The notes below the pieces were generated by a model that was not told the DNA's origin, did not search any database, and was given only the letters and a program-made list of their open reading frames with translations. This document shows positions 1 through 44,467 of a stretch of DNA of 44,467 nt, piece by piece. Positions within the stretch are counted from its first letter, which is position 1, and the number at the start of each line of letters is the position of its first letter. The position numbers and the translations under genes are program-made. Where the stretch lies: the NCBI RefSeq assembly GCF_016862795.1, contig NZ_BONQ01000079.1:1-44467 (forward strand), given 5' to 3'. The DNA is from Dactylosporangium siamense. GTDB taxonomy: Bacteria; Actinomycetota; Actinomycetes; Mycobacteriales; Micromonosporaceae.

Positions 1-1563
1 GCCACCGGCACGTTCCGCGACGCTCAGCCGCCCGCGACCGGCACGTTCCGGGACGGGGCCACTGGGACCTTCCGCGACGGTCAGCCGCCGGCAGGTGGGG
101 CGGTGTTCGGCGCTGGTGGGTCGGTCAGCGGTCCGGCGTATGGCGAGGGCCCCGCGTACGGTGACGGGCCGGGTTACGGCGATGGGCCGGCCGGTCCGTC
201 GTTCGGCGCCGGGCAGACCACCGGGCCCGTCTACGGCGCGCAGGCGAGCGGGCCCGTCTACAGCGCCTCGCGGGCGCCGGACCCCGGGGCGACCCGAGGC
301 CCTGAGGACCTGTTCGCGGCGCAGGCGTATCAGCCCGAGGAACGGGCCGGGCGGCGCAAACTGCCGCTGCCGGGGCAGGCGCCGCCGCAGAAGAACGGGA
401 GCGGGCGCCGCACGGCGATCATCCTGGGAGCGCTCGCGGCGCTCATCATCGGTGCCGGGACGGCGGGGGCGGCGACGTTCCTCAGCGGTGACGACCCGGC
501 GCCGACCAACACCGCCGCGCCGCCGGCGCAGCAGGGCACCGACCCGGCGACGCCGGGTGGCACCTCCGCGCCGGCCGCGGCCGGACCGGCCGAGGGCATC
601 ACGATGACCGCCACCGGTGACATCGTGATGGGCATGGCGCCCGGCGGGCTGCCGCCGAACAACGGCAAGGGGTTCTTCGACCCGGTCAAGAGCTTCCTCG
701 CGGCGGACTTCCAGATGGGCAACCTGGAGCAGGTGCTGACCGACGACACCGGCGTCGGCAAGTGCTCCGCGGAGTCCGCGGGCAAGACGTGCTTCGCGTT
801 CCGGACCCCACCGGGCTACGTGAGCAACCTCAAGGACGCCGGGTTCCACATGATGACCATGGCGAACAACCACGCGTACGACTTCGGCGAGGTCGGGTAC
901 AAGAACTCGCAGAAGGCGCTCGACGGCGCCGGGATCAAGTACACCGGCTGGCCCGGGATGATCTCGGTCGGCGAGGCCAAGGGCGTGAAGATCGCGGTCG
1001 TGGGGTTCGCCTCGTACAAGTGGTCCAACCTGTGCAGTGACCTCGACGCGGCGGAGAGCATCATCAAGGAGGCCGCGACCAAGGCCGACCTGGTCGTCGT
1101 GCAGGTCCACCAGGGCGCGGAAGGCTCCGACAAGACGCACACCAAGCCCGGCACGGAGTTCTTCCTCGGGGAGAACCGGTGCGACACGATCGCGTTCGCG
1201 CACAAGGTGATCGACGCCGGGGCCGACCTGGTCGTCGGGCACGGGCCGCACGTGATGCGGGCGATGGAGTTCTACAAGGGCCGGCTGATCGCGTACAGCC
1301 TCGGCAACTTCGCCGGATACCGGGCGCTGAGCTACAACGGCGTGGTCGGCATCGGCGGGGTGCTCAAGGTGACGCTCGGTGGCGACGGCTCGTACAAGAG
1401 CGGCTCGCTGACGGCGACGTACATGGTGGCGCCCGGTTTGCCGCAACCCGACCCGAAGAAACAGGCGATCCCGTTCGTGTCCAACCTGACGAAGCAGGAC
1501 TTCCCGACCACGGGAGCGAAGATCGCCGCCGACGGGGCCATCACCGCACCGGCGGGCGGCTGA
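1..1563 (+). CDS. Membrane-anchored CapA-family metallophosphatase-like protein (5' partial)
   Basis: The reading frame is open from the first base, so the true start lies upstream; an internal GTG at 103 is a possible but unconvincing start. About 520 residues are visible. The first ~130 form a Gly/Pro/Tyr-rich low-complexity region that opens with three copies of a TGTFRDG-like unit. One membrane helix follows (IILGALAALIIGAGTAGA, about codons 140-157), then an Ala/Pro/Thr linker and a CapA domain from about codon 200. Visible CapA hallmarks are TATGDIVMG, GNLEQVLT, ANNHAYDFG, VQVHQGAE and HGPHVMRAMEFYKGRLIAYS. CapA/PgsA proteins belong to a calcineurin-like phosphoesterase superfamily and are linked to poly-gamma-glutamate or cell-surface polymer work. 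The topology implies a cytoplasmic tail and an extracellular catalytic domain. The substrate is unknown. The family call is secure; the role is not. Confidence 0.85.
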   Translation, partial: ATGTFRDAQPPATGTFRDGATGTFRDGQPPAGGAVFGAGGSVSGPAYGEGPAYGDGPGYGDGPAGPSFGAGQTTGPVYGAQASGPVYSASRAPDPGATRGPEDLFAAQAYQPEERAGRRKLPLPGQAPPQKNGSGRRTAIILGALAALIIGAGTAGAATFLSGDDPAPTNTAAPPAQQGTDPATPGGTSAPAAAGPAEGITMTATGDIVMGMAPGGLPPNNGKGFFDPVKSFLAADFQMGNLEQVLTDDTGVGKCSAESAGKTCFAFRTPPGYVSNLKDAGFHMMTMANNHAYDFGEVGYKNSQKALDGAGIKYTGWPGMISVGEAKGVKIAVVGFASYKWSNLCSDLDAAESIIKEAATKADLVVVQVHQGAEGSDKTHTKPGTEFFLGENRCDTIAFAHKVIDAGADLVVGHGPHVMRAMEFYKGRLIAYSLGNFAGYRALSYNGVVGIGGVLKVTLGGDGSYKSGSLTATYMVAPGLPQPDPKKQAIPFVSNLTKQDFPTTGAKIAADGAITAPAGG

Positions 1564-1589
1564 TCCACCGATCGCCAACTGCCGGGCGG

Positions 1590-1610
1590 GCCGAGCCGCC
1601 CCGGCTCGGC
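1590..1610. terminator. GC-rich hairpin after the CapA gene
   Basis: Perfect 8-bp arms GCCGAGCC (1590-1597) and GGCTCGGC (1603-1610) enclose a 5-nt loop, 27 bp after the capA-like stop and 7 bp before the nth -10 hexamer. There is no T-tract, so it is a terminator-like hairpin of the kind common in high-GC actinobacteria rather than a classic intrinsic terminator. Confidence 0.4.
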
Positions 1611-1617
1611 GGCGACG

Positions 1618-1623
1618 TAAAGT
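1618..1623 (+). promoter_or_regulatory. Predicted -10 element TAAAGT of a leaderless nth transcript
   Basis: TAAAGT fits the actinobacterial TANNNT -10 consensus and ends 6 nt before the GTG at 1630. Transcription would therefore begin at or next to the start codon. No clear -35 is seen and no Shine-Dalgarno sequence precedes the GTG. Confidence 0.5.
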
Positions 1624-1629
1624 CGGAGC

Positions 1630-2355
1630 GTGACAGAGACTGCGCTGGGGCTGAAGCGGCGTGCCCGCAGGATGGGGCGGGCACTCGCGACGATCCACCC
1701 GGACGCGCACTGCGAGCTGGATTTCGGCACCCCGCTGGAGCTCGCCGTCGCCACGATCCTGTCCGCGCAGACGACGGACGTGCGCGTCAACCAGGTGACG
1801 CCGAAGCTGTTCGCGCGCTACCCGGACGCCGCCGCCTACGCGGCCGCGGACCGCACGGAGATGCAGGACATGCTGGTGCCGCTGGGCTTCTTCCGGAACA
1901 AGACCGACTCGCTGATGAAGCTGGGCCAGGCGCTGATCGAGCGGCACGACGGCGAGGTCCCGGCCACGCTCAACCAGCTCGTCGCCCTGCCCGGGATCGG
2001 GCGCAAGACCGCCAACGTGATCCTCGGCAACGCGTTCGGGGTGCCCGGCATCACCGTCGACACCCACTTCCAGCGGCTCACGCAACGGTGGCACTGGACC
2101 ACGGAGACCGATCCGGTGAAGATCGAGTCCGCCGTCGGTGGGCTGATCGAGCGCCGCGACTGGACGATGCTGTCGCACCGGGTGATCTTCCACGGGCGGC
2201 GGGTCTGTCACGCCCGCAAACCGGCGTGTGGTGCGTGCACGTTGCGGCGTGACTGCCCGTCGTACGGGATCGGCCCCACCGACCTCGAAACAGCGATCGG
2301 GCTGTTGAAGGGCCCGCGGGTCGCGGAGCTGACCGAACTGGCGCTGGCCTCATGA
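1630..2355 (+). CDS. nth: Endonuclease III, base-excision repair DNA glycosylase/AP lyase
   Basis: This 241-residue protein removes oxidised pyrimidines from DNA and cuts the abasic site. It has the helix-hairpin-helix [14 protein letters not shown] with the catalytic Lys at 126 and the catalytic Asp at 144 in TVDTHF. Their 18-residue spacing equals that of E. coli Nth (K120, D138). The [4Fe-4S] cluster ligands are C193, C200, C203 and C209 (C-x6-C-x2-C-x5-C). Length is normal for the actinobacterial form. The GTG start is supported by the TAAAGT hexamer 6 nt upstream. The stop overlaps the next gene's start (ATGA), so nth, the thioredoxin-like gene and the Nudix gene are probably co-translated. 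The same order is found in M. tuberculosis (Rv3674c to Rv3671c). Confidence 0.96.
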
Positions 2356-2966
2356 GGCGCGTCCTCGCCGGGTTGGTGGCCGGTGCGCTGCTCGCGCTCG
2401 CCGGGTGCACCGCGGAATCTCCGAAGACCGACGACGGCGCCGCGGCGCCGACCGGCCCGCCGTGCCTGCCGGCCGCCTCGGCCGCCGCCTCGCCGGGTCC
2501 GGCGCCGTCGTCCGCCGGCAAGCCGCTGCCCGCGATGGCCGTGCGGTGCTTCGACGGCGGCCGCTACGTCGACGTGGCGCAACTCGGCAACGCCCCGACG
2601 ATTCTCAACCTGTGGCGCTCCAACTGCGAGCCGTGCCGCACGGAGCTGCCCGCCTTCCAGCGGTTCGTGACCTCGGCCGGGAGCAAGGTCCGGGTCGTCG
2701 GCGTGATCGTCATGGATTCCCGGCCGGCCGCGCAGTCGGTGATCGACGACAAACAGTTGACGTTTCCGATGCTGGAGGACCGCGACCAGCAGTTCTCGAT
2801 CGCGTTGAGCCAGGTCGTGGGGAGGTCCGTCGCCAGTGCGCTGCCGGCGACGCTGTTCATCGCGCCAGGAGGTCGCATCGTTTACACGTACCAAGGGATC
2901 GCCCTCGACGACGAGAAGATCAGGGCGCTCACGGCGGCCCACCTCGGGATCGAGGTGGCGGCATGA
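2352..2966 (+). CDS. TlpA/ResA-like thioredoxin-fold lipoprotein
   Basis: The 204-residue product has a lipoprotein signal peptide ([19 protein letters not shown], lipobox LAGC), a Pro/Ala-rich spacer, and a thioredoxin-like domain. The active-site motif WRSNCEPC has cysteines at 92 and 95. ALPATLFI supplies the cis-Pro region and [10 protein letters not shown] the final strands. Family knowledge: such exported proteins handle thiol-disulfide exchange outside the membrane, often for cytochrome c or secreted proteins. It starts inside the nth stop (ATGA) and ends inside the Nudix start (ATGA). The downstream MarP ectodomain has two Cys positions consistent with a disulfide, so it is a plausible client, but that is inference. 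Confidence 0.88.
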
Positions 2967-3616
2967 GTGACATTCCCGACTGGTTGGAGCCGCTCCTGAC
3001 CCGTCTGCGCGACGCCGAGGCGGGCGACTTCACGCGCCTGCCGACCCCGGACGACGAAGGGCAGCGGCAGAGCGCGGTGCTGGTCCTGTTCGGTGAGCAG
3101 CCGGAGAGTGGTCCCGACATCCTGGTGCTCCAGCGCGCCGCGACGATGCGCAACCACGCGGGGCAGCCGGCGTTTCCCGGCGGGGCGGTCGACCCGACCG
3201 ACATCGACACGATCGCGTGCGCGCTGCGGGAGGCGGAGGAGGAGGTCGGGCTCGACCCGGCCACCGTCGAGGTCGTCGCGACCCTGCCGACCCTGTGGAT
3301 CCCGGTGAGTAACTTCCTCGTCACGCCGGTGGTCGCGTGGTGGCGCTCGCCGCACCCCGTCGGGCCCGCCGATCCGGCCGAGGTGGCCCGGGTCGAGCGC
3401 CTGCCGATCCGCGATCTGGTCGACCCGGCGAACCGCCTGCGCATCCGTCACCCGAGCGGATGGATCGGTCCGGCGTTTCGGATACACGACATGTTGGTGT
3501 GGGGATTTACCGCCGGCGTGGTCTCTACGCTGCTGGAACTCGGCGGATGGGCGGTCGACTGGCCGACAGACCGGGTTGAGGAACTGCCGACACCTGGTGC
3601 CGCCACCGTAGGCTGA
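2963..3616 (+). CDS. Nudix hydrolase of the CoA pyrophosphatase type
   Basis: The 217-residue protein carries the CoA-pyrophosphatase signature LxLxR-A-x3-R-x3-G-x3-FPGG (seen as VLQRAATMRNHAGQPAFPGG) immediately before a Nudix box ending REAEEEVGL, whose acidic residues bind divalent metal. Members hydrolyse CoA and acyl-CoA to adenosine 3',5'-bisphosphate and phosphopantetheine. Substrate choice cannot be fixed from sequence alone. The ATG at 2963 overlaps the previous stop by 4 bp, which argues against longer in-frame versions reaching into the preceding gene. The order matches M. tuberculosis Rv3672c, next to marP. Confidence 0.9.
   Translation: MSDIPDWLEPLLTRLRDAEAGDFTRLPTPDDEGQRQSAVLVLFGEQPESGPDILVLQRAATMRNHAGQPAFPGGAVDPTDIDTIACALREAEEEVGLDPATVEVVATLPTLWIPVSNFLVTPVVAWWRSPHPVGPADPAEVARVERLPIRDLVDPANRLRIRHPSGWIGPAFRIHDMLVWGFTAGVVSTLLELGGWAVDWPTDRVEELPTPGAATVG
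3609..3614 (+). promoter_or_regulatory. Predicted -10 element TAGGCT of a leaderless marP transcript
   Basis: TAGGCT sits in the last codons of the Nudix gene and ends 6 nt before the marP GTG at 3621. That is the spacing expected if RNA starts at the GTG. marP may therefore be expressed independently of the upstream operon as well as by read-through. Confidence 0.5.
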
Positions 3617-3620
3617 ATGC

Positions 3621-4805
3621 GTGTCTGGCAGCGTGATCGATATCGTCCTAGTGCTCCTCGTGGTGATGTTCGCCGTCAACGGCTACCGCCAGGGGTTCCT
3701 CGTTGGTCTGCTGTCATTCGCCGGCTTCTTCGGCGGTGCGCTCCTCGGCCTGCAGGTCGGGCCCGTCATAGCCCAGCAGTTCGACGACGACCCGATCCGG
3801 GTCGTCGTCTCGTTGGCGGCGGTCTTCGGCCTCGCGGTCGCCGGCCAGGCCCTGGCCAGCTTCGTCGGCAACCGGCTGCGCAGCGCGATCGTCAACCGCA
3901 CCGCGCAGGGCGTCGACAACGCCGGCGGCGCGGTCGTCTCCGTCGTCGCCGTGCTGGTCGTGGTCTGGCTGGTCGCCGCGCCGCTGAGCCAGTCGTCGCT
4001 GCCGTGGCTGGCGCGCTCGGTGAGCAACTCGTTCATCCTCAACGGCGTCGACAAGCTCATGCCGCAACAGGCCGACCAGCTGTCCGCCGCGCTGCGCGAC
4101 ACCGTCGACACGCGCGGCTTCCCCGACGTGTTCGACGGCCTGTCGCCGACCCGCGTCCGGGAGGTCGAGGCGCCGGACCCGAAGCTCGCCGGCTCCGAGC
4201 TGGTGAAGAAGTCCGAGCGGTCCGTGGTCAAGGTCCGCGGCATCGCGCAGAGCTGCTCCCGGCGCATCGAGGGCTCCGGCTTCGTCTACGCCACCGACCG
4301 CGTCATGACCAACGCCCACGTCGTCGCCGGCACCAAATCGACCACCGTCGAGGTCAACGGCTCGCAGAAGAAGGCGATCGTCGTCGCGTACGACCCCGAC
4401 CGCGACCTGGCCGTCCTCTACGTCAAGGGGCTCAACGCGCCCGTCATGCCGTTCGCGACGAAGAAGGCCGAGACGAACGCCGACGCCATCGTGATCGGGT
4501 ATCCGCTCGACGGGCCGTACAACGCGCAGTCCGCCCGCATCCGCGACCACCGCGAGATCACCGGCCCCGACATCTACGAGGACGGCAAGGTCACCCGCGA
4601 GATCTACACGATCCGGGCGCTGGTCCGCAGCGGCAACTCCGGCGGCCCGCTCGTCTCGCCCGACGGCACCGTCCTCGGCGTCATCTTCGCCGCCGCCGCC
4701 GACGACCAGAACACCGGCTTCGCCATCACCGCGGACGAGGCCGCCGTCGTCGCCGAGGCCGGCAAGACCCACAACGACCCCACCGGAACGGGGAAATGCG
4801 CCTAG
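3621..4805 (+). CDS. marP: MarP-family membrane serine protease (CvpA domain plus trypsin-like domain)
   Basis: The 394-residue protein begins with a CvpA-like block of about four membrane helices (residues 5-130) and ends in an extracytoplasmic chymotrypsin-fold protease. The catalytic triad is visible as His233 (TNAHVV), Asp262 (DRDLAVL) and Ser340 (SGNSGGPLV). These numbers are within three residues of the M. tuberculosis MarP triad. Cys212 and Cys393 flank the protease domain as in MarP, where the equivalent cysteines form a disulfide. In mycobacteria MarP is needed for acid and oxidative stress survival and processes peptidoglycan hydrolases. Only 4 bp separate it from the Nudix gene. 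It is convergent with mycP, so two secreted serine proteases of different folds abut. Confidence 0.93.
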   Translation: MSGSVIDIVLVLLVVMFAVNGYRQGFLVGLLSFAGFFGGALLGLQVGPVIAQQFDDDPIRVVVSLAAVFGLAVAGQALASFVGNRLRSAIVNRTAQGVDNAGGAVVSVVAVLVVVWLVAAPLSQSSLPWLARSVSNSFILNGVDKLMPQQADQLSAALRDTVDTRGFPDVFDGLSPTRVREVEAPDPKLAGSELVKKSERSVVKVRGIAQSCSRRIEGSGFVYATDRVMTNAHVVAGTKSTTVEVNGSQKKAIVVAYDPDRDLAVLYVKGLNAPVMPFATKKAETNADAIVIGYPLDGPYNAQSARIRDHREITGPDIYEDGKVTREIYTIRALVRSGNSGGPLVSPDGTVLGVIFAAAADDQNTGFAITADEAAVVAEAGKTHNDPTGTGKCA

Positions 4806-4842
4806 GACCCGCCTCGCCCGGGCGCCTACTTCGACACAGGCC

Positions 4843-6147
4843 CTAAAAGCGGTCGTCGCGTCTGGTTCGGTGGCGGGCCAGGACCCCGGCGGCGCCGAGG
4901 ATCAGGATCAGCAGCGTGGCCACGAGACCGACGGTGACGCTGCTGCCGACGGGTTCGGCGTCCGGTGACTGCCGGGCCCCGGCCAGGCCGGCCGTCTCGC
5001 TGACCGGCTGCGGGGCGGCGCCGCCCTCCTCCGTCTTCTGGGCCGCCGCGCTCGGCCGCGCCGGCTTCCCGCTCTCCGTCTTCGGCGCGGCGACGGTCAA
5101 CGGGTTCGCGGCGACCTCCGCCACCGGCTCGCGCAGCGCGGCCAGGGGGTCGACCTCGCCGAACCCGTACCGGTCGTCCCGCCCCTGCGCGCCCAGATCC
5201 TTCGCGGTGCCGATCAGCCGGTTGATCACGTTCGCGGCGCTCATCCTGGGATACTTCGCCCGGATCAGCGACGCCGTCGCGGCGACCAGCGGAGCGGCGA
5301 AGCTGGTGCCCTGCACCTGCCAGTACCCGCCGCCGGGGCGCGCACCGGTGAGATTGTCGGCGGGGGCGGTCAGCACGGTCTCCGGTCCCGTCAGTGATCC
5401 GGCCCACAGCCCGCCGCCACCATTGCCACCCGCCTTCGACGGGTTCGGGCTTGCCGTCGGTTTGGCGCTCGGTGGGGTACCCCCGCTCAAACCGGCGACC
5501 GCGACAACCCCCGGCTCCCGGGCCGGATACCACACCTCGTGGATCGACGGGTCGGTCGCGATGTTGCCGGTGCACGCGACGACGACGACGTCATTGTCCG
5601 CCGCGTATCGCAACGCCTCCGCGATCTCGTCGCTGCGCAGCGCGCCGCCGAGCGACAGGTTGAGCACGGTCGCCCCGTGATCGACCGCCCAGCGGATTCC
5701 CGTGGCGATGACGGCGGGGTCGTCGTACTTGTTCAGCTTGTCGAGCACCCGCACCGGCAGGATCTTCGCCCCCGGCGCGATCCCGGCGACGCCGGCGTTG
5801 TCGTCGGCCCGCCCCGCGATCAACCCGGCGACGGTCGTGCCGTGCCCGACCGGATCGACCCGGCCGTCACCGCCGTCGACGAGATCCAGCCCGGGCAGCA
5901 CCTGCCCCGCGAGATCGGGATGCGTCGCGTCGACCCCGCTGTCGAGCACCGCGATGATCACCCCGCTGCCCGTCGACACCTTCCAGGCGTCCTTCGCGTC
6001 GAGCGCGTTGAGCTGCCACTGCGCCGACCTGGTCTGGTCGGCGGCGGCCGGCTGCGCCGTGACCAGGCACGCCAGCAGCGCGAAGACCGCCGTAACGAGG
6101 CCACGGGCGGCGGCGCGGGGGAGGGAGGCGGGTGCGATGGCACCCAT
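4843..6147 (-). CDS. mycP: Mycosin, type VII secretion-associated subtilisin-like protease
   Basis: The 434-residue protein has an N-terminal signal peptide (helix about residues 15-35, ending AQPAAADQ), an S8 subtilisin domain, and a C-terminal membrane helix (VGLVATLLILILGAAGVLA) followed by a short basic tail. This is the mycosin layout. Catalytic residues are Asp69 (AVLDSGVD), His102 (GHGTTVAG) and Ser282 (GTSFAAP), with the oxyanion Asn195 in CTGN. A Pro/Ala/Thr-rich stalk of about 100 residues links the protease to the membrane. Mycosins sit on the ESX/T7SS membrane complex and are needed for its stability. The gene follows eccD on the same strand after a 259-bp gap with no recognisable gene. 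No EccB is next to it. Confidence 0.92.
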   Translation of the reverse strand: MGAIAPASLPRAAARGLVTAVFALLACLVTAQPAAADQTRSAQWQLNALDAKDAWKVSTGSGVIIAVLDSGVDATHPDLAGQVLPGLDLVDGGDGRVDPVGHGTTVAGLIAGRADDNAGVAGIAPGAKILPVRVLDKLNKYDDPAVIATGIRWAVDHGATVLNLSLGGALRSDEIAEALRYAADNDVVVVACTGNIATDPSIHEVWYPAREPGVVAVAGLSGGTPPSAKPTASPNPSKAGGNGGGGLWAGSLTGPETVLTAPADNLTGARPGGGYWQVQGTSFAAPLVAATASLIRAKYPRMSAANVINRLIGTAKDLGAQGRDDRYGFGEVDPLAALREPVAEVAANPLTVAAPKTESGKPARPSAAAQKTEEGGAAPQPVSETAGLAGARQSPDAEPVGSSVTVGLVATLLILILGAAGVLARHRTRRDDRF

Positions 6148-6406
6148 TCTGGACCGTGTTGGCCGGGTCTGTCAGCCTCCCGCCCCGCCGCCGGGCGATT
6201 CTTAACCAACCGCTAAACGTCCGTCGCCGGGCGGTGGCAGCCCGAGATTCTCAGGGCCGCGGTGAGCCCGTGCCGGTGGTCGATCTTGCGACCGTGATCG
6301 AAGGATGGCGGCGTGCCGCGGGGGTTGTGCCGCGATTTCGCGCGGGCGTCGGTGTCGAGAGCGGTGCCGGCGGCCGGGACGTCCCGGGCAGGTGGCGGTG
6401 GACGGG

Positions 6407-7741
6407 TCAGCTGAGCAGGCCGTACAGGCCCAGGACGGCGCAGGCGAGCGGCACCGTCGAGATCAGGCAGAGGATGTCGAGGATGTCGGCGGCGCGGCCG
6501 GCGTAGGGAGAAAGCGGGCGCACCGCCGCTCGCGCGCCGGTCAGGGCCACCCCAGTGCCCACGACCGCGATCAGCGCCGCCAGCGCCGGTGCGGGTGGGG
6601 CGGACCCGGCCAGGGTCGCCAGGCCGCAGCCGCCGGCCGCGAGCAGGGGTAACCGGTGGCGGACGGTGACGAACATGCGGGCACGCAGGAGCAGGGCCAC
6701 CCCGGCGACCGCGACCAGGACCAGGCCGGACACGTCGCGGGAGTGGGTCAGGACGGTGGTCGCGGCGGCGGCGGTGACGGCGCAGCCGAGCAGCATGCCG
6801 GTGAGCATCTCGTCGGTGCGGGCGACGGCGGCGAAGACGCGGCCGCGGTCCGGGGGCGTGCCGAGGCCGGCGCCGGTCGCGGTGAGGTTGCCGGGGAGGG
6901 CGACGACGGGCATCGGCAGCTTGCCGAGGCGGATGGCGAGCAGCGGGGTGCCGGCCACGCCGGCGACGAGTGCCGCGAGGACGACGGCGGCGGCCGCGGC
7001 CGGGCGCAGTTGCATGGCGAGGAAGGCGCCGGTGACGCCGAGCAGGGCGGTGGTGGCGCCGGCGACGAAGAGCCGGACCAGGTGGGCGACGCCGGCGCCG
7101 GCCAGGAGCGAGGCGATGAGGAGGGCGGTCGAGGCCAGCAGGGTCCGGCCGGCGGCGTCGGTGAGCGGCGGGGCGGTGAGCCAGCCGGCGGCGGCCGCGA
7201 ACGGCAGACCGCATCCGGCGAGGGTCGCGCCGGTGAGCGCGTCGCCGTAGGCGCGGGAGGCGAGCGTGCCGGCGAGGATCAGGATCAGCGCGGCGACCGC
7301 GGCCAGCAGGGGCAGGTCGCCGCGGACGGTGGCGGTGAGGGCGACGAGCAGGCCGGCGCCGGCGGCGGTGAGGGCGGCGGCGCGGGTCGCGGCGGGGCTC
7401 CAGGCGACGCCCTGGCGGCGGGCGCCGGCGGCGATCGCGTCGACCACGTCGTCGAACTCGAGCTCGGGCCAGCCCGACCGGGCCGGGACCAGGTGCAGGA
7501 CGGCGCCGTCGCGGACCTCCTGGCCGGCGAGGCCGGTGGTGGTGGACAGCGCGGTGCCGTCGCCGCGGCGCAGGAGCCAGCCGCCGTGGCGCTCGCCGTC
7601 GTCGGCGAGTCCGACGCCCGCGTGCTGCAGCAGCTCGGGCAGGAGCTCGGCCACGGGCACGGCGTCGGGCAACGCGACGTCGACCCGCCGCTGGGGCGAG
7701 TTGATCGTCACGCGGGCCAGGCCGGGCGAGGCTGCGGGCAT
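6407..7741 (-). CDS. eccD: EccD-type integral membrane component of type VII secretion
   Basis: I chose the ATG at 7741, giving 444 residues. A longer in-frame form reaching 7819 adds a non-conserved basic stretch and would leave little promoter space before divergent eccC. Residues 1-85 look like the ubiquitin-like YukD domain of EccD (ARVTINSPQRRVDVALP, then VRDGAVLHLVP). After a short linker come about 11 hydrophobic helices, mostly Ala/Leu/Val, with almost no extracytoplasmic domains. EccD forms the large membrane vestibule of the ESX complex together with EccB, EccC and EccE. The gene is divergent from eccC and upstream of mycP. No esx or eccE gene is found beside it. Confidence 0.88.
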   Translation of the reverse strand: MPAASPGLARVTINSPQRRVDVALPDAVPVAELLPELLQHAGVGLADDGERHGGWLLRRGDGTALSTTTGLAGQEVRDGAVLHLVPARSGWPELEFDDVVDAIAAGARRQGVAWSPAATRAAALTAAGAGLLVALTATVRGDLPLLAAVAALILILAGTLASRAYGDALTGATLAGCGLPFAAAAGWLTAPPLTDAAGRTLLASTALLIASLLAGAGVAHLVRLFVAGATTALLGVTGAFLAMQLRPAAAAAVVLAALVAGVAGTPLLAIRLGKLPMPVVALPGNLTATGAGLGTPPDRGRVFAAVARTDEMLTGMLLGCAVTAAAATTVLTHSRDVSGLVLVAVAGVALLLRARMFVTVRHRLPLLAAGGCGLATLAGSAPPAPALAALIAVVGTGVALTGARAAVRPLSPYAGRAADILDILCLISTVPLACAVLGLYGLLS

Positions 7742-7859
7742 GGATTCAGATGTACCACGGTCGATGGATGGACGTCGCCCCGCCGGTACGAATCGGACGT
7801 TGTGTGATGGAGTTGTCACGCAGGATGCATCTGGGGTCCCGCTCGGGGTGCGCCGGACT

Positions 7860-7865
7860 TACAGT
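7860..7865 (+). promoter_or_regulatory. Predicted -10 element TACAGT of a leaderless eccC transcript
   Basis: TACAGT ends 7 nt before the GTG at 7873 in the 131-bp gap between divergent eccD and eccC. No Shine-Dalgarno sequence precedes the GTG, which fits leaderless translation. A matching element for eccD on the other strand was not convincing. Confidence 0.4.
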
Positions 7866-7872
7866 CTCTGGC

Positions 7873-10800
7873 GTGAGCACGGTCATCGTGAAGCGGTCGC
7901 CCCGGCGGCCCGCGCCCGAGATCCCGAGCGGCGACCTGGTGGTCCAGGCGCCGCCGGAGATCCCGCCGGTGCCGCCGTCGCGCTGGCAGCAGCTGGTCCA
8001 GGTGGTGCCGATGCTCACCGGCACCCTCGCCACCGCGCTGCTGTTCGCGGGGCGGGACGGCGGGACGTATTCGTACGTGATCGGAGCGGTGTTCGGGTTC
8101 TCGACGCTGGGCATGCTGCTGACGTCGGCCGGTGCGGGTGGTGGGCCGAAGAAGGCGGAGATGATGGCCGCCCGCCGGGACTACCTGCGGCACCTGGCGG
8201 CGCTCCGGCGGCAGGTCCGCGACACCGCCGCCAAGCAGCGCACCGGGCTGCACTACCGGCATCCCGATCCGGGCTCGCTGTGGTCGACGGCGGACAGCTT
8301 CCGGCTGTGGGAGCGGCGCCCGACCGACGGTGACTTCGCGGTGGTGCGGGTCGCGGTCGGCCCGCAGACCCTCGCCACGCCGCTGCATCCACCGCTGACC
8401 GGGCCCCTCGACGACCTGGAGCCGCTGACCGCCGGGGCGCTGCGCCGGTTCCTCGACGCCTGTTCGGTGGTGCCCGACCTGCCGGTGGCGATCTCGCTGC
8501 GCAGCTTCGCCCGGGTGCACCTGAGCGCCGAGGCTTCGCATGACGCGGCCCCGGCACTGGTGCGGGCGATGCTGGCACAGCTGGCGGTGTTCCACGCACC
8601 CGAGGACCTGCTGATCGCGGTCTGCGCCGGGCCGCACCGCCGGGAGCGGTGGGAGTGGACGAAGTGGCTGCCGCACGCGATGCACCCGACGCGCACGGAC
8701 GCGGTCGGGCCGGTGCGGCTGGTGGCCGGATCCGCGGTCGAGCTGGAGGCCCTCCTCGACGACCTCCTGGCCAACCGGGCCAGGTTCGACGCGGGTCGCC
8801 CCGCCGGGCGCGGTGCCGCGCCGCACCTGGTGGTCGTGCTCGACGGTGGTGACCTGGACGGCGGCGGCCACCTCGGTGCCGACGGCGGCGTGGACGGCGT
8901 GACGTTGATCGATCTGGACGGCGCGCCGTCCCGGCTGCTCGATCCGGCCGCGATCGTGCTCGACCCGTCGGGTGGGGAGCTGGTGACGACGTCGGTGGCG
9001 GCCGATGGGGACCCGGCCGGGCCGGGGGGCCCGATCGGCGTGCCCGACGCCGTGGCGCTCGCCGAGGTCGAGGCGCTCGCCCGTCGCCTGGCACCGCTGC
9101 GGTTGGCGGTTGTCGGCGGCACCGATGACGAAAACGGCAACCGGGACACCGGCGCCGACCTGGCGGCGCTGCTGGCGCTCGACGACCCCTGGTCGCTGGA
9201 CGTCACGAGGGCATGGGCACCGCGCCCGCACCGCGCCCGGCTGCGGGTGCCGATCGGGGTGGGGCCGCAGGGGCAGCCGGTGGAGATCGACCTGAAGGAG
9301 TCGGCGCAGGACGGGATGGGCCCGCACGGGCTGCTGATCGGCGCGACCGGGTCCGGCAAGTCGGAGCTGCTGCGCACGCTGGTGCTCGGCCTGGCCGCCA
9401 CGCACTCGTCCGAGACGCTCAACTTCGTGCTCATCGACTTCAAGGGCGGCGCGACGTTCGCCCGGTTGGACAGGCTGCCGCACGTCGCCGCGTTCATCAC
9501 CAACCTGGAGGCGGAGCTGCCGCTGGTCGACCGCATGACCGACGCGATCAACGGCGAGGTCGTGCGGCGCCAGGAGGTGCTGCGCCGGGCCGGTGAGTAC
9601 GACTCGGTCCGCGACTACGAACGGGCCCGCGCCGGCGGCGCACCGCTCGCGCCGCTGCCGAGCCTGCTCGTGGTCTGCGACGAGTTCAGCGAGCTGCTGG
9701 AGGCCAAGCCGGACTTCATCGACCTGTTCGTGCAGATCGGGCGGGTCGGCCGGTCGCTGGGCGTGCACCTGCTGCTGGCCTCGCAACGGCTCGAGGAGGG
9801 CCGGCTGCGCGGCCTCGACACGCACCTGTCCTACCGGGTGGGGCTGCGGACGTTCTCGTCGCTGGAGTCGCGCACGGTGCTCGGCGTCCCCGACGCGTAC
9901 GAGCTGCCGCGCTCACCCGGCCACGGCTACCTCAAGTCCGGCACCGAGCCGCTGACCAGGTTCAAGGCCGCGTACGTGTCGGGCGTGCACCATCAACCCG
10001 GGCGAGCCGGTGCGGCTGCGGAGCCGGGGCGGCGGGTCGCGGTCTACGACACGCGGTTCGCGCCGCCCCGGGCGCCCTCGGAGGAGCCGCCGGACTCGCA
10101 GGAGCCCTCGGGAAGCCTGCTCGACATCCTCGTCGACCGGCTGGTCGGTCAGGGTGTCCCCGCGCACCAGGTGTGGTTGCCGCCGCTGAGCACGCCGGCG
10201 TCGATCGACGAGCTGCTCGGCCCGGTCGCGGTCGAGGCGGGCCGCGGCCTGAGCGTCGCCGACCCCCGGCTGCGCGGGGCGTTGCAGGTGCCGGTCGCGC
10301 TGGTCGACAAGCCGCTCCTGCAGCGCCGCGACGTGCTGTGGTTCAACCTGGACAGTGCCAACGGGCACGTCGCCGTCGTCGGCGGCACGCAGAGCGGCAA
10401 GTCGGTGGCGCTGCGCACCCTGATCGTCGGGCTCGCCCTGACCCACACGCCCGCCGAGATCCAGGTGTACTGCCTCGACTTCGGCGGTGGGCAGCTGCTC
10501 GGCCTGCGGGACCTGCCACACGTCGGCGGGGTGGCCGGACGGCTCGACCCGGCCGCGGTCCGCCGTACCGTCGGCGAGGTCGCGGCGCTGCTCAACGACC
10601 GGGAGCGGCGCTTCGCCGAGACGGACGTGGACAGCATGGCCACGTATCGGCGCCGACGGGCGACGGCCGGCGCGGCCGATCCCTGGGGCGACGTGTTCCT
10701 GGTCATCGACGGCTGGGCAACCGTCCGCGGCGACTACGAGGACCTCGAGAGCACGATCACCGACATCGCGACCCGGGGCCTGTCCTACGGCATCCACGTC

Positions 10801-11823
10801 GCCGCGTCCGCGTCGCGCTGGATGGACTTCCGGCCGGCGCTGCGGGACCTGCTCGGCTCCCGGATCGAGCTGCGGCTCGGCGACGAGAGCGACTCCCTCG
10901 CGTCGCGCAAGGCCGCCGCGAACGTGCCGAAGGAGGCGCCGGGGCGGGGCGTCACCTCCGACGGGCTGCACCTGCTGGCCGCCCTGCCGAAGCTGGCCGG
11001 CGGTGACCAGGCGGACCTGGTCAAGGCGGTCGCGGCGGGCTGGACCGGCGCCGCGGCGCCGAGGGTGCGGCTGTTGCCGGCCCTCGTGCCGCACGCGGCG
11101 GTGGCCGGCGACGCCGACCCGGCCAACCCGCTCGACCTGCCGGTCGGCATCGCCGAGACCGACCTGCGCCCGGCCCGGGTCGACCTCGGCGCGGAGCCGC
11201 ACCTGCTGGTCTTCGGCGACGCCGGCTCGGGCAAGTCGACGCTGCTGCGCGGCCTGGCCACGACGATCAGCGACCGGTTCACGCCCGAGGAGGCGCGGAT
11301 CGTGCTCGTCGACCACCGGCGCAGCCTGCTCGGCGCGGTGCGGACCGAACACCTCATCGGCTATGGCACCGGCGCGCAGCAGACCGAGGACCTCGTCGCC
11401 TCGGTCGCCGCCTACATGCAGCGGCGCCTGCCGGGGCCCGACGTCACCCAGGACCAGCTGCGCACCCGCGGCTGGTGGACCGGGCCGGAGTGCTTCGTGC
11501 TGGTCGACGACTACGACCTGGTCGTCGCCGGACCCGGCAACCCGATCGATCCGCTGCTGCCCTACCTCGCGCAGGCCCGCGACGTCGGCCTGCACCTGAT
11601 CGTGGCGCGGCGCAGCGGCGGTGCGTCCCGCGCCCTGTTCGAGCCGGTGCTGCAGCGGTTGCGGGAGCTGTCCTCACCCGGCCTGCTGCTGTCCGGGGAC
11701 AGGGAGGAGGGCGCGCTGCTCGGCAACATCCGCCCCGGTCCGCTGCCGCCGGGGCGGGGCTGGCTGGTCACCCGCCGCGACGGCGCGCGCCTGATCCAGG
11801 TCGCGCACGTCGAGGCGGGCTGA
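7873..11823 (+). CDS. eccC: EccC, triple FtsK/SpoIIIE ATPase of type VII secretion
   Basis: From the GTG at 7873 the protein has 1316 residues, the full EccCa-EccCb fused length. It opens with the typical VIVKRSPRRPAPEIPSGDLV segment and two membrane helices (about residues 38-80). Three FtsK-type ATPase domains follow. Walker A lysines are K496 (GATGSGKS), K843 (GGTQSGKS) and K1121 (GDAGSGKS). Only domain 1 has a full Walker B, D603-E604 in VVCDEFSELL. Domain 2 has Asp946-Gly947 and domain 3 has Asp1212-Asp1213, so catalytic glutamates are missing there. This agrees with known EccC enzymes in which domain 1 is the active motor and the others regulate or bind substrate. Substrates would be Esx-like helical-hairpin proteins, none of which are encoded here. 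The gene ends 4 bp from convergent ppa. Confidence 0.94.
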   Translation: MSTVIVKRSPRRPAPEIPSGDLVVQAPPEIPPVPPSRWQQLVQVVPMLTGTLATALLFAGRDGGTYSYVIGAVFGFSTLGMLLTSAGAGGGPKKAEMMAARRDYLRHLAALRRQVRDTAAKQRTGLHYRHPDPGSLWSTADSFRLWERRPTDGDFAVVRVAVGPQTLATPLHPPLTGPLDDLEPLTAGALRRFLDACSVVPDLPVAISLRSFARVHLSAEASHDAAPALVRAMLAQLAVFHAPEDLLIAVCAGPHRRERWEWTKWLPHAMHPTRTDAVGPVRLVAGSAVELEALLDDLLANRARFDAGRPAGRGAAPHLVVVLDGGDLDGGGHLGADGGVDGVTLIDLDGAPSRLLDPAAIVLDPSGGELVTTSVAADGDPAGPGGPIGVPDAVALAEVEALARRLAPLRLAVVGGTDDENGNRDTGADLAALLALDDPWSLDVTRAWAPRPHRARLRVPIGVGPQGQPVEIDLKESAQDGMGPHGLLIGATGSGKSELLRTLVLGLAATHSSETLNFVLIDFKGGATFARLDRLPHVAAFITNLEAELPLVDRMTDAINGEVVRRQEVLRRAGEYDSVRDYERARAGGAPLAPLPSLLVVCDEFSELLEAKPDFIDLFVQIGRVGRSLGVHLLLASQRLEEGRLRGLDTHLSYRVGLRTFSSLESRTVLGVPDAYELPRSPGHGYLKSGTEPLTRFKAAYVSGVHHQPGRAGAAAEPGRRVAVYDTRFAPPRAPSEEPPDSQEPSGSLLDILVDRLVGQGVPAHQVWLPPLSTPASIDELLGPVAVEAGRGLSVADPRLRGALQVPVALVDKPLLQRRDVLWFNLDSANGHVAVVGGTQSGKSVALRTLIVGLALTHTPAEIQVYCLDFGGGQLLGLRDLPHVGGVAGRLDPAAVRRTVGEVAALLNDRERRFAETDVDSMATYRRRRATAGAADPWGDVFLVIDGWATVRGDYEDLESTITDIATRGLSYGIHVAASASRWMDFRPALRDLLGSRIELRLGDESDSLASRKAAANVPKEAPGRGVTSDGLHLLAALPKLAGGDQADLVKAVAAGWTGAAAPRVRLLPALVPHAAVAGDADPANPLDLPVGIAETDLRPARVDLGAEPHLLVFGDAGSGKSTLLRGLATTISDRFTPEEARIVLVDHRRSLLGAVRTEHLIGYGTGAQQTEDLVASVAAYMQRRLPGPDVTQDQLRTRGWWTGPECFVLVDDYDLVVAGPGNPIDPLLPYLAQARDVGLHLIVARRSGGASRALFEPVLQRLRELSSPGLLLSGDREEGALLGNIRPGPLPPGRGWLVTRRDGARLIQVAHVEAG

Positions 11824-11827
11824 AGCG

Positions 11828-12367
11828 CTACTCGGTCGGGCGCGCGGTCGGGGCGACGCCCGGGTCGTGATAGGTGCCGTCGGCGATCGCGTCCTGGTAG
11901 CGCTTGCGGGAGGCGGCGATCTCGGCCTCGGCCTCGACCCGGCCCACCCACGTGGCGCCCTCGACGCTCTTGCCCGGCTCCAGGTCCTTGTAGACCTCGA
12001 AGAAGTGCTGGATCTCCAGCCGGTCGAACTCGCCCAGGTGGTGGATGTCGCGCAGGTGCTCCAGGCGGGGGTCCTCCGCGGGCACGCAGAGCACCTTGTC
12101 GTCGCCGCCCTTCTCGTCCGTCATGCGGAACATGCCGATCGCCCGCGAGCGGATCAGGCAGCCCGGAAACGTCGGGGACTGCACCAGCACGAGCGCGTCG
12201 AGCGGATCCTCGTCCTGGCCGAGCGTGCCCTCGATGAAGCCGTAGTCAGCCGGGTACTGCGTCGAGGTGAACAGCGTCCTGTCGAGCCGGATCCGGCCCG
12301 TCGCATGGTCAACCTCGTACTTGTTGCGTTGACCTTTCGGGATTTCGACCGTCACGTCGAAGTCCAT
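11828..12367 (-). CDS. ppa: Inorganic pyrophosphatase (family I)
   Basis: A 179-residue cytosolic enzyme that hydrolyses pyrophosphate to two phosphates, pulling biosynthetic reactions forward. The family I signature is visible as DEDPLDALV, and [18 protein letters not shown] is the standard N-terminus. The ATG at 12367 is preceded by a good Shine-Dalgarno sequence (GAGGAG), so longer in-frame versions are not needed. It is divergent from dacB (79 bp) and convergent with eccC. In M. tuberculosis ppa is also next to the dacB-like gene (Rv3627c/Rv3628). Confidence 0.96.
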
Positions 12368-12446
12368 CTGATGACTCCTCACCCTCGCACCGCTGCGCCG
12401 ACCATTAGTCTCCCTGACAGCACCACGGTGGAACGGGGAGGGTCCG

Positions 12447-13844
12447 TTGGCGAGGGAAAGACCACAGGTTGGCACCGTTGTCGCGGCCATCGCGCTGGTC
12501 GTGGCGCTTGTCGCCGCGCTGGGCTCGGTGTACGCGGGACCGCAGACCATCCGGCTGCTGGGCCTCGCCGAGCCGGACGGACAGGCCAGATGGACCGCCG
12601 GCGTCACGCCCGAGCTTCCACCCGCGGTCCTGGCCGCGATGGACAGCCAGGCGCCGCTGCCCTCGCCGGACGGGGTGAAGGCGGCCCTGACGTCGTTGCT
12701 TGCCGCGCCCGCGCTCGGGCCGCACATCACCGCCTCCGTCGTGGACGTGGCGACCGGGCAGGTCCTGTTCTCCTCCGAGCCCGACGCGGCGATGACCCCG
12801 GCCTCCACCACGAAGATCGTCACGGCCGTGACGGCTCTCGCGGCGCGCGGACCGGCGTATCGCATCCCGACCCGCGTCGTCGCCGGCGCGCAGCCGGGTG
12901 AGGTCGTGATCGTCGCGGGCGGCGACCCGACCCTCGCCGTGTTCCCGAACCCGTACTACCCGGGATCCGCCCGGCTCGACGACCTGGCCGCGCAGGTGAA
13001 GAAGGCACTCGGCGACACGGCACCGACGAAGGTCGTCTACGACAACTCCGTGTTCACCCCCGGATCCGGGATCGGTCCGGGCTGGGACGCCGACGCCACC
13101 ACCGCGGGCTCCGGCGCGGTGATCACCCCCCTGATGACCGAGGGCGGCCGGCCGAACCGGGCTCCGTATGCCGTGCGGTACCCCCAGCCGGACGTCCAGG
13201 CCGCGCAGGCGTTCGCGAAGATGCTCGGGTTGCCGCCCGCCGCCGCCGTCGCGGGGACGGCGCCCGCGGGCGCGCAGGAACTCGGCAAGGTCGAGTCGGC
13301 GCCGATGGTGCGGCTGGTCGAGTTCATGCTGACGGAGAGCGACAACGTGCTCGCCGACATCCTCGCCCGGCAGGTTGCCCTGGCCAAGGGCCAGCCGGCG
13401 TCGTTCGAGGGCGGTTCCGCCGCCATGCGGGCCGTGCTGGAGGAGCTGAACCTGCCCGTGACCGGATACGGGCTGGTCGACGGCAGCGGATTCTCCCGCA
13501 ACGACCGGCTGTCTCCGGCGCTGCTCACCACGCTCCTGGCGACCGCCGCCCGCTCCGACCGGGCCGACCTGCACGGGATCTTCAGCGGCCTGCCGGTCGC
13601 CGGGTATTCGGGAACCCTGACCGGACGGTTCGTCAAAGCGCAGGAAGGTGCCGGCGCGGCCGGGTTGGTCCGGGCCAAGACGGGCACGCTCACCGGCGTC
13701 AACTCGCTCGCCGGGATCGTCGTGGATGCCGACGGGCGGACCCTCGCGTTCGCGTTCATGGCCGATCAGACCACCGACCGTGACAAGGCCGTCGTCGCGC
13801 TCGACCGGGTCGCGGCCGCGCTCGCCGCCTGTGGCTGCCGGTAG
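12447..13844 (+). CDS. dacB: D-alanyl-D-alanine carboxypeptidase/endopeptidase, PBP4 (DacB) type
   Basis: A 465-residue penicillin-binding protein of peptidase family S13. It has an N-terminal membrane helix (about residues 10-30) that places it outside the cell, where it trims or cleaves peptidoglycan cross-links. The active-site motifs are S120-T-T-K123 (SxxK nucleophile), S298-D-N300 (SxN) and K411-T-G413 (KTG). The wide gap between SxxK and SxN contains the insertion domain typical of DacB. The TTG start at 12447 is supported by a strong GGGGAGGG sequence 5 nt before it. It is followed by the DUF2342 protease and tilS, the same order as in M. tuberculosis. Confidence 0.93.
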
Positions 13845-13906
13845 CTGAGTCGTCGCCGAGGGTCGACTCCGGGTCTTCTCAGCAGCAGACCGTGGCCGGG
13901 CGCGGG

Positions 13907-13912
13907 TACGGT
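13907..13912 (+). promoter_or_regulatory. Predicted -10 element TACGGT of a leaderless DUF2342-gene transcript
   Basis: TACGGT ends exactly 6 nt before the ATG at 13919. It supports that ATG over an in-frame ATG 27 bp upstream, and gives the metalloprotease gene its own promoter 63 bp after dacB. Confidence 0.55.
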
Positions 13913-13918
13913 GGGTTC

Positions 13919-15307
13919 ATGGCGCAGTTCGTCGATTGGGATCTGGCCGCGGCAACCGCCGCGGCGTTGGGCAAGAGCGGCCCTGCCGTGTCCTACGAGG
14001 AGGCCGCCGCCGCCGTCACCGATCTCCGGGGGCTGGCGGACGAGGCGACCGAGCACGTCAGCTCCTTCACCGGCCTGCGCACGAAGCTTCTCGCACCGCC
14101 GGTGCGCATCGTCGACCGCCGCGACTGGGCGGCGACCAACATCGAAGGCCTCCGGCAGGTGATCCAGCCCCTGGCCGAGCGGCTCGCCGGCGGCAAACAG
14201 CCGGGGCCGATCACCAGCGCGATCGGGTCACGGTTCACCGGTGTCCAGGCGGGCACCGTGCTGGCGTACCTGTCGGGCAAGGTCCTCGGGCAGTATGAGG
14301 TCTTCTCCGCGGACCCCGGCCAGCTGCTCCTGGTCGCCCCCAACATCGTCGAGGCGGAGCGCCGGCTGGGCGCCGAACCCCGCGACTTCCGGCTCTGGGT
14401 GTGCCTGCACGAGGTCACCCACCGGGTCCAGTTCACCGCGGTCCCCTGGATGCGGGGCTATTTCCTGGGTGAGGTCGGCGCGTTCGTGGACGCGTCCCAG
14501 CTCAACCAGGACCAGCTCGCCGAGCGGCTCCGCCGTGGCATCGGCGCCCTCGCCGACGTGGTCCGCGACCCCAACAGCAAGATCTCCGTGCTCGACCTGG
14601 TCCAGACGCCCGGCCAGCGGGCCGTGCTCGACCGGCTCACCGCGCTGATGACGGTCCTGGAGGGGCACGCCGAGTTCGTCATGGACGGCGTCGGCCCCGA
14701 GGTGGTGCCCTCGGTCGAGGAGATCCGGGCCAAGTTCAACCGGCGCCGCGAGTCGACCGCCAACCCCCTCGACCGGGTGCTGCGCAAGCTGCTCGGCGTC
14801 GACGTGAAGATGCGCCAGTATGCGGAGGGCCGCAAGTTCGTCCACGCGGTCGTGGAGCGGGTCGGCATGGACGGCTTCAACAAGATCTGGCAGTCGCCGC
14901 TGACCATTCCGCGGCTCGACGAGCTCGGCGACCCCGACGCGTGGGTCGTGCGGGTGCTCGGCGCGAGCGCGCTGAGCCGGTCCGTCGCCGTCCCGCCCGT
15001 CGCACAGGCCGCGACCGCCCCGTCCCCGGCGGCGTCCCCCGCCAAGGCGGGAGTCGTCGAGGTCCCGCCGGCGCCCGTGCCGACGTTGCCCGAGCCGGTG
15101 GAGGCCGCCTCGGCCGAGGCCGGCGTGGCGGAGCCGACCGAGGTGGCGGGCCTGACGGCCGAGGAGGCCACGGCAACGCCCCCGGTCACCACGGCGACCA
15201 CGACCGTTGAGCCCGTCAACGAGGCGGAGCCGGCGGCGAAGGCGGACGAGGGCGACGAGGGCGACGGCACCCAGGAGCAGCCGGCCAAGCCCGACGCCAT
15301 CGGCTGA
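13919..15307 (+). CDS. DUF2342 zinc-dependent metalloprotease-like protein
   Basis: This 462-residue protein belongs to the actinobacterial DUF2342 family, sometimes annotated as F420-biosynthesis-associated. The zincin motif H164-E165-V-T-H168 lies in VCLHEVTHRVQF, followed by GEVGAF and, later, GHAEFVMDG. The last ~110 residues are Ala/Pro/Glu-rich and probably disordered. Family members keep a fixed place between dacB and tilS, as here, but their substrate is not established, and the F420 association is historical rather than proven. I see no signal peptide, so a cytosolic location is inferred. The stop is 5 bp from tilS, so the two are probably co-transcribed. Confidence 0.85.
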   Translation: MAQFVDWDLAAATAAALGKSGPAVSYEEAAAAVTDLRGLADEATEHVSSFTGLRTKLLAPPVRIVDRRDWAATNIEGLRQVIQPLAERLAGGKQPGPITSAIGSRFTGVQAGTVLAYLSGKVLGQYEVFSADPGQLLLVAPNIVEAERRLGAEPRDFRLWVCLHEVTHRVQFTAVPWMRGYFLGEVGAFVDASQLNQDQLAERLRRGIGALADVVRDPNSKISVLDLVQTPGQRAVLDRLTALMTVLEGHAEFVMDGVGPEVVPSVEEIRAKFNRRRESTANPLDRVLRKLLGVDVKMRQYAEGRKFVHAVVERVGMDGFNKIWQSPLTIPRLDELGDPDAWVVRVLGASALSRSVAVPPVAQAATAPSPAASPAKAGVVEVPPAPVPTLPEPVEAASAEAGVAEPTEVAGLTAEEATATPPVTTATTTVEPVNEAEPAAKADEGDEGDGTQEQPAKPDAIG

Positions 15308-15312
15308 TCGCG

Positions 15313-16281
15313 ATGGCCGCGCTGCCGCCGGCCGTGGCCGCGGTGCGTGCCGCGGTCCGGCGTGGCTTGGCCGACGTGTCGCCGGGCGACATGGTGCTGG
15401 TGGCCTGCTCGGGCGGCGCCGACTCGCTCGCGCTCGCCGTGGCGGCCAGGTTCGTCACCCAGCGCATGCGGACGCACTGTGGCCTGGTCACGGTCGACCA
15501 CGGCCTGCAAACGGGCTCTACGGAGCGGGCCGCCCGGCTCGCCGGGTGGGCGAGGGACCACGAGTTCGACCCGGTGGACGTGCGGACCGTCAAGGTCGGC
15601 GGGCACGGAGGGCCGGAGGCGTCGGCCCGCAACGCCCGGTATGCGGCGCTGGTCGCGGCCGCGAAGGCGCACCGGGCGGTCCTGGTCCTGCTCGGCCACA
15701 CCCGCGACGACCAGGCCGAGACGGTGCTGCTGGCGCTGACCCGCGGTGCTGGTCCGCACGGGCTGGCCGGGATGCCGGCCCGGCGGGAGCGGCAGGGGGT
15801 GCTGTTCGCCCGGCCGCTGCTGGACGTGACGCGGGCCGACACCAGAGCGGCGTGCGAGGTGGCGGGGCTGAGCCCGTGGGAGGACCCGCACAACACCGAT
15901 CACGCGTATGCCCGCTCGCGCGTCCGGCCGCTGGTCGCGGCACTGGGGCCGGCCGTGATCGACAACCTCGCCCGGACCGCGGGTCTGATCGCCGCCGACA
16001 CCGCGCTGCTCGACGAGCTCGCCTCGGACGCGTTCGACAAGGCGGTCGTCGGGGTGGACGAGCTGGACGTCGCCCAGCTGGAGCGGCTGCCGGCGCCGGT
16101 CCGCACGCGGGTGCTGCACTCGTGGGCCCGCCGGCTCGGTGTGTCCGGGGGTGCGCTGTCGCACCCTCACGTGGTGGCCATGGACGCGCTGGTCACCGAC
16201 TGGCACGGGCAGGGGCCGGCGGCGCTGCCGGGCGGGCTGCGGGTGGCCCGGCAGGGCGGCAGGCTGCGCCGCATCGCCTGA
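15313..16281 (+). CDS. tilS: tRNA(Ile)-lysidine synthase
   Basis: The 322-residue enzyme converts the wobble cytidine of the tRNA-Ile CAU anticodon to lysidine using ATP and lysine, switching it from Met to Ile decoding. The PP-loop S33-G-G-A-D-S38 binds ATP. LVTVDHGLQTGS, GHTRDDQAETVLLAL and RGAGPHGLAGM are standard N-type ATP-pyrophosphatase segments. The C-terminal RNA-binding extension is short, as in other actinobacteria. It starts 5 bp after the DUF2342 stop. In M. tuberculosis tilS is directly followed by hpt; here a ggt gene and a 291-bp GC-rich spacer with no recognisable gene intervene. Confidence 0.94.
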   Translation: MAALPPAVAAVRAAVRRGLADVSPGDMVLVACSGGADSLALAVAARFVTQRMRTHCGLVTVDHGLQTGSTERAARLAGWARDHEFDPVDVRTVKVGGHGGPEASARNARYAALVAAAKAHRAVLVLLGHTRDDQAETVLLALTRGAGPHGLAGMPARRERQGVLFARPLLDVTRADTRAACEVAGLSPWEDPHNTDHAYARSRVRPLVAALGPAVIDNLARTAGLIAADTALLDELASDAFDKAVVGVDELDVAQLERLPAPVRTRVLHSWARRLGVSGGALSHPHVVAMDALVTDWHGQGPAALPGGLRVARQGGRLRRIA

Positions 16282-16560
16282 GCGGCAGAGTGCGCGGCGC
16301 GCTGTTCGGCGGCGGGCTGTGGCGGTCGCGGGCTGGTCGTCCGCGCGACTGACGGCCGCGCGACCGCGGGTGCCTTCGAGCGGCCGGGTTGTCGGCGGCG
16401 TCGGATGGGCGGGTTCGTGGATCCGATCGTGGTGACCGGTGTGCTTCCGGGGGTGCCGTGGGTTCAGTGGGTCGGTGCGGGGCTGGTCGCCGATCGGCAT
16501 GGGTGGGGTGGCCGGGTGGCTGCGGGCGCCGGGCCGGGCACCCGGGTGTGCCGCATCGCT

Positions 16561-16566
16561 TAAGAT
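16561..16566 (+). promoter_or_regulatory. Predicted -10 element TAAGAT of a leaderless ggt transcript
   Basis: TAAGAT fits TANNNT and ends exactly 6 nt before the ATG at 16573, with no Shine-Dalgarno sequence between. It stands out in the otherwise very GC-rich tilS-ggt spacer. Confidence 0.55.
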
Positions 16567-16572
16567 CCACAG

Positions 16573-18192
16573 ATGTCGAAGGACCTGCACCCGCACCGGC
16601 CCGTGTACGCGCCGCGGGGCGTCGTGGCGACCGCCCAGCCGCTCGCCGCGTCGGCGGGGCTGGCGGTGCTGCGGCGCGGTGGCAACGCCGTGGACGCGGC
16701 CATCGCGACCGCTGCCGCGCTGACGGTGCTCCAGCCGGGTTCGAACGACATCGGCAGCGACCTGTTCGCCCTGGTGTGGGACGGCTCACAGCTGCACGGT
16801 CTGAACGCCTCCGGGCGGTCGCCGGCGCTGCTGACCCGGGACCTCGTCGTCCAGCGCGAGCCGTCGGCGCGTGCCGCGTCCGCGCTCGGCGGCGCGCAGG
16901 CCGTCGCGGGCCAGGTCATGCCGGCCCGCGGCTGGCTGCCCGTGACCGTGCCCGGCGCCCCGGCCGGCTGGCGTGACCTGCACGGACGGTTCGGCTCGCT
17001 GCCGTTCGCGGAGCTGTTCGAGGACGCGGTCGCATACGCCGAGCACGGCTACGGGGTGTCGCCGACCGTCGCGCATCACTGGGACCGGGCCGTCGAGGTG
17101 GTCCACGCGGGGCTGGCCGGCGATGAGTTCACCGAGTGGAGCCGGGTGTTCACGCACGGCGGTCGGGCGCCGCGGGCCGGGGAGCGGTTCCGCAACCCGG
17201 ACGCCGCCCGGACGCTGCGGTCGATCGCGGCGACCGGTGGTGAGTCGTTCTACCGGGGCGAGCTCGCCGAGGCGCTCGTGGCGCACGCCGAGCGGACGGG
17301 CGGGCTGCTGCGGGAGGCCGACCTGGCGGAGCACGCGTCGCTGTGGGTCGAGCCGCTCTCCGCGCGGTACCGCGGGCACGACGTCTGGGAGCTGCCGCCG
17401 AACGGGCAGGGCATCGCCGCGCTGCAGGCCCTGGGCATCCTGGAAGGGTTCGACGCGGGAGGCGAGGACGACCTGCACCGGCAGATCGAGGCGGTGAAAC
17501 TCGGTTTCGCCGACGCGCATGCGTACGTGGGGGACCCTGCGCTGGCCGTACCGCCGCCGCATCTTCTGGATCTTGATTATCTGGCGGAGCGCCGGGCGCG
17601 CATCGGCCGGCGGGCGGCCGAGCACCCGCCCGGTGACCCGGCCCGGGGCGGGACGGTCTACCTCTGCACGGCCGATGCCGACGGGCGCATGGTCAGCCTG
17701 ATCCAGTCCAACTACATGGGATTCGGCTCGCACGTCGTGGTGCCCGGCACCGGCTTCAGCCTGCAGAACCGGGGCGCCGGGTTCGCGCTCGCCGAGGGTC
17801 ATCCGAACGAGGTCGGACCGCGCCGGCGGCCGTTCCACACGATCATCCCTGGGTTCCTGACCAGGGACGGCGCCGCGGTCGGGCCGTTCGGCGTCATGGG
17901 CGGACACATGCAGCCGCAGGGCCATGTCCAGGTGGTCCGCTCGACCGTCGACGACCTGCTGGACCCGCAGGCCGCGCTCGACCGGCCGCGTTGGTACTGG
18001 CACACGGGGCTGGACGTGCGCCTCGAGCCGGGCCTCGCCGGCGCCGCCGACGACCTGCGGCGACGCGGTCACCAGGTGCGCGTGGTGGAGGAGCAGGGCG
18101 CCTTCGGCTACGGCCAGGCGATCTGGCGCACGCCGTCCGGCTACGTCGCCGGCTCCGAGCCCCGGGCCGACGGCGCGGCGCTGGGCTTCTGA
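16573..18192 (+). CDS. Gamma-glutamyltransferase-family Ntn hydrolase
   Basis: A 539-residue precursor of the GGT family. Such enzymes self-cleave before a Thr that becomes the nucleophile. Here it is most likely Thr361 in RGGTVYLCTAD, splitting the chain into ~360- and ~180-residue subunits. ASAGLAVLRRGGNAVDAAIA and GSNDIGSDLFALVW are family hallmarks in the large subunit. There is no signal peptide, unlike classical periplasmic GGT. It therefore resembles the cytosolic YwrD-like branch, whose substrate may not be glutathione (actinobacteria mainly use mycothiol). It has its own predicted leaderless promoter and sits between tilS and hpt, which are adjacent in M. tuberculosis, so it is an insertion relative to that order. 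Confidence 0.85.
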   Translation: MSKDLHPHRPVYAPRGVVATAQPLAASAGLAVLRRGGNAVDAAIATAAALTVLQPGSNDIGSDLFALVWDGSQLHGLNASGRSPALLTRDLVVQREPSARAASALGGAQAVAGQVMPARGWLPVTVPGAPAGWRDLHGRFGSLPFAELFEDAVAYAEHGYGVSPTVAHHWDRAVEVVHAGLAGDEFTEWSRVFTHGGRAPRAGERFRNPDAARTLRSIAATGGESFYRGELAEALVAHAERTGGLLREADLAEHASLWVEPLSARYRGHDVWELPPNGQGIAALQALGILEGFDAGGEDDLHRQIEAVKLGFADAHAYVGDPALAVPPPHLLDLDYLAERRARIGRRAAEHPPGDPARGGTVYLCTADADGRMVSLIQSNYMGFGSHVVVPGTGFSLQNRGAGFALAEGHPNEVGPRRRPFHTIIPGFLTRDGAAVGPFGVMGGHMQPQGHVQVVRSTVDDLLDPQAALDRPRWYWHTGLDVRLEPGLAGAADDLRRRGHQVRVVEEQGAFGYGQAIWRTPSGYVAGSEPRADGAALGF

Positions 18193-18265
18193 CGCCGCTG
18201 CGACGAGAGTCTCTCGGGGGTGACCCGCCGTCGATCCGGAAGGGCCGATACGGCAGGCTAGGCGC

Positions 18266-18841
18266 ATGGCCGACGGCACCACCTGGCACGCGTCCGACAT
18301 CGACCACGTGATCATCAGCGAGGAGCAGATCCGCGACAAGACGGCGGAGCTCGCCAAGCAGGTGGCGGCGGACTACGCCGGCGCCGAGTCCATCCTCCTC
18401 GTCGGTGTGCTCAAGGGCGCCGTCATGTTCATGGCGGACTTCGCCCGTGCGCTGGGCCGGGTCGGCCCTCCGGTCGAGCTCGAGTTCATGGCCGTGTCCT
18501 CGTACGGTCAGGGCACGACGTCCTCCGGCGTGGTGCGCATCCTCAAGGACCTGGACCGCGACATCGCCGGCCGTCACGTGATCGTGGTCGAGGACATCGT
18601 CGACTCGGGGCTCACGCTCTCGTGGCTGCTCAAGTACCTGCAGAGCCGCTCCGCGGCCCAGGTCGACGTGGTGGCGCTGCTGCGCAAGCCCGATGCGCTG
18701 AGAGTGAACGTGCCGGTGCGATATGTCGGGTACGACATCCCCAGCGAGTTCGTCGTCGGCTACGGGCTCGACTACGCCGAGCGGTACCGTGACCTGCCCT
18801 TCGTCGGGGTGCTCAAGCCCTCGGTCTACGGCCGCGGCTGA
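18266..18841 (+). CDS. hpt: Hypoxanthine phosphoribosyltransferase
   Basis: This 191-residue purine-salvage enzyme converts hypoxanthine or guanine plus PRPP to IMP or GMP. The PRPP-binding loop is visible as [34 protein letters not shown] and the C-terminal PFVGVLKP are typical. The ATG at 18266 lacks a strong Shine-Dalgarno sequence. The hexamer CAGGCT at 18254-18259 is one mismatch from a leaderless -10, which is suggestive only. It precedes ftsH by 197 bp, in line with tilS-hpt-ftsH order in other actinobacteria. Confidence 0.95.
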
Positions 18842-19038
18842 CCCCGGTCTTCCTGGGAGTCTGCTGGGAGCATTCCGTCGGCGGCCCACGCCGATCCGCG
18901 ACTGTCGGTGCCACGGTGTACCGTCAAATGGTCACGAGCGTCAACTGAGCCATACTCCCCGACGCTTGCGACATCGCGTCGGCACAGTGGGTCCGGCGTG
19001 GTCAGCGGTCTTACGGATGGAGGGGCCGGGCGCCGCGT

Positions 19039-21057
19039 GTGCCCGACGACAACATGGAACGTACCCGTTTGTTCCGCCGGCCGGTGGTCTGGATCCTCCT
19101 GGTGATCATCGGTGCGATCGTCCTCAGTTCCTTCTTCACGTCCGGCCCCAGTTACACGAAGGCGGACACATCGCAGGTGCTTGCCCTGTTGCGTGAGGGC
19201 AAGGCCAAGAAGGCGGTGATCCAGGACAAGGAACAGACCCTCAGGCTCGAACTGAGGAACAAGGAAACGATCAACAAGACCAAGACGGACAAGGTCGAAA
19301 CCCAGTTCACCTCGCAGTTCGCCGACGAGCTCCAGAACGAGCTCGCCACGCTGCAGGCGGACAAGAAGGTCGACCAGTACAACGTCAATGTCACTCAGGA
19401 CAACATCTTCCTCAGCCTGCTGATCAACCTGCTGCCGATCGCCGTGCTGGTCGTGCTGCTGCTGCTCTTCATGTCGCAGATGCAGGGCGGCGGCTCGCGG
19501 GTGCTCAACTTCGGCAAGTCGAAGGCCAAACTGATCTCCAAGGACACGCCGAAGACGACCTTCGCCGACGTGGCCGGCTCCGACGAGGCCGTCGAAGAGC
19601 TGCACGAGATCAAGGACTTCCTGCAGGCCCCGGCCAAGTACCAGGCCCTCGGCGCCAAGATCCCGAAGGGCGTCCTGCTCTACGGTCCTCCCGGCACCGG
19701 TAAGACGCTGCTGGCCCGCGCCGTCGCCGGCGAGGCCGGCGTGCCGTTCTACTCGATCTCCGGTTCCGACTTCGTCGAGATGTTCGTCGGTGTCGGTGCC
19801 TCCCGGGTCCGGGACCTGTTCGAGCAGGCCAAGGCCAACGCGCCCGCGATCGTCTTCGTCGACGAGATCGACGCCGTCGGCCGCCACCGCGGCGCCGGCA
19901 TGGGCGGCGGGCACGACGAGCGCGAGCAGACGCTCAACCAGCTGCTCGTCGAGATGGACGGCTTCGACACCAAGGGCGGCGTGATCCTGATCGCGGCCAC
20001 CAACCGGCCCGACATCCTCGACCCGGCCCTGCTGCGCCCCGGCCGCTTCGACCGGCAGATCCCCGTCGACCGGCCCGACATGGAGGGCCGCAAGGCGATC
20101 CTGCGGGTCCACGCGAAGGGCAAGCCGTTCACGCCCGACGTCGACCTCGACTCGGTCGCTCGCCGCACGCCCGGCTTCACGGGCGCGGACCTGGCCAACG
20201 TCATCAACGAGTCGGCGCTGCTGACCGCCCGTCACGAGAAGCGGGCGATCACCAACGACTACCTCGAAGAGGCGATCGACCGGGTCATCGCCGGCCCCGA
20301 GCGGCGCACCCGCATCATGAGCGACCACGAGAAGCGGGTCACCGCCTATCACGAGGGTGGCCACGCGCTGGTCGCCTGGGCGCTGCCGCACTCCGCGCCG
20401 GTGCACAAGGTGACGATCCTGTCCCGCGGCCGCTCGCTGGGTCACACGCTGGTCCTGCCGACCGAGGACAAGTACACGCAGACCCGCTCCGAGATGATCG
20501 ACACCCTGGCGTACGCGCTGGGTGGCCGGGCCGCCGAGGAGCTCATCTTCCACGAGCCGACCACCGGCGCCGGCAACGACATCGAGAAGGCGACCGCGCT
20601 CGCCCGCTCGATGATCACGGAGTACGGCATGAGCGCCAAGCTCGGCGCCATCAAGTACGGCGTCGGCGACGGCGAGCCGTTCCTCGGCCGCACGATGGGC
20701 CACGAGCGGGACTACTCGGAGAAGGTCGCGGCCGAGATCGACGGCGAGATGCGCGCCCTCATCGAGATCGCGCACGACGAGGCGTGGGAGATCCTGGTCG
20801 AATACCGCGACGTGCTCGACCAGATCGTCGAGGAGCTGTTCGAGAAGGAGACCATCTCCCAGGCCGACATGGCCCGCATCTGCGCCCGCGTGGTCAAGCG
20901 GCCTCCGATGGCGCCGTACAGCGGCAACGGCCGCCGGCGGCGGGCCCTCGAGGCCGGTGCCAACGGCTCCGACGTCGGCCAGCCGGTCGGCGTGAACGGC
21001 GACGGTGACCAGGTCCGGATCACCAGCGGCGGCGAGACCACGGACGGCAAGAACTGA
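19039..21057 (+). CDS. ftsH: FtsH, ATP-dependent membrane zinc metalloprotease
   Basis: The 672-residue protein has two membrane helices (about residues 15-35 and 127-148) around an extracytoplasmic domain, then an AAA+ ATPase and an M41 protease. Walker A is GPPGTGKT at 216-223. Walker B ends in D275-E276 (FVDEIDAVG). The protease motif is H438-E-G-G-H442, the HEGGH form rather than HEAGH. FtsH degrades misfolded membrane proteins and selected regulators. Start choice is between GTG 19039 and ATG 19054; a GGATGGAGGGG stretch lies upstream of both. The last ~50 residues are a charged low-complexity tail. folE follows after 80 bp, as in M. tuberculosis (Rv3610c-Rv3609c). Confidence 0.95.
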
Positions 21058-21137
21058 GCGAGATCAGCAGCACCGAGCCCGACGCCGACGATGACGGCGC
21101 CGGGCTCGGTGCATCAGTTGCCCAGGTCGAGGTCGAG

Positions 21138-21770
21138 GTGGAACTCGACCACGTCGCGGCCCGGCTCGTCAGCGGCAAGCTCGGCGGCGTCGAGGTCGAG
21201 CGCAACGTCGACCTGAAGCGCATCGAGGCCGCGGTCCGCGAGATCCTCCTGGCCGTCGGCGAGGACCCCGACCGCGACGGACTGCGCAAGACACCCGCCC
21301 GGGTCGCCCGCGCCTACGCCGAGCTTTTCGCCGGCCTGCGCGTCGACCCGGCGCAGGTCCTGTCCACGACCTTCGAGGCGGACCACGAGGAGCTCGTCCT
21401 CGTCCGCGACATCGAGGTCATGTCGATGTGCGAGCACCACCTGCTGCCGTTCCACGGGGTCGCGCACATCGGGTACATCCCCGGCCACGACGGTCGCATC
21501 ACCGGGCTGTCGAAACTGGCCCGGCTCGTCGAGGTGTATGCCCGGCGGCCGCAGGTCCAGGAGCGGCTCAACTCGCAGATCGCCGACCTGCTGATGGCGG
21601 AGCTCGCCCCGCGCGGCGTCATCGTGGTGATCGAATGCGAGCACATGTGCATGTCGATGCGCGGCATCCAGAAGGGTGGCTCGCGCACGATCACGTCGGC
21701 GGTCCGGGGGCTGCTCCGCGACGACGCCAAGTCACGCGCCGAGGCGATGTCGCTGATTTTGCGCGGCTAG
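21138..21770 (+). CDS. folE: GTP cyclohydrolase I, first enzyme of folate synthesis
   Basis: A 210-residue FolE that converts GTP to dihydroneopterin triphosphate. Zinc ligands are visible in [11 protein letters not shown] and in [31 protein letters not shown] and RGVIVVIE are standard. The GTG at 21138 is the only ordinary start that keeps the full domain. The frame stays open upstream to the ftsH stop, so a longer N-terminus from a rare codon cannot be excluded. A strong terminator follows. In M. tuberculosis folP comes next, but here about 12 kb separates folE from folP-folB-folK. Confidence 0.95.
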
Positions 21771-21814
21771 GTCTTCGGTGCTTCCGCGCTGTTCCTGATT
21801 CTCGTGGTCTTCCT

Positions 21815-21845
21815 GGTCCTGGGCTGAGCCCAGGACCAGGTTTTT
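21815..21845 (+). terminator. Rho-independent terminator of the ftsH-folE unit
   Basis: An 11-bp perfect inverted repeat, GGTCCTGGGCT (21815-21825) and AGCCCAGGACC (21827-21837), is followed by AGG and a run of five T. It lies 44 bp after the folE stop. It is one of the few T-tract terminators in this GC-rich window. Confidence 0.8.
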
Positions 21846-21922
21846 CTTGGTTTGGCTGTTTCCTGGGCTCAACCTAGGACCAGGTTTCTTGGTTTGGCTG
21901 TTCCTGGGCTCAGCCCAGGAAC
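21818..21922. repeat. Tandem copies of the terminator hairpin module
   Basis: Copies begin at 21818 (44 bp), 21862 (41 bp) and 21903 (partial, about 20 bp). Each has CCTGGGCT followed by its near-complement, and the first two continue with CCAGGTTT(TT)CTTGGTTTGGCTGTT. The outer hairpins (21815-21837 and 21900-21922) are perfect. The middle one carries substitutions. The third copy overlaps the last codons and stop of the convergent minus-strand gene, so folE and that gene share the array. Confidence 0.8.
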
Positions 21923-23982
21923 AGCACCGCGCCGAAGACGATCATCGGGACCAGGGCGAGCAGGCTGATCGCCATGCCCATCACCGGGGTCCTCGCCGTG
22001 GGCCGCCGGGTCGTCGCGCCGATCGTCAGCCAGCCCAGGCCGAAGGCGAGCGCCGGCAGCACCAGCGCACACGGCACCGCCAGCAGGCTGATCCCCTCGA
22101 ACCGCTCACCGGCCAGCAGCGTCGGCACCTGGACGAAGGCGGCCAGCACCGCGAACGTGAAGTAGATCGCGGCATTGATCCAGGCCCGCGTGCTGGATGC
22201 CGTGCCGGACCGGTCGGGGGCGGCGAGCGCGCCCTCAGACTGCTTCAGGCCGGCTGCTGCCACGCGGAGGGCGTGGGAGACCCTGCCGGGGAGGGACTCG
22301 GGCGCTGGGGGGCTCTGAGGGCTCTGGGGGCGTGCGGTGCCGGTCCCGGTGGCGCCGGTGGAGACGGGGGCGGGCACGCCACTGACGGCCGCCGGCCGGA
22401 CCGGCCCACCGCTGACCTGCGCCGGGCTCTTGGCGTGGCTCGGGACGTAACCCGGTGCCTGGCCCGGGCTCTGCGGCCGGGCCGGGACACCGCTGACCGG
22501 CGGGCGATAGGTCGGCTGCGCGCCCGTCGGGCCGTTGTAGTTCGGGGCGCCAGGGTAGGTCTGGAACGGGCCCATGATCGCGCCCGTGTTGCCCGCGGTG
22601 CTGCCCAGGTACAGGTTGCCGGTCGCCGGCGGGCTGGGGACACCCGGCGCCACCGGCGGTGCACTGACCGGCAGGGTCGCCGTGCGCGAACCCGGCTGCT
22701 GCGGCCAGGTCGTGGCGGGCTCCTGCGCCGCGCCGCGCCGCCGCCCCGCGGGCTGAGCCGCGGGCCGGGCCGCACCCGTCAGCACGGCCGCCGCGGTCTG
22801 CGTCTCCTGCCAGCTCGGCATGAGATCGAACGCCCGGCCGCCCGCCTCCCGGGCGATCTCCGTCAGGTACGCCTGGTGGTGGGCGAGCTTCGCCCGGATC
22901 GCCGACAGGTCGTCGCGGGCGGCCTTCAACGCCGCCTTGTGCTCCGCGACGACCGCGATCACCTCCCGGCGGACCGCGTCGAGCCGCTGCCCCGCCGCGA
23001 CGTAGTTCAGCCACGCGGTGCGACTCGGCTCGCCGACCTGCGCCGGGGGTGCGCCCCAGGGGCCGCTGAGCTGGGCACAGACGCGGCGCACCAGATCGGC
23101 GGGAGGATCCTGGTCGAGATACACCGGGGCGTTGAGCCGGGCCGGGGTCACGCCGGTGCCCGAGAACGTCGCCCCCGGCGGGTCACCCACCCACGCGTGC
23201 GGGTTACGGATCGCGATCTGCGTCGCGTGCGGCAGCGGCGCCTGCGTCGTCTCCGCCGTCAACGGCGGCGGCGGCCACCCCGCTGCGATCAGATGCAGCC
23301 GGCCGGCGGGCCCAGCGTGCGCCAGCCCCGCGATCCTGGCCAGATCCCGGCCCTCGGTGAGCTCAGGAAGGGACGCGATCACGATCAGCAGCGTCGGCCC
23401 CGGGGCGTCGGTGCGGGCGGCGATCCACTGCTCGCCCTCATCCAGCACCGCGCGAAGACCCTCCGCATCACTTACCGGCGCCGGCATGATCGACTCGATG
23501 CCCGCGAACCACCCGAACGTGGACCCCGAGTCCACAGCGTCGATGGCCCGGATCCTCACCGACCCCGGCGGCGACGAGGCGAGCAGCCGAAGCACCAGAC
23601 TGCGCAGCAACCCCGCGACCCGACTGTCCCTGGCATCGGCGTCAATGGCGATGTGCCCGGCCCGCAGCAGCGGCACCACCACCGGGAACCGCGCGTCGTC
23701 CAGCGGATGCGCCTGCCCCACCCGCACAAACGTCGGCGGCAACGGCCCACCGAGCGGCGTGGTCGGCGCGAGCGCGTCCAGCTGCGCACCCAACCAGCCG
23801 GGCGCCAGCTGGTTCGCGTCGGCCCTGAGGCTGGCGGTGAGGTCGTGCTGCTCCGCGTACTGCGAGGCCGGCGCGGCACTCGGCGAATACGCGTCCAGCA
23901 CCGGCCCAGCGGCGGCGACCAGCGCAGCGGTGTGCCGGTGCAGCGCAGCCGCTCGCTCGATCCGTGCCCGCAGGCGTGCCAC
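21910..23982 (-). CDS. FtsK/HerA-like membrane protein without a P-loop, function unknown
   Basis: I chose the GTG at 23982 (690 residues), preceded by AAAGGGG at good spacing; an in-frame extension upstream reads as non-coding. The central part (about residues 90-260) resembles an FtsK/SpoIIIE ATPase core: VVVPLLRAGHIAIDADARD, then GLLRSLVLRLLASSPPGSVR, then TLLIVIASLPELTE with a sensor-like RLHLIAAGW. The Walker A position reads IDADARDSR, with no GKS/T. A coiled coil follows (RREVIAVVAEHKAALKAARD), then a long Pro/Gly/Thr-rich linker and three C-terminal membrane helices. I infer a catalytically dead NTPase fold tethered to the membrane from its C-terminus. It is convergent with folE and divergent from the 24412 gene. 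Confidence 0.55.
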   Translation of the reverse strand: MARLRARIERAAALHRHTAALVAAAGPVLDAYSPSAAPASQYAEQHDLTASLRADANQLAPGWLGAQLDALAPTTPLGGPLPPTFVRVGQAHPLDDARFPVVVPLLRAGHIAIDADARDSRVAGLLRSLVLRLLASSPPGSVRIRAIDAVDSGSTFGWFAGIESIMPAPVSDAEGLRAVLDEGEQWIAARTDAPGPTLLIVIASLPELTEGRDLARIAGLAHAGPAGRLHLIAAGWPPPPLTAETTQAPLPHATQIAIRNPHAWVGDPPGATFSGTGVTPARLNAPVYLDQDPPADLVRRVCAQLSGPWGAPPAQVGEPSRTAWLNYVAAGQRLDAVRREVIAVVAEHKAALKAARDDLSAIRAKLAHHQAYLTEIAREAGGRAFDLMPSWQETQTAAAVLTGAARPAAQPAGRRRGAAQEPATTWPQQPGSRTATLPVSAPPVAPGVPSPPATGNLYLGSTAGNTGAIMGPFQTYPGAPNYNGPTGAQPTYRPPVSGVPARPQSPGQAPGYVPSHAKSPAQVSGGPVRPAAVSGVPAPVSTGATGTGTARPQSPQSPPAPESLPGRVSHALRVAAAGLKQSEGALAAPDRSGTASSTRAWINAAIYFTFAVLAAFVQVPTLLAGERFEGISLLAVPCALVLPALAFGLGWLTIGATTRRPTARTPVMGMAISLLALVPMIVFGAVLFLG

Positions 23983-24084
23983 CGTGCCCCTTTCCGCCCT
24001 TGCCGATCCAGCAGATGCGGGAACGGTAACGCAGACTGGGGAAGCAGTCAGTAGGCGCACTGGGAGTCTTGCGTTCCCGCAGGT

Positions 24085-24112
24085 GCGGGCTCTGGTCCTG
24101 ATACCCCCACCA
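24085..24112 (+). other. Possible tRNA 3'-end remnant
   Basis: CCTGATACCCCCACCA (24097-24112) reads like the 3' half of a T-stem, an acceptor strand TACCCCC, a discriminator A and CCA. The 5' T-stem half (GCGGG, 24085-24089) pairs at only four of five positions and the loop is not TTCRANN. No matching 5' acceptor lies about 70 nt upstream, so this is not a working tRNA. tRNA 3' ends are common integration sites, which is why it is recorded. Confidence 0.25.
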
Positions 24113-24186
24113 CGTCCCTCCGATCTTGCGCACCTTGCGATCGGTACTTGCGACGAGCCTTTGCGCTGACGTTCGCGGGTGTTCCC

Positions 24187-24240
24187 GGCTTCCGTGGCGT
24201 GGTCGGCTGCCGTGATCTGGTCGGCTTCCGTGGGGTGGTC
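24187..24240. repeat. Three tandem 18-bp units
   Basis: GGCTTCCGTGGCGTGGTC, GGCTGCCGTGATCTGGTC and GGCTTCCGTGGGGTGGTC lie head to tail, with a degenerate fourth start at 24241. They lie in the non-coding spacer, 160 bp upstream of the predicted promoter of the 24412 gene. Confidence 0.7.
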
Positions 24241-24398
24241 GGCTGTCCGGCTCTTTGGCTTTCGGTGCGGGCTTTGGCTTCCGGCGCGTGAGTTGCTTCG
24301 CGGCGGCTTCGGGGGCTCGCCGGCGGGGTGGTGCACAGGCTGTTTGTGGCGTGGGCAGTGCTGCGGCGCGGGAGGGTGCCAGTCTTCGCGTGGGCGGA

Positions 24399-24404
24399 TA
24401 GCCT
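24399..24404 (+). promoter_or_regulatory. Predicted -10 element TAGCCT of a leaderless transcript
   Basis: TAGCCT ends 7 nt before the GTG at 24412. The alternative ATG at 24408 is in another frame and only 3 nt from the hexamer, so the spacing favours the GTG. Confidence 0.45.
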
Positions 24405-24411
24405 CTGATGC

Positions 24412-25035
24412 GTGGACCCATCGAAGCCGAACGAGCCGAGCATCGATCAGGGCAGGTCAATCCCCCGATCCCGCCCAGCCGACGACGAGGTCCTCGAAGG
24501 CGAGATCATCGGCAAGGACGAGCCCCTGCGCCGACCGGGCCCCGTCCCTCCATCGCCGCCGAAGCCACCAAAGCGAGGCCTTGGCGTACGCAAGACCCTG
24601 CTGATCGTGGTAGCAGTTGTGGCACTGGGCCTGTGCCTCGGCGGTTCGATTACCGCATACGTCCTGTACGACAAGGCCACCAGACCTGACCGCAGCAGTC
24701 CCACGGTGACCCTCCAACAGTATCTGAACGCACGGATTAATGCGCACGACGATGCCAAGGCTTCCGTATTTGTCTGCGGCTCTCCGGAGCTGAATGTGAT
24801 CGATTCGGAAATTGACAGGATTCGAGACTTGGAGGCAAAATTCGATATCGCCGTTACCGCCTCGTTCTCCGACATGGCGCTCGCCTCGGCGGGAGAAGTC
24901 TCGGAGTTGCGCCTAAAAATCAACTTCGTGATTCCTGAAGAAGATGAACGCAAGTCGGTTCTGGTGCAAGACTGGAAATTTGAAATGGTTTACGCCAATG
25001 GCTGGCGAGTGTGCGGTGCGGAGAAAACGTACTAA
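24412..25035 (+). CDS. Single-pass membrane protein with a probable NTF2-like ectodomain, unknown function
   Basis: A 207-residue protein with a Pro-rich cytoplasmic N-terminus (about 60 residues), one membrane helix (LLIVVAVVALGLCLGGSITAYVLY, about residues 64-87) and an exported domain of about 115 residues. The ectodomain pattern (helix VTLQQYLNARINAHDDAKAS, a Cys pair at FVCGS and WRVCGAE, and a final WRVCG strand) resembles the NTF2-like domains common in actinobacterial envelope proteins. Its second half is visibly richer in A/T than the surrounding chromosome, suggesting transfer. It ends 1 bp from the convergent T4SS-like operon. VirB8-type proteins share this architecture, so it could be an accessory of that operon; this is inference. 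Confidence 0.6.
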   Translation: MDPSKPNEPSIDQGRSIPRSRPADDEVLEGEIIGKDEPLRRPGPVPPSPPKPPKRGLGVRKTLLIVVAVVALGLCLGGSITAYVLYDKATRPDRSSPTVTLQQYLNARINAHDDAKASVFVCGSPELNVIDSEIDRIRDLEAKFDIAVTASFSDMALASAGEVSELRLKINFVIPEEDERKSVLVQDWKFEMVYANGWRVCGAEKTY

Positions 25036-25036
25036 T

Positions 25037-25666
25037 CTATTCGATCCAGATTAAGTGAATAGGCAATTCGAGAGTCTTCGGTGCCTGCCCGCTCCATGCC
25101 CATCGGTACCAGTCCAGCTCCGTGCAGATGCGAACGCAGATGTCGCCCTCTGCGCTATTGTAGGGTTCTGTTACAACCCGCAGGTCCCGTTCGTCTCGTC
25201 CGACCTTGTTATCTGGCCCCGGCAGCCGTACCACCCGCAGTCCGGTGACGATTCCGACGTCATGTACTGGCCGTGGTGGTCGAGCCGGTGGCGCATCGAG
25301 CGACACCAGCCGTCCCACAAGCTCCGAACGGCCTCCGGTCGCCTCCACTGTCGCCGAGATTCGCTCGACCCAGACGCGCTCGATCGGCACCAGTGGTGCG
25401 AAGACCTCGGTCTGTTCGGATTCGGCCCGGTACCACTCCTGCTCAGGCAGTACCGGTACATAGGTACGGCTTGCTTGGATCACCGCGTCGTCAACACGCA
25501 GGTCCCCGCGCCAGCCTAGACCCGGTAGCCCGACCATCGCGCGTCGACCACGCAAATCGCGAACCGCCGCGGCCGGCACCAGTTCAATTCCCGCGGGAGC
25601 GCGTTCGGTGCTGCCGGCGATCAGATCCCAATCGGGAAGGTCGTCATCGTGGGGAAGATCGCTCAC
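25037..25666 (-). CDS. Hypothetical protein, last gene of the T4SS-like operon
   Basis: This 209-residue protein has no signal peptide or membrane helix and no motif I recognise. It is rich in Trp, Val and Arg, with an acidic N-terminus (MSDLPHDDDLPDWDL) and several short beta-like stretches such as GIVTGLRVVRLPGPDNKVG. The GTG start overlaps the stop of the upstream peptidase gene (GTGA). That ties its translation to the secretion operon and suggests a role there, for instance as a cytosolic accessory or a substrate. It ends 1 bp from the convergent 24412 gene. Confidence 0.65.
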   Translation of the reverse strand: MSDLPHDDDLPDWDLIAGSTERAPAGIELVPAAAVRDLRGRRAMVGLPGLGWRGDLRVDDAVIQASRTYVPVLPEQEWYRAESEQTEVFAPLVPIERVWVERISATVEATGGRSELVGRLVSLDAPPARPPRPVHDVGIVTGLRVVRLPGPDNKVGRDERDLRVVTEPYNSAEGDICVRICTELDWYRWAWSGQAPKTLELPIHLIWIE

Positions 25667-26805
25667 GGCTCACCTCCGAGCGGCGCGCCCATCAGCTGCA
25701 TGAACTGCACTGGGTCGACCGCGCCGTTCTTGCTCGAATCGTTGTGCAGATGCGTTTCGAAGTGTAGATGAGGGCCTGAAGAGTGGCCGGTTGTGCCCGA
25801 AAGGCCGATTTCCTGACCTGGCGCGACGCTTTGACCGACGATGACGTTCGGCTGCTTCACCATGTGGCAGTATCGAGTGATGATGCCATTGGCATGCAGA
25901 ATGTCGACGAACCACCCGCAGCCCCGAACCGACGGTGAGCCGTCCCGGTCGCAACCCCAGGGCTTTCCGTTCGGGCCGATTGCATCGCAGCGCACCTTTA
26001 TGACTCGACCCGCCGCGGCCGCGTGAATGACGGTGCCTCTCGGCACGATGAGATCGACACCCTGGTGCGTGGGGCGGGATGCCGTCCGGAACCCAGAGCC
26101 GACTTTTCCTTTGACCGGGGCAGTCCATCCTGATGCGGCGATCTGCCCCACGTTGACGCATTGCAACTCGGTCTGGTCTCCGACAGCGCGCGCGGCACCG
26201 CCGGTCAAAGAGTTGACGACCGTCGACGCCAGTTCCTCATGCTTCGCATATGCGTTGGGGTACGCGCTGCGCTGCACCTTCTGCGCGGCGCGAGTCAGAC
26301 TCATAGTCTGCCAACCCGGGATCGTAATTAGCTTGTCGTAGAACTTTCGCGACGAGTATTTCGGATCCATGATCTGCTCGGGCGTGCCCCAACCCGTGCT
26401 GGGCCGTTGCTGGAACAGGCCAAGCGAGTCGTGGTCATTTCGAGTGCCAAGATTTGGTAGATTGCGCAGCCAGGACTCTTGCATCGCCGTGGCGACGGCG
26501 ATGACCCAGCCTCGCGGGGGCACCTTGAGATCCTGCCCAACCCGAACGATGATTGCCGCGTTACGGACCTGCTCCGGAGTGAGTCTGCGGTGGTTTGGCA
26601 TTTCCGCCGAAACATCGACCAGCTTGCCATTCCCGCAGCCCGAGTCATACGTGACCGTCTTGTTCGCCGCGTCGAGGAAGAACGACACCACGCCACCACT
26701 GCAGCACACCAGCACCAATACTGCGGCAAGCGCGATCAGCAGTGCTGGGCGGAGTTTGCGCTGGCCCTCCTCACCGGGGGCGCTGGCGGTCTCGAAATCC
26801 GTCAC
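25663..26805 (-). CDS. Membrane-anchored peptidoglycan hydrolase (lysozyme-like plus M23 LytM), VirB1-like
   Basis: From the GTG at 26805 the product has 380 residues. That start overlaps the upstream stop (GTGA) and has GGGAG 5 nt before it; an in-frame TTG at 26838 is weaker. A short cytoplasmic tail and one membrane helix (about residues 20-43) precede a lysozyme/transglycosylase-like region (AVATAMQESWLRNLPNL, DSLGLFQQRPSTGWG) with a plausible catalytic Glu. The C-terminal half is an M23/LytM endopeptidase with zinc motifs H-x3-D (THQGVDLIVP) and HLHFE. Gram-positive conjugation systems use such two-domain hydrolases to open the wall for the channel. The position after the VirB8-like gene fits that role. 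Confidence 0.82.
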   Translation of the reverse strand: MTDFETASAPGEEGQRKLRPALLIALAAVLVLVCCSGGVVSFFLDAANKTVTYDSGCGNGKLVDVSAEMPNHRRLTPEQVRNAAIIVRVGQDLKVPPRGWVIAVATAMQESWLRNLPNLGTRNDHDSLGLFQQRPSTGWGTPEQIMDPKYSSRKFYDKLITIPGWQTMSLTRAAQKVQRSAYPNAYAKHEELASTVVNSLTGGAARAVGDQTELQCVNVGQIAASGWTAPVKGKVGSGFRTASRPTHQGVDLIVPRGTVIHAAAAGRVIKVRCDAIGPNGKPWGCDRDGSPSVRGCGWFVDILHANGIITRYCHMVKQPNVIVGQSVAPGQEIGLSGTTGHSSGPHLHFETHLHNDSSKNGAVDPVQFMQLMGAPLGGEP

Positions 26806-27344
26806 GCCATCTCCCAGTCCAAGGAGGTGACTTGCCAACGCCCATTGATTGCCTCGAGCTGCAGGACGATTGTCCCGCCGTCGGCCGGTATCTTTGCGGT
26901 CGCAACCTGACCGAAATCCTCAAGGGCGGTCGGACCAGTGATCGTGGCAGCAGGCACATCGCTCGGGTCCGTATCAGCGAGGTCTTCCATCAACTCGCTC
27001 GACGCGTCCGGCTTCAGCCCCGCTCGCCACTGTTCGCCGGAGACGCCGGGTTTGCGTATCCATGCCTTCGCAAAGCGTGTGGCGACCGCGGTTGCGTCAG
27101 CTGCACCCTTGCTGAGCGAAGGAGCTGCCGAGGCCGACTCATCTTGCACCCCATCGTCGCCGAGCGAGCTGAACGGATCCGGGGTCTTGGTTGCAGGAGC
27201 TACAGTCGGACCGAGCGCGTCGTTGTCCGACTGGTCGCCCTCCGTGAAGATGGTACGGCCGAATCCCACTGCCACGAGCACCACGACGATGAGCGCCATC
27301 GCAATGCCGTACCGCGTGCCGAGTAGACGCAGAACCGTACGCAT
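26802..27344 (-). CDS. Single-pass VirB8/TcpC-like component of the T4SS-like operon
   Basis: This 180-residue protein has a short basic N-terminus, one membrane helix (GIAMALIVVVLVAVGFG, about residues 13-30), a Ser/Thr/Pro/Asp-rich linker, and an exported domain of about 110 residues. A leading helix (AVATRFAKAWI) followed by strands ending in GRWQVTSLDW gives an NTF2-like look. VirB8 and TcpC proteins share this fold and form part of the channel core. Sequence similarity alone is thin; the call rests on architecture plus its place between the VirB6-like and hydrolase genes. It begins 6 bp after the VirB6-like stop and overlaps the hydrolase start. Confidence 0.55.
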   Translation of the reverse strand: MRTVLRLLGTRYGIAMALIVVVLVAVGFGRTIFTEGDQSDNDALGPTVAPATKTPDPFSSLGDDGVQDESASAAPSLSKGAADATAVATRFAKAWIRKPGVSGEQWRAGLKPDASSELMEDLADTDPSDVPAATITGPTALEDFGQVATAKIPADGGTIVLQLEAINGRWQVTSLDWEMA

Positions 27345-27350
27345 GGATTC

Positions 27351-29339
27351 TCACCCCGGCAGGTTTGCCGACTCCGGTCGTCGCGCCGGCGTCCGGTCCT
27401 GTGTGGACCGATCTGAGTCGGGTCGATAGATGGAATACGACGGCGCGGTCTCTGCTGGCGAGTCCGGCTCTTCCCACACCGGCTCACGCCGTCGACGCTG
27501 TGGACCGTCCTGCCGCGTCGGCCGCTCTTCAGGCCTGGCCACGCGTTCGCCGGTCTCCGAGGATCGTTCGCCAGCGCCGGTCGAACGTTCACTGCCGCCC
27601 ACCGACAACGGGTCTTCGTCCCGGGACTCCGGCCGTTGCCGGACCGGACCGGCCTCGCCGCGCCGCTGTGGTTCGTTCGTCCCCCCAGCGTCGACGACCT
27701 TAAGTGCGGCGGCTTGGCGGACATCGCGCAGGAACAGCCTGTGCCAGCCGCCGACTGAGGTGATTGCCTTGGTGGAGTCTTTTCCGCCAAGCTGTGTGAT
27801 CCGGCGATACGGTCGCAGCAACAGCCAGCCGACGATCCCGGTCAGCCAAATTAGCAGAACCTGCAACCAGCCGGCCAATGAGGCGGTATCAAGAATCAGG
27901 CTCACTGCGAGTAGGTAGATCGCTGAACCGGTTCCAAAGATAATGATGTTGAACATTGCGGCAATAACTGCATTGCCGAGCCGTCGTAGACCGGCGTTGG
28001 CTGGTCGGAGCAGTCCGACCGTTCCTAGAATTGGCGAGGCGATTACGGCCCACCGGAAGATCAGGAATCCAAGGATTACTAGCACGGAGGCTGTAATGTC
28101 AAAAAGGGCGAAGAATAGTGCCGAAAGAATCGCCAGAAATCCTGCGCCAACTCGATCCATCCCTCTGCTGCCTTGCAGGTGCTGATAGGCTTCTGGATCT
28201 TCGGTCTTTATTTGTTCGGCGATCCGCATCCATCGCTGCTGCTTTTGCTCGGTGATGGTCTTTCGCATCGTAGATCCGATTGATGGGCCCGGCTTGCCGT
28301 CCCGAATGCGCGCCTCTTCTTCGGCAGCCGCTCGGCGTTCATCTGCTCTAATGCTCTGGATGTCCTGCCAGGAAAATGACTTTGCATCGTAGAGTGCGGG
28401 CCCGTATTTAGTAGCGGTGCTGTTGTCTGCAGAACCGAGCGTGCCTCGGAGCCAATTTCGGTACAGGAGCCCGTCCACGACAGTATCGCTGGCTCGGGCT
28501 GCCGGGAGGCGGATATCTTGGCAGGCTTTAGGATCGATATTGCGGCATTTTTCGGGTGGGATTGTTTCGTTGGGCGGACCAACGGCGTCGTGAATGACTC
28601 CAAGACTAGAAATTAATGTCCGATCTGCAATTCCTGCGGACCATGTGGGCCATGCGGCAATTGCTGTGATGATTACCATCACGAAAAGCGCCCAACCCGC
28701 CGTCGTGACGGCATTAGACAGGTCTGATTGCCTTGAGCGCCATAGAAGATATAGTCCGACAATGGTCAGCGTCACCGCACCGAATGCCGTAAATACTTTC
28801 GAATACACTGCTTTGGTGGCTGTTTCGACGAGTGGGTCTGCCCATCCCCACATGTATGTAGGATCCCATGCACGCTCGCGTACTGCGTTGGATGCTCCGA
28901 TTATGCCTGTGGCGATAAGAAACTCGCCATTTGCTACTGTGTTCTCGAATTCGGCGCTTGGGTTGGTTACGACTGACGCGCATTTAAGGTCATATGTTGT
29001 AAAGTCGTAGCCAGCGTAGCCATACTCGCTGTGCCGAAACCAGAGCCGGGAGCCCCGTGATGCCTCAGGCTCGGTAGCGAACCAGCCGGCCACGCCCGAG
29101 TCTGGGGCGCTTGGTGTTGGTGCGTCCAAGCAACTCACCCGGGACTGGACATCAACCTGTAGCCGATCCGCGCAGTTCTGGAAATTGCCCTGAACCCGCC
29201 ACTCTTCAACAGAGCACAGCCCACCCTCCGGTGCCTGCACCGGGCCGGGCGCTGCGGCCGCTGGCCCCGCTGGCCCGGCGAACAACGTTGCCACTGCGGT
29301 CACGATGATGACAGCTGCGTACACGGGCAGGCGTCTCAC
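27351..29339 (-). CDS. VirB6-like polytopic membrane protein
   Basis: The GTG at 29339 overlaps the VirB4 stop (GTGA) and gives 662 residues. It begins with a signal-like helix, then a Cys-containing extracellular region (~100 residues). Two further helices follow, then a ~130-residue hydrophilic loop. A cluster of four or five helices comes next (AGFLAILSALFFALFDITAS, VLVILGFLIFRWAVIASPIL, AVIAAMFNIIIFGTG, LQVLLIWLTGIVGWLLL). It ends with ~100 charged, Arg/Glu/Ser-rich residues, probably disordered and cytoplasmic. Conjugative systems of monoderms place such a protein next to VirB4, where it forms the inner channel. The central region (about 27.85-29.0 kb) uses A/T-ending codons freely, unlike its ends and VirB4, so its base composition is mosaic. 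Confidence 0.68.
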   Translation of the reverse strand: MRRLPVYAAVIIVTAVATLFAGPAGPAAAAPGPVQAPEGGLCSVEEWRVQGNFQNCADRLQVDVQSRVSCLDAPTPSAPDSGVAGWFATEPEASRGSRLWFRHSEYGYAGYDFTTYDLKCASVVTNPSAEFENTVANGEFLIATGIIGASNAVRERAWDPTYMWGWADPLVETATKAVYSKVFTAFGAVTLTIVGLYLLWRSRQSDLSNAVTTAGWALFVMVIITAIAAWPTWSAGIADRTLISSLGVIHDAVGPPNETIPPEKCRNIDPKACQDIRLPAARASDTVVDGLLYRNWLRGTLGSADNSTATKYGPALYDAKSFSWQDIQSIRADERRAAAEEEARIRDGKPGPSIGSTMRKTITEQKQQRWMRIAEQIKTEDPEAYQHLQGSRGMDRVGAGFLAILSALFFALFDITASVLVILGFLIFRWAVIASPILGTVGLLRPANAGLRRLGNAVIAAMFNIIIFGTGSAIYLLAVSLILDTASLAGWLQVLLIWLTGIVGWLLLRPYRRITQLGGKDSTKAITSVGGWHRLFLRDVRQAAALKVVDAGGTNEPQRRGEAGPVRQRPESRDEDPLSVGGSERSTGAGERSSETGERVARPEERPTRQDGPQRRRREPVWEEPDSPAETAPSYSIYRPDSDRSTQDRTPARRPESANLPG

Positions 29340-32300
29340 CTGTCGACCTCCGGGTCGTCGTCGTGGATGTCCACGACCTCGCCGCCGACGGTGCCGTCGA
29401 CGTGTACACCCCCCGGTGTCGTGTCGAGGTAGCGCAGGAGGTCGCGGACGTAAGAGACGTCGACGCGGACCTTCTGCACCCGGCCGTCCACGTCGCGCAT
29501 GACGAACTCGCGGAATCCCAGTCGCGAGGACGAGGACGTGTCGACCTGGGAGAGTGCCGCGAGCGTCTGCTCGTAACCGACGTCGGTCGGGACGCGCAGC
29601 AGGCGCAGCGCCTCGGCGGCGATCTCGGAGTCCTCGGCGATGCGGCCGACGAAGACGGTGGAGACGAGGTTCTGCACGTCGAGGCCGAGGATGTCGCGGG
29701 GGTTCTGGGAGGCGACCAGCGCCGCGAGGTTCCACTTGCGGGAGTCCCGGGCGAGCCGGACGAGGAAGGAGCGGCCCGAGCGCCAGCCCTCCATGAAGTG
29801 GGCCTCGTCCAGGCCGACGAGCTTGCGTTGGGTCATGTCGCCGCCGTAGCAGCGGCGGACGGCCAGGCGGTGGGCGGTGTGCAGCATCGGGAGGGCGAGG
29901 GACTCCTCCGCGGACCAGTACTCGCGCTCGATCTTCAGGTCCGGCAGGCGCAGGCCCGCCATGGTGATGACGGTGAGGGTCGCGTCGGCGCCGAGGAGGC
30001 CGGGGGGTGGGGTGCCGAAGAAGAGCATGGCGAGGGGCATCTCGGCGGTGTCCAGGAGGAGGTTGCCCAGCTCCAGGGCATCGTGGTCGCCGGTGTCGCG
30101 CAGGGAGCGGATGACGTCCTCGAGGGTCGAGGACTCCTCGGCCGGCACCTGACGGACGGCGTGGCGCAGCATGGTGGCCGTGGACGCCTCGCGGGCGACC
30201 TGCGGCGGGACGAGCATCATGCAGATGTCCTGCACGAGCATGCGGCGCTCGGCTCGCGCGTTGGAGATGGCAATCTCAAACTCGCGGTCGCCGCCTGAAC
30301 CAGCAGCATAATGACCGCGTTGCGGCGTGGGGATCAGGGAGTACGGCGCCAGCGTGCCCTGCTCGGAGCCGGTGAGGTTCAGGACGCGCGAATACGGCGC
30401 CAGCTCCGGCATCGCGCACAAGCGGGCCAGGGGGCCGGAGGGGTCGAGCAGCGTGACCTGGACCCCGCGGCGGGCGTTCAGGTAGCCCAGGGCGCCCATG
30501 AGGGTGGACTTGCCACCGCCGGGCTCGGCGACGAAGACGGCCAGGCCGGAGCGCTCGCGGACCTCCATGGGGAAGTGCAGGTCGAGGAAGACCGGGCGGC
30601 GGGAGGTGCCGGCGGTGCGGCCGATGAGGTCGCCGCGGCGGTCGCCGACGGTCGAGGCCGCCTGGGGCAGGGCGGCGGCGAAGAGCTTGACCGGCATGCG
30701 GCGCAGGTAGCCGGTGTTGGCGAGGGGTTCGCCGGGGATGAACTCGCGGGCCAGCCAGTCCTGCTGCTTCGGGTGTTGCAGGGCGACCCGCATCTCCCGG
30801 GAGTACATCTGGGTGACCCGGCGGGCCCGCTCCAGGCACTCCTCGCGGGTGCGGCCGCCGACGGCGATGCGGTGCCAGCCGTGCGCGCGGGAGGAGTCGA
30901 CGGGAAGCCCGGTGCTGATCTCGTCGCCGATGGTGAGGGCGCGCTTCGCGAGGCGTTCCAGCTCCGGGGGAGCGTCGATGCCGTGCTCGCTGTAGTCGGC
31001 CTGCTGGGAGCGGATGAGTCTGAGCCGGTGCTCGAGGTTGCGGAACGAGTCGTTGGGGCCGAGGATGTCGATCCGCGAGGAGAGCTCCATCGGCCAGGGC
31101 AGCCGCTCGTGGAAGTGCAGCCAGGGCTCGTGCCGCTCGGGGATCTCCAGGGGCTCCATCCGGCCGACGGTGAGGACCGCGACGTGCCGTTCCTCGCCGC
31201 TGACCCGGTTGACCAGCTTGACCGTGGAGCCGTAGGGCGTGCGGTACCGCTCGACCTGCTCGGTCATGGCCAGCAGGTCGCCGCGGTCCCAGGAGCCGTC
31301 GAGGGTGGTGATCTGGCCCGGCGGTGACATGCACAGCGCGACGGAGCGGTAGAGCAGCCATTCCAGCTCGAACGCGGTGACCCGGCGGCCGCGCATGCCG
31401 AACGCGCCGAGGACCTCGTCGAACTGCTCGACGGTGCGGGCCATCCTGCGCCGTTCGGCGTCGGCGACGCCGCGGCGGAAGAGGGAGCCGATGCGCTCGG
31501 CGAAGGTGTCGCCGAGGGTGCGCCGGGCGAAGGAGATGCCGAGGTAGGTCTGGCCCTCGGCGTGGTTGATCGCCAGGAGGTGCTTCTGGGCGGCGACCAG
31601 GTGGTCGGCCCATGACGGGCCGGCGCCGGCGGACGGCAGGGGATACGGCGTGTTGTTGTCCACCACGCGGGCCCACTGGTCGGCCGGGAACGGCTTGGTG
31701 GTGCGGCGCAGGTGCAGGCGGAACCCGGCGAGGCCGGCGTACTGCTCGGAGATCGCCGACAGCAGCGCCTCACGCTCGGCGTCCGGGCGGAACGCCCAGC
31801 GGACCTCGGGCAGCCAGTACCAGGCGGTGACGGTGTTCGGGGTGAACGTCAGGTGCCCGGCGATCTCGGTGATCGCCAGGTCGATCGACGCCTGGCGGTC
31901 CTTGTGCCGGGGTTTCGGGGTGCGATCCAGCGGCGTCCGCCGGCCGGGCTTGACCGCGGGCAGGGCCCTGGCCGGCCGCGGCGGCTGCTGCCCCGGGGCG
32001 TCCTGCGGGTTCCGGCGAGCCGGTGGCACCGCCACCACTTTGCCGTTCGTTTTGGCGGGTGTACGGCTGGTGCCTCCGCCCGACGGTCGACTGGGCAGCC
32101 GTGATGAACGATCCGGCTGCCGCTGCGATGGCTGCCGTTCGGTGGGTTGCCGACGGTCGGCCGGCGGCCGCTCGGCCGTCCCGGGCCGGCCGAGCATGCG
32201 GGGATGCTCGCCGCTCCACTCCAACACGTCCGGGTGATCGCGGTCCGCGAGCCCGCCGCGGTCGAGCTGCTCCGGGGCCGGGGGCAGCGCCGGCGGGCCG

Positions 32301-32752
32301 GCCTCGATCGGCCGTCGCTCGACTGGCGTGCGGTCCAGCCGGCGTCGCTCGTAGGCGCCGGGTGGCAGCGCGTCGGTCCGTGGCACCACCCGTTTGGGGG
32401 CGCGCAGGTCCTCCGGGGCCCGGCCGGCGCCGGACGACGGGGCCGCCGACACCGGGATGCCGGAGATCGGCCGGCTGCTGCCGGGATCGAGGGCCTTCAC
32501 CCGGTCGCGGGGCCGCCCGCTGGGCGGGTCGTCGAACAGGCCGAGGAACGGCGAGTCGACGTCCGCCGCGGCTGATGGGGGAGTCGACGCGCCGGCCGGG
32601 CGATCGGCCGCCGGGCCGCGGAACATCGCCACGCGACCGCCCTCGGCGGCGGCCCTCAGTCCGCCATCGTAGTCAGACGTGTGCGCAGCGTCGTCATCCG
32701 TGTCCGGCTGATTGGAGTAGCCCCCAGTGCGACGGGGAGGCGGGTTGGTCAT
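29336..32752 (-). CDS. VirB4-type conjugation/secretion ATPase
   Basis: An 1138-residue P-loop ATPase. The first ~285 residues are Pro/Arg-rich and low in complexity, an unusually long extension. After it comes the VirB4 N-domain (HLTFTPNTVTAWYWLPEVRW and RLHLRRTTKPFPADQWA). The ATPase follows, with Walker A around K748 (FVAEPGGGKSTLMGAL) and Walker B D982-E983 in LVGLDEAHFMEGW. The segment RKWNLAALVASQNPRDILG is typical of VirB4/TraC/TraE. VirB4 powers T4SS assembly and transport at the inner face of the membrane. The start overlaps the PrgI-like stop (ATGA) and the stop overlaps the VirB6-like start (GTGA), so it is the hub of a coupled operon. Confidence 0.88.
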   Translation of the reverse strand: MTNPPPRRTGGYSNQPDTDDDAAHTSDYDGGLRAAAEGGRVAMFRGPAADRPAGASTPPSAAADVDSPFLGLFDDPPSGRPRDRVKALDPGSSRPISGIPVSAAPSSGAGRAPEDLRAPKRVVPRTDALPPGAYERRRLDRTPVERRPIEAGPPALPPAPEQLDRGGLADRDHPDVLEWSGEHPRMLGRPGTAERPPADRRQPTERQPSQRQPDRSSRLPSRPSGGGTSRTPAKTNGKVVAVPPARRNPQDAPGQQPPRPARALPAVKPGRRTPLDRTPKPRHKDRQASIDLAITEIAGHLTFTPNTVTAWYWLPEVRWAFRPDAEREALLSAISEQYAGLAGFRLHLRRTTKPFPADQWARVVDNNTPYPLPSAGAGPSWADHLVAAQKHLLAINHAEGQTYLGISFARRTLGDTFAERIGSLFRRGVADAERRRMARTVEQFDEVLGAFGMRGRRVTAFELEWLLYRSVALCMSPPGQITTLDGSWDRGDLLAMTEQVERYRTPYGSTVKLVNRVSGEERHVAVLTVGRMEPLEIPERHEPWLHFHERLPWPMELSSRIDILGPNDSFRNLEHRLRLIRSQQADYSEHGIDAPPELERLAKRALTIGDEISTGLPVDSSRAHGWHRIAVGGRTREECLERARRVTQMYSREMRVALQHPKQQDWLAREFIPGEPLANTGYLRRMPVKLFAAALPQAASTVGDRRGDLIGRTAGTSRRPVFLDLHFPMEVRERSGLAVFVAEPGGGKSTLMGALGYLNARRGVQVTLLDPSGPLARLCAMPELAPYSRVLNLTGSEQGTLAPYSLIPTPQRGHYAAGSGGDREFEIAISNARAERRMLVQDICMMLVPPQVAREASTATMLRHAVRQVPAEESSTLEDVIRSLRDTGDHDALELGNLLLDTAEMPLAMLFFGTPPPGLLGADATLTVITMAGLRLPDLKIEREYWSAEESLALPMLHTAHRLAVRRCYGGDMTQRKLVGLDEAHFMEGWRSGRSFLVRLARDSRKWNLAALVASQNPRDILGLDVQNLVSTVFVGRIAEDSEIAAEALRLLRVPTDVGYEQTLAALSQVDTSSSSRLGFREFVMRDVDGRVQKVRVDVSYVRDLLRYLDTTPGGVHVDGTVGGEVVDIHDDDPEVDR

Positions 32753-33123
32753 GCGAGATCACCGGTGAGTTCCGGACGGATCCGCACCCTGGTGGCCACG
32801 AGCCTGGCATCGCGCTGCTCGTGGCTCGGCTCCCGGGTGTGGCGCCAGTCGGTCAGGGCTGTGCGGACCACCATCCGGGCGGGACGGTCGGGGTCGACGT
32901 AGCGGAAGATCAGCGACGTCGCCACGATCGCGAGGGCGATCTCGTAGGCGGGGAAGAAGTCGACCTGCAGCGTGATCATGTAGCGGATGAACATGAACAA
33001 CGGCACCAGCAGTGCGAACACCCCGTACTGCGCATAGGGCAGCTGGACAGGCAGGGTGTAGCCGGGCGGCCCGAGGTAGACCAGACGGGCCCGGTAGATG
33101 TCATCGTCGGTGCGCAGCCGCAT
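32749..33123 (-). CDS. PrgI/VirB3-like small membrane protein
   Basis: A 124-residue protein with one or two closely spaced membrane helices (VFALLVPLFMFIRYMITLQV and EIALAIVATSLIFRYVDP) early in the chain, followed by a basic cytoplasmic tail containing DWRHTREPSHEQRDARLV. Small proteins of this kind, called PrgI or VirB3, sit directly before VirB4 in Gram-positive conjugation operons and help anchor it. Here the stop overlaps the VirB4 start (ATGA). The Shine-Dalgarno sequence before the ATG is weak. Confidence 0.68.
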   Translation of the reverse strand: MRLRTDDDIYRARLVYLGPPGYTLPVQLPYAQYGVFALLVPLFMFIRYMITLQVDFFPAYEIALAIVATSLIFRYVDPDRPARMVVRTALTDWRHTREPSHEQRDARLVATRVRIRPELTGDLA

Positions 33124-33137
33124 TCTTGTTCACTCGT

Positions 33138-33163
33138 CTCAGCAGTGAGGCTCAGCAGTGAGG
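33138..33163. repeat. 13-bp perfect tandem duplication in the operon spacer
   Basis: CTCAGCAGTGAGG occurs twice head to tail (33138-33150, 33151-33163) in the 59-bp gap between the VirB2-like and PrgI-like genes. It looks like a recent slippage event and slightly lengthens the spacer. Confidence 0.85.
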
Positions 33164-33182
33164 CCGGGGAGGCAAGGCAGCC

Positions 33183-33500
33183 CTAGTTGGTTCCGAAGAT
33201 CAGCTTGACGAGCGAGTCGCCGAAGAAGAACAGCGACGCGGCGCCGGCGACGAACGCCAGCCCGATGATCGCGATGGCGGAGCTCGTGAGCACCCGCGAG
33301 ACCTCGCCCTTGCTGGCCCGGCCGATGAAGATGACGCCGAGCACGGCGAGCAGGATCGGCACGATCTTCTGGATGAAGAAGTCCAGGACGCCGTTCGTGT
33401 TGATGGTCGGCTGTGGGGACGGCGTCGGCGCCAGGGCTATGGCGTCCGCGATGCGGGTGGTCTCCCCCCACAACGCCTGGCCGATCTCCAACAACATCAT
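33183..33500 (-). CDS. Two-helix VirB2/TrbC-like small protein, first gene of the T4SS-like operon
   Basis: From the ATG at 33500 (GGGGAGG 4 nt upstream; a second ATG follows immediately) the product has 105 residues. A short N-terminal part with a Pro/Thr-rich stretch leads into two hydrophobic helices (FFIQKIVPILLAVLGVIFIG and AIAIIGLAFVAGAASLFFFG) joined by a small basic loop (GRASKGEVSR). Size and layout match VirB2/TrbC-type pilin-like or channel proteins. In-frame sequence upstream to 33578 is Arg-rich and lacks family character. It opens the minus-strand operon that runs to 25037. Confidence 0.65.
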   Translation of the reverse strand: MMLLEIGQALWGETTRIADAIALAPTPSPQPTINTNGVLDFFIQKIVPILLAVLGVIFIGRASKGEVSRVLTSSAIAIIGLAFVAGAASLFFFGDSLVKLIFGTN

Positions 33501-33607
33501 CAGACCTCCCCGGAGGCGCGACGGGCGAGGTGCACGCCGCGCGTTAAGCCTCGCTGATAAGACGACCCGGTCATACAACCCCGGCTGCTGTGTCGCCCTC
33601 CAGCGGA

Positions 33608-33613
33608 ACCTTA
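33608..33613 (-). promoter_or_regulatory. Candidate -10 element of the T4SS-like operon
   Basis: On the minus strand this reads TAAGGT, a TANNNT match about 108 bp before the first operon ATG. A GGGC-AAAC-GCCC inverted repeat (33617-33628) lies just upstream of it and could be an operator. No convincing -35 was found, so this is tentative. Confidence 0.3.
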
Positions 33614-33641
33614 TCCGGGCGTTTGCCCTGCTAAATGCCCA

Positions 33642-33669
33642 TTGTCGGGTTTAACGGTCCGAATAACGT
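33642..33669 (+). promoter_or_regulatory. Candidate sigma70-like promoter toward folP
   Basis: TTGTCG (33642-33647) and TAACGT (33664-33669) are separated by 16 bp on the plus strand, about 118 bp before the folP GTG. With folE 12 kb away, folP needs its own promoter, and this is the best match in the divergent 287-bp gap. Confidence 0.35.
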
Positions 33670-33787
33670 TCACTTGCAGAGAGTACGTTGCAGCCCTCTT
33701 TCCAACAAGCTGACCGGTCCGTGATCAGTGTTGCGGATGAGGCGCGTGCGCGGTTACCCCTGGTGGGGGACAGGTGACTGACCGAAG

Positions 33788-34636
33788 GTGAGTACCTTCA
33801 TTCAGGTGACGCTCCTTCGCCGTCCTTCCCCCGTGGTCATGGGGGTGCTCAACGTGACTCCGGACAGCTTCTCCGACGGCGGCCGCTATGCCGGGCTCGG
33901 CGCCGCGGTCGACCACGCCATGCAGATGGTCGAGGAGGGCGCCGACGTCATCGACATCGGCGGCGAGAGCACCCGCCCGGGCGCCGACCGGGTCGACGCC
34001 CGGACCGAGCTGGACCGGGTCCTGCCGGTGATCCGCGAACTGGCCGCGGCCGGGGTCGTGATGAGCATCGACACGACCCGTGCGGCGGTCGCCGCCGAGG
34101 CCGTCGCCGCCGGGGTCGCCCTGGTCAACGACGTGTCCGGCGGTCTCGCCGACCCGGACATGGCCCGCGTGGTCGCCGACGCCGGCTGCCCGTGGGTGCT
34201 CATGCACTGGCGGGGGCATTCCCGGCGAATGACCGATTTAGCCCTTTACGACGATGTCGTCAAAGAGGTTTGTGCCGAACTGCTGGAGCGCGTCGACGAG
34301 GCCGTCGCCGCCGGCGTCGCACCCGAACGGCTGATCCTCGACCCCGGCCTGGGGTTCGCCAAGAAGGCCGAGCACACCTGGCGGCTGGCCGCGCACCTGC
34401 CGGAGCTGGTCGCGCTCGGGTACCCCGTCCTCGTCGGATCGAGTCGCAAGTCCCACCTCGGCCGGCTGCTGGAGGCGTCCGACGGGTCCGCCCGCCCGAC
34501 CGGGGACCGTGAGGCGGCCACGATCGCCACGACCGTGCTCTCCGTCGCCGCGGGTGCCTGGGGTGTGCGGGTCCATGAGGTCCGTGGCAACGTTGATGCG
34601 ATCAAGGTGTGGCAGGCCGTACAGGCGGCGCGATGA
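33788..34636 (+). CDS. folP: Dihydropteroate synthase
   Basis: A 282-residue cytosolic enzyme that joins p-aminobenzoate to dihydropterin pyrophosphate; it is the sulfonamide target. Both signatures are clear: VMGVLNVTPDSFSDGGRY and DIGGESTRPGADRV. MSIDTTRAAVAAEA, LVNDVSGG, DPGLGFAKKAEHTW and VGSSRKSHLG complete the TIM barrel. The GTG at 33788 is the most upstream reasonable start, but the Shine-Dalgarno sequence is weak. It begins the folP-folB-folK-DUF3180 run, each gene overlapping or nearly touching the next. It is divergent from the T4SS-like operon. Confidence 0.95.
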   Translation: MSTFIQVTLLRRPSPVVMGVLNVTPDSFSDGGRYAGLGAAVDHAMQMVEEGADVIDIGGESTRPGADRVDARTELDRVLPVIRELAAAGVVMSIDTTRAAVAAEAVAAGVALVNDVSGGLADPDMARVVADAGCPWVLMHWRGHSRRMTDLALYDDVVKEVCAELLERVDEAVAAGVAPERLILDPGLGFAKKAEHTWRLAAHLPELVALGYPVLVGSSRKSHLGRLLEASDGSARPTGDREAATIATTVLSVAAGAWGVRVHEVRGNVDAIKVWQAVQAAR

Positions 34637-35016
34637 AGACAGGCGGTGCCATGACGGCTGACCGGATCGCTCTGACCGGGCTCCGGGTCCGCGGCAACCA
34701 CGGCGTGTTCGACTTCGAGCGCCGGGACGGCCAGGACTTCGTGATCGACGTGGTGCTGGAGCTCGACCTCACGCCCGCCGCGAAGTCCGACGACGTCACC
34801 GACACCGTGCACTACGGCGAGCTGGCCGGGCGGCTCGCCGAGGTCGTCGCCGGCGACCCGGTCAACCTGATCGAGACCCTGGCCCAGCGCCTCGCCGACG
34901 TGTGTCTGGCGGATCCGCGGGTACGGGCAGCGACGGTCACCGTCCACAAACCCCAGGCGCCGATCCCGCTCGAGTTCGCCGATGTCGCCGTCATCATCCG
35001 CCGGGAGCGCACATGA
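34633..35016 (+). CDS. folB: Dihydroneopterin aldolase
   Basis: This 127-residue enzyme cleaves dihydroneopterin to hydroxymethyldihydropterin and glycolaldehyde in folate synthesis. RGNHGVFDFERRDGQDFVID, DTVHYGEL and TVHKPQAPIPLEFADV are diagnostic. Two starts are possible: ATG 34633, overlapping the folP stop as ATGA, and ATG 34651 six codons later. I give the coupled one. Its stop overlaps the folK start (ATGA). Confidence 0.94.
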   Translation: MKTGGAMTADRIALTGLRVRGNHGVFDFERRDGQDFVIDVVLELDLTPAAKSDDVTDTVHYGELAGRLAEVVAGDPVNLIETLAQRLADVCLADPRVRAATVTVHKPQAPIPLEFADVAVIIRRERT

Positions 35017-35534
35017 CGAGGGCCGTGCTGGCGCTCGGCAGCAACCTCGACGATCGCGAGGCCAACCTGCGCGGCGCGGTCGACGGGCTCGGCGACGTCG
35101 TGATGGCCGTGTCCGGGGTGTACGAGACACCCCCGTGGGGCGACCCCGACCAGCCGCACTACCTCAACGCGGTCCTGCTCGCCGTCGACCCGGCCGCGAC
35201 CCCCCGCGACTGGCTCGACCGGGCCCACCGGCTGGAGGACACCGCCGGTCGCGTGCGGGACCCGGAGCGCCGCTTCGGCCCGCGTACGCTTGACGTAGAC
35301 GTCATCGCCGTCTGGGACGACGACGACCGGCCGGTCATCACCGACGATCCGGAGCTGATCCTGCCCCACCCGCGGGCACATCTCCGGGCGTTCGTGCTCC
35401 GGCCGTGGCTCGACATCCAGCCCTACGGGCAGCTGCCGGGCCACGGATGGCTCTACGAGCTGGTCCGGGCCGCCCCGGTTGCCGCCGACCTCGCCGACCT
35501 GCGCCCGCGGGAAGACATCCACCTCGATTCGTGA
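35013..35534 (+). CDS. folK: 2-amino-4-hydroxy-6-hydroxymethyldihydropteridine pyrophosphokinase
   Basis: The 173-residue HPPK transfers pyrophosphate from ATP to hydroxymethyldihydropterin, the step before FolP. AVLALGSNLDDREANL, YETPPWG, QPHYLNAV and the signature RRFGPRTLDVDVI are visible, and the C-terminus has LPHPRAHLRAFVLRP. It starts inside the folB stop and is followed 15 bp later by the DUF3180 gene, the order seen in M. tuberculosis (Rv3606c-Rv3605c). Confidence 0.95.
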   Translation: MTRAVLALGSNLDDREANLRGAVDGLGDVVMAVSGVYETPPWGDPDQPHYLNAVLLAVDPAATPRDWLDRAHRLEDTAGRVRDPERRFGPRTLDVDVIAVWDDDDRPVITDDPELILPHPRAHLRAFVLRPWLDIQPYGQLPGHGWLYELVRAAPVAADLADLRPREDIHLDS

Positions 35535-35549
35535 TCTGGAGCCGAGCCG

Positions 35550-36122
35550 ATGGCCACGCCGTCACCCGACGAACCGAACGCGACCGGGCCCAAGGGCCGC
35601 ATGGAGCCGACCAGTCCGGCCACCCTCGTCATCGCCGCGCTCGCGACCACGGCGCTGTCCTGGATCGGCATCAGCAGCCTGTGGAACAGCCTGCCGACGC
35701 TGCCCTGGCTGCCGCCGCTGACCCTGATCGGCCTGGCGATCTTCGAGGGCTTCGAGGCCTACTCGACCCGCAACCGGATCCTCCGCAAGGAGGGCGCCGG
35801 CCCGCTGCAGCCGCTCATCATCGCGCGGTACGCCGTCCTCGGTAAGGCGTCCGCGCTGGTCGCCGCCCTGTTCGGCGGTCTCTACCTGGGCATGTCCTCC
35901 TGGCTGCTGACCCAGCGGGGGGTCCTGGCCAAGGTCTCCGAGAACCTGCCGCAGGCCCTGCTGGGCGTGGCGGGATCGATCGTGCTGCTCGCCGCCGCGC
36001 TCTGGCTGGAGCGGGCCTGCCGGGTGCCACCCAGCACCCGGGACAAGGATCTTCCCAGGCAGGGCCGCCTGGACGGTCGCCGTGAGGGCGATCGCACGGA
36101 GGACGAAAGCCTCGATCGATAG
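35550..36122 (+). CDS. DUF3180-family membrane protein
   Basis: A 190-residue protein with four membrane helices (around residues 24-43, 52-66, 94-115 and 128-150) and a basic, charged C-terminal tail. The short conserved stretch RIAR-like IIARYAVLGKASALVAALFGG is characteristic of DUF3180, an actinobacterial family almost always placed directly after folK. Its function is unknown. Linkage to folate genes is the only functional hint. It starts 15 bp after folK and is probably co-transcribed. Confidence 0.85.
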   Translation: MATPSPDEPNATGPKGRMEPTSPATLVIAALATTALSWIGISSLWNSLPTLPWLPPLTLIGLAIFEGFEAYSTRNRILRKEGAGPLQPLIIARYAVLGKASALVAALFGGLYLGMSSWLLTQRGVLAKVSENLPQALLGVAGSIVLLAAALWLERACRVPPSTRDKDLPRQGRLDGRREGDRTEDESLDR

Positions 36123-36231
36123 GCATCTGGAACAAACACTGTCGTCTTCCGCGCCCAAAGACTGTCGCAGGTCACAATCCGCGGTTACTGTGCGACCCGT
36201 ACCGGTCGTCGGCTGGCAGGAGGCGCGCGCG

Positions 36232-37614
36232 ATGGCGTACGACGACTCGCGGTTCCGCGGTGAACCCGGGTTCCGTGAGGAGCCCGACTTCCGCTCGGGC
36301 GGCGTGCCCGAGGATGCGCCGACGCTCGGGGTGTCCAACCAGTCGGTCTACACCCCCGGCTCCTACCCGGCCGCCGGCACCGACTACAGCGTGCCGCCGA
36401 CGGAGAGCACCCTGGGCCTGGCCGCCCGGCGGGCCGCGCCCAGCCCGGCGCAGCTCGGCGACGTCTTCGACGACCCCGAGCACGGCGAACCCGGCCGCGA
36501 CCGGCTGGCGGTCCACGCGCTGTGGGAGATGGTGCTGCTGCTCGCCACCGCCTCCCTGCTGTACCTGCTGCGCGACGCGCGGCCGGAGGCGCTGCGCGGT
36601 GCCGAGTTCGAGTCGCTCCTGCTCGCCGGGGCCGAGCTGGGTCTCGTCGCGATCGCCATGGGGCTCACCCTGCGGGCCGGCGCCGTCAACCTCGCGCTCG
36701 GTCCGATCGCCTACGCGTCGGCGCTGTTCTTCGCCGACAACTCCCACCGCGGTCTGGCGGTGACGGCCAGCATCACCGCCCTCGTCGCCCTCGGCGTCGG
36801 CGTGTTCATCGCGGTCCTGGTCGTCGGCTTCCACGTCCCCGGCTGGGCGGCCAGCCTCGGCGTGGCGCTCGCGCTCATGGCCTGGATCGCCGACCAGAAC
36901 GCGGAGCAGGTCGTCGCCGGTGCCTACGACCCGCACGACCAGGCGCTGTACTGGATGCTCGCGGTCGTCCTCGTCGGGGTCGTCGGCAGCGCCGTCGGCC
37001 TGGTCCGGCCGGTCCGCCGCTCGGTCGGCCGGTTCCGCCCGGTCGCCGACCCCGCCCGCCGCCGGGGTGGCGGCGCCGCCACCATCACCGGCCTGGCGAT
37101 CGCCGGCTCGGCCCTGCTGGCCTCGGTCGCCGGGGTGCTGACCGCCCTCGACGTCCGCGAGGTCACCACCACCGAGAACGGCATGGCCGCGGCCGGTCTC
37201 GCCACCACCGCCCTCGCCGTCGGTGCGGCCCTGATCGGCGGCACCTCCGCCTACGGCCGCCGCGGCGGCGTGTTCGGCACGGTCCTGGCCGTCGCCGCGA
37301 TCACGCTGCTGTTCCGGTACTCCGCCGCCGAGAAGTGGAACATCGCCCCGCTCGCGGTCGCCGGCGGCGCGATCGTGATCGGGCTGGTCGTGACCCGCCT
37401 GGTCGAGACCTTCGGCCGGCCACGGACCGTCGCGGACGAGGCGATCGAGGAAGAGGTCTGGACCCCGAGCACCGCGGGCTACGGCTCCTCCGCCCAGACC
37501 GAACCCGACAACGGCTGGTCGGCGTCGCGGACCGGCGGCTGGACGAGCCAACTGCCGGCTCGCACCACCGACGAGGACTGGGGCGTCGAGGAGCGGTGGG
37601 GCAGCAACCGCTGA
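36232..37614 (+). CDS. Orphan permease-like membrane protein (BPD_transp_2-like)
   Basis: The ATG at 36232 has AGGAGG 8 nt upstream and gives 460 residues; a 50-codon in-frame extension overlapping the previous gene is rejected. Residues 1-85 are a Gly/Pro/Asp-rich cytoplasmic region. About ten membrane helices follow, including GLVAIAMGLTLRAGAVNLAL and GWAASLGVALALMAWIADQN. These resemble the RbsC/LivH-type ABC permease core, in which the segment after a helix reads like LRAGAxNLxxxxxA. The C-terminal ~70 residues are charged and disordered. No ATP-binding or substrate-binding partner lies beside it. It may be a permease that lost its partners or works with an unlinked ATPase. Confidence 0.65.
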   Translation: MAYDDSRFRGEPGFREEPDFRSGGVPEDAPTLGVSNQSVYTPGSYPAAGTDYSVPPTESTLGLAARRAAPSPAQLGDVFDDPEHGEPGRDRLAVHALWEMVLLLATASLLYLLRDARPEALRGAEFESLLLAGAELGLVAIAMGLTLRAGAVNLALGPIAYASALFFADNSHRGLAVTASITALVALGVGVFIAVLVVGFHVPGWAASLGVALALMAWIADQNAEQVVAGAYDPHDQALYWMLAVVLVGVVGSAVGLVRPVRRSVGRFRPVADPARRRGGGAATITGLAIAGSALLASVAGVLTALDVREVTTTENGMAAAGLATTALAVGAALIGGTSAYGRRGGVFGTVLAVAAITLLFRYSAAEKWNIAPLAVAGGAIVIGLVVTRLVETFGRPRTVADEAIEEEVWTPSTAGYGSSAQTEPDNGWSASRTGGWTSQLPARTTDEDWGVEERWGSNR

Positions 37615-37632
37615 CCCTCCGGCCGGCCTCGC

Positions 37633-37638
37633 TAAGCT
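37633..37638 (+). promoter_or_regulatory. Predicted -10 element TAAGCT of a leaderless transcript
   Basis: TAAGCT ends exactly 6 nt before the ATG at 37645, which favours that ATG over the in-frame GTG at 37639. Confidence 0.5.
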
Positions 37639-37644
37639 GTGGTC

Positions 37645-37932
37645 ATGACCGACGCCACCCTTGCGGAGCTTGACGCGCTGTCCACCGAGGAACTCCGCGA
37701 ACGCGCCTTCAACCTCGCCCGGCAGCGTCGCGACGTGAAGTTCTTCTGGGACCTGTTCAAGCACGTCACGTCCAGCAACGACGAGACGCAGGACGGCTGG
37801 CTCGGCTCGCTGGACGCCACGATCGACGACGTCGTCGCGCTCTGGCGGGAGGTCACCGACCACACCTACGGCGAGTCCGAGCCGCTGGTGCGCGCCGCCT
37901 TCATCGACTACCTGATGTCGCCGGCCAAGTAA
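37645..37932 (+). CDS. Small acidic hypothetical protein
   Basis: A 95-residue soluble protein, predicted largely helical (LAELDALSTEELRERAFNLA, then VKFFWDLFKHV and DATIDDVVALWREVTDH). It has no signal peptide, membrane helix or motif I can name. Coding is supported by codon bias, a predicted leaderless promoter with perfect spacing, and clean boundaries (30 bp after the previous stop). The function is unknown. Confidence 0.7.
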   Translation: MTDATLAELDALSTEELRERAFNLARQRRDVKFFWDLFKHVTSSNDETQDGWLGSLDATIDDVVALWREVTDHTYGESEPLVRAAFIDYLMSPAK

Positions 37933-37980
37933 CTATCGGTAGTCGTTTATAAAACGTGTTTCCCGGGACTAATCCGGGGC

Positions 37981-38451
37981 ATGGCTGTTACTCGTTCGCG
38001 CTACCGCTCCGCCGCAAGCGCGGGCACGCTGGTGGCATTCCTGTTGGTGCTGATCTTCGGCAGCCCCTGGTACGTCGACTGGGTCAACTCGGGCAACCGT
38101 GGTCTGTTCCTGGAGACCCTGGCGTGGCCCGCGTGGAACTTCGACACCGACCAGTCGGTGCGTGACCTGCTGGCCGCCGATCTGAAGGCGATCCTGCTGG
38201 TCCTGTTCACCGCGGTGTTCATCAAACTGCTCGTCGGCGCGCAGCTCGCCAGCGCGCGCGGCACCATCTCGGCGATCCTCACCGGATGGGCCGCCTACAT
38301 CTTCGCGGCCGCGCTGGCCGCACTCATCACCGCGTTCCTGCTGGCCAACGCGTCGCTCGCGTCCGCGGTCATCGCCGCCACCGGCGGCGCCGCATACGCC
38401 CTCATCGTCGGCTGGATCGTCGGCCTGGCATCGATGGCGGGCCGCCGGTAA
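37981..38451 (+). CDS. Four-helix membrane protein, unknown
   Basis: A 156-residue protein with a basic N-terminus and four membrane helices (around residues 12-29, 64-84, 97-118 and 124-147). The first loop, about 35 residues, is rich in Trp and Asp (PWYVDWVNSGNRGLFLETLA). No family recognised. A relatively AT-rich stretch, CGTTTATAAAACG (37945-37957), lies 24 bp upstream and may include a promoter. It is convergent with the osmolyte-transporter ATPase gene, 52 bp apart. Confidence 0.7.
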   Translation: MAVTRSRYRSAASAGTLVAFLLVLIFGSPWYVDWVNSGNRGLFLETLAWPAWNFDTDQSVRDLLAADLKAILLVLFTAVFIKLLVGAQLASARGTISAILTGWAAYIFAAALAALITAFLLANASLASAVIAATGGAAYALIVGWIVGLASMAGRR

Positions 38452-38503
38452 CGCCTGGCGGCGCGAGACCGGCGACGGACCCCGCCGCCGGTCTCGCGCG
38501 GTG

Positions 38504-39496
38504 TCACCGGGTGGCGGCGTCGACCTCGGCCAGCGCTAGCTGTACATCCGCGGCGGACAGCAGACCGAGCACCTCGTCGCCGTCCCGCACCACCACCGAG
38601 CCCGTCCCCGACGCCAGCATGGTGCCGAAGGCGACCCGGAGCGTGGCGTCGGCGGCGACGGAGGGCAGGCCGTCGGGCGCGCCGTCCAGCGGGTGCAGCC
38701 GGTTGCGGGGGATCGGGGTCACCGACAGGCGCATCACCCCGCGGTCCTCGCCGATGAACTGCTCGACGAACGCGTTGGCGGGGCCGGCCAGGAGCTCCGC
38801 GGGGGTCGCGTACTGCTCCAGGTGGGCGTGGTCGGACAGCACCGCGATCTTGTCGCCGAGCTTGATCGCCTCCTGCAGGTCGTGCGTGACCAGGATCGTC
38901 GTCTTGCGCACGCTCTGCCGCAGACGCAGGAACTCGTCCTGCAGCCGGCCCCGGTTGATCGGGTCGACGGCGGAGAACGGCTCGTCCATCAGCAGCACCA
39001 CGGGGTCCGCGGCGAGCGCGCGGGCGAACCCGACCCGCTGGCGCTGGCCACCCGACAGCTCGTGCGGATAGCGGGCCGAGTACCGCCCCGGCTCGAGGCC
39101 GACCAGGTCCAGCAGCTCGTCGGTGCGCGCGGCGATCGTCTTCTTGTCCCAGCCGAGCATCCGCGGCACGGTGCCGACGTTGGCCCGGACGGTCTGGTGC
39201 GGGAACAATCCCACATTCTGGATGACGTAGCCGATCGTCCGCCGCAGTCGCACCGGATCGACGCTCGTCACGTCCTCGCCGTCGACCAGCACCCGGCCGC
39301 CGGTCGGCTCGATCAGCCGGTTGATCATCCTGAGGACGGTCGACTTGCCGCAGCCCGACGGGCCGATGAGCACGGTCACGTCGCCGCCGGCGATGTCCAG
39401 GCTCAGCTGGTCGACCGCCGTGGTGCTGTTCGGGTACGTCTTCACCAGCCGATCGAGGGTGATCGGCGCGCCGTCGGTCTTCGCGGTACGGTCCAC
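38504..39496 (-). CDS. OpuC/ProV-type osmolyte ABC transporter ATP-binding protein
   Basis: A 330-residue ABC ATPase with Walker A GPSGCGKST (about residues 45-53), Q-loop VIQNVGLFPHQTV, ABC signature ELSGGQRQRVGFARAL, Walker B VVLLMDEPFSAVDP and H-loop LVTHDLQEA. The C-terminal ~80 residues look like a CBS module (LASGTGSVVVRDGDEVLGLL), which senses ionic strength in OpuA/OpuC transporters. It would energise uptake of glycine betaine, carnitine, choline or proline. The GTG at 39496 has AGGAAGGA 6 nt before it, and that ribosome site lies inside the opposing permease gene. The divergent permease begins only 2 bp away. Confidence 0.9.
   Translation of the reverse strand: MDRTAKTDGAPITLDRLVKTYPNSTTAVDQLSLDIAGGDVTVLIGPSGCGKSTVLRMINRLIEPTGGRVLVDGEDVTSVDPVRLRRTIGYVIQNVGLFPHQTVRANVGTVPRMLGWDKKTIAARTDELLDLVGLEPGRYSARYPHELSGGQRQRVGFARALAADPVVLLMDEPFSAVDPINRGRLQDEFLRLRQSVRKTTILVTHDLQEAIKLGDKIAVLSDHAHLEQYATPAELLAGPANAFVEQFIGEDRGVMRLSVTPIPRNRLHPLDGAPDGLPSVAADATLRVAFGTMLASGTGSVVVRDGDEVLGLLSAADVQLALAEVDAATR
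39487..39492 (+). promoter_or_regulatory. Predicted -10 element TACGGT of the leaderless permease transcript
   Basis: TACGGT ends exactly 6 nt before the ATG at 39499 and lies inside the first codons of the opposing ATPase gene. No Shine-Dalgarno sequence precedes the ATG, so the permease is predicted to be leaderless. Confidence 0.5.
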
Positions 39497-39498
39497 GC

Positions 39499-40182
39499 AT
39501 GTCCTTCCTGGCTCGCGGTGAGGCGGGCAATCCCTGGTTTTCCTGGAGCTATATCCGGGATAACGGTGACACGCTCTGGGACGCGCTGGTGGATCATGTG
39601 GCCATCACCGTCTGGTCGGTCGCGATCGCGGTGGCCATCGCGGTGCCGCTGGCCGTGCTGGCGTACTGGGTACGCCCGCTCGCCACGCCGATTCTGACAT
39701 CAGCGAGCGTGCTTTACACGATTCCGTCGCTGGCCCTGCTCGCGTTCCTGGCCCCGTTCCTGGGCACCGGCCGCACCCCGGTCGTCGTGGCGCTGGTGCT
39801 GTACGCCCTGATCATCCTCATCCGCAACGCGCTCACCGGCCTGCAGCAGGTGCCCGGCGACGTGCGCGAGGCCGCGACCGCGATGGGCTACAGCCGGGCC
39901 GCCCGGCTGTGGCGGATCGAACTGCCGCTGGCGCTGCCCGCGATCCTGACGGGGCTGCGGCTCGCGACGGTCTCGACAGTGGCGTTGGTCACCGTCGGCT
40001 CGATCGTCGGCTCGCAGGGTGGCCTGGGCTCACTGATCCTGAACGGCTTCCGCGCCAGCCTCTACAAGGCGCAGATCCTGACCGCCACGCTCGTGTGCGT
40101 GCTGCTCGCCCTGACCCTCGACCTGCTGCTGGTCGGGCTGACCCGGGCACTCACGCCATGGATGAGGAGGCGGAGCTCATGA
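39499..40182 (+). CDS. OpuC-type osmolyte ABC transporter permease (first)
   Basis: A 227-residue permease of the ProW/OpuCB class with about six membrane helices. The EAA loop is visible as EAATAMGYSRAARLWRIELP, where the ATPase docks, followed by LALPAILTGLRLATVSTVAL. It starts 2 bp from the divergent ATPase gene and ends in a TGA overlapped by a 29-codon reading frame that leads into the second permease. Confidence 0.9.
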   Translation: MSFLARGEAGNPWFSWSYIRDNGDTLWDALVDHVAITVWSVAIAVAIAVPLAVLAYWVRPLATPILTSASVLYTIPSLALLAFLAPFLGTGRTPVVVALVLYALIILIRNALTGLQQVPGDVREAATAMGYSRAARLWRIELPLALPAILTGLRLATVSTVALVTVGSIVGSQGGLGSLILNGFRASLYKAQILTATLVCVLLALTLDLLLVGLTRALTPWMRRRSS

Positions 40183-40268
40183 GCGGCCAGCGCGGCGGCT
40201 CGGGCCGCTCATCATGTGACAGGTGTGGTTCAGGTCGGCGCTGGAGCGCAGCGGAGGCGACGGCATGA
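40179..40268 (+). CDS. Possible 29-codon coupling ORF between the two permeases
   Basis: ATG 40179 overlaps the first permease stop (ATGA). The frame then stays open for 29 codons and its TGA overlaps the second permease ATG (again ATGA). GAGGAGG lies 8 nt before the ATG. The peptide is Gly/Ser/Arg-rich with one CDRC. It may serve only to carry ribosomes across the 82-bp gap, or be chance. Confidence 0.3.
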   Translation: MSGQRGGSGRSSCDRCGSGRRWSAAEATA

Positions 40269-40954
40269 ACGTGATCAACGACATGTTTCTGTGGTTCAAC
40301 GACCCGTTGAACTGGACCAACCCCGACGGGATCCTGGTCCGCCTCCGCGAGCACCTGGAGATCTCGTTCCTGGCGGTGCTCTTCGGCTGCCTGGTCGCCT
40401 GGCCCGTCGGGATCTGGCTCGGCCGCCGCGGCGCCGGCTCCGGCGTCGTGGTCATCCTGTCCAACATCACCCAGGCGATGCCGGTCATGGCGCTGCTCAC
40501 CATCCTGTCGCTCGGCCCGCTCGGCATCGGCGTGCCGGCCGTGGTGGTCGCCCTCGCGGTGTTCTCGCTGCCGCCGTTGCTGGCCAACGCGTACACCGGC
40601 ATGCGCCAGATCGACGACGAGATCCGCGACGCGGGCAAGGGGATGGGCCTGACGCAGGCGCAGATGCTGTGGCGGGTCGAACTGCCCCTCGCCGTGCCCT
40701 ACCTCGCGACGGGCCTGCGCATCGCGACCACCCAGGTCGTCGCCACCGCCACCCTCGCGACCATCGTCAACGGCGGCGGCCTCGGCAACATCATCTACGC
40801 CGGGTTCGGCCTCGGCGCGGGTCGCGGCGACGCCCAGATCCTGGCCGGCGCGGTCCTGGTCGCGGGGCTCGCGCTGCTGGTCGACGGGCTGATGGCCCTG
40901 GTGGAGCGCAAGGTCACACCCAAGGTGTTGCGGCAGGCCGCAGGGCGGGTATGA
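40265..40954 (+). CDS. OpuC-type osmolyte ABC transporter permease (second)
   Basis: The ATG at 40265 has GGAGG 7 nt upstream and gives 229 residues; an in-frame start at 40223 is less likely. About six membrane helices, with the EAA-like loop DEIRDAGKGMGLTQAQMLWR followed by ELPLAVPYLATGLRIATTQV, define a ProW/OpuCD permease. It pairs with the first permease in the transmembrane heterodimer and is transcribed in the same direction as the binding-protein gene 166 bp downstream. Confidence 0.9.
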   Translation: MNVINDMFLWFNDPLNWTNPDGILVRLREHLEISFLAVLFGCLVAWPVGIWLGRRGAGSGVVVILSNITQAMPVMALLTILSLGPLGIGVPAVVVALAVFSLPPLLANAYTGMRQIDDEIRDAGKGMGLTQAQMLWRVELPLAVPYLATGLRIATTQVVATATLATIVNGGGLGNIIYAGFGLGAGRGDAQILAGAVLVAGLALLVDGLMALVERKVTPKVLRQAAGRV

Positions 40955-40998
40955 CGGGTCGTTACGAAACCGTGCCTGGTTGCGGTTGCCGATTTCCC

Positions 40999-41051
40999 AT
41001 AGGCGGAGTTGCCTATTCAACTAGCGGGCGGACTACATGCGAGCTGCATGT
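40999..41051. promoter_or_regulatory. Two inverted repeats upstream of the binding-protein gene
   Basis: ATAGGC-GGAGTT-GCCTAT (40999-41016) and ACATGC-GAGCT-GCATGT (41035-41051) both have perfect 6-bp arms. They sit in the 166-bp gap before the osmolyte-binding protein gene and could be operator sites for an osmotic or choline/betaine regulator. Their identity is not known. Confidence 0.4.
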
Positions 41052-41120
41052 CGACAGCGCCGTCCGTCGGACACGCGGCCGGTCACAGTGATCGCGCCGG
41101 GACACGGAAGGCGGGCCATT

Positions 41121-42113
41121 TTGCGAACTGCCATGCGCGCCACGCTCGGGGTCCTTCTGGGCCTCGCCACCGTCGGCCTCGCGGCCTGCGGTGATGAGGG
41201 CTCCTCGGGCACCAAGGCGCCGGCAACCGTGAGCGGGGCCGGCTGTGCCCCGATCGCGGGGGACAAGCTTGTCCTCCTCACCGACGACAAGCAGCTGCAG
41301 CTGGCGGACAACGTCATCGCCGCGGTCAACACCAAGGTTGCCGATCCTGAGCTGATCGCGGCGCTGGACAAGGTCTCCGACGCGTTGACGCCGGAGAAGC
41401 TGATCCAGCTCAACAAGGCGGTCGTCGTGGACCGCAAGACCTCCAAGGTCGCGGCGGAGGACTTCGCCAAGGCCGAGAACCTCACCGCCGGCATCGCGAA
41501 GGGCAAGGGCGGCCCGATCAAGATCGGCGCCGCGGACTTCGCGGAGAACGCCACGCTCGGCGCGCTCTACGAGATCGTCCTGGACGCCGCGGGTTACGAC
41601 GCGACCGTCCAGACCATCGGCAAGCGCGAGATCTATTACGGCCAGCTGACCAAGGGCGACATCCAGGTCGTCCCCGAGTACGCGGCCACCATCACCGAGC
41701 ACATCAACGGCCTGACCAACGGCAAGGACGCCAAGGTCCTGGCCTCCGGTGACGTCGACAAGACCGTGACCGCCCTCAAGGACATCGGCGGCAAGGCCGG
41801 GCTGTCCTTCAGCAAGGCGTCGAAGGCCAACGACCAGAACGCGTTCGCGGTCACGACCGCGTTCGCCGAGAAGAACGGGGTGAAGACGCTCAGCGACTTC
41901 GCCGCCAAGTGCTCCGGCAAGGACACCGTCCTCGGTGGCCCGGCCGAGTGCCCGCAGCGGCCGTTCTGCCAGGTCGGTCTGGAGAAGACCTACAACCTCC
42001 AGGTCGGCAAGTTCGCCAGCCTCGACGCGGGTGGCCCGCTGAGCCTTGACGCGCTGAAGAAGGGCACGGTCACCCTCGCGCTCGTCTTCTCCTCGGACGG
42101 CTCGCTCGGATAA
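41121..42113 (+). CDS. Osmolyte ABC transporter substrate-binding lipoprotein, apparently circularly permuted
   Basis: I chose TTG 41121 because GGAAGG lies 9 nt upstream; ATG 41133 is the alternative. The product is about 330 residues with a lipobox (VGLAACGD). The core matches OpuAC/ProX proteins: IKIGAADFAENATLGALYEI, GKREIYYGQL, QVVPEYAATI, KANDQNAFAVT, GGPAECPQRPFC and LALVFSSDGSLG, where the chain stops. In ordinary members that motif is followed by a VVLEDDK...NV..V...PEL..ALDKVS..LT...L..LN segment. Here that segment comes first, right after the signal peptide (LVLLTDDKQLQLADNVIAAV, then ALDKVSDALTPEKLIQLNKA). This looks like a circular permutation, not a truncation. Confidence 0.88.
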   Translation: MRTAMRATLGVLLGLATVGLAACGDEGSSGTKAPATVSGAGCAPIAGDKLVLLTDDKQLQLADNVIAAVNTKVADPELIAALDKVSDALTPEKLIQLNKAVVVDRKTSKVAAEDFAKAENLTAGIAKGKGGPIKIGAADFAENATLGALYEIVLDAAGYDATVQTIGKREIYYGQLTKGDIQVVPEYAATITEHINGLTNGKDAKVLASGDVDKTVTALKDIGGKAGLSFSKASKANDQNAFAVTTAFAEKNGVKTLSDFAAKCSGKDTVLGGPAECPQRPFCQVGLEKTYNLQVGKFASLDAGGPLSLDALKKGTVTLALVFSSDGSLG

Positions 42114-42128
42114 CGCACAGTAGTGGTG

Positions 42129-42163
42129 AAATGCCCGTCCTCGCTTGCCGTGGGCGGGCATTT
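42129..42163 (+). terminator. Terminator hairpin after the binding-protein gene
   Basis: AAATGCCCGTCC (42129-42140) pairs with GGGCGGGCATTT (42152-42163) over 12 bp with one G-T wobble, leaving an 11-nt loop. It begins 16 bp after the stop. The arm ends in TTT, and the repeat may work in either direction. Confidence 0.7.
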
Positions 42164-42183
42164 CGCTTGCCCTGAAGACTAGG

Positions 42184-42189
42184 TAAGGT
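42184..42189 (+). promoter_or_regulatory. Predicted -10 element TAAGGT for the 42198 gene
   Basis: TAAGGT ends 8 nt before the ATG at 42198, with no Shine-Dalgarno sequence between, so a leaderless or near-leaderless transcript is predicted. Confidence 0.45.
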
Positions 42190-42197
42190 CTCTGCTC

Positions 42198-44411
42198 ATG
42201 CCAGCCACGGAAACCACCGGAGGACGGCCGAGCACCAAGTTGCTCCAGATCCTCTTCTGGGCTGGCGTCGGCCTCGCTCCGCTGGCTGCGCTGCTGTTGC
42301 TGTTCGGCGGCGGGTTCGTCCTGCAGCTCGCCGCGGTCCTCGCGGTCCTCGTCGTCGTCCTTATCGGCCTGTCCATCGCGCTGCGCCCCGACAACGAAAA
42401 CGTGCGCGGCGAGATCGAGGAGGCGATGTTCGAGGAGCTGGACACGCTCCGCGACGACATCCGCGGCGACATCACCCATGCGGCCCGCGCCACGCACGGT
42501 CAGCTCGTCGAGCGCATCGGCGTGCTGCACGAGACCGTCGACGCGCTGCGCAACCAGGTCGACCTGATGCGCGGCCAGCTCGAACGCACCACCCGCGCGG
42601 CGCAGCAGGCCGCCGCCCAGCACGCCGGACCGCAGCCGGCCGGCTCCGCCGCAGTGCCCCAGGGCGTGCTGCGGCACACCGAGACCGTGCAGGTCACCAC
42701 CAAGACCATGGTCGTCGACCCGACCGACCAGCGGCGCGACGGCACCGTGTACGGCGCCCGCCCCGAGATCCCGCAGCAGCGCCGCCCGACCTCGGAGCGT
42801 GACGCCGACTGGCCCCAGCGCCCCGGCGAATGGTCCGACCGGGACGGGCAGGACTGGCACGAGCCCACCGATCGGGCCCGCCACGACAACGGCCGGGTCG
42901 TCGAAGGCAGCCACTGGAACGAGGCACCCGGGCGGGCCGGCTGGAACGACCGCGGCGACGACCGCGACCAGGGTGAGCGCGGCGGCCGGGCCGGTTCGCA
43001 CGACCGCGGGCGCGCGGGCCGCGAGCCTTCCGACTGGGCCGACCAGTCCGACCGCACCGGCCATGTCTCCGGTCACGCCTCGGGGCACGGTTCCGGTCAC
43101 GGCGCCGGGTACGGGTCCGGTCACGATGCCGGACACGCCCCGGGGCATGGTTCCGGGCGCGGGGACTGGGACGAAGACGGCGACGGCGGCCGGGCCGAGC
43201 GCGGTGGGCGTGGCGACTGGAGCGACCGCGGCGACGGCGGCGGTCGCGGGGGCCGCGGCGAGTGGGCCGACGGCGACCGGGCGGACCGCGGGGGCCGCGG
43301 TGAGTGGGCCGACGGCGACCGGGCGGACCGCGACCGGGCGGACCGCGGCTCGCGGGGCGAACGGTCGGACGCCGACACCGGTCGGGCCGCTCGCGGTGAC
43401 TGGGGCGCCCGTGACGGCGACGGTGGCCGTGACGGTGGCCGCCGCCGGCGCGAGGAGTGGACCGACCGTGGCGACGGCGACCGGGGGCGCGGCGAGCACG
43501 CGGGCCGAGCCGACCACGCCGACCGGGGCGAACGAAGCCGGGGGGACCACGCCGACCGCGGCGGACGTGGTGAGCACACCGACCGCGGGGGTCGTGACGA
43601 GCAGTCCGACCGCACCGAACGCGGCTGGGGCGCCGAGCGCATCAGCCGGTCAGAACGCACCGAACGCTCCGAATGGACCGAACGCAGCGAACGCTCCGAG
43701 TGGATCGAACGCACCGAGGCACCCCGCGAGGAGTCCTGGACCGAGCAGCTGCTGCGGGAGCGGATGGCCCGGGCCGACGGCAACGGACCGTCCGGCGAGG
43801 TCGAACGCCCCGGCGGTCGCCGCCGCGCGCACGACCCGGACGACGACGCCGGCAACGTGACCGGGGTCCGCACCACCGACCGGTGGGCGTCGGTCCACAG
43901 CGACGAGCGCGGCGGCCGCGAGCTGCGCATGGGCGAACGCCGCGCCGCGGTCCACGCCGACGAGACCGGCACCCACGTCCGGATCGAGGACCGCTGGGCG
44001 TCCGTGCGGCACGAGGAGTACGCCCCCACCACCCCCGAAGACGAGCCCCGCCGGGAAAGCCCCCGCCGATCCGAGGCCCGCCGCGAACGCGAACGCCAAC
44101 GCGACCCCGACGGACACTGGTCCGAGAGCAGCTACGAGGAAGCCCGCCGCGACGACGCCGGCACGACCCGCTGGTCCGAGGTCCGCCGCGACCGCCCCGC
44201 CCTCGGCGCGGCCCAGGCCGCCCTGCCCGCGTCCCCCACCTCGCGCTGGCAGGACCCCGCTCCCGCCCGCGAGGACGAACGGGTGTCCCGCCGCTCCCGC
44301 CAGGACGACGACGAGGACTACGGCTGGAACGGCTCCCGCGACGAAGCCCGCCCCCGCCCGACCCGCCAGATCGTCGACTTCGAAGGCAACGACGACCGCT
44401 GGTTGAGCTGA
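42198..44411 (+). CDS. Two-helix membrane protein with coiled coil and long repetitive charged tail
   Basis: A 737-residue protein. Residues 14-62 form two membrane helices. A coiled coil follows (about 65-135: EIEEAMFEELDTLRDDIRGD, ERIGVLHETVDALRNQVDLM). From about 190 on, the chain is low complexity in distinct blocks: Gly-His repeats (GHASGHGSGHGAGYGSGHDA), Arg/Asp/Gly repeats with GGRGEWADGDRADR, and Arg/Ser/Glu/Thr repeats (ERTERSEWTERSERSEW). Near the C-terminus three related units occur (TDRWASVHSDE, GERRAAVHADE, EDRWASVRHEE). No enzyme domain seen. The coiled coil suggests oligomerisation, and the tail a cytoplasmic scaffold or metal- or polyanion-binding region; these are guesses. 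The reading frame is continuous. Confidence 0.75.
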   Translation: MPATETTGGRPSTKLLQILFWAGVGLAPLAALLLLFGGGFVLQLAAVLAVLVVVLIGLSIALRPDNENVRGEIEEAMFEELDTLRDDIRGDITHAARATHGQLVERIGVLHETVDALRNQVDLMRGQLERTTRAAQQAAAQHAGPQPAGSAAVPQGVLRHTETVQVTTKTMVVDPTDQRRDGTVYGARPEIPQQRRPTSERDADWPQRPGEWSDRDGQDWHEPTDRARHDNGRVVEGSHWNEAPGRAGWNDRGDDRDQGERGGRAGSHDRGRAGREPSDWADQSDRTGHVSGHASGHGSGHGAGYGSGHDAGHAPGHGSGRGDWDEDGDGGRAERGGRGDWSDRGDGGGRGGRGEWADGDRADRGGRGEWADGDRADRDRADRGSRGERSDADTGRAARGDWGARDGDGGRDGGRRRREEWTDRGDGDRGRGEHAGRADHADRGERSRGDHADRGGRGEHTDRGGRDEQSDRTERGWGAERISRSERTERSEWTERSERSEWIERTEAPREESWTEQLLRERMARADGNGPSGEVERPGGRRRAHDPDDDAGNVTGVRTTDRWASVHSDERGGRELRMGERRAAVHADETGTHVRIEDRWASVRHEEYAPTTPEDEPRRESPRRSEARRERERQRDPDGHWSESSYEEARRDDAGTTRWSEVRRDRPALGAAQAALPASPTSRWQDPAPAREDERVSRRSRQDDDEDYGWNGSRDEARPRPTRQIVDFEGNDDRWLS
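43248..43331 (+). repeat. 42-bp tandem duplication inside the 42198 gene
   Basis: Positions 43248-43289 and 43290-43331 are identical except for one silent C-to-T change. Each encodes GGRGEWADGDRADR. A partial further copy (GACCGGGCGGACCGC) follows. In-frame duplication indicates repeat-number variation in the tail. Confidence 0.9.
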
Positions 44412-44459
44412 GCTGTGATTCTGCCGCAGCGCTGTAATGCTGCCGCAGCGAGCTGCGGC
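44412..44459. repeat. Direct repeat and hairpin after the 42198 gene
   Basis: GCTGTGATTCTGCCGCAGC (44412-44430) and GCTGTAATGCTGCCGCAGC (44431-44449) are tandem 19-mers. The second also forms an 8-bp hairpin, GCCGCAGC (44442-44449) with GCTGCGGC (44452-44459). It begins directly after the stop codon and may act as a terminator without a T-tract. The window ends here. Confidence 0.5.
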
Positions 44460-44467
44460 GGCGGGGG

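Follow-up and report, generated by a model that had tools for sequence, protein, structure and literature searches.

The Streptomyces operon cmdABCDEF (SCO4126–4131) is T4SS-like and resembles the transfer genes of SLP2. In the available text of the report, its deletion impaired sporulation, chromosome segregation and septation, and plasmid transfer was unaffected (PMC2782261). The archaeal Ced/Ted systems are described, in the accessible part of the source, as a domesticated conjugation apparatus with VirB2, VirB4 and VirB6 homologues and no relaxase (PMC9905601). They resemble the locus studied here by description; domain and envelope differ, and DNA transfer is reported for the archaeal systems (PMC9905601). 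Patescibacteria carry chromosomal T4SSs with an MPF-FATA-related channel, most clusters of which lack a relaxase according to the available excerpt (PMC12102498); again the likeness is one of description, and the phylum and life style are different. Closer to our subject, a single virB4-like ORF of Micromonospora lupini Lupac 08, MiLup08_42651, is placed in the available text with genes whose function is unknown, the context being plant interaction (PMC4182475). It is very probably the same gene as the virB4 described below, locus L023 of our set being that of Lupac 08. In the accessible literature, such a bare virB4 annotation is all that we found of the operon.

Here we analyze an operon at positions 25037–33500 of a 44,467-nucleotide stretch of Dactylosporangium siamense DNA (the window). 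As a whole, it is best explained as a domesticated, vertically inherited T4SS channel operon that serves its host (probability about 0.7). We infer domestication and host service from vertical inheritance, purifying selection and the lack of a plasmid-type coupling ATPase beside the operon.

Organization of the operon

The operon and its surroundings comprise the following features.

21138..21770, plus strand: folE, GTP_cyclohydroI E = 6e-76
about 21910..24150, minus strand: FtsK/EccC-like protein, candidate member; start uncertain (ORF to 24336), EccCa at E = 0.06 only
24412..25035, plus strand: Rv0361-type bitopic membrane protein, convergent neighbor and candidate member; NCBIfam NF051431 at E = 4e-5, short of the cut-off
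25037..25666, minus strand: g1, no family assigned; 209 aa, no TM segment, alpha/beta, AF2 pLDDT 83
25663..26805, minus strand: g2, membrane-anchored muralytic enzyme; 380 aa from GTG 26805, Peptidase_M23 E = 3e-22
26802..27344, minus strand: g3, VirB8-like bitopic protein; 180 aa, AF2 model
27351..29339, minus strand: g4, VirB6-like polytopic protein; 662 aa, eight hydrophobic windows by hydropathy (some overlapping), conserved cysteines
29336..32752, minus strand: g5, VirB4 ATPase; 1138 aa, Pfam AAA_10 E = 5e-24
32749..33123, minus strand: g6, VirB3/PrgI/TcpE-like protein; 124 aa, two hydrophobic stretches by hydropathy, strongly conserved
33183..33500, minus strand: g7, VirB2-like small protein; 105 aa, hydrophobic stretches 36–65 and 67–98 by hydropathy
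33501..33787, no strand: intergenic candidate control region, flanked by folP and the virB2-like gene, which diverge
33788..34636, plus strand: folP, read from sequence, divergent to the operon; yardstick for vertical inheritance

An earlier note on this DNA had described seven minus-strand genes, in the order VirB2-, VirB3-, VirB4-, VirB6- and VirB8-like, muralytic enzyme and g1, and this arrangement was confirmed. The same is true of its statement that most junctions are ATGA or GTGA: four of six are 4-base overlaps (ATGA at 32749–32752; GTGA at 29336–29339, 26802–26805 and 25663–25666), and gaps of 59 bp and 6 bp separate the VirB2/VirB3 and VirB6/VirB8 pairs. Alignment also upheld the Walker A lysine K748 and the acidic pair D982–E983 that it had assigned to VirB4. 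Its placement of the operon between folE and folP stands in part; folP adjoins, but folE is not an immediate neighbor, since the Rv0361-type and FtsK/EccC-like genes lie between it and the operon. In the D. siamense genome, the distal operon genes are lower in G+C.

Three starts were corrected. The g7 gene begins at the ATG at 33500, in an ATGATG preceded by a GGGGAGG ribosome site; the listed ORF at 33139–33471 was rejected as the VirB2-like gene on base composition, by which its frame is non-coding. The g4 gene starts at GTG 29339 rather than 29735, in a GTGA that overlaps the virB4 stop, and g2 at GTG 26805, both as read from sequence.

VirB4 matches the PDB structure 4ag5 (E = 9e-5) and has an N-terminal extension of ∼275 residues that is mostly missing in three aligned plasmid homologues. 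Pfam gave no match for the VirB2-, VirB3-, VirB6- and VirB8-like proteins of the window. The VirB2, VirB3 and VirB8 labels rest on topology and gene order, to which profile–profile matches with plasmid proteins are added for VirB3 and VirB8. The g6 protein is 70–96% identical across 12 other aligned rows and matches the plasmid protein at the equivalent position (hhalign E = 4e-14), whose Nonomuraea representative reaches TcpE at E = 0.008, below the cut-off. For g4, the NCBIfam CD3337/EF1877 match (E = 0.0017) also falls below the cut-off, whereas plasmid VirB6-like proteins match at hhalign E = 3.5e-70; these plasmid counterparts in turn match TrbL/VirB6 below the cut-off only. The AF2 model of g3 consists of a helix (11–31), a disordered linker and a confident C-terminal domain of three helices followed by four strands, a predicted topology consistent with a VirB8-like NTF2-like domain. 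Its plasmid counterpart is matched at hhalign E = 1e-23; TcpC-type sequences gave no match (3% probability). PDB profiles yielded no meaningful match to the VirB6-like or VirB8-like protein. In g2, an extra region without a Pfam match appears, as read from sequence, to be lysozyme/transglycosylase-like. The g1 protein has no family match in Pfam or NCBIfam and none to one plasmid gene that was compared; it is present in 78/80 loci (omega 0.05–0.18) and was not detected in the loci of families f13, f11 or f15.

VirB4 with its motor motifs, VirB6- and VirB3-like proteins encoded beside virB4, and a muralytic enzyme together make up a monoderm (MPF-FATA-like) channel. Judged by these families, VirB3-, VirB6- and VirB8-like proteins would form a platform in the inner membrane that is energized by a VirB4 hexamer, local opening of the wall would fall to the anchored lysozyme/M23 enzyme, and VirB2-like subunits would line or extend the passage.

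The putative promoter region at 33501..33787 contains the 8-mer CGTACGCT, found in 51 of 62 control-region sequences, with TTGT upstream of it in 15 aligned rows. WhiG-like boxes occurred in 0/62 control regions. Loose WhiA- and BldD-like patterns occurred in 21/62 and 26/62, as is expected by chance for patterns so short. On the other side, the Rv0361-type neighbor adjoins g1 in 77/80 loci (omega 0.09–0.42). The FtsK/EccC-like neighbor, found in 70/80 loci, has C-terminal TM helices and no recognizable Walker A. We considered it as a degenerate coupling protein and rejected the idea, as neither two plasmid coupling ATPases nor EccC gave a significant BLAST match to it.

Conservation across the Micromonosporaceae

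We compared 80 loci, nearly all from Micromonosporaceae. Gene order and strand are identical in all 62 complete copies. The folP gene is adjacent and divergent in 61/80 loci and g7 is present in 63/80; the remaining 17 loci lack the upstream part, and 15 of these end at a contig boundary. Loci L029 and L072 have 10 kb of upstream sequence without g6, g7 or folP. VirB4 occurs in 57/61 family genomes, each time as a single high-identity copy without internal stops, and is missing from four, among them G023 and G054 of one genus; the counts are 53/56 for good genomes and 41/44 for genera. Distances of g1–g5 and g7 track those of folP (Mantel r 0.80–0.93 for 53 taxa; 0/999 permutations as high), and 58/61 gene-pair omega values lie under 0.3. 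Walker A (GGGKST) is kept in 73/73 VirB4 orthologues and GLDEAH in 72/73; among g2 orthologues, the M23 motifs HxxxD and HxH are kept in 76/76 and 75/76, QES in 76/76 and the SxGLFQQR-type motif in 75/76. The operon is a standing, vertically inherited chromosomal part of Micromonosporaceae under purifying selection.

These data bear on the reading of the locus as a conjugative element (ICE) that has integrated or is decaying, a reading that homology to plasmid transfer-like operons and the lower G+C of the distal genes would favor. Near family-wide presence at mostly one site contradicts recent insertion, the motifs are intact and distances follow folP; no integrase or relaxase occurs among the scanned genes, and no tRNA gene was found in the window. 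We regard this reading as very improbable, and set aside both ICE and decay because the operon is present almost throughout the family, keeps its motifs and diverges together with folP. The decayed element considered in the earlier note is contradicted by the kept catalytic motifs. The domesticated channel that it offered as another reading gains support from the shared site and the purifying selection; it had suggested looking for one site across genera, purifying selection and no relaxase, of which the first two were found, and no relaxase appeared among the scanned window genes.

Plasmid relatives and other chromosomal groups

The nearest relatives are transfer-like operons found on mostly linear plasmids of actinomycetes; they match the operon in gene order, from the gene of the VirB2-like protein as far as that of the muralytic enzyme. 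They include Streptomyces pRVR2, pSSFR2 and pSM17C and plasmids of Nonomuraea, Pseudonocardia and Rhodococcus. VirB4 is 30–37% identical to its plasmid homologues (best 40 of 336 records), and homology of the VirB3-, VirB4-, VirB6- and VirB8-like proteins to plasmid proteins has E values of 4e-14 to 1e-136. Unlike the operon, these loci are extrachromosomal, and all 11 that were inspected encode a coupling ATPase. ParA is present in the stretch read in 9/11, and the peptidase is of C40/NlpC type in 8/11 and a DD-metalloendopeptidase in 3/11.

Two other chromosomal groups carry the operon without g1, each at a shared locus of its own, and relatives in other families sit at other housekeeping loci. 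VirB4 relatives in family f31 are 28–30% alike, and most f34 genomes reach 30–32% over about 120 residues. In four f34 genomes, the sole AAA_10 match belongs to a cluster for which L130 was tested; the nearest relatives of its VirB4 are on Xylanimonas and Rhodococcus plasmids, at 40–56% among the best 40 matches listed.

Absence of a plasmid-type coupling ATPase from the locus

A coupling-ATPase profile matched 11/11 plasmid loci (four of which built the profile) versus 0/100 chromosomal loci, and its sole match in the window is EccC of an ESX cluster. That cluster, with its EccC motor, occupies 7750–11823. The earlier note had seen no VirD4, relaxase or integrase in the window, and none was found among the window genes scanned for families, a subset of the ORFs. 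In terms of conjugative elements, a plasmid-type coupling protein beside the channel is absent, as is mobility in the sense of variable presence (57/61 genomes, mostly one site).

The earlier suggestion that DNA-processing genes lie elsewhere in the genome fared poorly. VirD4 (PF02534) is patchy, occurring in 38/61 family genomes, and is absent from 22 of the 57 that bear VirB4, nine of these 22 being single-contig. In five genomes whose VirD4 regions were inspected (L146–L150), a SCO6880-type gene lies near in 5/5 (three by NCBIfam, two by BLAST cluster), and a VirB4-like ATPase half lies between it and VirD4 in 3/5. The candidacy of this VirD4 as channel partner is weakened by its proximity to the gene of a second T4SS. 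The same evidence touches the proposal of a resident helper channel, used by mobilizable elements that supply relaxase and coupling protein themselves. The D. siamense VirD4 does lie on a separate 12.4-kb contig, and a single AAA_10 match at E 1e-6 is present in that genome. In D. siamense, G044 and G010, however, VirD4 stands beside its own split VirB4-like pair (a SCO6880-family gene and an ATPase half), and purifying selection is unlikely to be kept up for long to the benefit of an element; we consider a helper channel distinctly improbable.

One plasmid coupling ATPase gave no match in the D. siamense genome, in a search without a positive control. The four-row coupling profile gave weak ATPase-region matches in 61/61 family genomes (best per genome E 5e-19 to 2e-4), in untyped frames between 284 and about 1,800 aa long, with 18 candidates scored per genome. 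The match in G059 (4.7e-19, 632 aa) may represent a genuine plasmid-type coupling gene. It is possible that an FtsK-family motor encoded elsewhere in the genome has been recruited; if a DNA motor is needed, host FtsK-family ATPases would be candidates.

Possible functions of the channel

Within the reading of a domesticated, host-serving channel, we tentatively prefer a role as an envelope machine in the mycelial life cycle. By analogy, it could act in aerial hyphae, in spore septation, or in the sorting of chromosomes or envelope material or their transit from one compartment to another. The analogy is with cmdABCDEF, which is likewise chromosomal and conserved, encodes a VirB4-like ATPase and membrane proteins, and has relatives in linear-plasmid transfer genes (PMC2782261). 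The two differ in that the available text relates cmd to SLP2 and SCO6878/6880/6881 (PMC2782261). The SLP2 ATPase, a stand-in for cmd sequences, did not match the window VirB4 at E = 0.01. Published cmdB primers matched nine loci at 19–22 of 31 letters, which is background (the unrelated control L007 included), and no pair of lysines spaced by 314 residues, sought as a mark of cmd identity, turned up. As the SLP2 ATPase is unmatched and the SCO6880 type occurs separately in Micromonosporaceae, identity with the cmd operon is improbable. A developmental rule across actinomycetes is unsupported, given the low VirB4 resemblance in f31 and f34.

A domesticated DNA-exchange machine, a counterpart of Ced/Ted that moves chromosomal DNA between hyphae without relaxase or VirD4, would fit the core and the absences (VirB2, VirB4 and VirB6 homologues, no relaxase, chromosomal location), as described in the accessible part of the Ced/Ted source (PMC9905601), and the closest relatives being transfer-like operons. 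Against it, of the parts of the plasmid operons it is the coupling motor that was not found at 100 chromosomal loci, and Pfam and NCBIfam reveal no known DNA-uptake protein among the seven genes. We think it unlikely. A broader formulation, in which Micromonosporaceae as a whole use a domesticated conjugation apparatus to move chromosomal DNA or to aid its passage between hyphal or spore compartments, for their own benefit and without relaxase or dedicated coupling protein, is a little easier to accept and still rather doubtful.

Protein export, of enzymes or toxins to the medium or to neighbors with substrates entering without VirD4, we also judge an unlikely function. VirD4-independent T4SSs such as Ptl exist, according to the available text (PMC12857230), a wall-cutting enzyme is built in, and g1 is a possible adaptor. 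No effector-like protein is found among the seven genes, however, and no exported substrate is known; the convergent neighbor evolves faster, yet it resembles Rv0361 and not a toxin.

Domesticated conjugation machines are rare, and here a T4SS without a coupling ATPase is about as constrained as folP and nearly family-wide. In Micromonosporaceae, ICE screens based on VirB4 would mistake a core gene of the chromosome for a mobile element. If movement of chromosomal DNA proved true, the archaeal Ced system would have a bacterial parallel in this operon; related operons at housekeeping loci of other families would, if borne out, point to repeated or ancient domestication. With cultivable genera such as Micromonospora and Salinispora, the benefit of a conjugation channel to its host becomes directly testable.

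Composition of the Operon

The window corresponds to contig C79, from a genome of 12.7 Mb. The T4SS-like genes fill the following interval entirely:

25037–33500, minus strand, seven-gene operon

Corrected starts place the VirB2-like gene at 33500, the VirB6-like gene at 29339, and the hydrolase at 26805. Among the best 80 of 512 relatives, the closest titled match is Dactylosporangium aurantiacum, whose VirB4 is 90% identical over its whole length. Family searches identified the window VirB4 as AAA_10 (E = 5e-24) and recovered the M23 enzyme at 3e-22; for the other labels, curated families give little. The solved VirB4 structure 4ag5 also matches. K748 (Walker A) and D982–E983 lie where the earlier note had placed them, with alignment and orthologue motifs in agreement. 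The VirB3-, VirB6-, and VirB8-like labels were strengthened by profile-profile comparison, which covered these three proteins only and matched each to the protein at the equal position in plasmid operons (4e-14, 3.5e-70, and 1e-23, respectively). In the predicted model of the VirB8-like protein, a single transmembrane helix is joined by a disordered linker to a confidently modeled domain of three helices and four strands, a topology that we take to be the one expected of VirB8. No profile match was seen between this protein and TcpC-type proteins of another family. The four distal genes (g1–g4, 25037–29339) have GC3 values of 0.62–0.73 versus 0.93 for virB4, and synonymous divergence in g1 (no family match), g2 (hydrolase), and g4 (VirB6-like) is about 2–8 times that of virB4 in five of nine pairs, with amino acids still conserved.

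Frequency and Position in Micromonosporaceae

An even draw of family genomes (n = 61; 56 of good quality; 44 genera) served as the denominator for frequency. VirB4 was present in 57 of the 61, in 53 of the 56 good-quality genomes, and in 41 of the 44 genera, free of internal stops and as one high-identity copy per genome (67–95% to relatives); genome G024 has two weak matches besides this copy. It was absent from G005 (69% complete), G038, G023, and G054; absence from both of the last two, which belong to one genus, suggests loss.

Titled genomes were scanned with a four-row VirB4 alignment, which gave at least 596 pattern matches and at least 512 relatives, and the best 80 of the 512 were kept. 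Since these loci were picked for having VirB4, they test position, not frequency. Their genera include Dactylosporangium, Planosporangium, Virgisporangium, Rugosimonospora, Micromonospora, Salinispora, Plantactinospora, Actinoplanes, and Verrucosispora; locus L066 is from an actinobacterial MAG without a family name. All seven genes are present in 62 of the 80, with identical order and strand in 62/62, and folP lies within 900 bp of the operon in 61. The upstream part is absent from 17 loci, 15 of which stop at a contig end. L029 and L072 have 10 kb of upstream sequence without g6, g7, or folP; L018 is too short to judge, and in L066 folP is 1.4 kb distant. The Rv0361-like gene adjoins g1 in 77 of the 80 loci, the FtsK/EccC-like gene was matched in 70, and folE falls inside the fetched flank in 61. 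The operon had been placed between folE and folP; folP is indeed its direct, divergent neighbor, but folE is separated from it by a membrane protein of the Rv0361 type and by an FtsK/EccC-like protein lacking Walker A. The folP-side position is not universal, since no folate gene was found in the 20 kb fetched around the operon in three Micromonosporaceae genomes (G174 and G011, of one genus, and G013).

In genus g12 of the family (L115, L114), PPE- and WXG100-type genes lie close to the operon, and the 20 kb read there hold no folate gene. Fifteen draft contigs (L010, L028, L031, L033, and eleven more) start just inside virB4, and the long N-terminal extension of this gene, near those starts, may break assemblies. 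Two other features lie in the window:

4843–11823, ESX/type VII cluster, ~13 kb from the T4SS operon: subtilase, EccD, and a 1357-residue EccC with three FtsK stretches
21910–24150, FtsK/EccC-like protein without Walker A, with C-terminal membrane helices; beside the operon in most loci

Selection and Inheritance

Omega was below 0.3 in 58 of 61 values for the seven genes in nine close pairs; the exceptions were 0.36 (g7, VirB2-like, L053–L056) and, in the Salinispora pair, 0.40 (g3, VirB8-like) and 0.45 (g2). The housekeeping gene folP gave 0.06–0.31 (seven pairs) and the Rv0361-like neighbor 0.09–0.42. Walker A was found in 73/73 extracted VirB4 orthologues and GLDEAH in 72/73; the M23 orthologues keep HxxxD (76/76) and HxH (75/76). 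QES is present in 76 of 76 orthologues, and the longer ATAMQES string in 69. Pairwise distances for g1–g5 and g7, the genes covered, correlate with those of folP (r = 0.80–0.93, 53 taxa), and 0 of 999 permutations reached such values. Omega, kept motifs, and distances tracking folP therefore argue for vertical inheritance under constraint and so for domestication, which supports the domesticated channel that the earlier note offered as one of three readings, as does the presence of VirB4 in 57 of 61 genomes.

Candidate Motors and Plasmid Relatives

VirD4 (PF02534) occurs in 38 of the 61 family genomes and is absent from 22 of the 57 with VirB4, nine of the 22 being single-contig. T4SSs that export protein without VirD4 are known, according to excerpts of PMC12857230; on this analogy, protein export by the operon channel is conceivable, if quite unlikely. 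The one VirD4 of the window's own genome is on a 12.4-kb contig. As in G044 and G010, it comes there after a gene of the SCO6880 family and a VirB4-like ATPase half (scores below curated cut-offs). Such a row is found at:

L146 (contig C202), 283–5368, second type of T4SS, with a protein of the SCO6880 family, a VirB4-like ATPase half, and VirD4

The L146 row recurs in L147 and L149. G003 and G020 have an SCO6880-type gene near VirD4. Because this gene is nearby in all five genomes opened, VirD4 seems to belong to the second T4SS. A plasmid-type coupling-ATPase profile gave weak, untyped matches in every one of the 61 family genomes, so a recruited motor is a possibility. That the operon provides a helper channel is very unlikely.

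Against plasmids, the window VirB4 matched 336 records, all below 60% identity (30–37% in the 40 of 336 listed). In the 11 plasmid loci opened, gene order from the VirB2-like gene to the muralytic enzyme is the same as in the window. All 11 are matched by a profile built from four plasmid coupling ATPases; seven of the 11 contributed no row to it, and one of these seven is a Pseudonocardia p1 protein annotated as hypothetical. Of 100 chromosomal loci searched with this profile (80 titled and 20 others, some short), none matched, and its sole match in the window is the ESX-cluster EccC. The plasmid coupling proteins are of two types, related to each other at E = 2e-6; that of pSSFR2 is 75% identical to that of pSM17C. 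MOB-suite called one of the 11 plasmids mobilizable and the other ten non-mobilizable, so that these plasmids are mobile is something we infer.

In a 47-row VirB4 tree with flagged long branches (the window, 15 of the 80 loci, three further genomes of the family, 17 rows from other chromosomes, and 11 plasmids), the Micromonosporaceae rows and families f13 and f11 form one group (100/100); family f15 is placed, with weak support (85/70), with a Rhodococcus–Pseudonocardia plasmid group.

Relatives in Other Families

In an order-level draw, 53 of 150 genomes matched, 19 of them Micromonosporaceae. Families f13 and f11 (61–64%) have a common locus, read in six cases, that is bordered by hisG/ribA-side genes at one end and by DUF1844/SpoU-side genes at the opposite end. 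Family f15 (~40%; 18 matching genomes, a count of matches and not a family frequency) has a partly common locus of its own: the gene after the hydrolase is common to 6/6, an RNB gene to 4/6, and a CT398/RNase H-phosphatase pair to 4/6. A class-level draw gave 36 matches in 197 genomes, with 15 genomes in f31 (28–30%) and 13 in f34 (mostly 30–32% over ~120 residues; one 36%); of the f8 genomes listed, thirteen lacked a match and one matched marginally. Chromosomes of f34, at a guess the streptomycetes, keep a TcpC-VirB4 cluster belonging to another lineage. This cluster (L127–L133), located close to pilus genes of the Tad/Flp type, comprises TcpC, small proteins, VirB4, and a large VirB6-like protein.

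Possible Function

Passages of the M. lupini genome paper name virB4 among genes of unknown function (PMC4182475), and excerpts of a survey name 17 putative T4SS-type ICEs in actinobacteria (PMC3218068). No description of such a family-wide operon was found in the literature searched, which under-represents subscription journals, and this negative falls short of proof of novelty.

The archaeal Ced/Ted systems, as outlined in parts of PMC9905601, are a precedent for channels of this kind domesticated for DNA exchange; a similar role for the operon is unlikely. Movement of DNA for the host's own benefit, with passage within the mycelium counted in, is unlikely.

The best experimental analogue is cmdABCDEF of Streptomyces, a cousin and probably not the same operon. 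In the sections consulted of PMC2782261, it is related to the SLP2 plasmid transfer genes, its deletion leaves plasmid transfer unaffected, and sporulation, chromosome segregation, and septation do not proceed normally without it. In part of PMC6585502, a later screen tied cmdBCDEF again to actinorhodin output. The SLP2 ATPase did not match the window VirB4, whereas an SLP2 protein matched the VirB6-like protein at E = 6e-4. The same sections of PMC2782261 link cmd to SCO6878–6881, but in Micromonosporaceae the SCO6880 type is separate from the operon. By analogy with cmdABCDEF, the domesticated channel may serve mycelial development, a reading to which we give a probability of 35%–40%.
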